Shown here: one piece after another, positions 1-64,000 of the stretch | Numbering within the stretch: position 1 is the first letter of the stretch | Layout: each line of letters opens with the position of its first letter | From: Branchiostoma floridae | Lineage: Eukaryota > Chordata > Leptocardii > Amphioxiformes > Branchiostomatidae | Direction: 5' to 3' | Length of the DNA stretch: 64,000 nucleotides | Assembly: GCF_000003815.2 (NCBI RefSeq) | Contig: NC_049993.1 | Location: 5,609,686-5,673,685, forward strand | Notes under the pieces: model-generated | Databases searched by the model: none | What the model was told of the DNA's origin: nothing | Seen by the model: the letters and a program-made list of their open reading frames with translations, nothing else | Made by a program: the position numbers and the translations under genes

Positions 1-3000
1 CTATATAGCTGAATTTTCTGTACTGGTACCTCCCCCAACCAACAATAGATTTTTTTCTTTCTGTCCTTTCACATCTTATTCTTTGACTTTAGATTCATTT
101 TGGCATTCTATATAGCTATGGCATTAGTTATCTGTTTTCTGATACTTTTTTTTCAATCTACGGAATATTTGTGCTCATTTTACAGCTGCTTTGCACAATT
201 TATTGTGTGGTCGAAAACTTTTTTTTTTTTTGGAAATGGCCGAAAATTGGTGCGAGCGCGGATGTCATCCATATAATCAAATCATCGTGGCCTTATATGT
301 GGAAAAAAATCATATTTTAGAAAATTCACGGTTGTCGATCCAAGATGGCGGGCAATGATGTCATTTTCCGACGTCATATAGACGTCAGTGTCGTCGTCAT
401 TGGCAACATAAGACTTGGCAGACTCAGACAACAATAAGATAAGCTTTATTGTCAACATTTTGCTCAAAACATTTAAGTATAGCGGAAATTTCATATTTTG
501 ACGATTTTAGCCCAAAATATGACATTATGATGTCATAATTACGTCATATTACGTCATAACGATACCAAAATTACAGAAAAGATAAAACTTTACTAGTACA
601 TTATCCCCTCCAAATTTGATGATCGTAACCCAAGCCGTTTTGAGAAAACGAAGGGGGGGTCAAAAGAGCCCCCCCCTGGTCCCAGGGATCCCAAAAAAGC
701 CTGGTCTAGATAGGGTTAAGTGGGATACTGTGCTAAATCACTGTTTCATAGTCACTTGCTCCCCCTGGCAATTCTATGTGAAACAACACCTAGCTTTACA
801 GTTGTTGCTTGTAAGTGGACTGATTGACAAAGTAAGCTACTCCCCCTGGTGACAGTATTCAAATCTGGCAATACTGGTGACAGCAGTAGTATGAAAACTG
901 CCCGCAGAATGACAAAATGCGCCTTCTTTGTTTGGCATTGTAACTTTTAAAAGCATTGTAAGGGGTAGACTGAAGCTAAGCATAGGAGAGTAAAGAAAAG
1001 ATGAAGATTGTACTACAGGTATCAGAGAAACATTTGCTCAAAAAGCATAAAAAATGCTTCCACAGAAAACAGAGATAAGATACAAATCACCACTCCTGCA
1101 GATATAACCTGGACGTACGATATGTTCTTTCATATCAATACTAAAACATCTTCCATATATCTCATAACATGTAAGTATAGTATAGCTATGACTATATCTA
1201 GTTCCTTTGAGTGTCTCAGAAGTGACCGTTGTTAGATGAACGTAGACTCTATCCGCTGCCATGCTGTACATAGTACGACGGAAAGACCTCGGAAAGTGAC
1301 GTTTTCCATTTAGCAGGAATGCCTTTCATCACGGTCTTATCTGAACGTGACTACACGGTACTGCAAAGGGGTAGACGCCTTTTACGGGGGGAGCGTGCAC
1401 GGTCTGCGGCCCAACGCCCCTTCAGACGCGCAGAACCAACACGAGCTTTACTTTCCACAGTCCCGTAGCTCGTGGAGTGGCGTATTTACCGGGCAGACAG
1501 AGCCCCAAGCATCCACTCCCTTGCTAAAAGCCATGTAGCACAGGCCATCGTTGAAAATTGATACGTTCCATTAAGGGGGGGCTAAGCCCGACCAAGCCTC
1601 TCAACGGATGCAATATTGTTCCAATGCTTTTAGCCTTGTGCACGGAAAAGAAAATACTGCCAGGTTTTGACGCACGGAGAGAATATTTTCTGCCATCTGT
1701 GCTAAGATAACACGATTCTCTGGTAACCCGCCCCCATGTTCCGAGGCAAGTGTGCTAAGTGCCAAAATGGTGGGACACTAAATGGAGACCCTCAAGATCA
1801 TTTTCTCAAGAGCTAATTGGATGGGCCATTCACTTAGAGGAGGAAAGAGCCTTTGTCTTCCACATTGCAAGTGTGAAGAGTCTGTCTATGGAGAGTACCC
1901 ACAGTTTTTACATAAAGGAAGTAGCAGCTGTGCTTGTAGCTGTAGGTGTGTGGGACTGTGTTTGACATTTGCATTGAAAACATTATTAACCCTCTCCCCT
2001 TCATTGCTTTTCGTGACCAAATTTTACTGGTTCTGAGGTTAGGGTGGTTGTAGTAGTTGAAGAGGGACCTATTCATTGAGGTTTAGACATCCTAATCTGC
2101 TTCTAATCTCTTCAATGCTGGCAAAATATCCCCATCTATTATCTTTTACATAGCCCATGCAGTTTACAAAACTTCTGCTTGGTCATGAAACAATCTATTT
2201 CTATCTTTTTTTGCTGTATACGTAAAAATGATGGTTATCAGTTGGTTGAACTAACAGTCTTTTAAAATCTAGTTCAAACAATGTCAAAAGACAGCATTGT
2301 CATTACTGTTGGAAGCTCTGCAAAGATAAAGTCATAGTTTCACCCTAAATTTTCTTTCAAGTTAGTACATCACGTAGTCGGTCCAAATGAGTAGATCATG
2401 AACCCCATCATAGTTATCTATGTTAACATGTTGGATCCTAGCACTTTCGGAATGCCTCAGTCTCCCACATGTGAGCTAGGTACTACAGACTGTCCAAACT
2501 TGTCCTGTCTATTTTGTTGCAAGTAGTTTGTCCAAATGTATTAAAAATACAGATTATCAACCATACAGTAGTCATGTATCTTTACATAGGCCATGGCACC
2601 CGAAATGCTGTGTCCATATTAGAGTACTAGGATTCTCAGTCTCCCCACATAAAAGCTAGGTACTGTTCAAACTTGGCCTGACAAGTCTATGGTTTGTTTC
2701 TGTAAGACCCATAATTGTGTACCAGGCTGACCACTGATACCTGGGCCTGTTTGAGTTAACCTGGGTTTTAGGGAGGGGACCTCTAACCCCACAGTCAACA
2801 CTCTCAGCCCGCATGCTTTGTTTTTGTTGTCACTGCAAACAGCTGTGGTTTCTAAGAAAATTTTACTACAATCTTCTTTTTCCTTTCTTTCTGCTGTACT
2901 ATATAATTCGTAGCTTATAAACTTGCTGCTTTGCAGCACAAAAAGACGTTATATTTTTGTCACAGATTTAATGAATTGTGATTTATTGTACAACATGGAA

Positions 3001-3506
3001 CTTTGTACAGGTATAAAATAAGACTAAGAGGTTTATATATGCATGGCCAAACAATCTGGTTAATATAATGTACTAACACAGGGCGGAACATCCGTAACTT
3101 CCCAGTTCAACCAACAGTGTAAGCTTGCAGCCATGCAAGAAAATGTCTTCATTTGTTTCCTTCATTCTGTTTGATTGGATGCAGCATAACAACCCGCAAG
3201 GACTGAACAACACTCGCATCACACAGGGCTAAACCTGGTGACAAAGAACGAGAAATTGTTGAGTAAAAGTACAGACCATGATGTTTGACTGAAAGCACTT
3301 ATGAAGTAAAATATCTGTTTTTAAAATCGTTGATATCATGCATGAGATAACACCATCTAAGTACCAAATGTTAGTTACAGGGAACTTGAGGTTCCTGCTA
3401 CTGATCTACAATACTGATTGTTTTCTGTAGTAACAGGTAAAAGATAACACACACAGCCTTGTGTATGTGAGAAAATAACAGCACGTCTTGTTTGTTTCTA
3501 CTCCAG
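1..3506. other. Intronic DNA upstream of the first visible SLC35E1 exon
   Basis: I see no coding exon here. The stretch should be intron of the SLC35E1-like gene, because the exon at 3507 is internal and earlier exons must lie before the window. It contains AT-rich sequence, clustered TGACGTCA-like and ATTACGTCAT-like words around 360-565, poly-G/poly-C patches near 650-680, and a diverged local duplication (about 2440-2510 against 2620-2690, sharing AGCTAGGTACT). Short open frames in both strands have no recognisable protein similarity and were not called. Confidence 0.5.
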
Positions 3507-6500
3507 TCCGACAAAGAACAGTGGTTCTGGGTTCGAATCCTAGGGCTGCTCGTCACCAGCGGCTTCTGCAACTTTGCGCAGAATATCGTGGCGTTCACGG
3601 TCATCTCCATTGTCAGCCCGCTTAGCTACTCGGTCGCGAACGCAACCAAGCGGATCCTGGTTATCACAGTCTCCCTGATCACGCTGAAAAACCCCGTCAC
3701 CTCGACCAACGTGTTGGGGATGTTAGTGGCCATTATAGGAGTCCTCGCATACAACAAGGTGAGTCAAGACTGCTTATGGTATTGTCCTGTTCTTGCTACC
3801 TGTTTTCTTTTGTCATCAAATTCTTTCCTGACATCTTATGTAAAAAAATAACAGAACCAAGTGATTCATGAATTGAGCAAACTTGTGGCTTCGTGTTTTG
3901 TATCCATACGCCCTCCCAACACATTGTGCATTTGGCTTTGTACATTCAGAACAATATAGATATATATCTAGAAGCCTGTTGTGATGTAATGGTTGTAATG
4001 TATTTTATTGCTTGTTCTGATTTGACATATTGTATCTTTAACCTCAAAACGTTTTGTTTTGATGTGTTGCAAATAGAATTATTATTGTTGAAGGTGACGA
4101 TCTAACCAGACATTATTTTATATAACTGAAGTTTGGGGTTGCTTATTCAACATAACTTACTTTAAAGAAACAAGGTTTACTTTGTGTATGCAAAGTCTGT
4201 GTGGGGAAAAAAGAATATAATAATCTCTATTATCATAAGCAAAGTTGCTTGCATAGGTCTTCATCAAGAAAGCTATGGAAGATGCCAAAAGAAATGATTG
4301 AACGATTTAAAAGATGGATGGATGGATGGATGGATGGATGAATGAATGAGTGAGTGAGTGGACTAATGATTGATGAGTAAAGTGTGCTCTAGTGCTGTGC
4401 TTATCAACCACAGCAACAGGTAGTAGAAAATGGAAACCTACGTGGTAAAATGCCCATTGCAAAATAAGCTTTTATTTCTTACATTGGATTCAAAGTTCCA
4501 GAGGATATCACAAAGTTTGTGTTGTTGTAGACAATAAAGAACAGCATCATCATGTTTGTGTTGTAAGATACTTGTAAGATAGTTCTGGTCATGGGAATGT
4601 GTGTGTGAGGGTAGAGGAGGACCCATCCCATGGACAGCTGTACTCACACACCCATGCTGTACCAGGAAACCACTGCCAGGGTGGGGTGGGTTTTCTTTAC
4701 AGCTGTCCTGGTAACTGCCTGGTACCAAAATCAGGCAGCACAGTGTCATTTTACGCTGCCTTTCTGTGTCATCTAAACATTACTTTCATCCACCGAGTTT
4801 ACTGTCAACTTCAATTTAGAAATGTTTTAGATTTTTAAAAAGATTTTTACATTCTTAGAATATATATAGAATGTGGGAATCCGTATCACAGTATCTCCAA
4901 GTGCATCACATATTTACCTAGATGAGAGAAGTGGTTGCTTAGATCAATAAAAGTACAAATGTACTTGACTTGAGAGCAGCACCCCCCTCCTCTCCACACT
5001 ACCACCCCACACTATACTGTACACACATCATGTTGGGGACAAAATTGGGGGACTTAACTATACAGGGGCCTCTATAGTGTGCATTTTCACCCAGGCTTTA
5101 TGATCCAACTATCAAAACAGATCTGTACAATACAGTATACGTAGTTTTACTACTCTCATAGTAAACGTTAGTAGAGATTTGATGTTGTCAACCTGTTGTA
5201 TCATTTATGTCAAATAGTGCACTGCCTTTTTCTTCAATTGGATAGGAGATGGTCCAGTTCTGCTCAAAATGTACATATTTGGTCTTAAATGTGGAAATAT
5301 GACAGACTTAGTCACATGAGTACATGCACTTGGCAGTTTTTTTTATTAGATAGGATATGTTCCATTTCTGCTGAAGATGTACAAATTTGATATTCAATAT
5401 GCAAATATGACAGACCTAAGTCACATGAGTCACATCCAGTGCTGATGTGAGTGGAAGAGTCCAGTATTGCCTTACTGCCATTCCTGCTGGCGCCAGGAGA
5501 GCTAAGCCAGGTTCTGTAGCACCTTTATCCACAGCAGACACGGTAAAGCTGTGGGTAAACAACGACATGACTGACACCGGGGGACGACACCGCGGGGGAT
5601 TAGGGGTTAAGGGTCATCTGGAGATGGTGCCAGGGCCTGTGAACTTCAGGACTTTTATCGAATTATAGAAACATTATTTTTTAGTTTATGTTTAATATTG
5701 AACAACAGATCTTGTATCCCATGAGTTAAATGATTATTTTTGTAGCATGTCTATAAGAATTGCATTGTAGTTATATTTGAAAACAATAACTTTGAATAAG
5801 ATCTTAATGGATCTTCTTGACTTCAATTTCTATCAGTTTTTGTGTGTGTTAGCATGTGTGTGTGTGGGGGGAGGGTATCAAACCTTTAACTTTATGGAAA
5901 TGTACAAAAAAGGTAAAGAGCACTTTGACATTCTTGTGGGAAGGGCTTCTAATGGAGGTATTAAGAAATTGAAGTAATCAATTAATTTAAGACCCGGGTA
6001 TTAACCTGTACAAACATGCATTACGTGGTCATCTTGTGTTCAGCTCCAGGCCACACAAGCTTGATACAGTGGATCACATCAACGCACATTCATTTTGTTT
6101 CAACATCTCTTCATTGTTAAAGTCCTATAGTACATGTAATGCATTTTCAGGTCTATCTTCTTTTCCTTTTCTTATATCAGACCTTTGTTGTCCGTAGGAT
6201 GTCATCCATAAAGTTTATGTGGCTATAGCTACACCTCAGTAACAACATCACGACTGAGTAGGAGTTTCCAAATATTATCTCCAAAGTACCACCTTAGCCC
6301 ACTGTTTAACAAATTTGCAATATCATTTTACCATGCGTAGCACCAAAGTACTAAAGTGCCCCATTATGTCATAGATTGATAATCACTTCTAAATTAATTG
6401 AACAAATTGTGCAGCTTTCTCTATTATTACCAGTATTATTATTACAGTGATTCTCCTATGCAACCTCAATTGTACATGTGTATAGCAATAGATATATTCC

Positions 6501-9500
6501 TTCCAAAATATTTTACAAAGAAAACAAGATTAAGATGTCTTAACCAGAGTTCCCAGAGGGTGTATTACGTAGGTGTGTCCACTTGAGGTCAGGTTTCTGT
6601 AAATCTCTGGGCAGTAACATGTCTGTCATCAGCTGGCCTTATCATTGGTCATCTTATCAGCTGCACAAACTGCCCTGGGAACAGGAGCAGCTCTCTGTCC
6701 CAGGAAACAGGTGCCGATCTCTGTCCCAGGAATATTGAGGTGGATGAAGTTGTTCAGTAAAGATCACTTATTATGAGTAGATTTTTTTTGGGCAAACGTT
6801 GACCTTTATTAACATTATATTTTTTGTGTTTGTAATGTTTGATGAATGGAGCTTCTGTGTTGAAGTCGGAGCTTCTGTGTTGAAGTCATTTTACAAAACA
6901 ATTGACACCAATTCAAGTTCCCGGCATTTCCCTTAGTATGCGTTGAAATAATTCTACAAAACAATTTCCTCTCCTCTTAGTTTCAGTATTTCCCTTCAAT
7001 AACAAAATAAATAATATCAACTGTAGATGCAGTGATGATGATATTTTAAGATGGTAATACATTGTAATACAAAGCCTACAGAACATGTTAGTCTACAGAA
7101 CAATTACCCGATCGACTAGCCCCTCCCACCCAATTAGTGTTCGGTTTCCCTGCCTTTTTTCTTCAAGGAGGAAGAGATTTGGACCATTTAGTTCTGCCTT
7201 AATTATCGGACACATCTTAAGGCGATGTCTTTAGGAAGAGTTGTTGTCCCTCTCGTCTTCAGTCGTTCCTTATCATTTCAATGGCGCGAGACTGCCCCCC
7301 TCCCTCACAACCAGGTTTAGGGCACAGCTTTTGAGTTGAGATGACCAAAGAGCTCTGACCAGGGAGCGATTTGGCGTTTACAGCCACTAATATATATAGG
7401 CTAATACGCGGTTAGCTTACGGCTATCCGTCGGCACCTTTGGACGTGTTTTTTTCGTTTGATGCACCTTTTTTCGCAAACACATTAGCACAAAGAAATAC
7501 CACGAATCTTGACAGAAATCGCTATCGAAATTTAAGAGATATATTTGCACTAGTAGAAACAACAGTACATTAGTTAGTGAGGGGAACAATTTTAGACAGA
7601 AAATGATACCGACACAAAGTTAAGTTTGATGCGTCTTTCAGTGTTTTTTTCGCTTTACCCTTCGTCTTCACTAGTCTGTGTAATACCCCCCTCACATTAG
7701 GCGCGATTCGATCGGACGACGAGTCTGCGAGCTCTAATTTACGAGGAGGCATGACCCTGATGCCGACGAAATAATGGCAGAGTTCCCCCTTGCCATCAGG
7801 GTCATGACTCCTCGTAATTTCGAGCTCGCAGACTCGTCGTCCGATCGAATCGCGCCTAATGTGAGGGGGGTATAACGCAAACTCCGCTATCCGGAGCTTG
7901 TAGGTACCTCCCCGCGCGCGGCAATGTAGGACGGGCCTAAGGAGTGCGATTAAATCAGGCTACGTCTTAACAAACGTCGCAATTTTTTCTTTACGGATCT
8001 TTTTTGTTAGTTTGTTAATTTTGATCATTAAAAACATAGGCATATCCGCACATGGACATCTCATAGACAGATGTATTACTTTGTATGTCAAAGCTTACAA
8101 TTGAGTTTTCTTGAAGTGATTTTGAGAGGATTCGTTTGTATTAGGTAGTAAAACACTATTTATGTGTTGTATTTCTCTATGTTTTCAACGTTATATCATT
8201 TCGTCAAAATTGCAATTAATTAGAATTGGATTGGAACAGTCGTATTCTATATTATGAACTGGTCGCAGAAAAATAAACTTGCAAGTTTTAAACGGCTTCG
8301 TTGTGTACAAAATATTCCGTCATCAAATAGCTCATTTCCGAACTAAGTGACCATCGCGAAAACGGTCACATGCATTTTGTTAATACATAAAGGCAAATCT
8401 AGCAAATTTACTCTAGCAAATAATGTAGACATTGTAGAAATCTCAACATAAAAGATCGTCAGAATTTTGTCTATTTCGGTTGCTTGGATGTTCGAAGTGT
8501 TGTTAATGGCAAAAGATTTCGTTACTTCTAAGATTTTAACCTAGTCTTTTAAAACGTTCCGTGGTTTGCAGTGTGCCTCTCAAACAAACATCGGCCAAAC
8601 CTGTCGTTATCTAACTCACATCGGAATTTTAAAGATATTTCTCAAAATACCAGCATTTCATCAGAAAGTATTTGTCTATTGTGTGAACTTTATTTGTTTC
8701 TCACCACGTTGTTTTATGCTAACTGGAGTGAGCATTCCAAACTTGTTTTGTTCAAAGACCTTTTCTTTTCTAATTTCTTGTGCCAGACGTACAGCGCAGC
8801 GAATCTTTGAAGCTTCGAGAAATAAAGTAATCTGCCGTTACGTTTTAGTAGACCCTCAGAAAATTTCGGTCCTTTATATGGACTGTTTTTAGTATCGAAA
8901 CGTTTGTTACTTTTGTGACCTCAATTGTTTCGTTTCATTAATTAAACTTGATATTTTTTCGTTGACGTTGATTTGAACGGTACACTTTCGTTACATCTAT
9001 CCCGTGGAGCATACAAGTGTTTAGCGCTAACGACAACTTGTGGCACAACCTTATACTCGAAAAGGGTATATAACCACGAAACATTTCTTTAGTCTACCGC
9101 ATCCTGTACATGCTCTTGTATCACATCGTTTCGTTGACTGATATATTAATGGTCTTGAAAAGATGCAAAGGAACCGCTCAGGTGCGGACAGAGCGCGTCT
9201 ACGCCTTGTAATCTTCAAAAGGAACCCACGAACTCTCCACCTTACAAGTCACTTTCCCTTCCCAGATGAAGAGATAACGCCAAGCCTCAAGTTTGTGGCC
9301 GTTATCTCTCCGAATCTCGCCTTCAAGTGCCAACACTGAGTCTTTTCTTCCCGGACTCTCAGAAGTTGGTTTTCCCAGAGACGGACTTTGTCGGCTGTCG
9401 TTCTTACTTAACATTCCCGGACAGTGAAGTAGTAGGGGTGGCGGCGAAAGTGGGGGTTCCGAGACAACGGTTCTTGTACCATGCAGTTTTACTGGTCGGG

Positions 9501-12500
9501 AAGAGCAAGGAATTTCTCTGCAACATTGAACCTGTATATACTGTATGTACGCCAAAAAGCAGTTACTCAAGCAATTTCTATACTGTATATAGCCGTCCAC
9601 ATTTCTTTTGCGACCAGTGAAAAATAGAAATCTGTAAGCTAAGATTGCATTGAGATGCCGTATGTTTCTATACAGTACCTAAAGTTTATCTCTAATCACA
9701 CAAAGTTTATCTACAGGTTTTAAAGTGTATCTTATGAAACGTTTGTGTTGTAGTTGTTAGTGTTAGTCTGTTACCGGCTTCTGCAAATTCACATTCATAA
9801 TTGTGTGAGTTAGGTGATAAATATTTGAGGAACCATGAAATGTGTCAACTTTTCACGCAAACAAAGTTTGTGTCAATTATCAGAAGCCCGTATTTCTTTG
9901 CAGTGTGTGTTTTAGAAGATATCCTGTCCAACGTTTGTACCTGTGGTTAAACCTTAACGACTAACAACACAACTGCGGTTGTGCCAGCATGTTTTCCCAG
10001 TGATTTTGCACAGGAGGAATGTAACATGCGACTATTTTGTGACAAGGCAAAACTTCCTGTTGTTGCCGTTTAACGTCAGGTGCAACACGTCGTCCCTTCT
10101 TCTCTATTCTTGTCCTTTCTTTGTTTACCTGAACGTCTTCCCTTGGCCTTGTAAGCATGACCGCAGGATGTACGTACTTGTATTGTCTCTCCACGTTTAC
10201 TCATCTTAAGGTAAATATAGTGCGAGGATACAAACATTAGAAATTGGCTGCGGTGTTTTGACTTATTTTTTGCCAACAAAGTGTTTTGTCTGAACAAACA
10301 GGACGAGGTCATTGCTGGTTGTTAAAGTTTCCAACTACTTCCTTGTCAGATTGTACATGTCTGGTAACGTTACCCACAACAACGTTGACAGGAATAGAAA
10401 ATGGCTTTCAACGATGGGAAATCTTTCTTTTTTTTGTGTACAAACTGACTATTTTCTATCTTGTGTCAGATGATTCTTTTGAAATTTTTTTAAAATTTGT
10501 TTAGAAAATGACGATCCTGTGTTTCAGTACTTTTGTCAGTACATGTATCATTAAAATGTTGCCACTTGTATGAAAATGGCAGACCCTTGCTTGCGTCACA
10601 AAAACATGCACGTACTTGAAGAGGAGCCAAAAACTGTCAGAGATTCAAAGATTTATTTCTAACTGGTCTGTATTTTGACAGAGTATACGTGTGTATTTGT
10701 AAAGGATATGGTACTAGTTGTCTACACCAAAGTCACGCACCGTGCAGTAGACGGAAACGGAGCCTGGTATCCGTTTTCCCTCAGTTGAAAACTTTAGACG
10801 GGGTACAGTAGAAGCCATTTAATTGCACAGCAAATTAACGCACAGTTCTATGCAGTCCAGCCGGATAATTGCACCAGCTTCGCATTATTGCACTAGCCGG
10901 ATAATTGCACGAAATGCGCTTTCAGATAGGCTGTGCAATTAAACGGCTTCTACTGAATTGGATAGGGCTACAGGTACTACGTAAGGCTACCACGGAGAGG
11001 AACTTAGGGTCGGTACCAGGCATCTGAACCGTCCCCTGTACGAGCCCCGGGTTTGTCTGCGGTCCCCGTGCACAGTTCCCGCTGTGCTGATACCATCTCG
11101 CATATAATGTCCCCCTACGCACTCGCGCTGACGCACGCGTCAAGCCAGGCTGCAAAAGCACAAAACGGCATGTCATGTCCGCTCCACGTCTGGTCGCACC
11201 TTTCGCGCCGCTTCAAGGCAACAGCCTTTCGGGAGCACCTGACCGTCCCCCCGCGGGTCAGCTACGAGAAGTCCCGGCGGCTTCTCTCTGTACCACCCGA
11301 TCCTGACGCGCGTGGCGCCGCCGGTTCTACTGCCATAGGAGTGGCCCGGGAGGGTTTGACAAATGGTCTGCCCAACCTGACGGATGAAACGGGCTGAAAA
11401 CAACCGTAAGACACAATGAAAACACTTTCACTTTCTTCCTTAGAGCGCCTGCATTCCAAGGAACCCCTCTGCCCCCCGCTCGCTCACACAAATGAGGGCA
11501 CACCTGCTGTATTCTCCCACATGTAGGTACACCAAAACTTGAGAAGCTTTAAAAGTGACCAACGCTCTTAAGACAGGAATGTGCCCTTAGTTCTTGCGCT
11601 GACCGTAAAGACGTCACCTTAAGAGCCACCCCTTTGGGCGCCCCAACACTCAAGAAACAACAGTTTGCTCAAGTCCTCGAGAAGACGTAGCGATGTGATC
11701 TTAAGAAATGGTCGCTACTGTCGAGATTGCGATCTTTGAGTCCCCCAAATATTTGTGGGAAGGTCGTGTGTTGTGCCTGTACCGTAGGTAGCACCATATG
11801 CTATCTGTAGGGTTACGGGAGGTCAAAACCTGATCCTTGAACATCAACAAATTATCAAATCATCTCAATTGCATTGCCCGTCTTGATAACGTTAACAATG
11901 ACGTTAAATTTGAATACAGTTGAAGCTAACCAATTGCATTACGGCCTATCGCATACCTCGGGAATCTGCATAAAATTCTGAAAACCCAAACCATTTCCCA
12001 TTCACCCCATTATGAATGTGATGGCTTAACGGCATACTTCGGAGATCTGCATAAGATAACTACATCGCATACTGACCCAAAAATATATAATAAAAGACAA
12101 CGTTGCAACCAAAAATGATCGACATTGAGCTGACAAGAGTCTGTTCAAAGGCATTAAATCAACATAATTTTAGAAATTGTCCACGGAAAATACGGTTTCT
12201 ATTGAAAATCGAGCCGACTTCCGATATGTTGCTGTGACGGACTTGTGTTATAAACGTGCAGAATTGAAGTCTACAGTCGGGCTGTAAATGACGCAGAGAC
12301 TATGCATTGTTCGGGTTTGCTTTGTTTGAAAACAAGGGTGAACATGACCGACAAACCAGCGATGCGCTCCGGTACAATGAACAGGATATTTGGACTCGCT
12401 GTTCGGAGCGCAAAGAATGGACGCCAATTTCTCATAGACGTCATTTTGCGCTGTGTTCCTGTCAAAACCAGATTGTTCGGGGGGAAAAGAAAATAAGAGG

Positions 12501-15500
12501 AGCAAAACTTTAGAATTTTATGAATGTAAGGAACTTCAAGTGCTTGCAGTGTCCGTTTCCTTCTTGTTTCTTGGATTTTTGGTGCACAAAGCTAACCTAT
12601 GTAATCTGTTTTATTGCTTGTATGAGAGGGCTTGCTAAAACATCAAAAGGCGTTTCTCCTAAGTTTACTTGCAAGATTCGCGTTGTTATCAATTGATAGT
12701 TTTTTTTTGCATTTGATATATCACTGATACAGGAGCTTTAATGAAAATTTTGTCAAAATCTAAAATAATTTTAGTTTATCATACAAATGTTTAACTTAAG
12801 GGGCAGTTGATACCGTTTGTTCTTGGAATGTTTATGAACAGCTTGAAGACGTTGAGACCGGTGTTTTAAGAAGTCCATTAGTTTCTTTACCCGGGCAAAC
12901 ATCTTGCTTTAATGCAAGGACAATACGTTGTTGAACCCTCTATCGTTCTAATTGCCTCTGCCAGCTATAGACACGCGAGAGGCGTGAACCGACTTGTTCG
13001 ATTGTCCGGGGATAACAACTTGGCCAAACAAGCGCCAGCTTTTCTAAAAAAGTTGGTTGTGGCTGAGGTTTTAATCTGTGTACAAACTGCTTAGGTTTTG
13101 TGCAAACTTCGCTGTTAAAACTCCCATTTGTCCGCGCCACGTGGGAAGCGGAGAGTTCTCCGTACCACAAACAACCTGCTCTTATTGACCAACAGATAGG
13201 CAATGATGACTTCCGTCGGTGCGTGGGCATATTTTCCACGACTTGTAACCGTGCAGTCGGGGATCCCTTCTATAGTACTTATGTCCTACTCTGTAAGAGG
13301 GAACTGGACCACTTAGCCTTTTGAGTTCGGAAGGGGGATTCGCTTGCGGGGAGGGAGATAGGGCCGAAAAGCGGATTATAGGGTAGGAATTCGGAGTAGA
13401 GTTACGCGGCTCTGCCAATCTGGATTTTCCCTTTCCGCTCCATATCCCGTGAACCGGCGGGGCTTCCTGGGGGCGCGGGCTGAGAGAGCGGGCTGGCGAC
13501 AAGCCGGCGACACCGCCAGCCTGTCCACAACGGTCCCAGTCACGACAGGCTTCCCCACATCTCTCAGCACTGAGTATAGGGACCGTCGGGAACGAACGTG
13601 GCGTTGCTTGGCGACCGATCCGTAAACTTTACGGCGGACTAACATTCTCAAACCATCGACACTTAAACACGACATAAAATCCCGTGCGAAAACGTATTTC
13701 TTCAGTTCCCGAAATATTACATGTACTTGCTTACGACTAGGGACATCGTAATGTTGGAAAAATACCTGTACAATTTTCTAGTCCAAATCAATATAACACC
13801 TGTCTTCTTTTTTTCCAACGGTTTGGCTAAACTGTCTATAGTGTCCGACTTATCCTGTCTAAAATTGCATACTTTTGATAAAAAGTCGAATCTTTAAGAC
13901 ATTATCCAACACATATTTTATTATCTCTGACTGATTAAAAAATATGTAATATCATCGTTGGGTTTGGAAATGAAGACTTGATTTCTATCACATCTGTTAA
14001 CATTCTGGGAAAACAAAACGACGTTTCTTCCTAAACTGATTAAACAAGCCCACTCATGTCCCCCTCCACAACTCGTATTTCTTTAATCTCTCTCATTTAT
14101 CTAAATTGTCAATCAAAACATGCTAATTCTCTCCTTTCTTGAAGAAACGCTATCACCCCGTGCCGTCAAAACACTTGTGTTCTTAGCCCTCTCCCCGGTA
14201 AATAGACATGAGTGCCCCACTCGCCACCTTATCGAGTGTACGATTGCTGTTCGGTAAATATTGGCTTTGCTCCGCCCACCAATTAGCGGAAAGGTAGTCT
14301 CTACCGGCCTCCTTTGGATGCTGAAAAACTGCAAGAAATTGCCCGAGTGAGGCAGGATAGTTTGATAGAACACTTAGTTGCCAACATAAAATCCTCTGGT
14401 TGGCTAAGTTGGCTAACTACTGACAAATTATTCGCCTTAGTTAAACCGATTACTACTGTTTTACGGCCTTGTGGAGGTCTGGTGGAAACGTAGCCTAGAA
14501 GCATAGACTCTCTTTTCTTGAAACGAAAATAGCCAGTAAGAGGGCTGGTTTCTAGATTAAGTTTATGTCTTGAATGAATATTGTAATGATTGAAAGTTTG
14601 ACATGTTAGTTGTCCTTTAGAAGACTGTGTGCGAGGCTAAGACAAATCCCCGATGGCGCCCTGGCTACATTTTTGGCTTGGGTTCGGGGATTGGGAATAA
14701 ATCTTGGGTAAACCGACCGCACAATGGGTTAGGAAACGGTCCGGACTGTGTTTAGCTTCATCCGACCCGACCACAAGGGTTGGCATCGCTGAAAGGAGCG
14801 CTTTGTGCCGTGGTCTTCCTTCCTTTAAGACCGAGGGGGACTGGGGTACACGGGACGAAATATATGCGAAAGACTGAACGAAAATAAAGAGAAAGACGAA
14901 AACCCTATACTAGACCCAGGCTAGGGAATATTAGTTCTCAGTCAGGCGGTGTGAGATTTTCTTACTGATAGCCGTTTGCATAAATCCACACCCATGGATA
15001 AATGTATTCAAGAAATAGACCAAAACATGGTGCTAAGTTTTCCAACTGAGTCTTCTCTGGCGGACAGAGTTATTTGGCAAACTATTTACGAATCTTTTGA
15101 AGGCTGTGTTATTTCGCAAACTATTTACGAATCTTTTGAAGGCCAAAAAGTGCGCAGAAAAGGCTATATCTGTATATGAATCTCCCTATCTCCACGCTAC
15201 ATACACCTTAACATCGGATCCGACTGAGTGCAGACAGACAAGCCTGTGTTTTTCCAGGGTGACAGTTACATGTTTGCGTCTCAAACAAAGTACAAGAGAC
15301 GGCTGTCAACTAATGTGACAGAGCCGAGGGGCCCGTCTCACAACACGTCTTATATACGCCGCCTTCTTGTGTCTTGTACAGTGAGGAACTAAATAGTTTA
15401 TCTCCTGAGAGTTATGCTTGTCCACCTGCAAGATTACAAGTTTGGGCTCGGTAGTGCGATAGGTGTGCGACAGGAACTTGGGAACACCTGGGTACGTTGT

Positions 15501-15964
15501 GTTCATTGTGACAGTGTCGTACAAATTTCAGCTATCTTCTGAGAGGGAAAGGTTGTCGAATACCCTTGTTAACAATCGGATAAATGATTTACATTTGAGA
15601 ATATATTTTCCTATCCATACAATGTAAAAGTCTGACGTTTAATTTTATACATTAAATGTTTCTTATAACGTTTCTGTTTTCGCTGTAGGCAAAATACGAC
15701 CAAAGACAGGAGGAGAAGAAGACGACGTTGCTGCCAACGATTCACAAGAACACCTTGGTGCACAACCACTTCCAGCTCGAGTCCCAACCGAACGGCCCCA
15801 CTTCCGCTTCCGGTTACAACCCGGCCTACCTGAACAACCTGCCCAACTTCAGCAGCAGCAGTGGCTTCACCGGAAACAGAAGTACCCCGGGAACGACGAG
15901 CACATCCGGTTATGTCGGCAGCCCCTCTGTGATGAGTCAGACAAGAACGTACATGGATGTCTAG
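3507..15964 (+). CDS. SLC35E1: SLC35E1-like transporter, last two exons (5' part outside window)
   Basis: Two exons are visible: 3507-3758 (84 codons, phase 0 both sides, AG before and GTGAGT after) and 15689-15964 (91 codons plus TAG). The first encodes the C-terminal membrane helices of the triose-phosphate/nucleotide-sugar translocator fold, with the family signature [20 protein letters not shown] followed by ATKR and a final hydrophobic helix ending LAYNK. The second continues [16 protein letters not shown], which resembles the cytosolic tail of vertebrate SLC35E1 just after its last helix, and then becomes Ser/Thr/Asn/Gly-rich and disordered. SLC35E1 is an orphan member of the SLC35 family, expected in Golgi or ER membranes; its substrate is not established. 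The 12-kb intron (3759-15688) holds several repeats but no exon I can support. Exon assignment is firm; the gene-level name rests on the tail match. Confidence 0.85.
4313..4360. repeat. GGAT/GAAT/GAGT tetranucleotide microsatellite
   Basis: Consecutive GATG units grade into AATG and then AGTG units within the SLC35E1 intron. This is a simple tandem repeat visible directly in the sequence. Confidence 0.9.
5234..5434 (+). repeat. Two imperfect tandem repeats of about 100 bp
   Basis: The blocks 5234-5327 and 5341-5434 share the order ATTGGATAGGA/ATTAGATAGGA, TTCTGCT, ATGTACA, AATATGACAGAC and AGTCACATGAGT. This is a diverged local duplication in the intron. Confidence 0.7.
6848..6887 (+). repeat. 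Exact 20-bp tandem duplication
   Basis: A 20-bp unit starting GGAGCTTCTG occurs twice in direct contact, without mismatch. Confidence 0.9.
7683..7873. mobile_element. Long foldback (hairpin) MITE
   Basis: Two arms of about 75-80 bp are nearly perfect reverse complements. The left begins ATACCCCCCTCACATTAGG and runs to CATGACCCTGATG; the right begins CATCAGGGTCATG and ends GAGGGGGGTAT. They are separated by a loop of only about 35 nt. The GATCGGACGACGAGTCTGCG core is identical in both arms. The arrangement is typical of a foldback MITE. No coding capacity is present and the family name is unknown to me. Confidence 0.85.
10806..10955. mobile_element. Short MITE with 25-bp terminal inverted repeats
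   Basis: The left end CAGTAGAAGCCATTTAATTG and the right end read on the other strand (CAGTAGAAGCCGTTTAATTG) differ at one base over 25 bp. The interior contains two copies of CCGGATAATTGCAC. The element is about 150 bp and has no open frame. Confidence 0.85.
15069..15143 (+). repeat. 39-bp tandem duplication upstream of the last SLC35E1 exon
   Basis: Two consecutive copies of a unit starting GTTATTT and containing AACTATTTACGAATCTTTTG; the copies differ at one G/C position and at the end. Confidence 0.85.
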
Positions 15965-18900
15965 CAGGGTCTGTGGCCAGGGTTGGGGAAATCTCCAGGC
16001 AGATATTGAGATAAAGAAAGGCAAAATTGTAACATTTCTTGATCTTTCTTCAGCTCCCAGTTCCTCAGAGCAACTGGTATTTTGCTGCACGGAATATGAA
16101 TCTTGAGAAATGTTACCATGTTGCCTATCAACATCTGCTTAGAGATTAGGGTTGAGGTACAATTGTTAACAGTAACGTGGTCAATGAGGCAAAGTATGTT
16201 GCTAAGATAGGAAGTCGTCACTGTGAAAATTCTATAACCTTTCAGAATTGCTTTTATTTCATTTTCAACATTGCTTTGATTTTACTTACCTCATATGAAA
16301 GGAGTAACACTTCTGAAGAAAAGCTAATGATTTTTTTGTGAAAGTCTGTCGCAAAGTTGCGTCTTTTATTTATTTTCACTGATGTGTAGTTGTTAAAATG
16401 TTTTCCTTTTAACCTTTATGTTTTTAAGTCTTTGCTGCATGTGTCGTGTGGTATGTATGAGGAGGTTGAAGAAGAAGACAAGGAATAATGTACATAATCT
16501 TGGATACCACTCAAGGAGATAACCATTCAATAAGTGCAAACGTACGGAACTACAGTTCGCGTCCGCTGAAGGGTTTGGACGACACTGCAATATGCGCAAC
16601 GATCTTCGCAAACCTCTGTCCCAATAAACGCAATACTAAATAAACGTACGCGGCAACGCCATAATCTCTACGCCATGGGGAACCTATTTTCGCCATGGTA
16701 ATACCACAGCTTTAGGCTCCACCCTGAGGCGTTGTCAAAAAATTCAAGCACATAACGTTGTCTGTTCGAACAACCAGTATAGAAGTTAGCGATTCACTTG
16801 ACGCGTGGCAGGAAAATAGGAAATATTTGAATTTTGTGGAGTAATGTCCTATGTTTTGAATTACGTGTTAAACGTTTAAGGAAAATGACTGTGGAAGTCC
16901 ACAAAATCTGAAATATTGAAAGAATTTCTCATCACTTGTATAGAAAGAGACCCATCCAAAGGGGTCGGATTTATTTTTGTGTTTGTATGATAGCATGGTT
17001 CTTGTGGCATAGTAAAGATAGAATTCTGTCTTCACTTGAAGTTGCGAAACAAGGGGCCTTCCTTCTAAACAGGAAAGACTACTCCACATATCATTGAAGA
17101 AATGGTAAAAATTAAGCTGTATAGACTTGTATAAAGTACAATGAAATCTACATTTTACTGGAGTCGTCAGAATTCTTTGGTGTATGTAAAAATAGATGAC
17201 GATATGTTGTGTATAATACAAATGTTCACTGCACGTCAGCATCTTATGCTTTAATTATGAGTATTTTCCCCGTCTTTTTATTCCACGTAAGCTGCTAGTT
17301 TTGTTTTTACCTTTAGCGTCCGTGTGTATGAAATATTTGTCAAAATCTGGATTTGTTATAAACGTTAATTTGTGGCGTTTTGATTAGTCAAAGCAATACT
17401 GAACACCATGTTGAACAACTTATTTCATCGAAATATTGTCGCACCATGAAACACGTAACAAGAAACAGAATACAGCTCATATGTGTGTAGTAGTCATATT
17501 TGTTAACGCGCGAAAACAGTAAAATTACAGCAATGATTTCAGCCACTGTCACAGATCCAGGGCTTTCCCACGACCAACCCCCGACTATTTCCCAACCAAG
17601 ATCTGCACTGAGTCGGGAGCACCTGTTCCCTTCGACTAGAAGAAGCAGAATATGACTTCACCAACTTTGATTTTTCGAAACGTATGGTGCAGACGACATT
17701 TAAAGATTAAAAGTTAACCTCGCCGACCAACTCCCAATCACAGAAGACCTCTCGTACGTCTGACTCCCAACCGTAGTCTGGAGAAGGTCGGGAGACCATG
17801 GTCGGCTATGTGTGACAGGATTTTAATAGTCAAATGTCTCAATTTTGCCACAGAATATTTTTTTCTGTAGTTATTCTACAACTCAGAAGTAACTAACAAT
17901 CGAAATCCATTGTTGTCGGTTTTTTTAATCATGTCCACCATTGCAATTTTTGTGCTGCGTTGCTTTTCCTTGTTTCTGATTTTAACAGCTGCTCGGATTT
18001 ATTTCTTAGAAAAAATGATAAGAATGCTGAGAAACTCTGGAAGACGTCGTGTCCGTGTCGTGTCATTGCCCGGGTGAATCCCTGTCGTCTTCTGTGTCTC
18101 ACCGATGACGGTTTTCCGATGGGAAACTGAGCAAAGATGCGGATCGAATAACATCTAGTTGTTCTTACGAAACACTGCTTGCAATAATAGGACCACAGCG
18201 GGCTAGACCCAAAACAACGGCGTCATGATTTTGATAGAAAAGTAAGCAGTTTATTTTAGTCTGGTATCGATTTGATTAAGACTTCCTAACCCGATTTTTT
18301 TATTGTGAAGGGGGTAAACTCAGTTCACGTATATGTCGAATCGGTGTGCGTTGAGAAGAATTGTGTTGTTGTAACGTTGTCCGCTTTGCAAAGCCATTGT
18401 TGAAAATGTCTTCTGTGCGAACAGTGACAAATAACGGTGTGTACAAACACGGCCATTCGGACATGTGTGAAATGCTGTCTGTGTGTTTCTATCGCAACAC
18501 GCAGTGTTTTCTGCGCTGGTTGAGGAGTGGCAACACTGCGCCCTAGAAAGGAAAGGCGTGTAAATCGTCACCAAAATGGATCTAAATCGACGCTGAAGTG
18601 CCTCTCCACATAATTTAGGCGGGGTAGATGTTGCCCTTAATGGCCCTTGTGCAGGGGAAATGGAGGGAATAAGAAGTCTGGAGTGGGGATACGAGGACAA
18701 TAAATGGTAAACTTGGAACGTAAAGTCGTCGTGTCCGTATGGGGCACCGTTTGTCCGCGGCCAGTGGGGCCGAACAACTAGCACGTCACTAGCGGGCAGG
18801 AACGGCCACTTTTCCGTCTCACCTCACGGCTAATTTTGTGAAAAGATTTGGAGGGCCGATACGGAGCGCAGGGTTAGAATGGACACACAAGGTGGATGGG

Positions 18901-21397
18901 AGAGTGACGTGAGAGGGGCAGTGTTTTCAGGGGGGTTGGTATGTGGAGGGGGGTCGGGTTACCAGGAGGGGGGTAGCACCAGTGTGAGAAAAACTTCAGC
19001 AGGGCGTACTCACAGTTAAGAGCCGTAGGTGGATGGGACTTGGAAGGGTTGTATTTTACAGAGCTCTGACCTTCTTTTTGTGCAGTTCTGGCCCGTACGT
19101 GCCAAGTACAGGTCAAGATAGAATAAACTAAATAAACTAAAGATAATTGTTCCACAGGCACAAACATGCTCAATGATATGTACAGGACAATTCTGTTTGA
19201 CAGCCGAGTAGAAATCCGTGGTTCTTACTTTGACTTCCGTCTGAATCAAAAGTTCCATAATACACGTTAGAAAATCGAGAAATTGTAAGTCCACGTTAAA
19301 CTTTTGTTATTAGTTGTGTTACGAATGTTTGGACTTGCTGCGTTGTTTGCGTACACTTCGTGCCCCTGACCCAGTGCCATACACAAATTATTTACTTAGA
19401 GTGAAAACTGGTTTCAATAATAATACCTTACATCTTATTAAGAACATACGGGGAGGAAGAAGACTTTATATCAACCTTAAGGTTTGTGCATAGTTAAGGC
19501 TAATATCTTTAGATACTTTCAATCCGTCCTAGTCAAAAAAGGCTCATGATAAACCATTCCGTTAAACTGGGTAACAAGTGAAATGAAGAGATTCTGTGTG
19601 AGCGAAGTACGTACTAAACTATATTGTGAGAGAGTTATATAAGAGGTAAACTAAGGCACCAGGGAGAAAAAAAATGTAGTAAATAACGATGAACGCCTGA
19701 ACAACATCTCCACTGAGCACAAACTGATTGGCGCAAACAAGAGCTTGTAGCCTTCATCATTATGCACATGAAAAACATAGTTTCATTGCAGTGGTATGTA
19801 CCAAAGTGCTGTATTTTCCCATAGAAAAAATAATATTTGGGGGCAATAAAACCTGATGACGTCATCCATATGGCCCAAAAAATCAGATTTAGAATTCTTT
19901 CATGCCGATCTATCAATATTCGTTACAGTTCCATTCTTTCTTAATTCATTAATGAGAAAACAATGGAAAGTCAAAATGCTAATTTAGCCAACCCTGAAAC
20001 CTTAAATTTGTCACTTCTGATCACGAAAGCAAATTTAAAGAGAACTTTTGGTCGTTTTATATCTAAGGAAAGATGACTTCAAAAGTCTACCATTTTCAAT
20101 ACCACTGAGACAAAAGAGCACGTGTAGCTTAACTCTAATCAAACTTTCAGAGGGAAGAAGAATACTTGTTCGTACTCTCATTGAAGAAGAAAACGAAAAA
20201 TTTTGCGCAATCAAGAAGATGCTCAGTTTTGCAAACACTTTGCTTGGATAAAAAAAAAATCTGTGCTCACTTTAACATTGTATCCTGCCTACCACAAAAG
20301 ACTAGCATCCTACACAACGTTACGTTGTTGTTACATTAGTGTATTTTCCTTCTCGCGACATTGTAGCGTTTCCCGCATACCCCGCCGTCAGCGCGTGTTG
20401 TGCCGACCGTCCGCCTCGCCACACGTCATTAGCCCGCCGACAACATTCTCACTCCGGCCCGCTGATTCTACATGTTTACCCTTCGAGATAGCAAGACGGC
20501 TATGTCCAACAATCATTTCTACATGCTGAGAAATACTACAGCATTTCTCTTGTCCTTTTTATGTGATATTGTCAAAACATGTGGCAAATTTCAACTTAAG
20601 AAAAGTTACAAAATGTCTTTTTGACGTTGAACTATAACGAATCAAAAAGCTTAAAGGTTAAGTCTAGTCCAGTCCACAATTACCCCGCCCCCAACATATC
20701 GTCCTCTTCACTATATTTGTTTGACTATGTTGGAACATGTCAACATAGTGTCGCCGCTGTCATTGCCCGTTGTTTCAGCGCGGTGTCGAGTTCTGTCGAC
20801 AAATAGGGCGGGAGTGTCGACAAGTGTGCACCGTGTGAGAAGTAACAGTACCTCCTCATCTACAGTCATGCCCCTGCTTTTAAAAAGAAAATTATATGTT
20901 TGGAGTATGCCCTGTTTTAGTATATTTCGTACGTTGATGAAGAGAGGTTATTTTTAATGTTTTTTTATCGCTGCGGTGTCCTAGAGTGAGTCGAGACCAC
21001 TGACGACCGCCCGGCCTTCCCCCTCCCTTAATCGCTAATTGTTGGTAATTGATTGTCCTTTTGCGTTTGCTTGTTGTTACAGCTCACAAAGATAACCAAT
21101 AACGTTCGCGTGCGGTCCTGGCGGCGAGAAATCCTCACGCTTCCGCCTGTGACATTGGTGGAAACGATCAGATATCACCCTGCATTTTTTTTACCTGAGA
21201 AAAAATTAAGCTAAGCGGTGATGCGCTTAATGTGCGGGGTGTAAGTGATACGGCTTGGAAGGCTTTGGTTGGAGCCTGAGGTCGAACAATGCGTGCACAG
21301 TGGGTGGGCACAATAGGCCAGGGCTTCTCATGACGCTTGAGATCCCTCTCACAACGAGCTGGCGCCAGATTTGCTCCCGGCTCCAGGTTAGACCGGG
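15965..21397. other. SLC35E1 3' UTR followed by FoxE upstream region
   Basis: No coding exon is recognised. The first about 680 bp is likely the SLC35E1 3' UTR. The rest separates two genes transcribed in the same direction and is a candidate cis-regulatory domain for FoxE. Weak foldback sequence occurs near 17.56-17.81 kb (GACCAAC.../...GGTCGG words), and a G-run-rich stretch near 18.93-18.98 kb. Confidence 0.5.
16623..16644 (+). terminator. Candidate poly(A) signals of SLC35E1
   Basis: Two AATAAA hexamers (16623-16628 and 16639-16644) lie about 660-680 bp after the stop codon. The distance suits a 3' UTR. Assignment is by position only. Confidence 0.45.
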
Positions 21398-21403
21398 TAT
21401 AAA
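21398..21403 (+). promoter_or_regulatory. Candidate TATA box of FoxE
   Basis: TATAAA in a GC-rich setting (GGGTATAAAGCACGCGGG) about 220 bp before the FoxE start codon. If used, transcription would begin near 21430 and leave a 5' UTR of about 190 nt. Inference from motif and spacing only. Confidence 0.5.
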
Positions 21404-21620
21404 GCACGCGGGAAGTGCCCTGGCGGATCACATTATCACGTACCTGCGCCGCAGGACCGTTACCTGCCCGACTCACCTGTACCTGTGCGTGTGTGTGTAG
21501 AGGGACTTCACCTGTCTCGTTGAGAAGTATCAGACCGTCAACACTCTGTGGGAGAAAACACACACAACAGTCGTCTTCGCCACGTTGTGGTCACATAGAG
21601 AGAACCAACCCCGTACCAGC

Positions 21621-22766
21621 ATGACCGCGGAGACCAAGTGCGACGCGGCGGAGACACCCGCGTGTGTCACCGAGAACCGGCCGCCGCAGGACCCGCTGTC
21701 GGAGAACGAGGCCGTGCAGATAAAGGCAGAGCCGGGAGAGGAGACGCCGGCTCAGCAGAACACGAGCGGAGGACGCCGCCGTAAGCGCCCGGTCCAGAAG
21801 GGCAAGCCCCCGTACAGCTACATCGCGCTGATCTCGATGGCGATCGCCAACTCCCCCGAGAGGAAGCTGACCCTGGGCGGCATCTACAAGTTCATCATGG
21901 ACCGGTTTCCCTACTACAGGGACCGCGACAAGAAGTGGCAAAACTCCATCCGACACAACCTGACGCTGAACGACTGCTTCGTGAAGATCCCGCGGGAGCC
22001 AGGCCGTCCAGGCAAGGGCAACTACTGGACTCTCGACCCCGCCGCCGAAGACATGTTCGACAACGGCAGTTTCCTGCGGCGGAGGAAGAGGTTTAAGCGA
22101 GCAGACAGCTCCACGTACATGGCGAACTTCATGCAGGACTCCACCAGCGCCTTCACGCCGACCCAGACGGGCAGGCCGCCGTACCAGACCATGTACGCTG
22201 CGCGGGACTACCTGTCCCAGCTGCCGGGAGGCACGGGCCCGACGCACCCGGCCATCATGCATCACTACCCGAGCACCACCATGTCGCAACACCGCATGTT
22301 CAGCATCGACAACATCATCGCCGAGCGGCAGGCCGGTCTCATGTCCACCAGCCCCTCCGACCTCACCAGGGGGTCCCTGGGGATGGACCAGAACCCCCTC
22401 AACACCCTCACTCCCCCCGCCCCACAGCTGACACACTCCCCATCCATGCCCAGCCCGGGTCTCCAGGTCTCCAACTCCAACCATTCGTCCTTCGGCGTGT
22501 CCGCGGCCATGATGCAGGCCAACTCCCAGAGCATGGCCTCCTCCCTGCCTTACCCCTTCACACCGGCCACCACCAACACGGCCTTCGGTACCTCCTCCTA
22601 CTCCAACGGGAGTAGCTGCGCGCAGATGTACGGTAACGCCGGGATCCGCGGGACGGGCTCGATCTCCGACGACCTGTCGCAGGTTGCCGCCAGCGTGACG
22701 CAGCTGAACGGGAACTACATGCGGCAGCAGGCCTACAACTTAGAACGGTACGTCTCGCCAATATGA
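21621..22766 (+). CDS. FoxE: FoxE-class forkhead transcription factor (single exon)
   Basis: An intronless 381-residue protein. The forkhead DNA-binding domain spans residues 61-160, starting [20 protein letters not shown], with recognition helix [13 protein letters not shown] (108-120), the wing sequence [13 protein letters not shown] and the basic end [28 protein letters not shown] and [18 protein letters not shown] mark it as class E (FoxE1/FoxE3 type) rather than FoxD or FoxC. IKAEP at 34-38 fits a SUMO-acceptor consensus. FSIDNII at 227-233 fits an Eh1-like Groucho-binding motif. The C-terminal half is Ser/Thr/Pro/Asn-rich. The first ATG in frame is at 21621; upstream in-frame codons include no ATG. 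FoxE genes act in the pharynx, thyroid and lens of vertebrates and in the endostyle region of amphioxus (family knowledge). Confidence 0.93.
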
Positions 22767-23289
22767 CACGGACACTGATCATGAACTATCATGGACTTCT
22801 TCTAGCAAACAAGACTTTATAATTAAACCGTGCAAATAGCAAGAACCGGTTTCGTCTCTTGTGAAGATGCCTCGGCACGTCTTAGAATCGAAGCTTACAG
22901 TACCTGACATGGTGACTTCAACTTAACGTATTTAAGAACTGCAGTGTGTACATTTCTGCGACGTAGGACACCTAACCAACTTCTGAGATTTCACAGTCAT
23001 TATTCTACTTATTAAGGACAATCAAAGATTAACCGAAGAAGTTTTAAGATTGAATCCTGAGATTTTGATTCTGCAATATATGAAGATCTGGTGGAGAAAT
23101 TGTTAGAGGTATGTTGTACATTTTGTGTTAGATTGATAGATCTTAAGTATGGTAAGATTATTATTGCAGTATGGTTTCCAGATATTTATTATCAATGTGT
23201 GTTCAAATGTACTGATAAGATGATATTCAACTAAGCTTTGTTCTACGTACAGTTTTGTGCAGTGTTTATAATTGATCAGTCTCTATGCA

Positions 23290-23295
23290 ATTAAA
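23290..23295 (+). terminator. Candidate poly(A) signal of FoxE
   Basis: ATTAAA (a common variant hexamer) about 525 bp after the FoxE stop codon, in AT-rich DNA. An earlier ATTAAA at 22822-22827 is only 56 bp after the stop and is less likely. Confidence 0.3.
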
Positions 23296-23584
23296 GTAAC
23301 GATGTAAATATGATTTTAATGGGTTTGTAGGGATCGCTGCTTTCGTGAAACCAAGTCGTCATATCATATAGATGGGTTTATCCCTTTTCTAAGATTTAAA
23401 TTCTTTTTATTTGAAAAGAAAATATTGTTACAGTCGAGATCGAGACCAAAAAAATATACAGTATGTTTTACATGTCGCTCGCGATCGTCTCTTGTAGTTG
23501 GGAGTGAGGCAAATAAAGTGATCAAAGCTTGCTTTACACTAGTTTTCTGAACTGTCGCATTATACATCGTATTCTACTTCCGTC

Positions 23585-23726
23585 GTAGACTACAATTTTT
23601 TTCTGAGTGTAAACAGAAATGAAGTGAAGTCTATTACAGAAGTGTTCTACAGTCTTAAATTCTGAGGTACACTTCGGTGGTAGAATTCACTTTATTTCAA
23701 TTTACACTCACGAAGCTGTAGTCTAC
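23585..23726. mobile_element. Diverged inverted-repeat element (MITE-like)
   Basis: The left end GTAGACTACA, then GAGTGTAAA and GAAATGAAGTGAA, reappears on the opposite strand at the right end as GTAGACTACA, GAGTGTAAA and GAAATAAAGTGAA. Overall size is about 140 bp with no coding capacity, consistent with an old MITE. Confidence 0.65.
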
Positions 23727-26700
23727 AAGGGAAGTTGACTACGATGGCTAGTACGACAGTTTCAGAAACAAGTGTAAAGCGTGCCTAACTTGACGACTCC
23801 CTGATAAATGTGAAATGTCAAAGAACGTTCCCGTGGATGCAAAATTCTCCGGACGTGTGCTAAAACACTGACGTGTCAGGAAGTGACCTTGTCGTCCCAC
23901 ATCCAAAACACGACAACTGATCTTTGTCAAAACAGGAACACAAAATAGTTAAAATAGCACCAACAGGTGTCAATCCATTCATAGACGGTTCGCACGTGAA
24001 CTATGTTTCATGTAAAACAAATGATCCACAGACTGCATGCAGTCGTGTAGACGTGTTCTTTCGCACGTGGTGAATAATATGTCACCGTGCTTTGTTGTAC
24101 ATCTCACAAAGGTACTGACGTCTAGCGTGCATACTCTGTACGCAGATAGGTTGTTGGTTCACTTCGAAACATTTTGCAAACCTGTCGAAATTTCATTCTG
24201 TATTATAAAACTGAAAATGACTAGCGGAAAACTTGCAGTAGTTTGTATCTGGTCGTATAATCCAAGCAGAGGTTTCGATCGGGGGATAGCAGTACGTAAT
24301 AAAAAGAGGAGGAATTTTCTGCAGTATTAAAGAGAAATATTCCATGGCTATAAGATGTTTGCGGCCAATTTCTTGAAATTCGTTGACGATGTTTACTTTG
24401 TTATCTGTAAATTTGCAGTGTAAATTACTCGTCGTTATTCGGTGACGTAACTTTGAAGACATGGCATTGCCGTGGATATTCAGCTGTTTTTCTGTTAACT
24501 TTCTAATTTAGATTCAGTCTACATAAGTCGTAATTTTGTACAGTACATTTCTATAATTTGGACGCATAACTCTGTTTTCCTAGCGCACGCATAGAATTTG
24601 TGAGCAGCAAATTTCAAAAGTGATGTATTTTTTCGGTTCTGAACGGAACTCGATCTAACGTTATCGCTTGTTAGTATTGTAACAAAAGCAATATCTAAGC
24701 CTTGCGAGAAAAACTATAATCCATGTGTTTGTAACACTGTGAGAGAAAAACTCGTCAGAACAACAAATGACGCACAATCCGAGCGAGTAAAGTTGCCTCT
24801 GAGATTTCAGAAAAAAAAAACGGCCATTCCTTTCCACTAGACGGCGATCGCGCTGCGCTCTCACTGCGACCTAAATAGGATATGTGTAACCTTTGATTTC
24901 ATACTGGATATATCATATAGCATGTAAAAGTGTGACTGATCAGACAACAAAACACAGAAAGTTAAAAAAGATTCGTTTTTCTATACAATATGTTGAGGGA
25001 TACGTCAAATATTCTAGTTTGCAGAGAGAGCGCGGCGAGAGCGCCGTCCAAGTGGAAAGGGGGTATAACGACAGACTTATGGCACAGAAATGTAAAAAAA
25101 AAGTTTTAATTAAGTTTCCTAAATCTTCAAAGTGCTGATTTTAGATGTTTTTCTTTCCCGTGTATCTAAATCGACACATGTTTTCCTACTGTGTTGTTAA
25201 TAGCTACGCTGTTGTTACGTTTAAAGACAAAGTTGAAAGTGCTTTTTTTGGGATGTGACAGTTTACAAATGGCTTGGCTTTAGCCAACAACTCTCTTATA
25301 GTAGGTACAACTGTTCTAACTTGTTGATGCTATGTGTAAAAGTGTCATTCTTACCGTCATTTTATATGTATACAACTGGTTATTTGAATAAATACAGAAA
25401 CGAGAGGGTGCTTTGCATGTATGGTTTTTGTGTTTCATTAGCGGTTTAGCTGAATAACAGTATTTTTCATTATATAAATGAAGATTGTGTCCAAGCGTTT
25501 CCGACAATTTTGGTCGTTCTAGATTGGAAAGGACATCAGAAATTCGACATTTCCACGTGGTTTTGGATGGGAGGCCATATTATGGAAGAAAGCTTAAGCT
25601 TACTCTATCAAAAGACCTGTATTTCTGGGATCTAGGATTAGACTAGGAATATACCGACGGCAGAGCTTACGAAACGGTGTCGAAGCGTTTTTGTTCCGAC
25701 GCATAATTTTATCGTTGTTATCAAAATGGTCTTTGGCTATCATTCTCGTCCGCGGCATGAAAGACACGGGTTTGATTCCCTCTAGTTAAGTTACGTATAA
25801 TTCATATTTTTATACAGGCATCTCAAGCAATACATATCAATGCACACACACCACAGACGGCTGTAATGTTTAATGTGTTTATCAGATTTCGTGACTTCTG
25901 GAGTGAGGTGTAACAGGTGGACCTACTTCATAAACCACCGCCAGTGCCATATTCAACGATACAGAACAGTCACACCAAAATAAAGATACTTTATAACTTG
26001 ATCTAAAAAAATTCAAGGGAATTTTGAAGGCAAGAAAACGCAGATAAGCTGATATATACATACATGAAAAACACACGCACACGTCTATAGCTAAGCATGA
26101 ACCCAGAATGTAGCCAGGGCCTACACAGCCTAGCTCCTCGGCTCCATGGCCAACATGCCCCAAAGAATGTTTGCCTGTGGTCCCCTGAGGAAAGTGCTGA
26201 ACCTACACCTTCGGGGTTAACACGGTACCCCAATGCCAGTACTGCACTTGATGTGTTCCAAGCTGCTTACTTAAATCCGTGAAAAGACTAGAGAACAGGT
26301 GTGAAAAACTGAAGCTTACAGGTTGAGTACATGTGTGTTTTGTACAGCAAAATGTACCGAGTGGTCGTAGCCATAATGTATTCTTGCTGTATTGTGTTGT
26401 GTTGTGTTCAATTTGTCACAACATGGTTTTCTCCTTTATTGAAAAATTGCTTCAGAGACGGTTCTTGATCATTGATCTGATGTACATTCTCACCCTTTTT
26501 GGTGACACAAGTAGCAAGTCACCCACCCACTAGACAACAAGCTTGCAGTTTTGCAACACCGTAGAACCTTATGACACAACCACAATCAAGTGAAAAAGTC
26601 CACATTCTCGTCGCAGAAGACCTAAAATTGGAGCTGTAGCAGTATACGCAGTCCCCCTCTGCTCTAGACACATATGTACAGGCTTTGATGGACCCAGGTC

Positions 26701-28972
26701 CGTCATTATCAAATTTTACCGAAACTGCCTGATATAATTTCATTCTCACGGTGTGTCTCTCTGCAATCAAAGTTTCTGTGTCCCTTCACAAAAGCTTACA
26801 GCCTTATCTGAGCACATATAGTCCATATGTTCAGGTTGTCCGCCTGCAAACTTCCCCCAACTTTGATCCATCGACAAACATATCGTAGACTGTTGAAGAA
26901 ATAACAACCTTGTTTGCCGCCTGCCGTAGAAATGATAGTACTAAGAAGCGGACAGCATATGCTCTTTTCTGACTAATACATAACCAAAGGAGAAATTGAA
27001 ATGGTAAAATAAAATCCAACGAGGGCTCAAGAGAAAGAAAAAATAAAGAACAGCTGTAAAAAATCTCTCTCCCCATTTTTTCGTTCTCAGCGATTCTATA
27101 TATTCGTGTAATTAATAGTATCATCCATTGCATATTTATTATGATTTGCTCTTTTTTCTAAATAGTTGCCATGGTTTGACACATATTTTCCCAAGTTGTG
27201 ACGGAAAAGGCGATCCTAGATTCCTGACGACGTTTTGTTCTGTCTTTCCATCCTTGAAAATACTACGGCAAAAGCCTACTATCGCAAAAGTGTACACCTG
27301 GTTTTTACAGTCAGCGTGGTAAAAATACAAGGGACGGATTCTCACTTTGCCCATGCTACACTAAAGCAGGGGAAAAACTATTATTTGAGTAGTTTGCGAT
27401 GCGTTTTTTTAGGTTTGCTAAAAAAATCTGTGTGTAGGTACTAGTACCACGTTATGACCCCCCGTTGGTGCTTTCTATACCGAACAGAGGAGTTAAGCAA
27501 GTCGGTAAACAACAAACACGTTCTGCTCGTAAACTGTTGTCCTTGTCGATAATTTGTTTACCAACACCCACAGAAAAGGCCGTGGGTTTATCTGTAACGT
27601 GTTATCGTGTTGGAGAGATCCCACAATACCCGTTCCCTAATGTAGTACCTCTTCAGCGTACTGATAGCGGCCGGAGGGCGGCTCGGAGAATTAACGATGG
27701 GAAAAACGCACAAATCTTCACTTAACGTGAGATACCGATCACTTCTTCCGATTTGCGTGGGATTATAGATGAGCGTTGATATCAAATTAATGAGGGCGAA
27801 GGGGCCATACCTAAATGCAAATATTATATGTAGTTAACCATTTGTTTTTTCACCATCTTTTCGCTCGGTATAGTAGCAAGATATACAACTTGTTTGACTG
27901 AATTTGCTATTTTTGAAAGTCTTCAAAATGGCCTAATGCATATAATCGTTGATTGTAGAGATCTTACGGAGCAAGTCGCAAAACCACTGTACAGTTGAAA
28001 GGGTTAGCACGAAAAGTGATATGTTTTTACAAGTCAGTTCGGGTTATCAAAAATAAAAGTTAGATCATTTCTCTCACTTGCACGTGATTTCTAAAATGTC
28101 CATTCTTGCTGTGAACTGTAAAAGTGAGATCTACCCATGTCCATTAGATGTCAGTCGACAGTTCGGTGTTTTTTGGACTTCACGCGTGTTTGCTATCACA
28201 AGAGTAAGGCATGTACAGGTATAACTATACCAGTTACACGGTTTTTAACCATGAGGGTGGGACAAAGTGAACTACGGATCAATTGCAAAAGCGCAAGGAA
28301 TTTGCTGCGCCCTTGGTATAGAGCGAAAGTACTAGTAACACAGTTTGGTGTTTTTCTGTCAAGTTCTTGGAATAAAATAAGTGGCATATATATTATACTT
28401 TTCTGTTGATTTTGACATTTGCTCTACAAAATATCGACAGCTGACCCTTGTGTAAGATAGATTTATACACAAACGTGGTTTTTACTTGCCTTTATTTATT
28501 TTGGAAGCGAAAAGCGAAACAAACAACATGTGTGTCAACACTTTAGGGTGATGTAAAGCTTGTATTGTATAGAACTGTTGCGGTTCAAAATGTGAAAGAT
28601 TGATATATCATGCCAAATACTTACTACAGTGGATTCCAATTATTTGTATTACGCTTTTTTTGGATAATTCGGGTAATTGTATAGAATTACGAAATCCCAA
28701 ACCATTTGCCATTCATTCTATTGTTTAAGACGTCGCAGAATCGGATAACCCGCCATCTCAAACTTCGGGTTTTTGGATAGAATTACGTCAAGTTACAAAG
28801 AATAAAAATGAGAAAATATACCTAAAATGTCACAAAATGAGTCCAATAGTAACCAATAAATGTATGTATGAAGGCATAAGATCATGATAACGACCATAAG
28901 GAAGGTAGACTTCATCGCAAATCTCGCCGATAGCGTCGATTCCACTCTGTTGCATCTATTTTTACCGGTTTT

Positions 28973-29017
28973 CCTTGCATTCGCTGCCCTAATTTTTTTA
29001 GAGCAGCGAATGCAAGG
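28973..29017. repeat. Perfect 15-bp-stem hairpin
   Basis: CCTTGCATTCGCTGC (28973-28987) and its exact reverse complement (29003-29017) flank a 15-nt AT-rich loop. Weaker pairing (TCTATTTT.../...GAAATAGA) continues outside. Probably a small foldback element. Confidence 0.75.
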
Positions 29018-29922
29018 TGCCCCGTAGAAATAGAATGGTACCTAGGCTAATATTGTGTCATAGCATTTGCCTATTTTTCAGCTCAGCAAAATTTTATGTA
29101 CAAATTGTGTGCAAATTGAAGTCCTGCCACAATTTAAAACATGAACATCGTGAAAAAAGATGTCTGGACCTCTTTTTCAACCTACACTTCTGTCTGTAAA
29201 CGGACTCCGCTAAACCTCCGAGAGTCACAAATGACATCCCTCCTTCCCTAAACTGTTCGCAATTTCCTTTTCCGGTATTCATACCGCACGCTAAACTGAC
29301 ACGCTGTGGAAACCGCACGTAGCGGGCACAAAACGTCGTCTGCAATCCTCTCAGAACGGCGCTGGCGGGGCGGCGACATATGGCCCTTAGAATAACATTT
29401 TCCACTTCCATTTATCCCCGCAACACAACATTAAACATCCCCAGTGACGATGCGCTCGCAGAAGACCAATAAAACCGAGCCATGTAGTCGTTCTTTGTGC
29501 TAGACGTCGCTCTTAGTCAGTAGTCTCTACCAGACTCTGGCCTGGCCGAATAGTACTAGTAATAGGGGACTTTGGCCAAGTTAGGAATAAAAAAAAAAAC
29601 AATGAAAGTTTATTTGCAAGTTCTTGCCCGAGGGCTAATTGTAACATGAAACATACATAGAATATATTAAACATACCTAAAATAAAATACCTTGGTATAG
29701 ATAACAATGGTGACAGGTGACTATTCTATCAATGATATGGACTGCTGAGAGCTACAATCTACGCATTTAAAAGCCTTGTAGGATTTAATTGACCTAGGAG
29801 TAAACTGACCGGCCGGTGGATAGACTGCAAAAGACTGAGATCCCATGGCAACTTATTCATCCCTATTTTGGCCAAATTCCTCTCTTTTTGGTCATCCAGC
29901 TGACACGTCTGCTTGGAGACCA

Positions 29923-30122
29923 CTTAGGCTTAGGTCACATTTCCGAACCGGGACCCGGCCGGCCAGCTTTCGGGAGCGAAAAGAATGATATTAAAGACAT
30001 CAAAATACACAAAATGTCAAAATATGATACATGGGCATGATATGTGTATATTTCTAGCTGTAATTTTGATTTTTCGTTTCTTAGAACATCCCGGCCAGGC
30101 CCCGGTTTGGACCTAAGCCTTA
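29923..30122. mobile_element. Inverted-repeat element, about 200 bp
   Basis: TTAGGCTTAGGTC, then AACCGGGACCCGGCCGG at the left, is matched on the opposite strand at the right end by AAGGCTTAGGTC and AACCGGGGCCTGGCCGG. The centre is AT-rich. MITE-like; family unknown. Confidence 0.65.
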
Positions 30123-32801
30123 GTCAGGATGTACGGAATTCCGACCGCGGACGGGATACTCGCCTTGCACTGGGGACATTCAGCTTGACCAATTATCGGC
30201 TTGGGTTACCGTCTATCGTCGAAAAATGCTGAGAACGCCCCGGAATAACAGACAGGGTGAAAGACAAGTGTCTTCTGACGTAACCTTGACCCACAATGCA
30301 TTCCAAACTCATGCGTTGATTGACAGCTGTGGCGGACGACGTTTAACGATTTCCCGCGCTATACCCAACACTTGCCAGGCGTGTAGTTTACATGTATGAC
30401 AGAAACGCCCCCAGAAATAGATAGGATGAACTATAAGTGCGACGAAATTGTGTGAACTTCACAAGAAAATTGCTACAAATAAATAGATTGATCGTTGTGG
30501 TAATGATGTAAGACTATCCGTTTTGTCAAGGATTGATGATTTTTCTTTCTGATGCTGCAAAGTAGTGACAATCTAAAAGACAAAATGAATAGAAGAAAGA
30601 AAAGAATACATTTAAAACTACGAACCAAACACTAAACCATGCCCAATGTGTACATTTACGCATTGCTCTTTTCGGATCGGACATAACTAGAAACATAAGT
30701 TTTCTAGAACTTTACTTGTATCCAATATTCCATGGCGACTTCCAAAGAGAGAGAGGGAGGGGGAGGGGAGAGAGAGAGACGCTATGCCCTTCCCGACATG
30801 TGGTGGACTCCTTCTGAAACAGAGCAGTGTGTGTGTTCCACGATGTAAGGAAAACCCGCGCCATTGTCCAGGTAAATCCTTGGTCGTGAGCTCCTCTGTC
30901 ATCGCTGGAATCTCCGCATTGTGCCCGCCGGAACTGAAGAGCGCGTCATCGGCAAATGGAAAACACGTAAGCCGCCATGACGGCATCCATGTCTTCCTCT
31001 CCAGCTCTGCTCTCTCCGTCTTCTGAGAATGTCCTTCTGTTATTAAAGGTTAAAACGATAATTCTCTAGAGTTTGGTATCTACAAGGTGAGTCCTTTTAT
31101 TTTCCAAGGATCAGGATTTCTTATCTTAGATAATAGTTACAAAGCAGGAACGTTTTCTTCTTTTATACCTTTCCACTCGGGGGAGTGCGAGACAGTTCGT
31201 TTTTTCATTCAAAAAGAATGTCAGACGAGGACAATGTGGCAATGCAAGTTATTAAATTATTTCGACAGTGCCACGCAAAAAGGGCAGCGGATAGAAGGTA
31301 AAGTAGTCCGATATATTTTTCTCGGGCATATTATTGAAGGCGGAGCCCAACCCACTTCTTCCACCATCTTTTACCTCCACGTCCTTTTTCATGTTAAGAA
31401 GACGACGTGTTTCTTATGTGTCTGTACTTTATTTGAGATTATTCTTGTTTACAATTTACCATTAATTTACACTGATGTTACTTTTCTTATGTAAACGATA
31501 CTACCTTATACTGCTGTATTAGTTTATTTGGTTGGTATTATTTTCTTCCCGCTGTAGTATTGTTATATATTTTTGGATCCGTGGTTTATGTTTATGTTTT
31601 GTCTCAGTTATTGTCTCCATCTCTATTGTCATTATGTATTCTTCTGTTATTTCTGTTTATTTGAAATGCAATAAATATTAAAAAAGAAAGAAAAGAAGAC
31701 GACGTGTTTACTCTTGACAAACAAAGACACTGACAATATTTTTACTGTCGTAATATTAAATGGAATATTGTCAGGTTTTCTCAACACGTAGTGGAAGTAA
31801 GACATGCAGAATGGTTGTAGTTTGTCTACTTGTCGTTAGGAGGCAGCCCATGAAGTGTTTTTTATGGCTTGAACGAAACCACTATCTAAAAGGGGTATCT
31901 TGAGAATACGAAGATGTTTTGTTTAACAATATTTAATTCATAAAGAAAAATAGATAGATTTCGATGTCATCAAATTTTAAATCTTAATCTTTTTTGTGCA
32001 TCAATAATAGTTTTGTACATAAAACAGTCAATTAAGGTAACTAACAAAGACCCCTATTTTCATAAGTAAACTAACCTATTTTCAAAATGGCTACGGAAGA
32101 GTAAAGTTTGGTAGATCTTCCACGTTTTTCAGCCAGTATTCGGCAGAACAATTGTCATCGTCTTCCAATTTCTGTAAACCACATCCTATACATCTGTTCA
32201 AGGTAAACTGAAAATTTTGATTAGAATCTTAAACTTGGTTTTCTAATATAGCGAAGTTTAATGTGTGTGTGAGGGAGGGGGGTGCCACGAAACATGTCTC
32301 TTGCCCGGCCCGAAGTTGCTGTGCAAGTTTTGTAGCAGATGTACTAGAGCAGAAGACGCTTAGAATAAAGGGGATTTTATCTAAAAAGCCTTTGCTTTCT
32401 CAGATTTATTTTGCTGTACATGGGTCTGCCTAATTGCTCTAACGTTAACATGTTTGCGTCTGTTAGTGTTACTCAATTATGGAGCGAATTGAAGATAAAA
32501 CGATAACGTTACAACTGTTCAGCCTTTATACTGACAGCATCAATGCATAATATAAAAACAACCTTATTTATAACCAGAAATGGAGTTTCACACCATCTAA
32601 TAATACTGTGTCTACTAGTCTGTGTAACACAACTCTGCTGTCCGGGGCTGTAACTGGCCCCTCCCTGCAGAGTTTCTAGGAGGCTGAATATTGGGCAACC
32701 TGCTATAAGTGAGATTTAATCAGGCTATCTCTTTACCTGCAGTATTGAGATATGATGCAAACCAGTAACATCTCGGAGAACCTTCCTTTCCCAGAAGGTG
32801 G

Positions 32802-33290
32802 CAGACCAGACTTGTGTGAGGTGCCAGGCTGACGTGTGACGCCTGCATGCGTGTGTGGAGGAAAGGAAACCAGACCAGACTTGTGTGAGGTGCCAGGCTG
32901 ACGTGTGACGCCTGCATGCGTGTGTGGAGGAAAGGAAACCAGACCAGACTTGTGTGAGGTGTCAGGCTGACGTGTGACGCCTGCATGTGTGTGTGGAGGA
33001 AAGGAAACCAGACCAGACTTGTGTGAGGTGTCAGGCTGACGTGTGAGGCCTGCATGTGTGGTGTGGAGGAGAGGACATCAGACCAGACTTGTGTGAGGTG
33101 TCAGGCTGACGTGTGAGGCCTGCATGTGTGTGTGGAGGAGAGGAAACCAGACCAGACTTGTGTGACACTGTGAGGTGTCAGGCTGACGTGTGACGCCTGC
33201 ATGTGTGTGTGGAGGAGAGGAAACCAGACCAGACTTGTGTGAGGTGTCAGGCTGACGTGTGAGGTCTGCATGTGTGTGTGGAGGAAAGGA
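32802..33290 (+). repeat. 69-bp minisatellite running into fukutin exon 1
   Basis: Seven units of about 69 bp start CAGACCAGACTTGTGTGAGG and end GGAGGAAAGGAAAC. Unit starts are near 32802, 32871, 32940, 33009, 33079, 33148 and 33227. The sixth unit carries a small internal duplication. The last unit merges with coding sequence and supplies the proposed fukutin ATG. Confidence 0.92.
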
Positions 33291-36200
33291 AACCTGCGAT
33301 GTTTCATCTTCCTTCTCATCGCCAGCACCTTGTCTCTCATCTTCCAAATATGGTTCATCCACAACAACCCTCAGTTTCAGGTAGGACAACATGAATATTC
33401 ATAAACTACAAACCTTTACTTTGATGAATGACAGTTTATGGTTGAGGCCAAAGGGCAGATGGCAGAGAAGGCTCAGAGGGTAAAAGTGGGTGAAAAGATG
33501 TATAAACTGTCTACAAGTTTCCATAATATTATCATTTTTCTCTTTACGTGAGGCTACTATATTCAGTGTACCTTAACACCACAAACAACCACAAATGGAC
33601 CTATTTAGTAATATGCAGTGTACATGGAGCAAAGACCTTGTCTAACCTTAATCAACAGACCATGTATGACACTCTGGATACAAATATTTTTTTGGGTGCA
33701 ATTTTATAATTATCAACTCACAGTACCTGTTTTTCAGCCCCAGAGCACATATTCATAGGGTTTAATATGTTTCAATTGTACCTCACATATCAGGGTGGTT
33801 CCTTCCAAGGCATGGTCAACAAGTGGCTCAACACAGACAACAAAGATGCTCAAGTGAGTCGCAATGAATAAATTACCAGTACCTTAATATATTGTATTAC
33901 TGTACCAAACTTTTGGTGGTTATCAGGCAGTAGTGTTCATTTTGCTTAAGTCTGTGGGATCAAGTCCAAAGGAATTTGTGACTCACACAGGAATCTGTAT
34001 TGAATTTTCAGAAATCTATGCTTTCCTCATAATTGCCTTGTCATATTGCCTTGCAAGGAAACAAGTCGGGAAAATGTAAAGGCATAGTTGTAAGTTAATC
34101 TGCAGTTTGTATTCCTACAGGAGAATTTGAAACTGTTTATGAAGCATGCGTCCCAAGCCAACCTGCCGTTGTTCCTGATGGACCCCTTTGTGCTGGCAGC
34201 TGTGAGGAATGTGACCAGAGGTTCAGCAGATGAGAGTATGGGCCCACACCACTGTAGATATCTGTGTAGTTCTCAGGGTGTCATCACACTGGGGCTGCTG
34301 GGGGATTCTGATATAAAGGTCAAGGTAGGTTCAATCAAGGAGCTTTTATCAGATCTGATAAAAGCTCCTTGTAAAAAAGCTCCTTGTTCAATCCATCCAG
34401 AAACAAAGTTAGAAAAACCTTGGTTTGTACTTTTTTTGCAGCATTTTAGCCTATAGTTGTCATTTTGAATCACAAAATTTTCCCGATACACTGGTCCTTG
34501 CTGTCGACACTAGACTTTGGATATCTCCATATGTAAATCATATGTAATGCCATCCAGAGAAATAAGGATATAGTCCTTCAAATATTTACATGTTTTATTC
34601 TGTCATATCTTTACGAAAATATAGTGTACATCAAGTCATCAACATAGAACTAATTATAAGGTACAGTACTACATTGCAATATCTAATTGGTCATACTTTT
34701 ACTAATATTTTCCACCATATCTTCCAGCCTGACCTGTTGCAGGATCTCCATGATGATGGTTTCCAGTATGTCATCACTGTGGGTCATGACCCCAGACTGG
34801 CAAGTGTGGCATCTATGGCTGCTGGCAAGGTCAGGTGGGGAGGGGGGATAGTGTACAAGGTCAGGTGGGGAGGGGGGCATAGTGTACAAGGTCAGGTGGG
34901 GAGGGGGGCATAGTGTACAAGGTCAGGTGGGGAGGGGGGCATAGTGTACAAGGTCAGGTGGGGTGGGGGTCATAATCTACAAGGTCAGGTGGGGAGGGGG
35001 GCATAGTGTACAAGGTCAGGCAGGGAGGGGGCATAGTGTACAAGGTCAGGTGGGGAGGGGGCATAGTGTGCAAGGTCAGGTGGGGAGGGGGCATAATGTA
35101 CACGGTCAGGTGGGGAGGGGGGCATAGTGTACACGGTCAGGTGGGGAGGGGGGCATGGTGTACACGGTCAGGTGGGGAGGGGGGCATAGTGTACACGGTC
35201 AGGTGGGGAGGGGGGCATGGTGTACACAGTCAGGTGGGGAGGGGGGCATAGTGTACACAGTGAAGTGTTATCTAGTCCAAATGGCATACTAGTAAATGAG
35301 GAGGAGGTTGTAGTACTGTGGATGGGTGTTGTGATTACAATAGTACAACATTGGTTCCATATTTTACATACAGTCAAGTCTGCCCAAGATGGCCACTCAG
35401 GATAAAAATCTCATTCTGGTCTGTGTGGACAGGTGGTCACTATAGGATTCTCAATGCTTGTGTCAATGGGAATATTATCTAAGGTAGTTGCATTGGCCAG
35501 GTGGTCTTTTTGTAGAGGTGGTCACTTGTACAGGTTTGAAGTTCAGAAACCTTATGAAAATATAAGAACACTGTGTGTGCCTTTATGTCTAAAACCCATC
35601 CCAAACACCAAGGAAGTTATGAAGTCCTTGCAAACAGTATTTCAAATGTGCTGTCCATCACTACAGCACTGTACTATGCCGCCTAGACTGCCTGTGTAAT
35701 CTTACTAAGGTAAGTATGTACAGTATGCTGAATGTACATTGTTTTTTCACCCTGCAGGTTCCGCATCAGATGTTGTTCAGAAGGCACACCTCTGTTATCC
35801 ACATCGTAGTGTTGTACGAGCGTCCGGGCCAGTTCCTGTGGCATGCAGCAGTGGACCCGGAGAAAACACAGGAGTGGATGTCACTGGTGGAAGACAGGGA
35901 ACTACAGTTTGGCGAGTATGAAGGGGCATATGACAAGTAAGTGTTACATGTGAGTGTAGTGTAGTCAAATTATAGCTAAGGCCACACTGGTTTAATTTCA
36001 TGAATGACAGCTGTGCGCGCATCCCTGGTCAATCTGGATTTTATGCTTGCCAGCGGACCTGCTCTCCAGGGAGCATGGGACCACAGTGCCCTTGTTTCCC
36101 TTTTTAGTAAAATTTAAGAATTGCAATAAAATCATTATTGAAATGGCGACAATTGTGCCTTACTGGAGTACCTGTGGTTTAGTGGCATTTTCTTTTGCTG

Positions 36201-39200
36201 GATTTTTCTTTTTTTTTGCCCTTGTGCATTAGTTTTGGGGTCTCCAGACGATGTCATCCATAAAATTAAGTCAGTGTGGTCTTGACTGTCAAAAGTTGAA
36301 ACACCATTCCCGTATTGTGATTTTGAGAGGAGAAAATGGGATTCCTTATGTTGCATCTTGTCAATAGAACTTTAGACGCTATCAACTAATTGATTTGGAA
36401 ACAGTAGTCGTTTATTTATCTTGTGGCAACATCACATTGCTGGGATTCCAACAGTCAATTATACCATGTATGTTTCCTTTCCAGAATGGAGATAGTGCCT
36501 ACCAGACTAGATGGTGTAAAACTCAACATTCCCAAGGACCCATCAGCGTTCCTCCAGCAGATTCCGCATGCCAGGTTCCTGGAGTGTAACTACGCGCAGG
36601 CCAGGAAATTCCACACAGCGTACGGGTCGGACCAGACTGCAGAGGGTGTTGAGTTTGTGGGGAAGGCCAAGTCTCTGCTGTCTCAGGGCAGGGCTGTGCT
36701 GGACAGGATAGGGGTGCGCTTCTGGATGAGCAGTGGGACATGTTTAGGTGGGTACTGGGACAGTGGGACATGTTTAGGTGGGTACTGGGACAGTGGGACA
36801 TGTTTAGGTGGGTACTGGGACAGTGGGACATGTTTAGGTGGGTACTGGGACAGTGGGACATGTTTAGGTGGGTACTGGGACAGTGGGACATGTTTAGGTG
36901 GGTACTGGGACAGTGGGACATGTTTAGGTGGGTACTGGGACAGTGGGACATGTTTAGGTGGGTACTGGGACAGTGGGACATGTTTAGGTGGGTACTGGGA
37001 CAGTGGGACATGTCTATTGGGTACTGGACAGTGGGACATGTTTAGGTGGGTACTGGACAGTGGGACATGTTTAGGTGGGTACTGGGACAGTGGGACATGT
37101 TTAGGTAGGTACTGGGACAGTGGGACATATTTAGGTGGGTACTGGGACAGTGGGACATGTTTAGGTGAGTACTGGGACAGTGGGACATGTTTAGGTGGGT
37201 GCTGTGACAGTGGGACATGTTTAGGTGGGTACTGGGACAGTGGGACATGTTTAGGTGGGTACTGGGACAGGATAGGGGTGCGCTTCTGGATGAGCAGTGG
37301 GACATGTTTAGGTGGGTATGATGATGATGATTGTTTTATCAGAAATGAAGATACCTGGCTACTTCACCGCAAACTTAAAACCACAGCAAACATTTTTCCA
37401 TGGCAGTAAGAGACTACAGTGCATGGTGCTACCGCGAACTTAAAACCACCGCGAACAGTCCTTTTTCCCCGCGAACTTAAATGCATTTACAGTACTAGGA
37501 TAGAGGGGTATAACATGTATGCTGTAAAATGGTTCTAACAATTCCAATACTTCATTACCAATAGTCAAATTTCTTCCTTAAACAATAATGACTGAAATGT
37601 ACTTGTAGTGTACCTTCACAATCGACTTGCACAATATGATAATGTAGCAATTTCCAATCTACTTTTATCATATTGATATTAGGCACATTTATACATAAAA
37701 ATATGAAGCTTCCTGAACCTCTCCTCTTCATCTTTATTGTCATGCATACTTTTACTTATTTCTTCAGTTTTTTTTATTATGTTTCTTCTATTACTCCTTC
37801 TCTTTCTCCACCCCCCTCCTATCCTTCTCACTAGCACTCACTATCTGGTTTATTAGATGTTGATGCTAGATGGCAGCTCACCAGCAGTCTCTGTGTTTAG
37901 GGCTAGCACTGTGTAGTTGAAGATATGAAGATCCTCCTTATCCTTCTCCTTATATCAACAGCCATTATAACCTACCTGTCCTGTATGTCTTCCCCTAGGT
38001 TGGTTCCGACAGTGTGGGATCATCCCCCACAGTAAAGACGTGGATTTTGGGATCTGGATCAAGGATTACAAGGACACACTGATCCCAGCTTTCCAGGCAG
38101 CCGGGCTGCCACTCAAACACAGGTTTGGAAAGGTGGGCAGATATTGTCAATATGTGTGAGGGCTAGGAAGATGTGTGTTACTTTGCAGTCTTTACTGTAA
38201 CTTGTAGGGAAGGGTTCAAGCTAGAAACACAGTTATTGCCAATTGCCAATATGACTTTGTTTTTCTCTGGATTTCTGTCCAGATTCCTGTCCAGGTTTCT
38301 GTCCGTTTTTCCGTCCGGACTGAACTTTTGGCAGTGGGCATCCTAGCGAAACAACCCACCCACCCCTTTTATTAAAAAAAGGAAAAATACTCTAGGTGCC
38401 TTTACCTGCTTTTTGTGGCACATAGCATGAAATTTTTCATTGATTATATCAACCATTCAATTAAATCAAATTATGCTATACAATTCCTTTCTTACTTTCA
38501 AACAAATTAAATTTCAACAAAATTCTTCAGTTCTTTTAATTAAAGGCCTTTGATGAAGCAATCTCACATAAATTATGTTAATCCTTGCAGGAAACTACAC
38601 AACAATGCAATGGCTGCAATTTACCTTGCAAAGCAAAAGTGGGTCCATGATACAATTGGATCAAATTATGCCATACAATTTTTTTTGTATGATTTTCCAT
38701 GCAGGTTGAGGACAGTTTTGAGCTGTCCTTTCAGTCAGGAGACGTCAAACTGGACATTTTCTTCTTCTATGAGGATGATGACATCATGTGGAACGGTGGG
38801 ACACAGGCGCGCACAGGCAAGAAGTTCAAGTAAGCCTTCATTCACTTTGAAAAAAAAGGAGAGTTATGTAGAAGCCTTTTTTACCTTTGCTTGCAAGAGG
38901 AGTGGATGTACAAGTAATGAGAGGTCAGCATTTTGTTGGGTTTATAGATTAAAAAATTTGCATAGCAGTTGTAGTGACTTTTTTGCTACATAACAATAAT
39001 TCTAATCTACCTTACAAAGGTAGATTACTACATCACTAGAACATGCATACTGGTATACATGTATCTAGTGGTTTTGGTTGTTAAATGTAGGGTAACAGTT
39101 CTTGGAAGGGGGCTCACATACATTTAAATTAGACAGACTAGGGATACCATAGAATAAAAAGCCTTTGTGTTATACCACATCCTTGTTATTCACCAATTAC

Positions 39201-39546
39201 ACCATACAGATCCTGCTTATTTTGTTTGTCATTGATGTATATTATCTTAATCACTACTACAACTACAAAATGTCAATTATTTGCTGAATTATAAATCCGC
39301 CTTTTCCTTTACTGATTTCACAGGTACATATTCCCCAGGTTCAGCCTGTGTTGGACAGAGTTTCTGGACATGAAGGTTCGGGTGCCGTGTGAGACTCTCG
39401 CGTATGTCCAGGCCAACTATGGTGCCAACTGGTACGAACCGGTCAAGCAATGGGACTGGAAAAACAGTCCGCCGAACGTCCAGCCAAATGGCCAGTGGCC
39501 AGAAGAGCAGTGGTCAGAAGTTATACAGTTGTATGATGTGAGATGA
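33270..39546 (+). CDS. FKTN: Fukutin (LicD-type ribitol-phosphate transferase), nine exons
   Basis: Exons: 33270-33380, 33794-33853, 34121-34324, 34728-34829, 35758-35936, 36485-36747, 37999-38132, 38705-38829 and 39324-39546. Together they make 1401 nt, or 466 residues, close to human fukutin at 461. Residues about 10-30 ([19 protein letters not shown]) form a type II signal anchor. LERPGQ-like, [10 protein letters not shown] and [13 protein letters not shown] segments follow. The nucleotidyltransferase core in exon 7 carries the D-V-D metal-binding motif at residues 320-322 ([10 protein letters not shown]). The C-terminus contains [24 protein letters not shown] and [17 protein letters not shown], all fukutin hallmarks. 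In vertebrates fukutin adds ribitol-5-phosphate to alpha-dystroglycan glycans in the Golgi. The start ATG lies inside the last minisatellite unit with an in-frame TGA upstream. The exon 6 end has many alternative donors, so its true length is uncertain. Confidence 0.92.
34336..34371. repeat. Perfect 36-bp palindrome just after a fukutin splice donor
   Basis: CAAGGAGCTTTTATCAGA is followed immediately by its exact reverse complement, with no loop, 12 bp after exon 3 ends. A further partial copy of the arm (AAGCTCCTTG) follows at about 34378-34387. Confidence 0.9.
34829..35262 (+). repeat. 30-bp G-rich minisatellite seeded on the exon 4 donor
   Basis: Around fourteen units of 28-31 bp with the core AAGGTCAGGTGGGGAGGGGG and a GCATAGTGTACA spacer. 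The first unit starts at the last base of exon 4 and contains the real donor (AAG/GTCAGG). Most later units repeat the same donor-like junction; the distal ones change AAGG to ACGG or ACAG. The runs of G are compatible with G-quadruplex formation. Confidence 0.92.
36731..37316 (+). repeat. 30-bp coding-frame minisatellite spanning the exon 6 donor
   Basis: About nineteen units built on CAGTGGGACATGTTTAGGTG plus GGTACTGGGA. The first unit is the end of fukutin exon 6 (SGTCLG) with its donor. The units near 36731-37000 are nearly identical. Two later units are shortened by 2 and 1 bp, restoring frame together. The array ends with a second copy of the last about 51 bp of exon 6 (37266-37316). 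The frame stays open through the array, adding [14 protein letters not shown] decapeptides if read. Confidence 0.95.
37361..37493 (-). mobile_element. GCGGT-rich MITE family, partial copy in fukutin intron 6
   Basis: This carries the phrases CCGCGAACTTAAAACCACCG and GAACTTAAATGCATTTACAG in inverse orientation to the copies at 41551 and 49262. One end (TGCATTTACAGT) is intact; the other is missing. Confidence 0.75.
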
Positions 39547-41017
39547 TGGTGAAGAAATTTCAGCCAGAATTTGCCTAAAGATGTCTTCCAATGCCAGATA
39601 ACTGTATATTATGTATATGGATGTACACAGTCATATATTAATTTAGCACATTAATATTGAAATTACTTCTATTGGCTACTATTTATAGTGTGTTATTTAA
39701 TAGTACTCTATGTTGATAAAGCCACAAGGAGTACAGGCATGCCTAATACTAATACTGTAAATATTTTAGCTTCATGTTCAGAACAATCAGATTGTATAGT
39801 TTTATATTAACATGAACTAGAATGCAGTATGTATGATAGAATACTAGAGATTCTTGTGCATGACCAAGCCCTTCGTACCTGACCAAGTTATGGTAGTCCT
39901 CATGACTATGAATGATGAACTACAGGTGTAAGGAGAGGGGTAGAGAGTAAGCCTTGTTTGAGAATACATTTTCTCTGCAGAGCCACCTAGCGGTGAAAAG
40001 TGGTCTTACAGCCTGATTGAAGCAGACAGTAACACGTGCAGGTAAAAACTTGGTTGTGTAAAAGAAAACTGTTAGATCCTATGGTCTACCAAGGTGTTGA
40101 AACCATTCATGGGTTGTGTTGTGTGATAATTTATTTTTGATACTTATTAAGCAAATGACAGTATCATAATTTTGTGTGAGCTAGTATGGTCCTGGAGACA
40201 ACTCTCCATCTTCTTGTCTAGCTTGTCCCCCCAATGACCAGGAGGTCAAGGGACTAGGAAGGTTAGTGGTCGTAGTAGGTAGTATGATAAGGGCATAAAA
40301 GTCTCATGGTAAAAGTTGTGAGTTTGGCAGTAACGAAAGATAGTGCAATAGTGTCAAGACAAAGTAAGAAAAAGAAAAACGATGGACATGCAGATAAGGG
40401 AGTGTCTCACTGTTGCAGACATGTAGCAAGGCAGTAAGTGTTGGGAATAAAGATATGTATTGGTGGAAATTACTGCCTTTCTGAGTGTTGTTCTTCATGC
40501 ATTGACTCAGTATTCTATTTTGTATCTTTAGAAAAAGACAAAAGTACATGATGCAGCCAGGAAACTCTTTACCTTTTAGATACTGAGTGAGTGCAAAAAT
40601 GAATATGTTTGTCATTGAATGATTAAGAAAATGAATGAATGAGTCAGTGAAACTATCATGTTAGAAAACTTCAGGTGTATTTCATCCTGTTGCATGATAT
40701 TTTCTACTATGTATACAATCAATCTATCATCACACTTTACCTGTAATTATTATAACATCTGTTTGCTTGTTGGACATCCTATTCTGTAGCTTCTGCTTTT
40801 GTGTTTTTACTTGTTGTTATGATTTAAGATCCCCGCAGGCAAATCAACAGCACCTATCTAAGTGGTAGGACGACTGTGTTCCCTGGCACAGAAGCCTCAG
40901 GCCACACAGGAACAATGGTGTTTGTGACCCTGATGACGTGCATGTGACATTACAGCATATGACCTGAACTGAGGTTCGTTTCCTCCTGCGTCCTTACTTG
41001 CCCGAGCCACAGTCGTT
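39547..41017 (+). other. Fukutin 3' UTR and shared 5' flank of receptor gene A
   Basis: The first part is probably the fukutin 3' UTR. From about 40040 to 41017 the sequence aligns by eye with 46020-47580 (before gene B) and 51600-52660 (before gene C). Shared phrases include ACTTGGTTGTGT, CATTGACTCAGTA, a GAATGAATGAGT tract and the GATCCCC(C/G)CAGGCAAA block. The segment just before each start codon is therefore a common promoter and 5' UTR copied with each gene. Confidence 0.6.
40446..40451 (+). terminator. Candidate poly(A) signal of fukutin
   Basis: AATAAA about 900 bp after the fukutin stop codon. It lies in sequence that also occurs downstream of receptor genes A and B, where an AATAAA is kept at 46292 and 51884. 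Confidence 0.35.
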
Positions 41018-44000
41018 ATGGGAGGACCAAGCTTCTGCTGTGTTGTCTTGGTGGTAATGATGATTGTGCAGCTTGACTGTGTTATAGGGAATGTACAAGG
41101 TTAGTCTAATGCCATGGTGTGTTTGGCTGGCTGCCATTTGTCCTTAATATTTATCAGAAAGACTGCTGACTAATTTTTTAAAACTTCACTTCCTGATGGC
41201 TTAGGGTAACATAGAGGAACAACCCATATGAGATTCAGAGATTTGTTTTGCTGTTCTGAACAATCTGTGATGTTAATAGTCTCCGTTTTATAAGGTTCAT
41301 TATGACCACCTGTCTACAATTCTACATTAAAAACGTTATCCAACTAAATTTTTAAAACTTCACTTCCTGATGGCAAAGAGGAACAGCCCATATATACATT
41401 CAGACATTTCTGTTCAGAACAACCTGTGTTTTAATTGTTTCTGCTGCTATTACACTAAGTCTTTCTGTTTTATTAGGTTCATTATGGCCACCTGTCTACC
41501 ATTTTACATTGAGAACTTTATCTAAAACTTACTCTTATTTTTAGTTGTATACTGTAAATGTATTTAAGTTCGCGGGGATTTAATTTCGCGGTAGCGGGAA
41601 AAAGGACCTTTCGCGGTGGTTTTAAGTTCGCGGTACCACTCTTAGTAGTCTCTTACTGCCATGGAAAAAAAATTTTCGCGGTGGCTTCAAGTTCGCGGTG
41701 AAGCGGCCACCGCGAAAACCGCGAACATTAAACCACCGCGAAAGTTTCTGCATTTACAGTTTCAGCTGTTTTACACATGAAATAGTACAATACATTTCAT
41801 AATTCAAGTGACCAAAAGGGAGATTGTGTCAGTGTTCAGTTTGTGTGAGCCATTAATTTATTTATTTTTAAACAGATCTTCGGTTAATAGGGGGTCAGAC
41901 ACCAAATGAAGGACGAGTTGAGGTACAATGGCGCAACAAACGTCGCATACGCTGGTTTGTAGTCTGTGAGAAGGGATGGAACAATGATGACTCCAGTGCA
42001 GCTTGCCGTCAACTAGGATATCCTGAAGGTGGTGAGGCCACGGACAAAAATATGGAACGGGGAAGTCTACCTTTTCTCCGGAAAAAATTTGAATGCAAGA
42101 GAGGTAAACTCTAGGGATTTTAATGATTCTTAACAATGATAATAACATAAATACCAACTCCAGTAATAACAGACAATGAATCATTTTATTGACTTGGTTA
42201 CAAAGCATTTCTTTGACATAGCTGCCACCATCTCTGTACAATGAAAACTGATTGATTGAATCATGGAAAAAAAATCACAATTTTTACATGTACTTTAATA
42301 ACTTTTTGCAATTTCAGGAGATTCTGTTTTGAGTGTCTGTAAAACTAGAAGGTTTAAAGAAAAATGTGAACCAGAGCATGAGCCTGCGAAATTCATCTGC
42401 AATGGTGAGATAATTTGATGTTAAGTTATTATACATTGCCTAAGGCAAGTGGGGAATTATTGGGTAATACATGTGTCAAGGTTGATTACTTCAAGTCAGG
42501 AAGTTTTGTCTCCCAGAGCTTTAAGGGTATAACAGTTGAATGGGAATAAGTTTGATGAAAGGTCTGCCATATGTAAGTTAAGAATTAGTGCACACCCATT
42601 ACAGATTGAAAGAGGCCGCTATATAAAGCTACCTGTCCACGAGAGATTTTGTAAATATTGCTCAATGAATGCGGTGGAAAATGAAATACATTTTATTAGT
42701 CAGTGTCCTCATTATGAGGTTGAAAGAAACCGATTATTCCAAACAATCGCTACAATTTCACCCAGTTTTTGCAACCTAGGACATCGCCAAAAGACTACAT
42801 TTTTACTGAAGTCACAAAACCCACTTATTTTGCAGGGTGTGGGACAGTTCATTAACCACTGCCTTCTAAGAAGAAGTCAAATCCAATAATAAGATGCAAC
42901 TTCAGCTGAATAGACATTAGTGCTATGTACTACATTGTATTTTGTTTTCCTCGAGAATGTTCCTGCAATTAGCCTTCGGGCATGACTTTGCAAATAAACT
43001 TGTTGAAATTGATGTGGGATACATTCTGACATTCGATAATACCAGTACATAAAAGTCCATTTGCAAGTTGGTCTGATTATATTAATTATGTAACATAGTA
43101 ACAGGTAACAGGTCACCTACTAACTTCTACTACTACATTGTCACCTGGACCTGGATATATCCCCACAGTGATGCTCAACACCACAGACACCACAGCTGAG
43201 CTGAGCCTAGCAGACAGCACTATATTGTGGCCAGCTACCACAATAGGGACTACAATTGAAACAACTTTGTTCGAAGATTTAATGACCAATGATGCAACAC
43301 AAGGTACAGAGTCTATCCTATAATTTTGTTACTGTTGCCTAGATGAAATTAGCCTGATTGGTTGGTGAGTTGAGAGTATGGGAGTCCCAGTAAATTAACT
43401 AACTTAAAGATGACAATCAGGCTAGATGAAATATGAGATTTCTGAAAAATTAACTGATACATTGAAGAACTTATGCCAAATCACTACTTATTACCCAGCT
43501 GTTAGCAATCTTGTTTGAAGAATATCATTGTTTGAGGATGCTGTTTCTTATTGTAAACTGTAGGCACTATAACTGCAGGAAGGAAGAGCCAAGCACCAAG
43601 CCCTCCTATTCAGTTACAGCAATTTCCTATTGGTGAGTAGTGCTATTCCCAACCTTATACTTTTTCTACTACATTTCATACATGTAGTTCTTAAGAGTAA
43701 TCCTCATCAAACTTAAGACAGAAGTTAACAAAGTTAACAAGAGGTCTTGGTACTGAGTTGAAAACCGAATTGAATGTAGTACATAGTTATGATATATGAT
43801 TGAAAGATAGTCTATAATGTTACATGCCAAGTGACACCGAAGACCATACACAACTAAGACTTCTAATATCAAAGTACATTAATGTGATTAAGGAAAAGTT
43901 TTATTAAGAAACAAAGTTTTGAAATTTCTCATTAATATGTGCATTTTAATCATATTCCAGCCGACTTGAAACTTTTAATCATTTTTATTACACTTAGAAA

Positions 44001-44770
44001 CTGAACTATACTCTTTTTTCTTCTTACAGTTCCAGTAGCAGCTTCCCTCGGCACTGTTCTTGGTTTGTTGTTGTTGTTGGCAGTATTACTGTTCATCTTC
44101 TGCAGAAGGAGAAGGTATGGTAAACATGATTTTAGTTCTTAAATACTAATTAACTGAGTCTTGAATTTCTCTTGACATAAAGTACAGGTATTTTCTCAAG
44201 ATGCAAATCACTAATGAATGAAGACCTTTATTGCACATTTTTGCCCCACTGGGCTAAGTACAGGTCACACGGTAAGAATCACATTATATGTAGCAATGGA
44301 AACAATCATACACATCTATATATGCAGATGTGCGTCTAATCTATTCTATGACATTCGACTTCCTAATGATGTTCATCTCTAAAACTCTTATTCTAAGTTT
44401 TAGTGATACCCTGGTACAATATATTTCCTCACCCCCAATAATGTCTTTGTATGTATCATGATTCAGGGCCAGGAGTCAAGAAGACAACATGACTGCAAAG
44501 CTGGACAAAGATACTGACCAGGTTGGTATGGGAGAATTAGGGACAGGACAACATGACGATGATGAACATAACTATCATACAATCCAGGAGCCTGCTATCA
44601 ACAGCAAGGGGCTGCCCATCATCCCAGCATCACCCAGTGAACACGATGAGAACTACAGCACCATCCCAGACCTACTGTCAGACAGGCTTGAAGAACGTGC
44701 CCCGGCCCCACCGCCGAGCCAAACGGATGAGTGTGGGACAGTGGAGAATGTTATTTATCAACCATCTTAA
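41018..44770 (+). CDS. Receptor gene A: SRCR ectodomain, transmembrane, tyrosine-motif tail
   Basis: Seven exons: 41018-41099, 41876-42103, 42318-42404, 43112-43303, 43564-43632, 44030-44114 and 44467-44770 (1047 nt, 348 residues). Exon 1 is a signal peptide (MGGPSFCCVVLVVMMIVQLD). Exons 2-3 encode one scavenger-receptor cysteine-rich domain (residues about 28-132) with LRLIGGQTPNEGRVEVQW, CEKGWNNDDSSAACRQLGYP and a C-terminal CEPEHEPAKFIC. Exons 4-5 are a Ser/Thr/Pro-rich stalk, exon 6 one helix (LGTVLGLLLLLAVLLFIFC) and exon 7 the cytoplasmic tail with YHTI, YSTI and terminal VIYQPS. All introns are phase 1 up to the helix exon, which ends in phase 2. The exon 4 start at 43112 is chosen because gene C has a matching SSGPGY segment; 43169 is an alternative acceptor. 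Relative to C the tail has lost its middle, and one tyrosine is cysteine (ECGTV for EYGTV). Probable innate immune receptor; ligand unknown. Confidence 0.82.
41551..41760 (+). mobile_element. GCGGT-rich MITE, full-length copy in gene A intron 1
   Basis: Ends ACTGTAAATGTATTTAAG and, on the other strand, ACTGTAAATGCAGAAA. The interior is rich in TTCGCGG and CCGCGAA words able to fold back. Size 210 bp, no open frame. Same family as 37361 and 49262. Confidence 0.85.
42536..42886 (+). mobile_element. 3' ORF fragment of a non-LTR retrotransposon
   Basis: The open frame reads KLRISAHPLQIERGRY, then RFCKYCSMNAVENEIHFISQ, CPHYEVERNRLF. The C-x2-C...H-x3-CPxY zinc-knuckle-like arrangement after an LRISAHxLxIExGRY motif is typical of the C-terminus of LINE-type reverse transcriptase polyproteins. 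It lies in intron 3 of gene A on the same strand and is 5'-truncated, as LINE insertions usually are. The family was not determined. Confidence 0.7.
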
Positions 44771-45298
44771 AGGGGCATTCCACTCCACACGATGGTGTTA
44801 TTTTCCGATAGATATTAAATTTAGGAAGTAATAACTGCATACTACTTCACATTATACGATAAATTACCCAGTTGCTCCACGTGCCTCAAAGGCATTCAGT
44901 CTTCTACTTAACTCCCCAAGTACCCTCTAATTGAATTAATCCTACGGCTGAATACAATGCAAAACTTTTAGGTAAAACTACAAAACTAATTTCAGGTTCG
45001 CTAAGAAATCTCGTCTTGTTCTTGTATTCTTTGCTATCTTATGAGCAATTTGCCTTCTCGGTGTGCTTAGCGTACCTCATTTATTCCGAAAATATGTACG
45101 ATAAACAAAGTGTCTATGCGCATAGGGAATGCATGGGAAGGGTCTGCATGGGTTTAGTGAGTGTCATTAGTGTTTACAAAACATACATCGCGTAATTCAT
45201 CCCAAGATGAATTTCACAAAATTCGGCTGATTGTGTATTCATTGACACATTATCAATTGGAAAACAAGACTCCCTTCTGGAGTGGAATGCCCCTTTAA
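44767..45298. mobile_element. TTAA-flanked MITE (piggyBac-like target) on the gene A stop codon
   Basis: A 524-bp element (44771-45294) with 17-bp perfect terminal inverted repeats AGGGGCATTCCACTCCA is flanked by TTAA on both sides (44767-44770 and 45295-45298). Gene C has an uninterrupted CTTAAGGGCAC at the equivalent place, so the empty site is visible. TTAA duplication is characteristic of piggyBac-type transposases. The left TTAA contains the TAA stop of gene A. Confidence 0.88.
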
Positions 45299-46291
45299 GG
45301 GCACTTTCTCACATAACTGTGCACCATCCTGAAGTACTGGTACAAAGCCTTGAGTGAATATGCCTGGGTCTTTGCATGTGACACCACATCATTGCTTGAA
45401 ACTGAAAGAGTAATCCCTATGTTATGCCTCTAATCATAAAGTATACAAAGTCAACTCCCATGTTCAGCCATCCAGCTTAGTATCCAAGACTACCATCATA
45501 GTCAGATGAGATTAGATTATGTAGGGATATTACATTAAAGGAAGGACCAGAATGTGTTGAAAGTCATGATGAAATGTTTTAACCAAGTTAACCGTTGCTT
45601 TATATTTCCTTATTATTTTTTCAATGTTCTTGTACATATTTTTTCCTGACATAATTGACTCATTTGGTATGCAAGGATGTATATATTATGTAACAGCATT
45701 GAATGCTATGTTAAGAAAACACTGCTGATTAATACATTTATCAATATTTACATAGTAAGGGAATCTTGAAGAAATTGAAAGGACAAGCCAGTGAGCTTTC
45801 CTTCATACAAATCAGATAACACAGATGATATTTAATGCAATACAGTACTCAAAGGTGAACTTTTCTGAGGTTTGGTTGTGTGTAAGTTCTGGTAAGGTTG
45901 TTGTACATTATTTCTACCTTATACATGTACTGGAAACTGTATTATTCATAAAAATCTGCCTAAGGCAGTAGGTAAGTGTAGCAATACAGTAGCATACAGA
46001 CTAATGGAACAGAACATGGCCAGAACTTGGTTGTGTGCAAGGAAACTCCTCTGCCCTTCCAACAAGTTGAAACTGTCCACAGATAAGTTTATCAATAATA
46101 AATTTTGTAGTAATTGACAGTAGATTGGAGCTAGTTTGGTAAATGCACTAGAAAAGCTTATGGGAGAAGATGTGAGTAACATTAACATGTGCAATAGTGT
46201 AAATACAACATGAGAAGGACAGCAAGGAAAGAGAGAAAATAATAACAGACTTGCTGATGTAGAGTCTCTCACTTAATTGCAAACAGCATGA

Positions 46292-46297
46292 AATAAA
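46292..46297 (+). terminator. Candidate poly(A) signal downstream of gene A
   Basis: AATAAA in a block (AAACAGCATGAAATAAA, then ATACTGGTGGAA) that is repeated downstream of gene B at 51884-51889. The site is 1.5 kb after the gene A stop, so an earlier unrecognised signal is possible. Confidence 0.3.
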
Positions 46298-46672
46298 AAA
46301 AATACTGGTGGAATTTAACACCCTATTATTTTTTTCAAACATTGACTCAGTAGTCTACATTATTTCTATATGTTTAGATATCACCAGTTGAAAGAATGAG
46401 ACTGGCTGCAGATAGAGTGTCGCACGACGTGCGAGCTACTATAAGTCTAAGTAAGTTGACAGAAAGGAGTAAAATAAAAGTTGCCAAAGGGGCCATTCCA
46501 TTAAGAGTTTCAGGACGGTCAGTCAAGAAACTACCGGTATTTCCCCTCTAGTGATTGAGTGGATAGATGATTGAGTTCGTCAGTGAATGAATGAAAGAGT
46601 CAGTGCTAGAAAATAAACAATCATGTCAGAAAAGTTCTGGTGCATTTCATTCCCCTAACAACAACTACCTTA

Positions 46673-46773
46673 TGTAGCCTGAGCACCTTCCATCCTGGCG
46701 CAATCCTTTTGCTTGCTAACCATGCAAAAGGATTGAGCCGGCGGTCACTACGGATGATGGTACTCAGGCTACA
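46673..46773. mobile_element. Foldback hairpin element, gene A-B interval
   Basis: TGTAGCCTGAG at the left and CTCAGGCTACA at the right bracket an imperfect hairpin (CAATCCTTTTGC.../...GCAAAAGGATTG near the loop). The left arm is missing about 10 bp compared with the copy at 52211. Confidence 0.75.
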
Positions 46774-46785
46774 CTATAATCAGGT

Positions 46786-47224
46786 TAAAAAAAGTTAAAC
46801 CCTTCCCGCGCCAAGGACAGTGCCCATTTCTGGTGCATAGGGCGGTGCCCATCTCTGTTTCGTTAGCCCTGGGCCACACACAACACAATCACTGCAGCAG
46901 GGGGCTAGTCCACCGGTAGTGGTGTGTGTTCAACTTCCATACTCTTTCCCGAATGCTGAGTGCTAAGCAGAGAAGGCAGCACGTACCATTTTTATAGTCT
47001 TTGGTATGACTCGGCCGGGATCGAACTCACGACCTTCCGAATGCAAGGCGAACACTCTACCCACTAGGCCATTGCACCGGCTACTCATTTTCACCTGAGC
47101 ATAGTGAGGAAAGTCGTGTTAAGTGCCTTTCCCAAGGGCACAAGATCGGTGACACGCAGTCGGATTCGAACCCGCAACCTCTCGGTCACGAGGCACAAAT
47201 GCCGCCGCTGTGCCATGCGACTTC
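46786..47224 (-). mobile_element. Dimeric tRNA-derived SINE with 15-bp target-site duplications
   Basis: On the minus strand the element starts with a tRNA-like head holding A box TGGCACAGCGG (47205-47215) and B box GGTTCGAATCC (47162-47172). A linker with GTGCCCTTGGGAAAGGCACT follows. A second tRNA-like unit has A box TGGCCTAGTGG (47061-47071), a TGC triplet in the anticodon-loop position and B box GAGTTCGATCC (47018-47028). The T-rich end is at about 46790. The 15-bp ACACTATAATCAGGT occurs at 46771-46785 and 47225-47239, giving clean target-site duplications. Confidence 0.88.
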
Positions 47225-47354
47225 ACACTATAATCAGGTACTAGTAATCAATACATAAACCTGTAGAAAGGTGTCCTTGGCTACTCTCTCAATCCTTATA
47301 CATGTGGCATGCACGTTAACACAACTTAGGATTTGTGGAATTGTTATGATATAT

Positions 47355-47580
47355 ATATGTAGGATCCCCCCAGGCAAACTATCAGTAACAACACCATACC
47401 TAAGTTGCAGGACGACTCTACGCTGTGATGAATGAGTTTCAGGCGACAGGGAGACAATGGTGTGTGTCACCTTGTTGGCCCGAAGTGATTATGACAGCAC
47501 GTGACCTATCACATCCAAGGTCTGTTTTCTTCTGTTCCCCTTTCCTTACCCGACCAGGCCACAGATCTACAGTGTGTATC
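47355..47580 (+). promoter_or_regulatory. Promoter/5' UTR block of gene B, shared with gene C
   Basis: Almost identical to 52437-52662: GATCCCCCCAGGCAAACTAT, CAGGACGACTCTACGCT, GGCGACAGGGAGACAATGG and GACAGCACGTGACCT recur in the same order. CACGTG (47499 area) is an E-box. Gene A keeps a more diverged version (40831-41017). Confidence 0.6.
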
Positions 47581-50486
47581 ATGGCTCTTCAATCTGGCTT
47601 CTGTCTTATTTTTGTGGCTTTGATTATGACTGTGCATCTGCACTATGTTCTGGGGAACATACAAGGTTAGTTTGGACTCCTGATGTGCCTTAATTCTTCA
47701 CTATATCTATTGAATGTAAATGTTGGTAATTTATTCATTTTCTCTTTAGATTTACTTCCTGAAAGCTTTTTTAAACCTTGTTTAACAAGTGATGGCTTCG
47801 TGTGACAGTATGTTTAATGTATTCTGTTTCACAGCACAACTATTACAAAGATGGTACATGTCTAGATCTAGTGCTTGAGGAAATTGTCCCATTCAGCTCT
47901 AAAGGCTCTATAAGTGAAGACCTAAGATCAGTAAGAATAATGGAAAATGGTCATCACTACTGGAGGCATCCCGAAATTCCCACAGTTGATACTTTAAAGT
48001 CATCATGATGTTACATGTAGATGGTATCCCAGATATTTTCATTTCCTATCATTAAAAATCCAATAACATGACTCATTCACAGATTTTAGAATAGTGGTTC
48101 CTTGAAGTGGTGGATGTATGTGTGTAAATTGATAAAGTATAATACTGCATTTGATTATCCCCTGCAGTGTGTAGTACTGGGTACTCTCTCAAAGGTGGCT
48201 ACTGCTACAAAACATCCGGGGGTAACTACACTGCTGCACAAGCACGGTCATACTGCACTGATGAAGGAGCAATTGTAGCCGAGCCAAAGAGCCAAGAAGA
48301 GCACGACTACATCAAATCATTTATATCTGAAACCACCTGGATTGGAATAGCTGACCTTGATGATAGTGGCTCATTTGAGTATGTCAGTGACAATACATCA
48401 GTAGGTTTCAAGTCATTGGCTGATTCCCTCGGAATTGGCAAATGTATGGCAATGGACAAAGATCAAGATTATAACTGGATACGCACTGGCTGCTCCGCAG
48501 AACATCCAGTTGTTTGTCAACAAGGTAAGCTATTCTACCTGTCATCATAGTTGGGTTGCATGTTCAGTAACTATTGTTCACACTAACTTGTGGAGTTAAC
48601 AAGTGCAAAGTCTTACATACCATTGACAGTGCCAGGCTGACACCTGCGGTATTGATGTGTTTTGGATATGTGGTAAAATGTAAGCCTTTTTTGGTGGAGA
48701 TGTTAAGCTAAGACCATGTGAGGGTAAACACCATGCATTTGCTTGCCAATGTTTTCTACTTGTTTTCCCTCAGTACCTATAGGTAACATGGCATCTACAA
48801 CCGTTTTCCCATCATTTGGCCATAACACCCCAACACGAGGTACAGCAAGTATGCAATTGATCTCTTGTACTGTCTTGGCTTCTCTGGTGACACATTTAAT
48901 GTTGATACAAGGTCTTGTGTTCATTAATTGCTCTTCATTGATGTATTTATGATGCATATGAAATATACTGTTTGCTCTTAGCATAGAGTAATGACATCAC
49001 AGAAAGGACCGCTACTAGTTGCTTGTGGTGAAGTCCAAAGAGCATTTATTAGACAATTGGTTGAAAGATTATTAGATGTTTTCAGACAAGACCAAATTCA
49101 AATGTGAATGATAAAGGAAAGTTGATTTCACTTTAACATCAACAAATGTTTCCCATTGTGCATGGTAGGTCCCAATGAGAACAAAGAAAGCAGTACAACA
49201 GCAGGATTGAACTCATCTCCACGCTCCAGCAACCAGTCTCAACAGTTTCCCATTGGTGAGTACTGTAAATGCATTTAAATTCGTGGGGATAAAATATCGC
49301 GGTAGCGGGAAAAGGGACTTTCACGGTGGTTTTAAGTTTGCAGTAGCACCATACATTGTAGACTCTTACTGCCATGGAAAAATGTTCGCGGTGGTTTTAA
49401 GTTCACGGTGAAGCGGCCACTGCGAAAACCGCGAACAGTAAACCATCTCAAAAGTTTCTCTATTTACAGGATGTGATTTTTTTCATTTTGTCCCAAACAG
49501 TACAGTTGTATACTTTTTTTGATAAACAACAATTTATCTCCAAAATCATTTTATGAGTTTTTCAATCAATAACAAAGTGAAAATCAATAGATTTACATAT
49601 TCGAAATGGTCAAGATTCAATGCATGTAACATGAGTAGTACAACACTTACCTGGGGTACATGTATGTGCCTTTACAGTATGTACTGGTTGATTCAATGAG
49701 ACATACTGTACAGAAGGTGTAGGCTGAGTTAAAACAGTTTTCCTTTGAATTTGGTAATTATTAGCTTTTGAATGTCACTTGAGCATGTGTCTCATTAACC
49801 ATAATTCATACCAAATTTTCTGTGAGTAATTTGAAAATACTGGTAGTGAGTTGTTTGTATAACATACCTAATAACTGTATTATTATTAACCCTATTACTC
49901 TCACAGTTGCAGTAGCAGCTTCAGTTGGCACCGTTCTTGGCTTGTTGCTGTTGTTGGCAGTTTTACTGTTCTTCATCTGCAGAAAAAGGTAAGTTCAATA
50001 TGCTTTTTGTTATTGAATACTTGAGTCTTCTTCAATGATACAATTAAAGTATATGTATTTTCATCTACCAATGTGCAATCTAGTTCTAATTTTTTTCTAT
50101 CCATATGCTTGTAAGTTTGTGAAATTTTTGACCCCAGATAATGCCTTTGTATCTATTGTAATTCCTGGGTCAGGCACCAAGAAGACAACATGAATGATGG
50201 AGTTGAAAACGACTATGAAACAATCCAGGATCCTGCTATCAACAGCAACGGGCTGCCTGTCGCCTCAACAACTCCACCTAGTGAACACAACGAGAACTAC
50301 AGCACCATCCCCGACCTACCATCAGACAGGTTAGATGAACGTACACCAGCCGCACGGCTGAGCCAAGCCAATGTCTACTACAACGTTGTTGGGGACAGTG
50401 GTACCCCCAGCCCCATAGACCAGGCTGGAACGTCGGACACTACAAATACTACACAAGAACCGGAGTATGTCAATGTCAATATATAA
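47581..50486 (+). CDS. Receptor gene B: C-type lectin ectodomain, transmembrane, truncated tail
   Basis: Six exons: 47581-47665, 48168-48524, 48774-48839, 49169-49255, 49907-49988 and 50174-50486 (990 nt, 329 residues). Signal peptide MALQSGFCLIFVALIMTVHL. The CTLD (residues about 29-147) has CSTGYSLKGGYCYKTSGG, NYTAAQARSYC (with an N-glycosylation site), TTWIGIADL, GKCMAMD and the final CSAEHPVVC. The usual EPN/QPD and WND calcium motifs are absent (NWIRTGC replaces the WND site), so classical sugar binding is doubtful. Two stalk exons, one helix (VAVAASVGTVLGLLLLLAVL) and a tail with YETI, YSTI, VYYNVV and a last EYVNV follow. Introns are phase 1 until the helix exon (phase 2). The tail lacks the membrane-proximal TDQVGMGELG block of A and C and stops early at a TAA just before a further conserved segment. 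Confidence 0.85.
49262..49470 (+). mobile_element. GCGGT-rich MITE in gene B, 6 bp after a splice donor
   Basis: Starts ACTGTAAATGCATTTAAATT immediately after the donor GTGAGT of the second stalk exon and ends CTATTTACAG. The internal words match the copy at 41551. It lies inside the intron without touching the donor. Confidence 0.8.
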
Positions 50487-51178
50487 CAAGGCATCCAAAC
50501 GCAAGGAAAACAAGTGACCATAGGTAACATAGGTGATGTATTTATGGTTTCTGCCACATCAGTTGCAACAATATATTATATATTATGATATGGACAGTCC
50601 CAGACAAATAACAACGAACAGAAAAGAAAATGAAGTCCTAATGATAGCTCAGGACAAAGTATGTAGTAACATTACTTTTTTAACTATAACATTGTCACTG
50701 TTATGTGCTGTAATGTACATGTAATGTGCTAGGAAGCCAGACTCTAACATCTGTTTTGGGATTCTACATTAGAGAACACATAAATAACCTCGTATCTACT
50801 TGAAGATAAGCTAATTACCAAACCCCAAAATGACCATGGTACAGCATGGAATAACTGATAACACGACGTGTACAAAAGGATCAGAGAAAATCATGCAACA
50901 TTTGCTTGACAATATCCAATTACCGCAAGGCCCTAACAGGCGGAGATATTGCAGACCTGGACCAATATTCCGAAGGATGTAAGGGTAATTTCTGAAATTA
51001 TCGCATTGATTATAAAAACAGCTAACGTGAAAAAAATGTGCATAGCTGCGTGCAGAGGATATGCCAAACTACAAACGAATGTGGCAAAGGAAACATACAG
51101 ATGGAGATGCCAACACTCATCACATCGTACAAAAACAAAGCTCTGTCGCTGGGGGTTACCCTCCAGTCACAGAGCAAT
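50487..51178 (+). other. Insertion of about 660 bp in the gene B tail region
   Basis: In gene C, CGCAAGGAAACAAAGAAGGA is continuous. In gene B the equivalent left half ends at about 50518 and the right half resumes at 51179. The intervening DNA is AT-rich with no recognised transposon ends and no credible open frame. Confidence 0.6.
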
Positions 51179-51325
51179 AAGAAGGAGGGATCTGATGACA
51201 CCACAGAATGGGGAACAGGTGCAGATGTGCCAGAGTATGCAGTTGTGAATAAGATTAAGAAGGACCAGAAAAAATAAGTAGAGGGTAAAGTAGAGGATGA
51301 GTATGAGACAGAGGAGAATGTTATT
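51179..51325 (+). pseudogene. Relic of the distal signalling tail of gene B
   Basis: Reads KKEGSDDTTEWGTGADVPEY and AVVNKIKKDQKK before a stop, matching gene C's KKEESDETIDQGTSADVPEY and AVVNKIKKDQK. Sequence similarity continues into GAGTATGAGACAGAGGAG (gene C: DEYGTVD). It is cut off from the gene B reading frame by an early stop and the 660-bp insertion. No acceptor that would rescue it was evident. Confidence 0.75.
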
Positions 51326-51883
51326 AAGGCACTCTCACACATCTTTATCGCAACATAACTGTGCACCATCCTGAAGCATGATACAGTATTTGATGCAATA
51401 CAGTACTCAAAGCTGAACTTTTCTGAGGTTTGGTTGTGTGTAAGTCAGGTACTAGTTCTTGTACATTATTAATGATACTTATGTATAGTCTACATTATAC
51501 TGGGAACTGTATTATTAATTTAAAAAAACTGCCTTAAAAGGCCTAGGTAAGTGTAGCAATACAGTAACATACAGACTATTGAATAGAACATTGGAACTTC
51601 CGCCAGAACTTGGTTGTGTGCAAGAAAACTCCTAGTACGCATTCCAACATGTTGAAACTGTCCATGGATATGTTTATCAATAATCTATTTTTCAGTAATT
51701 GACAGTAGCATAACTAGATGGGAGCTGATACATTAAAAAAGCTTGTTGGAGAAGATGTGAGTAACAGTAACATGTGCAATAGTGTAAATACAACATAAGA
51801 AAGACAGCAAGAAAAGAGATAATTAATAACAGACATACTGATGTAGAAGTCTCTCGCTATTGCAAACAGCAGGAAGTATCTGA

Positions 51884-51889
51884 AATAAA
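51884..51889 (+). terminator. Candidate poly(A) signal downstream of gene B
   Basis: AATAAA in CTGAAATAAAAATACTGG, the counterpart of the site at 46292. Confidence 0.3.
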
Positions 51890-52210
51890 AATACTGGTGG
51901 AAGTTTACACCCTATTATTTGTCCTCATACATTGATTCAGTAGTGTAACCTTTTATGTTTCGCGATATCACCATTTGACAGAGGAAGAAGCAAAACAAAT
52001 TAAAGTAGCCAAAGGGGTCATTTCATTAAGAGTTTCAGAAGGGTCAGCCAGGAAACTGTTTTACCCTTTAGTGATAGAGTGGATGAATGAATGAGTTTGT
52101 TAGTGAATGAATGAAAGAGTTTGCTAGAAACAATGATGTTAGAAACATTCTGGTGCATTTCATTCCCCTTACACCATTATCCTACTCAATGTGCATCTAC
52201 CTACTTAATA

Positions 52211-52314
52211 TAACCTGAGTATGATCCTCTGTAGTGACTGCTGGCTCAATCCTTTTACTTGCTAATCATGTGAAAGGACTGAGCTGTCACTACAGAGGAT
52301 CATACTCAGGCTAA
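52211..52314. mobile_element. Near-perfect 100-nt hairpin, gene B-C interval
   Basis: The arms at 52214-52238 and 52286-52310 are exact 25-bp reverse complements (CCTGAGTATGATCCTCTGTA...). Pairing continues inward (GGCTCAATCCTTTTAC against GTGAAAGGACTGAGCT) with few mismatches and a small loop. It occupies the same place relative to gene C as the element at 46673 does to gene B, so it was copied with the repeat unit. Confidence 0.85.
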
Positions 52315-52436
52315 AATTTATGTGCATGCCATCAGTTCATCAATACACATGTAGTAAGGTGTTCTTGGCTCCCCTCTCCCGATCCTTGTGCATGTAACAT
52401 GTATGTAAACACAATATAGGATTCATGGAATTGTTA

Positions 52437-52662
52437 TGATTTAGGATCCCCCCAGGCAAACTATCAGTAACAACACCGTAGGTAAGTTGCAGGACGACTC
52501 TACGCTCTGTGATGAATGAGTTTCAGGCGACAGGGAGACAATGGTGTGTGTCACCTTGTTGGCCCGAAGTGATTATGACAGCACGTGACCTGTCACATCC
52601 AAGGTCTGTTTTCTTCTGTTCCTGTTTCCTTACCCGACCAGGCCACAGTCCTACAGTGTATC
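52437..52662 (+). promoter_or_regulatory. Promoter/5' UTR block of gene C, shared with gene B
   Basis: Near-identical counterpart of 47355-47580, including the CACGTG E-box phrase GACAGCACGTGACCT. The high identity indicates a recent tandem duplication or gene conversion and suggests co-regulation of B and C. Confidence 0.6.
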
Positions 52663-55534
52663 ATGGCTCTTCAATCTGACTTCCATCTTATTTTTGTGGC
52701 TTTGATTATGACTGTGCATCTGCACTATGTTCTGGGGAACATACAAGGTTAGTTTGGACTCCTGGTGTGCCTTAATTCTTCACTATATCTATTGACTGTA
52801 AATGTTGGCAATTTATTCATTTTATCTTTAGATTTACTTCCTGAAAGCTTTTTTAAACCTTGTTTAACAAGTGATGGCTTCATGTGACAGTATGTTCAAT
52901 GTATTCTGTTTCACAGCACAACTATTACAAAGATGGTACATGTCTAGATCTAGTGCTTGAGGAAATTGTCTCATTCAGCTCTAAAGGCTCTTTAAGTGGA
53001 GACCAAAGATCAGTAAGAATAATGGAAATGGTCATCACTACACATTATTGAATAGTGGTTCCTTGAAGTGGTGGATGTATGTGTGTAAATTGATAAAGTA
53101 TAATACTGCATTAATGATTATCCCCTGCAGCAAGCTCCTTGCCTGCAGTGTGTGTTACTGGTTACTCTCTCAAAGGTGACTACTGCTACAAAACATCCGG
53201 GGGCAACTACACTGCTGCACAAGCACGGTCATACTGCATGGATGAAGGAGCAATTGTAGCTGAGCCAAAGAGCCAAGAAGAGCACAACTACATCAAATCA
53301 CTTCTAATAGTTCTATCTAAAACCACCTGGATTGGAATAGCTAACCTTAAGGATAACAGCTCTTATGTGTACGACAGTGACCATACACCAGTAGGTTTCA
53401 AGTTATTGGGTGTTGATTATGGAAGTGGCAAATGTGTGGCAATGGACGAAGATCAAGATTATAACTGGGCCCGCTATGACTGCTCAACAGAACATTCTGT
53501 TGTTTGTCAACAAGGTAAGCCAGTCTACCTGTCATCAAAGTTGGGTTGCATGCTCATACTAATTTGTCAGCAAAAGCAGTCTCACATGCAATTAACAGTG
53601 AGAATTGCATTTTTCCAGACTGGCTGACATCTGTGGTATGGATATGTGGTTTAGATATGTGCTAGTATGTGGTTAAAACCTAAACCTTTTTTGTTGTTGT
53701 AGAAATATTAAGCTAGACCATGTGAAGGTAAACATCATGCATTTGCTAGCCAATGTTTTCTACTTGAGATGTGTGATTTCCCCTCAGTACCTGTAGGTAA
53801 CATGGCATCTACAACTGTTTTCCCATCATCTGGCCCTGGATATGACACCACTATGATGCTGAGTATGACAACAGCCCCAACACCAGGTACAGCAACTATG
53901 CAATTGATGTCTTGTTTGTCAGTACTGTTTTGGCTTCTCTGGTGACACATTTAGTTTTGATGCAAGGTCTTGAGGTTATTTATTGTTCTTCATAGATGTG
54001 TTTATAATGTATATAAAAACATAGTATTACTGTGTACTCTTTAGTGGGACAAGTTAGCAACCAGTCATGACATCAAAGAAAGGACCCCTAGCTATACCAA
54101 CTTAGTGATGCAGTCCACAGAACATTTATTACACAATTGGTTTAAAGATTATTAGATATTTTCAGACAAGATCAAATTCCAATGTGAATGATAAAGGAAA
54201 CTTGATTTCACTTGAACATCAACGAATGTTTTCCATTGTACATGATAGGTCCCAATGAGAACACAGAAGGCAGAACAACTCGAAGCTCCAGGAACCAGTT
54301 CCCCATTGGTGAGGAACCAACATGTTTTTTTTTCATCCATAACATGTATGGATTATTTTTAGGGATAAATCACTGTATAGAATTGCTAATTTATGGCTTT
54401 GAAAAAAGCACTCAAATATGAAGTGAAAACCAACTTGGAAATATATTCAAAGCATAAGAACATGCAGATGTCTATATAGTACAGTAACTGTTTGATTCAA
54501 CAGGACATAGCCATGTAACATTATGATACAAGAGATATAATAGGTAGTTGTCCTTTAGATTTGCTGATTAATCTTTTAAATGGCACATGTGTGTGTTTGT
54601 CAGTGTCACTATCATACTCTATACCAAATTTTCTGAAAATGCCAGTAGTAGCTGTTAGCATAGTATGCCTGATAAAGTTAACTGTATTATGCTCTTTTAC
54701 TCTCACAGTTGCAGTAGCAGCTGCAGTTGGCACCATTCTTGGCTTGTTGCTGTTGTTGGCAGTTTTACTATTCTTCATCTGTAGAAAAAGGTAAATTCAA
54801 CAATGTGTTGCTTTAATTGAATACTTAAGTCTTCTTTTGATACAAATTAAGTACAATGTCATGTATTTTCATCTACCAATGTGCAATGTGGTCATAATTT
54901 TTTTCAATTGAAAACATTGTAAGTTTGTGCAATTTTTCACCCCAGATAATGCAGTTTGTATCTATTGTAATACAGGGTTAGGCGACAAGAAGACAACATG
55001 ACTTCAAAGCCCGACAAGGACACCGACCAGGTTGGTATGGGAGAATTAGGGATGGTGCCAAATGATGGAGTTGAAAATGATCATGACTACCAAACAATCC
55101 AGGATCCTGCTATCACCAGCAAGGGGCTGCCTGACATCCCAACAGCTCCACCCAGTGAACACGATGAGAACTACAGCACCATCCCAGACCTACTGTCAGA
55201 CAGGGTGGACGAGCGTGCCCCGGCCCCACCGCCGAGCCAAACCGATGTGTACTACAGTGTTGTTCGGGACAGCGGTACCGCGCGCCCCCCAGACCAGGCT
55301 GAAGCATCGGACACCGCGAAGACAACACAAGAACCGGAGTACGCCGTGGTCAAGAAGGCATCCAAACGCAAGGAAACAAAGAAGGAGGAATCTGATGAAA
55401 CCATAGACCAGGGAACAAGTGCAGATGTGCCAGAGTATGCAGTTGTGAATAAGATAAAGAAAGACCAGAAAGCAGAGGGTAAAGTCAATGATGAGTATGG
55501 GACAGTGGATAATGTTATCTATCAGCCGTCTTAA
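52663..55534 (+). CDS. Receptor gene C: C-type lectin ectodomain, transmembrane, long tyrosine-rich tail
   Basis: Six exons: 52663-52747, 53131-53514, 53788-53886, 54249-54308, 54709-54790 and 54982-55534 (1263 nt, 420 residues). Leader MALQSDFHLIFVALIMTVHL. The CTLD (about residues 29-156) has CVTGYSLKGDYCYKTSGG, NYTAAQARSYC, TTWIGIANL, GKCVAMD, NWARYDC and HSVVC; canonical calcium/sugar residues (EPN/QPD, WND) are not seen. The CTLD exon has two in-frame acceptors 18 bp apart (53131 or 53149). Then come two stalk exons, a helix (AAAVGTILGLLLLLAVLLFF) and a 184-codon tail with YQTI, YSTI, VYYSVV (ITIM-like), EPEYAVV, VPEYAVV, EYGTV and terminal VIYQPS, mixed with Lys/Glu-rich spacers. Spacing between motifs is longer than in a canonical ITAM. 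This is the most complete tail of the cluster. Probable innate immune signalling receptor; ligand unknown. Confidence 0.87.
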
Positions 55535-56278
55535 GGGCACTTTCTCACATCTTTATCACAACATAATTGTGCACCATCCTAAAGAGTAGAAGTTCAACAT
55601 TGAGTGAATATAGTTGGGTGCTTGCTCATGACATCACAAGGTTGCTTGAATCTGATTAATATGATATGCCTTTCTTTCATATTTCATTGTTATCACAATC
55701 ATACAGTATACAAAGTCAACTCCCTGGTTCAACCATATTCAGATGAGATTAGATTATGCAGGGTGATTACATATGGTTAGGAAGGATCATAGCTATATAG
55801 GGTAGGAAGGATTATGGAGAATGTGTTGAAAGCCATGGTAGAATGTTTGTCCAGGTCAACAGTTTCTTTATATTTTCTTATTTTTTCATTCTTTTTTTTT
55901 TCAATTTTTGGCACATTTATAAGGATGAGTATATCATATACTAAAAATCTATGGTAAAAAAACACATATATCGATCTTAGTATGGTAGGGGAATCATGAA
56001 GACTTTGAAATGACAAGCCATTGAGCTTTGAAATTCCTTCATACAACTCAGATAACAGATGAGAATTACATGTATTATGCTATACAGTACTCAAAGTTGT
56101 ACTTTTCTCCAGTTTGGTTGCAGGGTGTAAGTCAGGTCCTAGTTTACTACATCATTTGATACTATGTACATGTATAGTACAGTCTGAAGTATAGTGGGAA
56201 ACTGTATTATTCATAGTTGAAAACTCTGTGTGGATCATGTCTTAATGTAATTCAAATCTCATCAGTCAAATACTTAGA

Positions 56279-56362
56279 CAGTTATAATCTCTATATCTCA
56301 GTAACATAAGTTGAAGTACACAGTTATAATCTCTATATCTCAGTAACATAAGTTGAAGTACA
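56279..56362 (+). repeat. Exact 42-bp tandem duplication
   Basis: Two adjacent copies of a unit starting CAGTTATAATCTCTATATCT and ending AAGTTGAAGTACA, without mismatch. Confidence 0.9.
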
Positions 56363-57254
56363 AGTTAATCAGATAGTAGTACTTGTATTGATATTTATAC
56401 CAAGGGGTTAGAAACGGTATATCTTTCCTAGAATTGTTTCAAGATATCAATGTGATAAAGATTTAAAGTTAGAAACAGTAGTAGAAAGCTGGTGCAGTTT
56501 CTGTGCTGTGAATGCAAACCTGTCCTTCGTTGCTTTTCTGCAGATCGAGATTGATTAATGCAAGCTTCATTCTAGAATGTTATTATGGAAAGATAGCGCA
56601 TCATTTAGTACAGTAACTCTAATGAAGTTTTCTTTGTTTTTCTATAGAGGAATGACGGGTTAGAATGATAGTTTGTTCCCAACAATACACATAAAGTAGG
56701 AGTGAGCAATGAAACAAAAACCGGTTAAGGTTAATAGATAAGAAGTGAGAGAACTGCTGGGAGAAAATCAAAGAATAAAGTTTGTCACCATTCACCATTT
56801 TTCTTGTGAGTTTTTCTTGATTACTTGAGTGGGAAAGAAGAATGTTGACAGTGTGGAATTTCTATGTGCAAGGTGACATGTAGATTGGAGCAAGAGTATA
56901 ACGTTAGTTCTAATTAATTTCAAAATGCCCCCTCTTTCCTTCTCAACAACGCACAATTTAGCTTGTAGAAAATAACAGCAAGACATAAATACATGCACAT
57001 GTAGTAAAAAAGTTTTCATTAATTGTAATCTATACGTATTCCTTACTTGTTGCGCCAATCGGATAGATCCATATTCTTTCACTCACGGATCAAAAGCCCC
57101 GCCTAGTGGTGAAAAATATCATTGCAGGTAAACCTGCATTCGGTTGCTGCAATTATGATATCAGTTGCTAGAGGTCCCCACTGACACGTGCGGTTGAGTC
57201 AGATATAAATTGACGTTCTGCGACGTTCAATATAATAAGTAATCAGGCGTCCTT

Positions 57255-58046
57255 TGGGTCTGGTGTGTTTGTAAAGACAGGTAGAAGGAAGGTCGAAGGT
57301 AGCGTGTGCCTGAAAACGTGCCCCGTCCGGGGCGACTTTCTTGGAAGTCGTGGCGTTTGGAACCGCCGCACGACGGGCACTGCAACCTCTTCTCTTGCCT
57401 TTCTTGATATAGATTAACAGTCGTAAAAGAGTAAAGCAAAAACAAAACATGGAAACAACGTATTGTGGATATGAACATGGACAAGTAAAATAAGTACAGT
57501 AAGGTGCCAAAGTTGTCATAGCAAATCAGATAAGGTCTCCAAGCAGATGTTGGGGTGAAAGATCGTAATATTTTCTGAGTAACCGCCCGTATTCCCTTTC
57601 CCCGTAGAAGCAGGTTAACAGTTGAGTAAAAGGACAAATTTGTTAAAAGAAAACTGATGATGTCCACCCATTCTTAACCCATTCAATACGTAGAATATGT
57701 GATGCACACATGAATGTAGGCGGCGCTTCAACAGGCGGACATGGTGCCACATGGAGTTTCCTCGCGGTGACTGAAAACTACTCTCTTTATGTGAACTAGC
57801 GTCTTGAATGTCATTCTCGGCGTGTGTAAAGATGTCTGGACCTATTTCGACAAGGTTTCACTAGACTTAAACTTATCTCTAGTATGTTTAGGCATTTCAC
57901 AGGTCGGGACTACATACCCCATGAGAGCCCAAGCTGCAGTACCGATCACGACCGCGCCCTGAAAAGTGACTAAGACGACCGCCAAATTGCCAAATTTCCC
58001 TCTTTTCATGAATGGGGAAATACTGAAAGGCTCGCAAAGGGGTTAG
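57255..58046 (-). repeat. Left arm of a large inverted repeat
   Basis: Read on the minus strand this arm matches 60155-60978. Shared blocks are AAGAAAGGCAAGAGAAGAGG, GACGGGGCACGTTTTCAGGC, CCAACATCTGCTTGGAGA, GCCTGTTGAAGCGCC, CTGCAGCTTGGGCTCTCAT and CAAATTTGGCAATTTGGCGGTC-like sequence, in the same order. Both arms keep a short open frame with KKGKRRGCS...TSKKV...DGARFQAH, whose identity I do not know. Confidence 0.8.
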
Positions 58047-60154
58047 AATTTTTGTGGCTTATTTGACTTTGTCTGAGATTAAATATGGTCAATGACTAAT
58101 ATTCTAGCAGTTCGTAAGCAAATCCACGGACATATTACTAATGTTAGGCCAGGAATGACGTGATGCAGAGTATGTACTGTAAATTGTCTGTTGGGCTGCC
58201 ACAGCCAAATTCTATTTTGGGCCATGGGATACATGTACAAGACGACGTCGACGTTCGACAAATGCAAAAACGTTTCTGTTTTTATCAATAAATCTAGCTT
58301 TTATTTAAAAATGTTCTAAGCTGTGTAGCTTGTGAATGTAACTGTAACATTGGGCACCAGGGGGTTGTTTGATGGGCCTTGGACTGAAAGAGCAAGACTT
58401 GGTGTTAGATTGCAACTTACCTCCTGATGAAGGAACATTGATAACGGATTTGATGCGTCATTGTATAAAAGCATGTCAGAGTGGTCTTCTGTGCTATTGA
58501 ACTTGAAATGGTGAAGGTGGAATGGGAGACTGAAAATACAAACGTATGGGAGAGTTTTTAACAAAACAGGAGCACAGAATGAAGGGAACGCAAAAAGATG
58601 AGATGAAAGGAGAGTATCTGTATTTCATTTCTTTTATATTTCCATCTACCGATGACTGTATGTAGCTATTAACTGCAATATAGACTGTTTATGTCAAATA
58701 ATGATATTAATGTTATATATCATGTGACGGAAACGTAACTAGTAACTCATTCTGATGAATACAGTATTATCATTATCATAATTCATTCATATGATTTTGA
58801 TGTTCTGTTTGTATCAGATATTTATGCTGTTTGTAATAAAAGAACGTTAGTTGCATTTCACGTAAGACACGTATATCTATGTTATGTTGTGTTGGTGTAC
58901 AATTGGTTGGCTGTTGTTATTGGAATATCGAATTTCTGTTGTACAGGCTGTTTAAAAACCACGAATAAAACTCACTGAGTCCTAATCAAGCCCAAAGGCA
59001 TAAACACATGCCCATATGAATTGTTTCTTACAACGGTTACCAAGATGGTATGTCTTAGATATATTACTAGTACATGTTATTGTAGGAAGGGTTTGGCCAA
59101 GTCAGAGCAAGGTAGGTTCAAAGAAATGCCTGAAAGCAAATATCCTTATCTTCCACATGTTACGTTTAACCGTATGTTGTTGACTATGTTGTTGTCATAT
59201 CTCCCGTATGTTGTTGTTGTCATATCTCGAGATTTTTTGTTTTATTAGCCGGGTTAGGGTTAAGGGTCCGACATACCAGGTTCGGGAAAGAGTTACTTTC
59301 AACCCCCACACAGAACGATTAGACAACCTATCTTCATCGTCAGACAGTCTATCACACTAGTAACAAAGATTTGTCGTTCTAGAAACTGTTGTAAAACACA
59401 CAAAGAAAAGTTGAGTTCGTGCCGCTCAAATACAGAATACCCAGGAAGTTTTGCTTGTGGTTTATAACACAAACCGAGAAAGAGTTTCGACATGCATCCT
59501 AATAGCAACAACCAATCAATAAAACAGAATCACACACCAATACATCAAAGCCTATATACTGTGTCTTCATGTAATGTTATTTGATGACAAACAGCACCTA
59601 TAACCAGAAACACACGATCAAATTGATAAATTATGATGAATTAAATTACATTCACTTTTCATCAGACGTTGGTTTACGTTTCTGTCACATAACGTAACAT
59701 TCGTATCGTCATGTTGCTTAAAAACAGCCTGTTGTAATAAGCTACATGGCATGTGAAAGAAATATATGCATGTAGAGGTTTTGTGTTCCCTTCATTCTGA
59801 CAAGATTCTGTGCTCTTGTTTAGCAAAACATTCCTACACACAGTAGCACAAAAGGTCACTCTTATTTGATTTAATGGATTACACTCTCTGGACAGCCCCC
59901 AAAACCGATTTGAACGACTTCGAAAGATCACAAAGGTTATAAAAAAATCCTTGATACACAGAACATGGTATAACATACACTAAATCAGTTATCTTTCTTC
60001 CTGGAGGTAGTTTGTGTTGTTTTAGAAAAATATGTAACAAACCAACTTCCTTTTACACAAATATCTAATATCCAGTTTGTGAACTGTCGACATGTCTTGA
60101 ATATTGTCATTCTTAAGTTCAAATGTTCCCTTGTTCGAAAACAAAGTTTCAAAA

Positions 60155-60978
60155 AGTTAAACCCCTTTGTGAGCCTTTCACAATTTCCCCATTCCCGAAA
60201 AGACGAAAATTTGGCAATTTGGCGGTCGTTTTAGCCACATTTCATGGCGCGGCGGTTAGCGGTACTGCAGCTTGGGCTCTCATAGGGTATGTAGTCCCGA
60301 CTTGTAGAATGTGAAAATTAACAAGAACTTAGGCTTAAAGCTTCTGAAAGTTTTCATAAATAGGTCCAGACATCTTTACCCACATTTAGAATGACCTTTA
60401 AGACACAAGTTGACATAAGAAGGGTCGATTCTTAGGCGCCGCGTGAGGAGCCCAGGTAACACCATGTCCGCCTGTTGAAGCGCCACCTACATTCATGCAT
60501 ACATCATGTACATACGTCTTGTACGAAATAAGAAGGTTAAGGATATATGTGGATGTCACTTGCTTTCCCCTGACACATTTAGCCTTTCACTTAATTGTTC
60601 ATCTACTTAAATGGGGTAAGGGACTGTCAGAAAAGTCCGTTCGTCACTCACAAAACATTACGAGCTTTCCCCCCAACATCTGCTTGGAGAAGTCATCTGA
60701 TTTACTATGACAACTCTGGGCTTTTACTTGAGTTCATATGCATATACACAAAGTGATTATTACATTGTTAACGTTGTTTTCGTGTTTGCGTGTTTGTAAT
60801 AGGCCTTTACAACTGTTCATCTATTTCAAGAAAGGCAAGAGAAGAGGTTGTAGTACTCATCGCGTGACGATTCCAAAGACCAAAACTTCCAAGAAAGTCT
60901 TCTCGGACGGGGCACGTTTTCAGGCACACACTACCTCCGACTTCCTTCTACTTGTCTTAAACACTGAACACACCTAAC
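60155..60978 (+). repeat. Right arm of a large inverted repeat
   Basis: Counterpart of 57255-58046 in opposite orientation, about 2.1 kb away. Arms have diverged by substitutions and small indels. The spacer (58047-60154) is AT-rich without a transposase frame, so this may be a decayed long-TIR transposon or two convergent copies of one element. Confidence 0.8.
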
Positions 60979-62975
60979 CTTTTCCAACCAATGACATACG
61001 GTCAGACCAACCTTCCTCTTGCCTTCACTTGTGATATGAATCGCTAGAGGCCGCTATTGCGTGGTTTTGGATGGCGTTCAGCACCAAGGACAGGTATGCT
61101 TGAAAGCAGCTTGGCGATTTGGAGCTGTAAGTATGAATAGGATAAATACTTTATGGTCATTTCTGTACTATAGTGGATAAAGAGCTCCTGACGACCATCA
61201 TTGTGTTACTGAAAACCCGCAAACTGATAATAATTGTTACAGATATCTCTTCTGAAGGTGGTGCAGCCAGATAGAAGAGGCGGGCGGCATCAGGAACCGA
61301 GGTGCACATATCTAGACCAGACAGTAGCGACCTCTAGTGACTCAGATGTAAACTGCAGTGTAAACTTGACCATAACAGCCCAATGTCATCGGCGACCAAC
61401 TTGGTTTCCTTATCATTCTCACCGCTATGAATGGACGACTGCGACATATAATTTCCTCGTTCAGACTGCAATGTATATATCTGGAGTTTCTCAACGCATT
61501 GAACGTTTCTAAAACTGTGATATGCCACAGCTAGTAGTAAATAAAGCCAAATCTGAACTTTCTCGTCAAATACTAGTTTCTTTATTCATTTTCAAAATCC
61601 TTGTACATCATGTCTCCAGTAACTTCACATTATATGTTTAGATGCTTTGATTAACAACTCTGTGCTTGTTTCAGTTTTAAGTCTAAATTTTCAATTTTAA
61701 AATTTGAATAAAACTCGAGGTAAAGTAAATAGATAAATAAAGTACACAGAATGTTTCACATTTCACCTAACAGCTATCATCCATTGTTGCTAATCATAGC
61801 AATGTCGAATGATATAAATATTCCTTAATTATATCAGAGTTCTAGAGGTTGTTTTCTGGCATTCTATATGTCTCAACTATATTCCACACAGAAACTACTG
61901 TTGATTGATAAATACAATTTCTGATAATAATTGCTAAATGAATACTGGAACACATATGAATTGTCAATCCTAATTGTAGTTAGATTCTGTAAGAGACTTA
62001 ATGAATCTATTCTACTTTCTTTCTTGATGTAATTCATTATTAATGAACTTAGGAGTCCTTTTAAAATGCTACTTATAGGATTAATTTTTATACACTTACC
62101 TTGGGCATGAGGTCATCATAGCTTGAATGAATATAACAATGTCTGTATGTAACATGCCAACAGCCCTACAAGTCACTGATTCAAAATATGATAAATCTAC
62201 ACTCGACCACATACTCACAGTGAACATCATTCTGATTAGCAATCTAATTATCCTGCTACAATTCCATTTCTTTCTGCAGTGAAAGAATAATCATTACACA
62301 CCAGTCCAACGTCCACAGCACGGACTGCTAATTTGGTCCGTACAATATTCAGTTTTTACATACTATTCATCTCAGACCACGTTTCACGTATTTACTACGT
62401 ACGTATACGGATCACCGGAGGACCGTGTCACGGTGGTGCCGGGAGTTGGTCTAACTCCTAGGCACGGCCTGAACAGGTATGAATGAAATTATCATAAATA
62501 GAATGTTGAACGTCTGTAAGGGTGTTTTGAACCAACAGCAATGATGCATATCTTTCAATGCGTGAAGACAAGCAAAAAATCACACCGCATTCATATTACA
62601 ACACTCCGACAAGACATGGTGAAGGCATACTCAAGTCATTATTTTCATACCGACACCAACACAAAGACAATGCATGAGTACATGAAGGCAATAATACAAA
62701 AATACAAATAAACAAACAAATTCACCAATACATAGATGAAAAATTATGAAATGAGGTGTCAGTGCCCCATAAGACTAATAGGATGATACTGATAAGTTAA
62801 TCGTTATAAAAGTGTTTGGCCATGAAATCTGAAAAAAAGGGCTGGGCACACTGTAATATTTGCGAAATTGTCTAGGGGACACTGTTTATCCTTTTTGACA
62901 CTGTCTTTGCCCCCGATAGAAAAGCATGGAGATCTCTGGGAAAGCAAATACTAGTACATCAAATCGTTTCCTTAC

Positions 62976-64000
62976 GTTGGCAAACGAAGAAGACCCCACG
63001 GTACAAGGAGACGAAGAAGGCGCTGGTCTGGGCGCCTTGAGGCATGGCGAGGGTCCCCCCGTCTGCACGACAGGCCTCCGCCGCTTCACGGAAGCCAAAA
63101 TTTGGTATTTTGTACACCTTGTAGCAAATCCCGCGCCTGGTCATTTCCGTATCACCTCCGGGACAAGACACTGTTGAAGATGGGGCAGAGAGATGAGGAT
63201 GGGACAGATGACATGGACATCCAAATTCTAACATTAATCTCACGTTGATTGTAGATCTATTTCATTGGAATAATGTGTAGTCTCTATCTGACTTTTCCTT
63301 TTATGACATATATTAGACGTGTATTAGAGTAGACTTATCGGTCTATAAAGGATAGGCCGATGTTAATGACATAGAACTGAATGCCTGTGGAAGTAGAGGA
63401 TAGCGAAAGGAGACAGTACACCACCATTTCTTATTTAGGTAAAAATGACTCAAATCACATCGGAATATTTGAAAGACTTGCCCCGAATGTATATCTTAGA
63501 GTGTTCAGGCGGTCCGGTAAGGTCCGGACAGGTTAGCATTCCTGCCGGCCCGGGAGGCCCAACTGGTCCCGGCGATCCTGGAGAAACATCGGAACAATTT
63601 TCTCCCGGGGGTCCCGGAGGCCCGGGGACTCCAGCCTTGCCAGACGGTCCCCTGGGTCCGGCTGGTCCCAGGGGACCGTCTGGTCCCACCGGTCCATTTT
63701 CTCCCGGGGGTCCAGGAGGCCCGGAGACTCCAGCCTTGCCAGTCGGTCCCCTGGGACCAGTCTGACCCATGGGTCCCCTTTTTCCCGGGGGTCCAACAGA
63801 CCCAGGGACTCCTGACTGGTCATCTTTGCCCATGGGGCCCATTTCGCCTGACTGGCCAGGTGGCCCTGGAGAGCCATGAGCGCCCGGGGGTCCAGGTGGG
63901 CAGCCACACCCGGTGTACCCTGCCAAGATGAGCCCAGACCCAGTTATGTTGGAAGCGTTCAGTCCCATAGGTCTCCCCTTCCCTGGAGTAACAGGTAACA
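62976..64000 (-). CDS. Collagen plus C-type lectin gene (collectin-like), partial
   Basis: A minus-strand exon entering from the window edge encodes about 35 Gly-X-Y triplets (63500-63900), interrupted by KDDQSG and ENCSDVS. Its N-terminal flank is [20 protein letters not shown]. The open frame ends at 63450. A second exon, 63170-62976, has a phase-1 acceptor and encodes [20 protein letters not shown] and [16 protein letters not shown], the first half of a CTLD; it ends at CAAC/GTAAGG. The donor of the collagen exon is not resolved. The rest of the CTLD (W and C-terminal cysteines) is not seen downstream. Collagen-CTLD proteins are secreted oligomeric pattern-recognition lectins or membrane collectins. 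The gene points toward the receptor cluster and may be truncated. Confidence 0.75.

Follow-up and report, generated by a model that had tools for sequence, protein, structure and literature searches.

Three tandem lancelet receptor genes with two different head folds on a partly shared chassis, and a probable source for the CTLD head

Shuffling of 1-1 phase domain exons has been reported in lancelets, and the available text of Huang et al. 2014 (PMC4284660) describes symmetric exons, encoding immune-type domains, which moved between lancelet genes. Very fast domain shuffling in these animals has been disputed as a consequence of gene-prediction errors, according to the accessible part of that critique (PMC4967905). 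A lancelet receptor, FrLRR of Branchiostoma belcheri, was proposed to have arisen when a different gene took in LRR exons; as outlined in its report (PMC10199209), it is GPI-anchored, devoid of a signalling tail and formed by a read-through fusion. Another one, BbLcLRR, is outlined in its own report (PMC8211107) as a type I receptor with an LRR head and Y-x-x-V motifs in the tail. In vertebrates, the paired receptors CD300A/C and CEACAM are encoded by tandem genes partially homogenised by gene conversion, as far as the accessible accounts go (PMC12447643, PMC2110893).

The window analysed here, i.e. the whole stretch of 64,000 nucleotides of Branchiostoma floridae DNA (NC_049993.1, 5,609,686 to 5,673,685; all positions below are those of the window), contains three tandem paralogues on the plus strand, A (41018-44770), B (47581-50486) and C (52663-55534), alike from the 5' UTR to the 3' flank. 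The preliminary description had assigned an SRCR head to A and a CTLD head to B and C, and this was borne out by Pfam (PF00530, E 9.5e-15 in A; PF00059, E 4.8e-13 in B and 1.8e-12 in C). As in the genes of Huang et al. (PMC4284660), a symmetric 1-1 exon of an immune-type domain appears to have moved between genes, here into B and C; unlike genome-wide, between-species statistics, a single swap can be resolved here through tandem sisters, a probable donor and the fossil of an EGF exon. Because the swap is visible in the DNA together with these three marks, it depends little on the gene predictor. B and C resemble FrLRR in the proposed import of domain exons, but the three genes differ from it in their anchorage, signalling tails and origin, and they include sister genes for both the presumed older head and the newer one, of which the accessible text on FrLRR (PMC10199209) gives none. 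They share with BbLcLRR the type I layout and the tyrosine motifs; however, the accessible text on that receptor (PMC8211107) shows no chassis sharing, and the LRR genes matched in our searches are only 25-33% alike in the membrane-tail region. The tandem arrangement and partial homogenisation of A and C recall CD300A/C and CEACAM (PMC12447643, PMC2110893), whose heads are alike and tails differ, whereas in A, B and C the tails are alike and the head folds differ. Neither this locus nor an SRCR/CTLD swap on one chassis was found described in the literature searched (titles and abstracts, with few subscription papers). The mechanism as such is known (PMC4284660, PMC10199209). What is new here is the probable donor of the CTLD head and the EGF fossil, the general mechanism having already been reported in lancelets.

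Exons of the predicted gene models were placed by GT-AG sites and a continuous reading frame. Introns are in phase 1 up to the transmembrane (TM) exon, including those around ectodomain and stalk exons, as had been described before, and in phase 2 between TM and tail. Each unit appears to have its own leader, single head, TM and tail. We compared the units by blastn (cut-off E <= 1e-4) and exon by exon against 1000 shuffles. The stretch upstream of A with its 5' UTR (40822-41017) has counterparts at 47357-47580 in B and at 52431-52662 in C, and the similarity continues through the leader exons (A 41018-41099, B 47581-47665, C 52663-52747), with identities of 65% for A-B (E 3e-8) and 66% for A-C (E 3e-14). 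The corresponding A-B and A-C values are 82% (6e-30) and 80% (8e-22) for the TM exons (A 44030-44114, B 49907-49988, C 54709-54790), 79% (4e-39) and 82% (5e-88) for the tail exons (A 44467-44770, B 50174-50486, C 54976-55534), and 81% (2e-125) and 67% (6e-42) for the 3' flanks. At this cut-off, no A-B or A-C match was found over the SRCR or CTLD exons. Leader and TM scored above all 1000 shuffles in both comparisons. The first stalk exon (A 43112-43303, B 48774-48839, C 53788-53886) exceeded every shuffle for A-C (score 35, shuffle maximum 34) and was not significant for A-B, with 253 of 1000 shuffles reaching the score. The second (A 43564-43632, B 49169-49255, C 54249-54308) was not significant in the two comparisons (59/1000 and 482/1000); only its position, its phase and the QFPIV junction are common to the genes. 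The shared chassis proposed earlier is upheld for leader, TM and tail, and the likeness runs on into the 3' flank; sequence similarity does not support it for the second stalk exon, and the tail is only partly constant. Judging from these comparisons, A, B and C likely arose by tandem duplication of a single type I receptor gene, and the heads differ and the rest of the unit is homologous. Among seven A-B and A-C intron pairs compared, matches of 34 and 18 bp were the only ones, both in one pair. An inverted-repeat element is present in intron 1 of A and intron 4 of B. Pfam assigned no family to an open reading frame in A intron 3 or to two upstream ones.

Each of the three tails retains two Y-x-T-I motifs; the distal motifs differ. 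A has lost a large middle block present in C, B is shortened relative to C, and C has the fullest set of tyrosine motifs. The idea of one constant signalling module is correct for the Y-x-T-I pair and not for the distal motifs. When judged by eye, the canonical ITIM, [I/V/L/S]xYxx[I/V/L], is matched by VYYSVV of C and by VYYNVV of B, and by no motif in A; lancelet authors accept looser ITIM-type motifs, and the same source, as far as its text is accessible, reports for a lancelet receptor of the LRR type, whose motifs are DDYATV and HDYSEV, that Lck phosphorylates it and that SHIP1 is bound, SHP1/2 less so (PMC8211107). By analogy, the tail tyrosines (Y-x-T-I, Y-x-V-V) may be phosphorylated by Src-family kinases and bind SH2 proteins. 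A block of 30 codons is nearly identical in A (44633-44722) and C (55151-55240). Its dS is 0.10 for A-C and 0.62 for B-C, A-C dS in TM being 0.76, and sites at which A, B or C is the odd one number 0/12/1 in the block and 14/0/5 in TM (Fisher p 1e-7; p 0.012 with synonymous sites only), for a block chosen after the pattern was seen and compared without an outgroup. Other tail blocks do not have this pattern (A-C dS 0.49 and 0.40). We consider it probable that the block was converted between A and C. One might instead assume that B simply changed faster, since its tail is shortened and maybe under weaker constraint, and the comparison lacks an outgroup. However, faster change in B would leave the A-C distance undiminished, while A-C dS drops from 0.76 to 0.10 and A-odd sites make up 14 of the 19 in TM but 0 of the 13 in the block, which makes this explanation rather unlikely.

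Receptors of the CD5/CD6/CD163 type carry SRCR heads on a membrane receptor, and group A SRCR domains have six cysteines and are split over two exons. The SRCR head of A (41876-42404) has six cysteines, counted by eye in the translation, and lies on two exons (41876-42103 and 42318-42404, placed by splice sites), in accordance with group A; the exon pair is flanked by phase 1 on both sides. It matches the CD163 entry 9nb8 with E 2.8e-44. Gene A resembles receptors of this type in being an SRCR-headed membrane receptor; it differs from them in its group A pattern and in having a single SRCR, and we found no evidence of orthology. No donor of the SRCR was found among the 150 of 309 candidates scored, the best outside match by E-value being 39% identical, and in SRCR genes on contig C17 the domain is apparently split at a different place. 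By parsimony, SRCR is probably the older head.

For the CTLD head, a donor could be proposed. The stretch 47777-48539 of B is collinear with a gene of repeated EGF and CTLD exons on a different chromosome, contig C10, in which Pfam confirmed three EGF and two CTLD exons (five stretches submitted). The collinear part comprises a decayed remnant of an EGF exon, namely its 3' end and splice donor, lying in B intron 1 (47777-47849; 77%, E 1e-11), and the stretch 48019-48539, which includes the 3' part of that intron, the CTLD exon (48168-48524) and a 15-bp piece of intron 2 (384/542 identical, E 2e-72); beyond these 15 bp, B intron 2 does not match C10. In C, only the same fossil (52859-52931; 79%, E 8e-13) and the CTLD exon (53131-53514) match. 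Against the second EGF exon of the C10 gene the fossil scores 64 in B and 69 in C, with a null maximum of 29 and none of 1000 shuffles reaching either value; the first EGF exon scores 29 against C, slightly over its own shuffle maximum of 27. In B and C the fossil, about 75 bp long, is interrupted by an in-frame stop and has a gap of 2 bp, whereas the EGF exon in C10 is open. As intron 1 is 97% alike in B and C, the fossils represent one event, and a broken EGF exon end within this intron indicates that the head was copied as intron-bearing DNA. Phase 1 flanks each CTLD exon in B and C, and the exon of B has the same length, 357 bp, as that of the CTLD designated C10a. Same-phase flanking introns and a donor locus matching in both exon and intron are what modular phase 1-1 shuffling implies. 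The CTLDs of B and C stand at dS 0.48 and 0.50 from C10a and about 1.0 from the second domain, C10b (C10a-C10b 1.05); in the protein tree, built from 15 of 17 extracted rows with C6 and a partial C10d left out, the branching order of C10a, C10b and B/C is open. Most likely, judging from these alignments, the CTLD head was copied from the C10 gene into the B/C ancestor. A CTLD on contig C6, identical to C10b, was considered as a second recent export of the cassette; this copy abuts a run of N and is at least as likely an assembly artefact. Calcium-dependent sugar-binding C-type lectins carry an EPN or QPD motif together with WND, and by eye the CTLDs of the two receptors B and C and of C10a have none of these.

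We thus propose, with considerable though not full confidence, the following history. A, B and C would descend from a single type I receptor gene by tandem duplication. A genomic piece of the EGF-CTLD repeat gene now on C10, or of a close relative, would have been copied to where the B/C ancestor encoded its head, comprising the EGF exon end, the next intron and the CTLD exon. Being symmetric (1-1), the CTLD exon would splice in frame, and the EGF stump would decay within intron 1; partial homogenisation of the tails by A-C conversion presumably came later. The exon shuffling inside the array suggested by the preliminary description is supported in so far as a head was shuffled on a duplicated chassis, but the CTLD apparently came from another contig. 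Estimates of dS for the chassis, 0.57 (0.31-0.96) and 0.75 (0.43-1.35), and for the import, 0.50 (0.31-0.75), overlap in their intervals and do not separate the order of events; the sparse A-B and A-C intron matches hint, but do not prove, that the import came after the split of the chassis. Transfer by a transposon was considered and rejected; no inverted-repeat element was seen to border the imported piece.

A different scenario is that the ancestor carried SRCR and CTLD in series, and that A kept the former, B and C the latter. Such mosaics do exist in this genome, as a stretch on contig C2 (L067) has SRCR and CTLD exons about 500 bp apart (Pfam E 2.6e-31 and 1.3e-19). However, a search for remnants of the other head recovered neither a CTLD from the A unit (best E 0.12) nor an SRCR from B (0.47) or from C (1.0), though old ones could have decayed; moreover, the EGF stump links the CTLD of B and C to C10, and no EGF trace was found in intron 1 of A, whose score of 22 lies near the shuffle mean (20) and below the maximum (29). 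We therefore regard differential loss as improbable. Even less credible is that the SRCR exons form a separate gene between two chassis fragments: the A model was predicted from DNA, and gene-prediction errors are documented in lancelets, as the accessible part of one report states (PMC4967905), but a single leader precedes and a single stalk-TM-tail set follows these exons, in one frame with phase-1 junctions and with homology to B and C on either side. The least probable of all is a transfer in the opposite direction, in which the B/C lineage supplied the last CTLD of the C10 gene, as the sister relation of B/C and C10a by dS gives no direction by itself, and the EGF end is broken in the B/C intron but open within the repeated EGF-CTLD pattern of C10.

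In this one 513-Mb genome, with 44 of 44 candidates scored, strong matches of the membrane-tail module were confined to A, B and C. Out of 22 matches, eight were pieces of these genes and 14 were weak (E 4e-5 to 0.71, 25-33%), nine of the latter on contig C7. Of 12 such loci translated on the plus strand, seven have a frame above 200 aa; judged by eye, each of the seven encodes an LRR protein, and in six the membrane helix lies in the LRR frame. Homology of the tail to LRR receptors was considered and rejected, the weak matches being treated as probably compositional. The resemblance to a segmental recognition repertoire drawn earlier was not sustained: each of the three predicted genes has its own leader, head and tail, no remnant of the other head was found in any unit, and in none do several head cassettes share a leader or tail. 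No sign of combinatorial use was seen in the sequence.

The products would be cell-surface recognition receptors in which two unrelated head folds feed related signalling tails. More speculatively, and with considerable doubt on our part, the locus may be a receiving site, where a signalling chassis takes up phase 1-1 domain exons, introns included, copied out of extracellular mosaic genes at other loci, and conversion keeps the tails alike in genes whose heads are unrelated. If this were true, further head folds would be expected on the same chassis in other lancelet species and individuals. The locus offers a small and testable case of an immune-type receptor which would have changed its recognition fold and kept its signalling end.

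The three receptor-like genes A, B and C lie head to tail, all on the plus strand, and carry either an SRCR or a CTLD ectodomain, or head. In A, a leader exon (41018-41099) is followed by a two-exon SRCR head (41876-42103 and 42318-42404; Pfam SRCR, E 9.5e-15), two stalk exons (43112-43303, 43564-43632), a transmembrane (TM) exon (44030-44114) and a tail exon (44467-44770). In B, the leader (47581-47665) precedes a CTLD (48168-48524; Pfam Lectin_C, E 4.8e-13), two stalk exons (48774-48839, 49169-49255), TM (49907-49988) and tail (50174-50486), and the order in C is the same: leader (52663-52747), CTLD (53131-53514; Lectin_C, E 1.8e-12), stalk (53788-53886, 54249-54308), TM (54709-54790) and tail (54976-55534). 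The Pfam matches agree with the heads named in the preliminary description, and so do the phase-1 introns which it placed around ectodomain and stalk exons, as every intron is of phase 1 save the one between TM and tail, which is of phase 2.

Several other features were seen in the window. An ORF in intron 3 of A (42533-42889) resembles, by eye, the end of a non-LTR retrotransposon, and has no Pfam match. An element of about 210 bp with inverted repeats occurs at 41549-41760, 49261-49469 and 37356-37482, and also in another extracted stretch (L049). Two ORFs at 37971-39546, neither matched by Pfam, we take to resemble parts of a fukutin/LicD-type gene. Stretches of about 800 bp at 57265-58054 and 60150-60964 are 75% identical in inverted orientation, and tandem-repeat-like self matches also occur at 32802-33294, 34826-35267 and 36731-37318.

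In blastn, the 5' UTR with leader, the TM, the tail and the 3' flank of A each match B as well as C; in these two comparisons no match at E <= 1e-4 covers the SRCR or CTLD exons. B and C match across most of the unit. Leader and TM each outscored 1000 of 1000 shuffles in both A-B and A-C, stalk 1 did so in A-C only, and stalk 2 missed this threshold in both. Of the parts proposed as shared, leader, TM and tail stand, stalk 1 does so for A-C, and stalk 2 is shared by position, phase and the QFPIV junction only. As homology extends beyond the gene on both sides, the arrangement indicates exchange of a head within a duplicated unit and not fusion of two half genes.

Where did the CTLD head come from? 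The closest relatives of C's CTLD outside the locus (among 99 of 670 candidates scored) sit on contig C10, in a gene whose EGF exons alternate with CTLD exons (stretch L068; Pfam confirmed three EGF and two CTLD stretches, the five submitted). One of its CTLDs, C10a, is 62% identical to that of B and 55% to that of C, with dS of 0.48 and 0.50, respectively; dS to another, C10b, is 1.01 and 1.03, and 1.05 between C10a and C10b. A protein tree of 15 rows groups all four (95/97), the order within the group being unsettled. In nucleotide alignments, B 47777-48539 runs collinear with the reverse strand of L068 (4841-5614). First, 73 bp of B correspond to the 3' end, with splice donor, of EGF2, the EGF exon that precedes C10a (77%, E 1e-11); then, after about 170 unaligned bp, a second match takes in the intron end, the CTLD exon and 15 bp of the intron that follows (71%, E 2e-72). 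C likewise retains the EGF fossil (79%, E 8e-13) and the CTLD exon (70%, E 3e-43) but, unlike B, has no match to L068 in the intron between them. Against EGF2 the fossil reaches a score of 64 in B and 69 in C (shuffle maximum 29); against EGF1 it reaches 19 and 29 (shuffle maximum 27), against EGF3 21 and 18, and against a fourth EGF exon 16 and 16. By its sequence, the copied material shows as genomic DNA, not spliced RNA. In B and C the fossil is interrupted by a stop in frame and a gap of 2 bp while the C10 exon is open, which points to the C10 gene, or one closely related to it, as the source and to C15, the contig of our locus, as the recipient; being common to B and C, the fossil records a single import.

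Contigs C6 and C10 share a 1428-bp stretch (G000:C6:14756154-14757581 and G000:C10:9935706-9937133; L007, L008) that contains the C10b CTLD and an EGF exon; identity is 99.86%, in otherwise unlike flanks. Since the C6 copy adjoins a run of N, it could reflect either an assembly artefact or very recent copying of the donor cassette. L067 (G000:C2) has SRCR and CTLD exons at 4545-6101, about 500 bp from one another and with EGF-like frames upstream; together they apparently form one mosaic gene.

Ranked by E-value, the top outside match to the SRCR of A has 39% identity, with up to 50% reached over shorter stretches (both among 150 of 309 candidates scored). A CTLD remnant was sought in A (best E 0.12) and an SRCR remnant in B and C (best E 0.47 and 1.0), and neither was found. 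Parsimony favors SRCR as the earlier head. The chassis split and the CTLD import are not separated in time by dS; chassis introns of A barely align with those of B or C (seven pairs tried) while B intron 1 aligns in part with C10, which hints that the import is the younger event.

In the one assembly searched (513 Mb, 431 contigs), a search with the stalk-2/TM/tail module of C, with 44 of 44 candidates scored, yielded 22 matches whose E is no higher than 1; pieces of A, B and C account for 8 of them. The other 14 are weak (25-33% identity) and lie within long open frames; seven of these frames were read and taken by eye for LRR receptors. These large frames, with a membrane helix and many tail tyrosines, lie at G000:C7:16.2-17.7 Mb, C10:6353738, C18:13321171 and on C3 (L053, L056-L066), and are perhaps relatives of the published BbLcLRR. 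The B 5' region matched only B itself and C at the DNA level (2 of 2 candidates), A being too diverged for such a search. With module matches confined to A, B, C and these weak frames, the family numbers three in this assembly.

The tails are less constant than the single signalling module first proposed: Y-x-T-I-Q and N-Y-S-T-I occur in all three, while distal parts differ. C adds VYYSVV, two PEYAVV, EYGTV and VIYQPS. The middle part is missing from A, where ECGTV stands in place of EYGTV; B stops early, its match to the end of the C tail picking up again at 51179-51376. About 670 bp of unrelated sequence intervene (within 50487-51376), and B could either be truncated or have an additional exon in this region. 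Compared descriptively, dN/dS is 0.20-0.35 for TM and 0.38-0.46 for the tail, against 0.92 for the CTLDs of B and C. In a 30-codon tail block, dS is 0.10 for A-C and 0.62 for B-C, the opposite of TM (0.76 and 0.17). For this block, selected after the pattern had been seen, 0 A-odd and 12 B-odd sites compare with 14 and 0 in TM (Fisher p 1e-7), or 0 and 3 with 6 and 0 at synonymous sites only (p 0.012). Adjacent tail blocks lack the A-C likeness (dS 0.49, 0.40). Gene conversion between the SRCR gene and a CTLD gene is the likeliest cause. Leader and intron 1 are nearly identical between B and C (dS 0, 96-97%) against a CTLD dS of 0.15, which suggests a second conversion.

Exon shuffling in lancelets is itself already known: PMC4284660 reports that it favors 1-1 exons, and both heads here are likewise flanked by phase 1, although PMC4967905 contests some of that claim as gene-prediction error. 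PMC10199209 proposes that LRR exons were imported into a receptor gene. Among the titles and abstracts listed by our literature search, none treats this locus or an SRCR/CTLD swap on one chassis.

Each gene encodes, in order, a leader, one recognition domain, a stalk, a TM segment and a tyrosine-bearing tail, from which we infer surface expression, ligand binding and phosphorylation. Calcium-dependent sugar-binding CTLDs carry EPN or QPD together with WND; these motifs are absent, by eye, from the CTLDs here, and classic calcium-dependent sugar binding is thus unlikely. PMC8211107 describes a lancelet LRR receptor whose ITIM-like motifs are looser; Lck phosphorylates it, and it binds SHIP1 and, to a lesser degree, SHP1/2. 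It differs from A, B and C in its LRR head, theirs being SRCR or CTLD. On this precedent we think that their tails dock SH2 proteins, with an effect that may be either inhibitory or activating, and, as the A tail has no canonical ITIM, signalling by A may differ from that by C.
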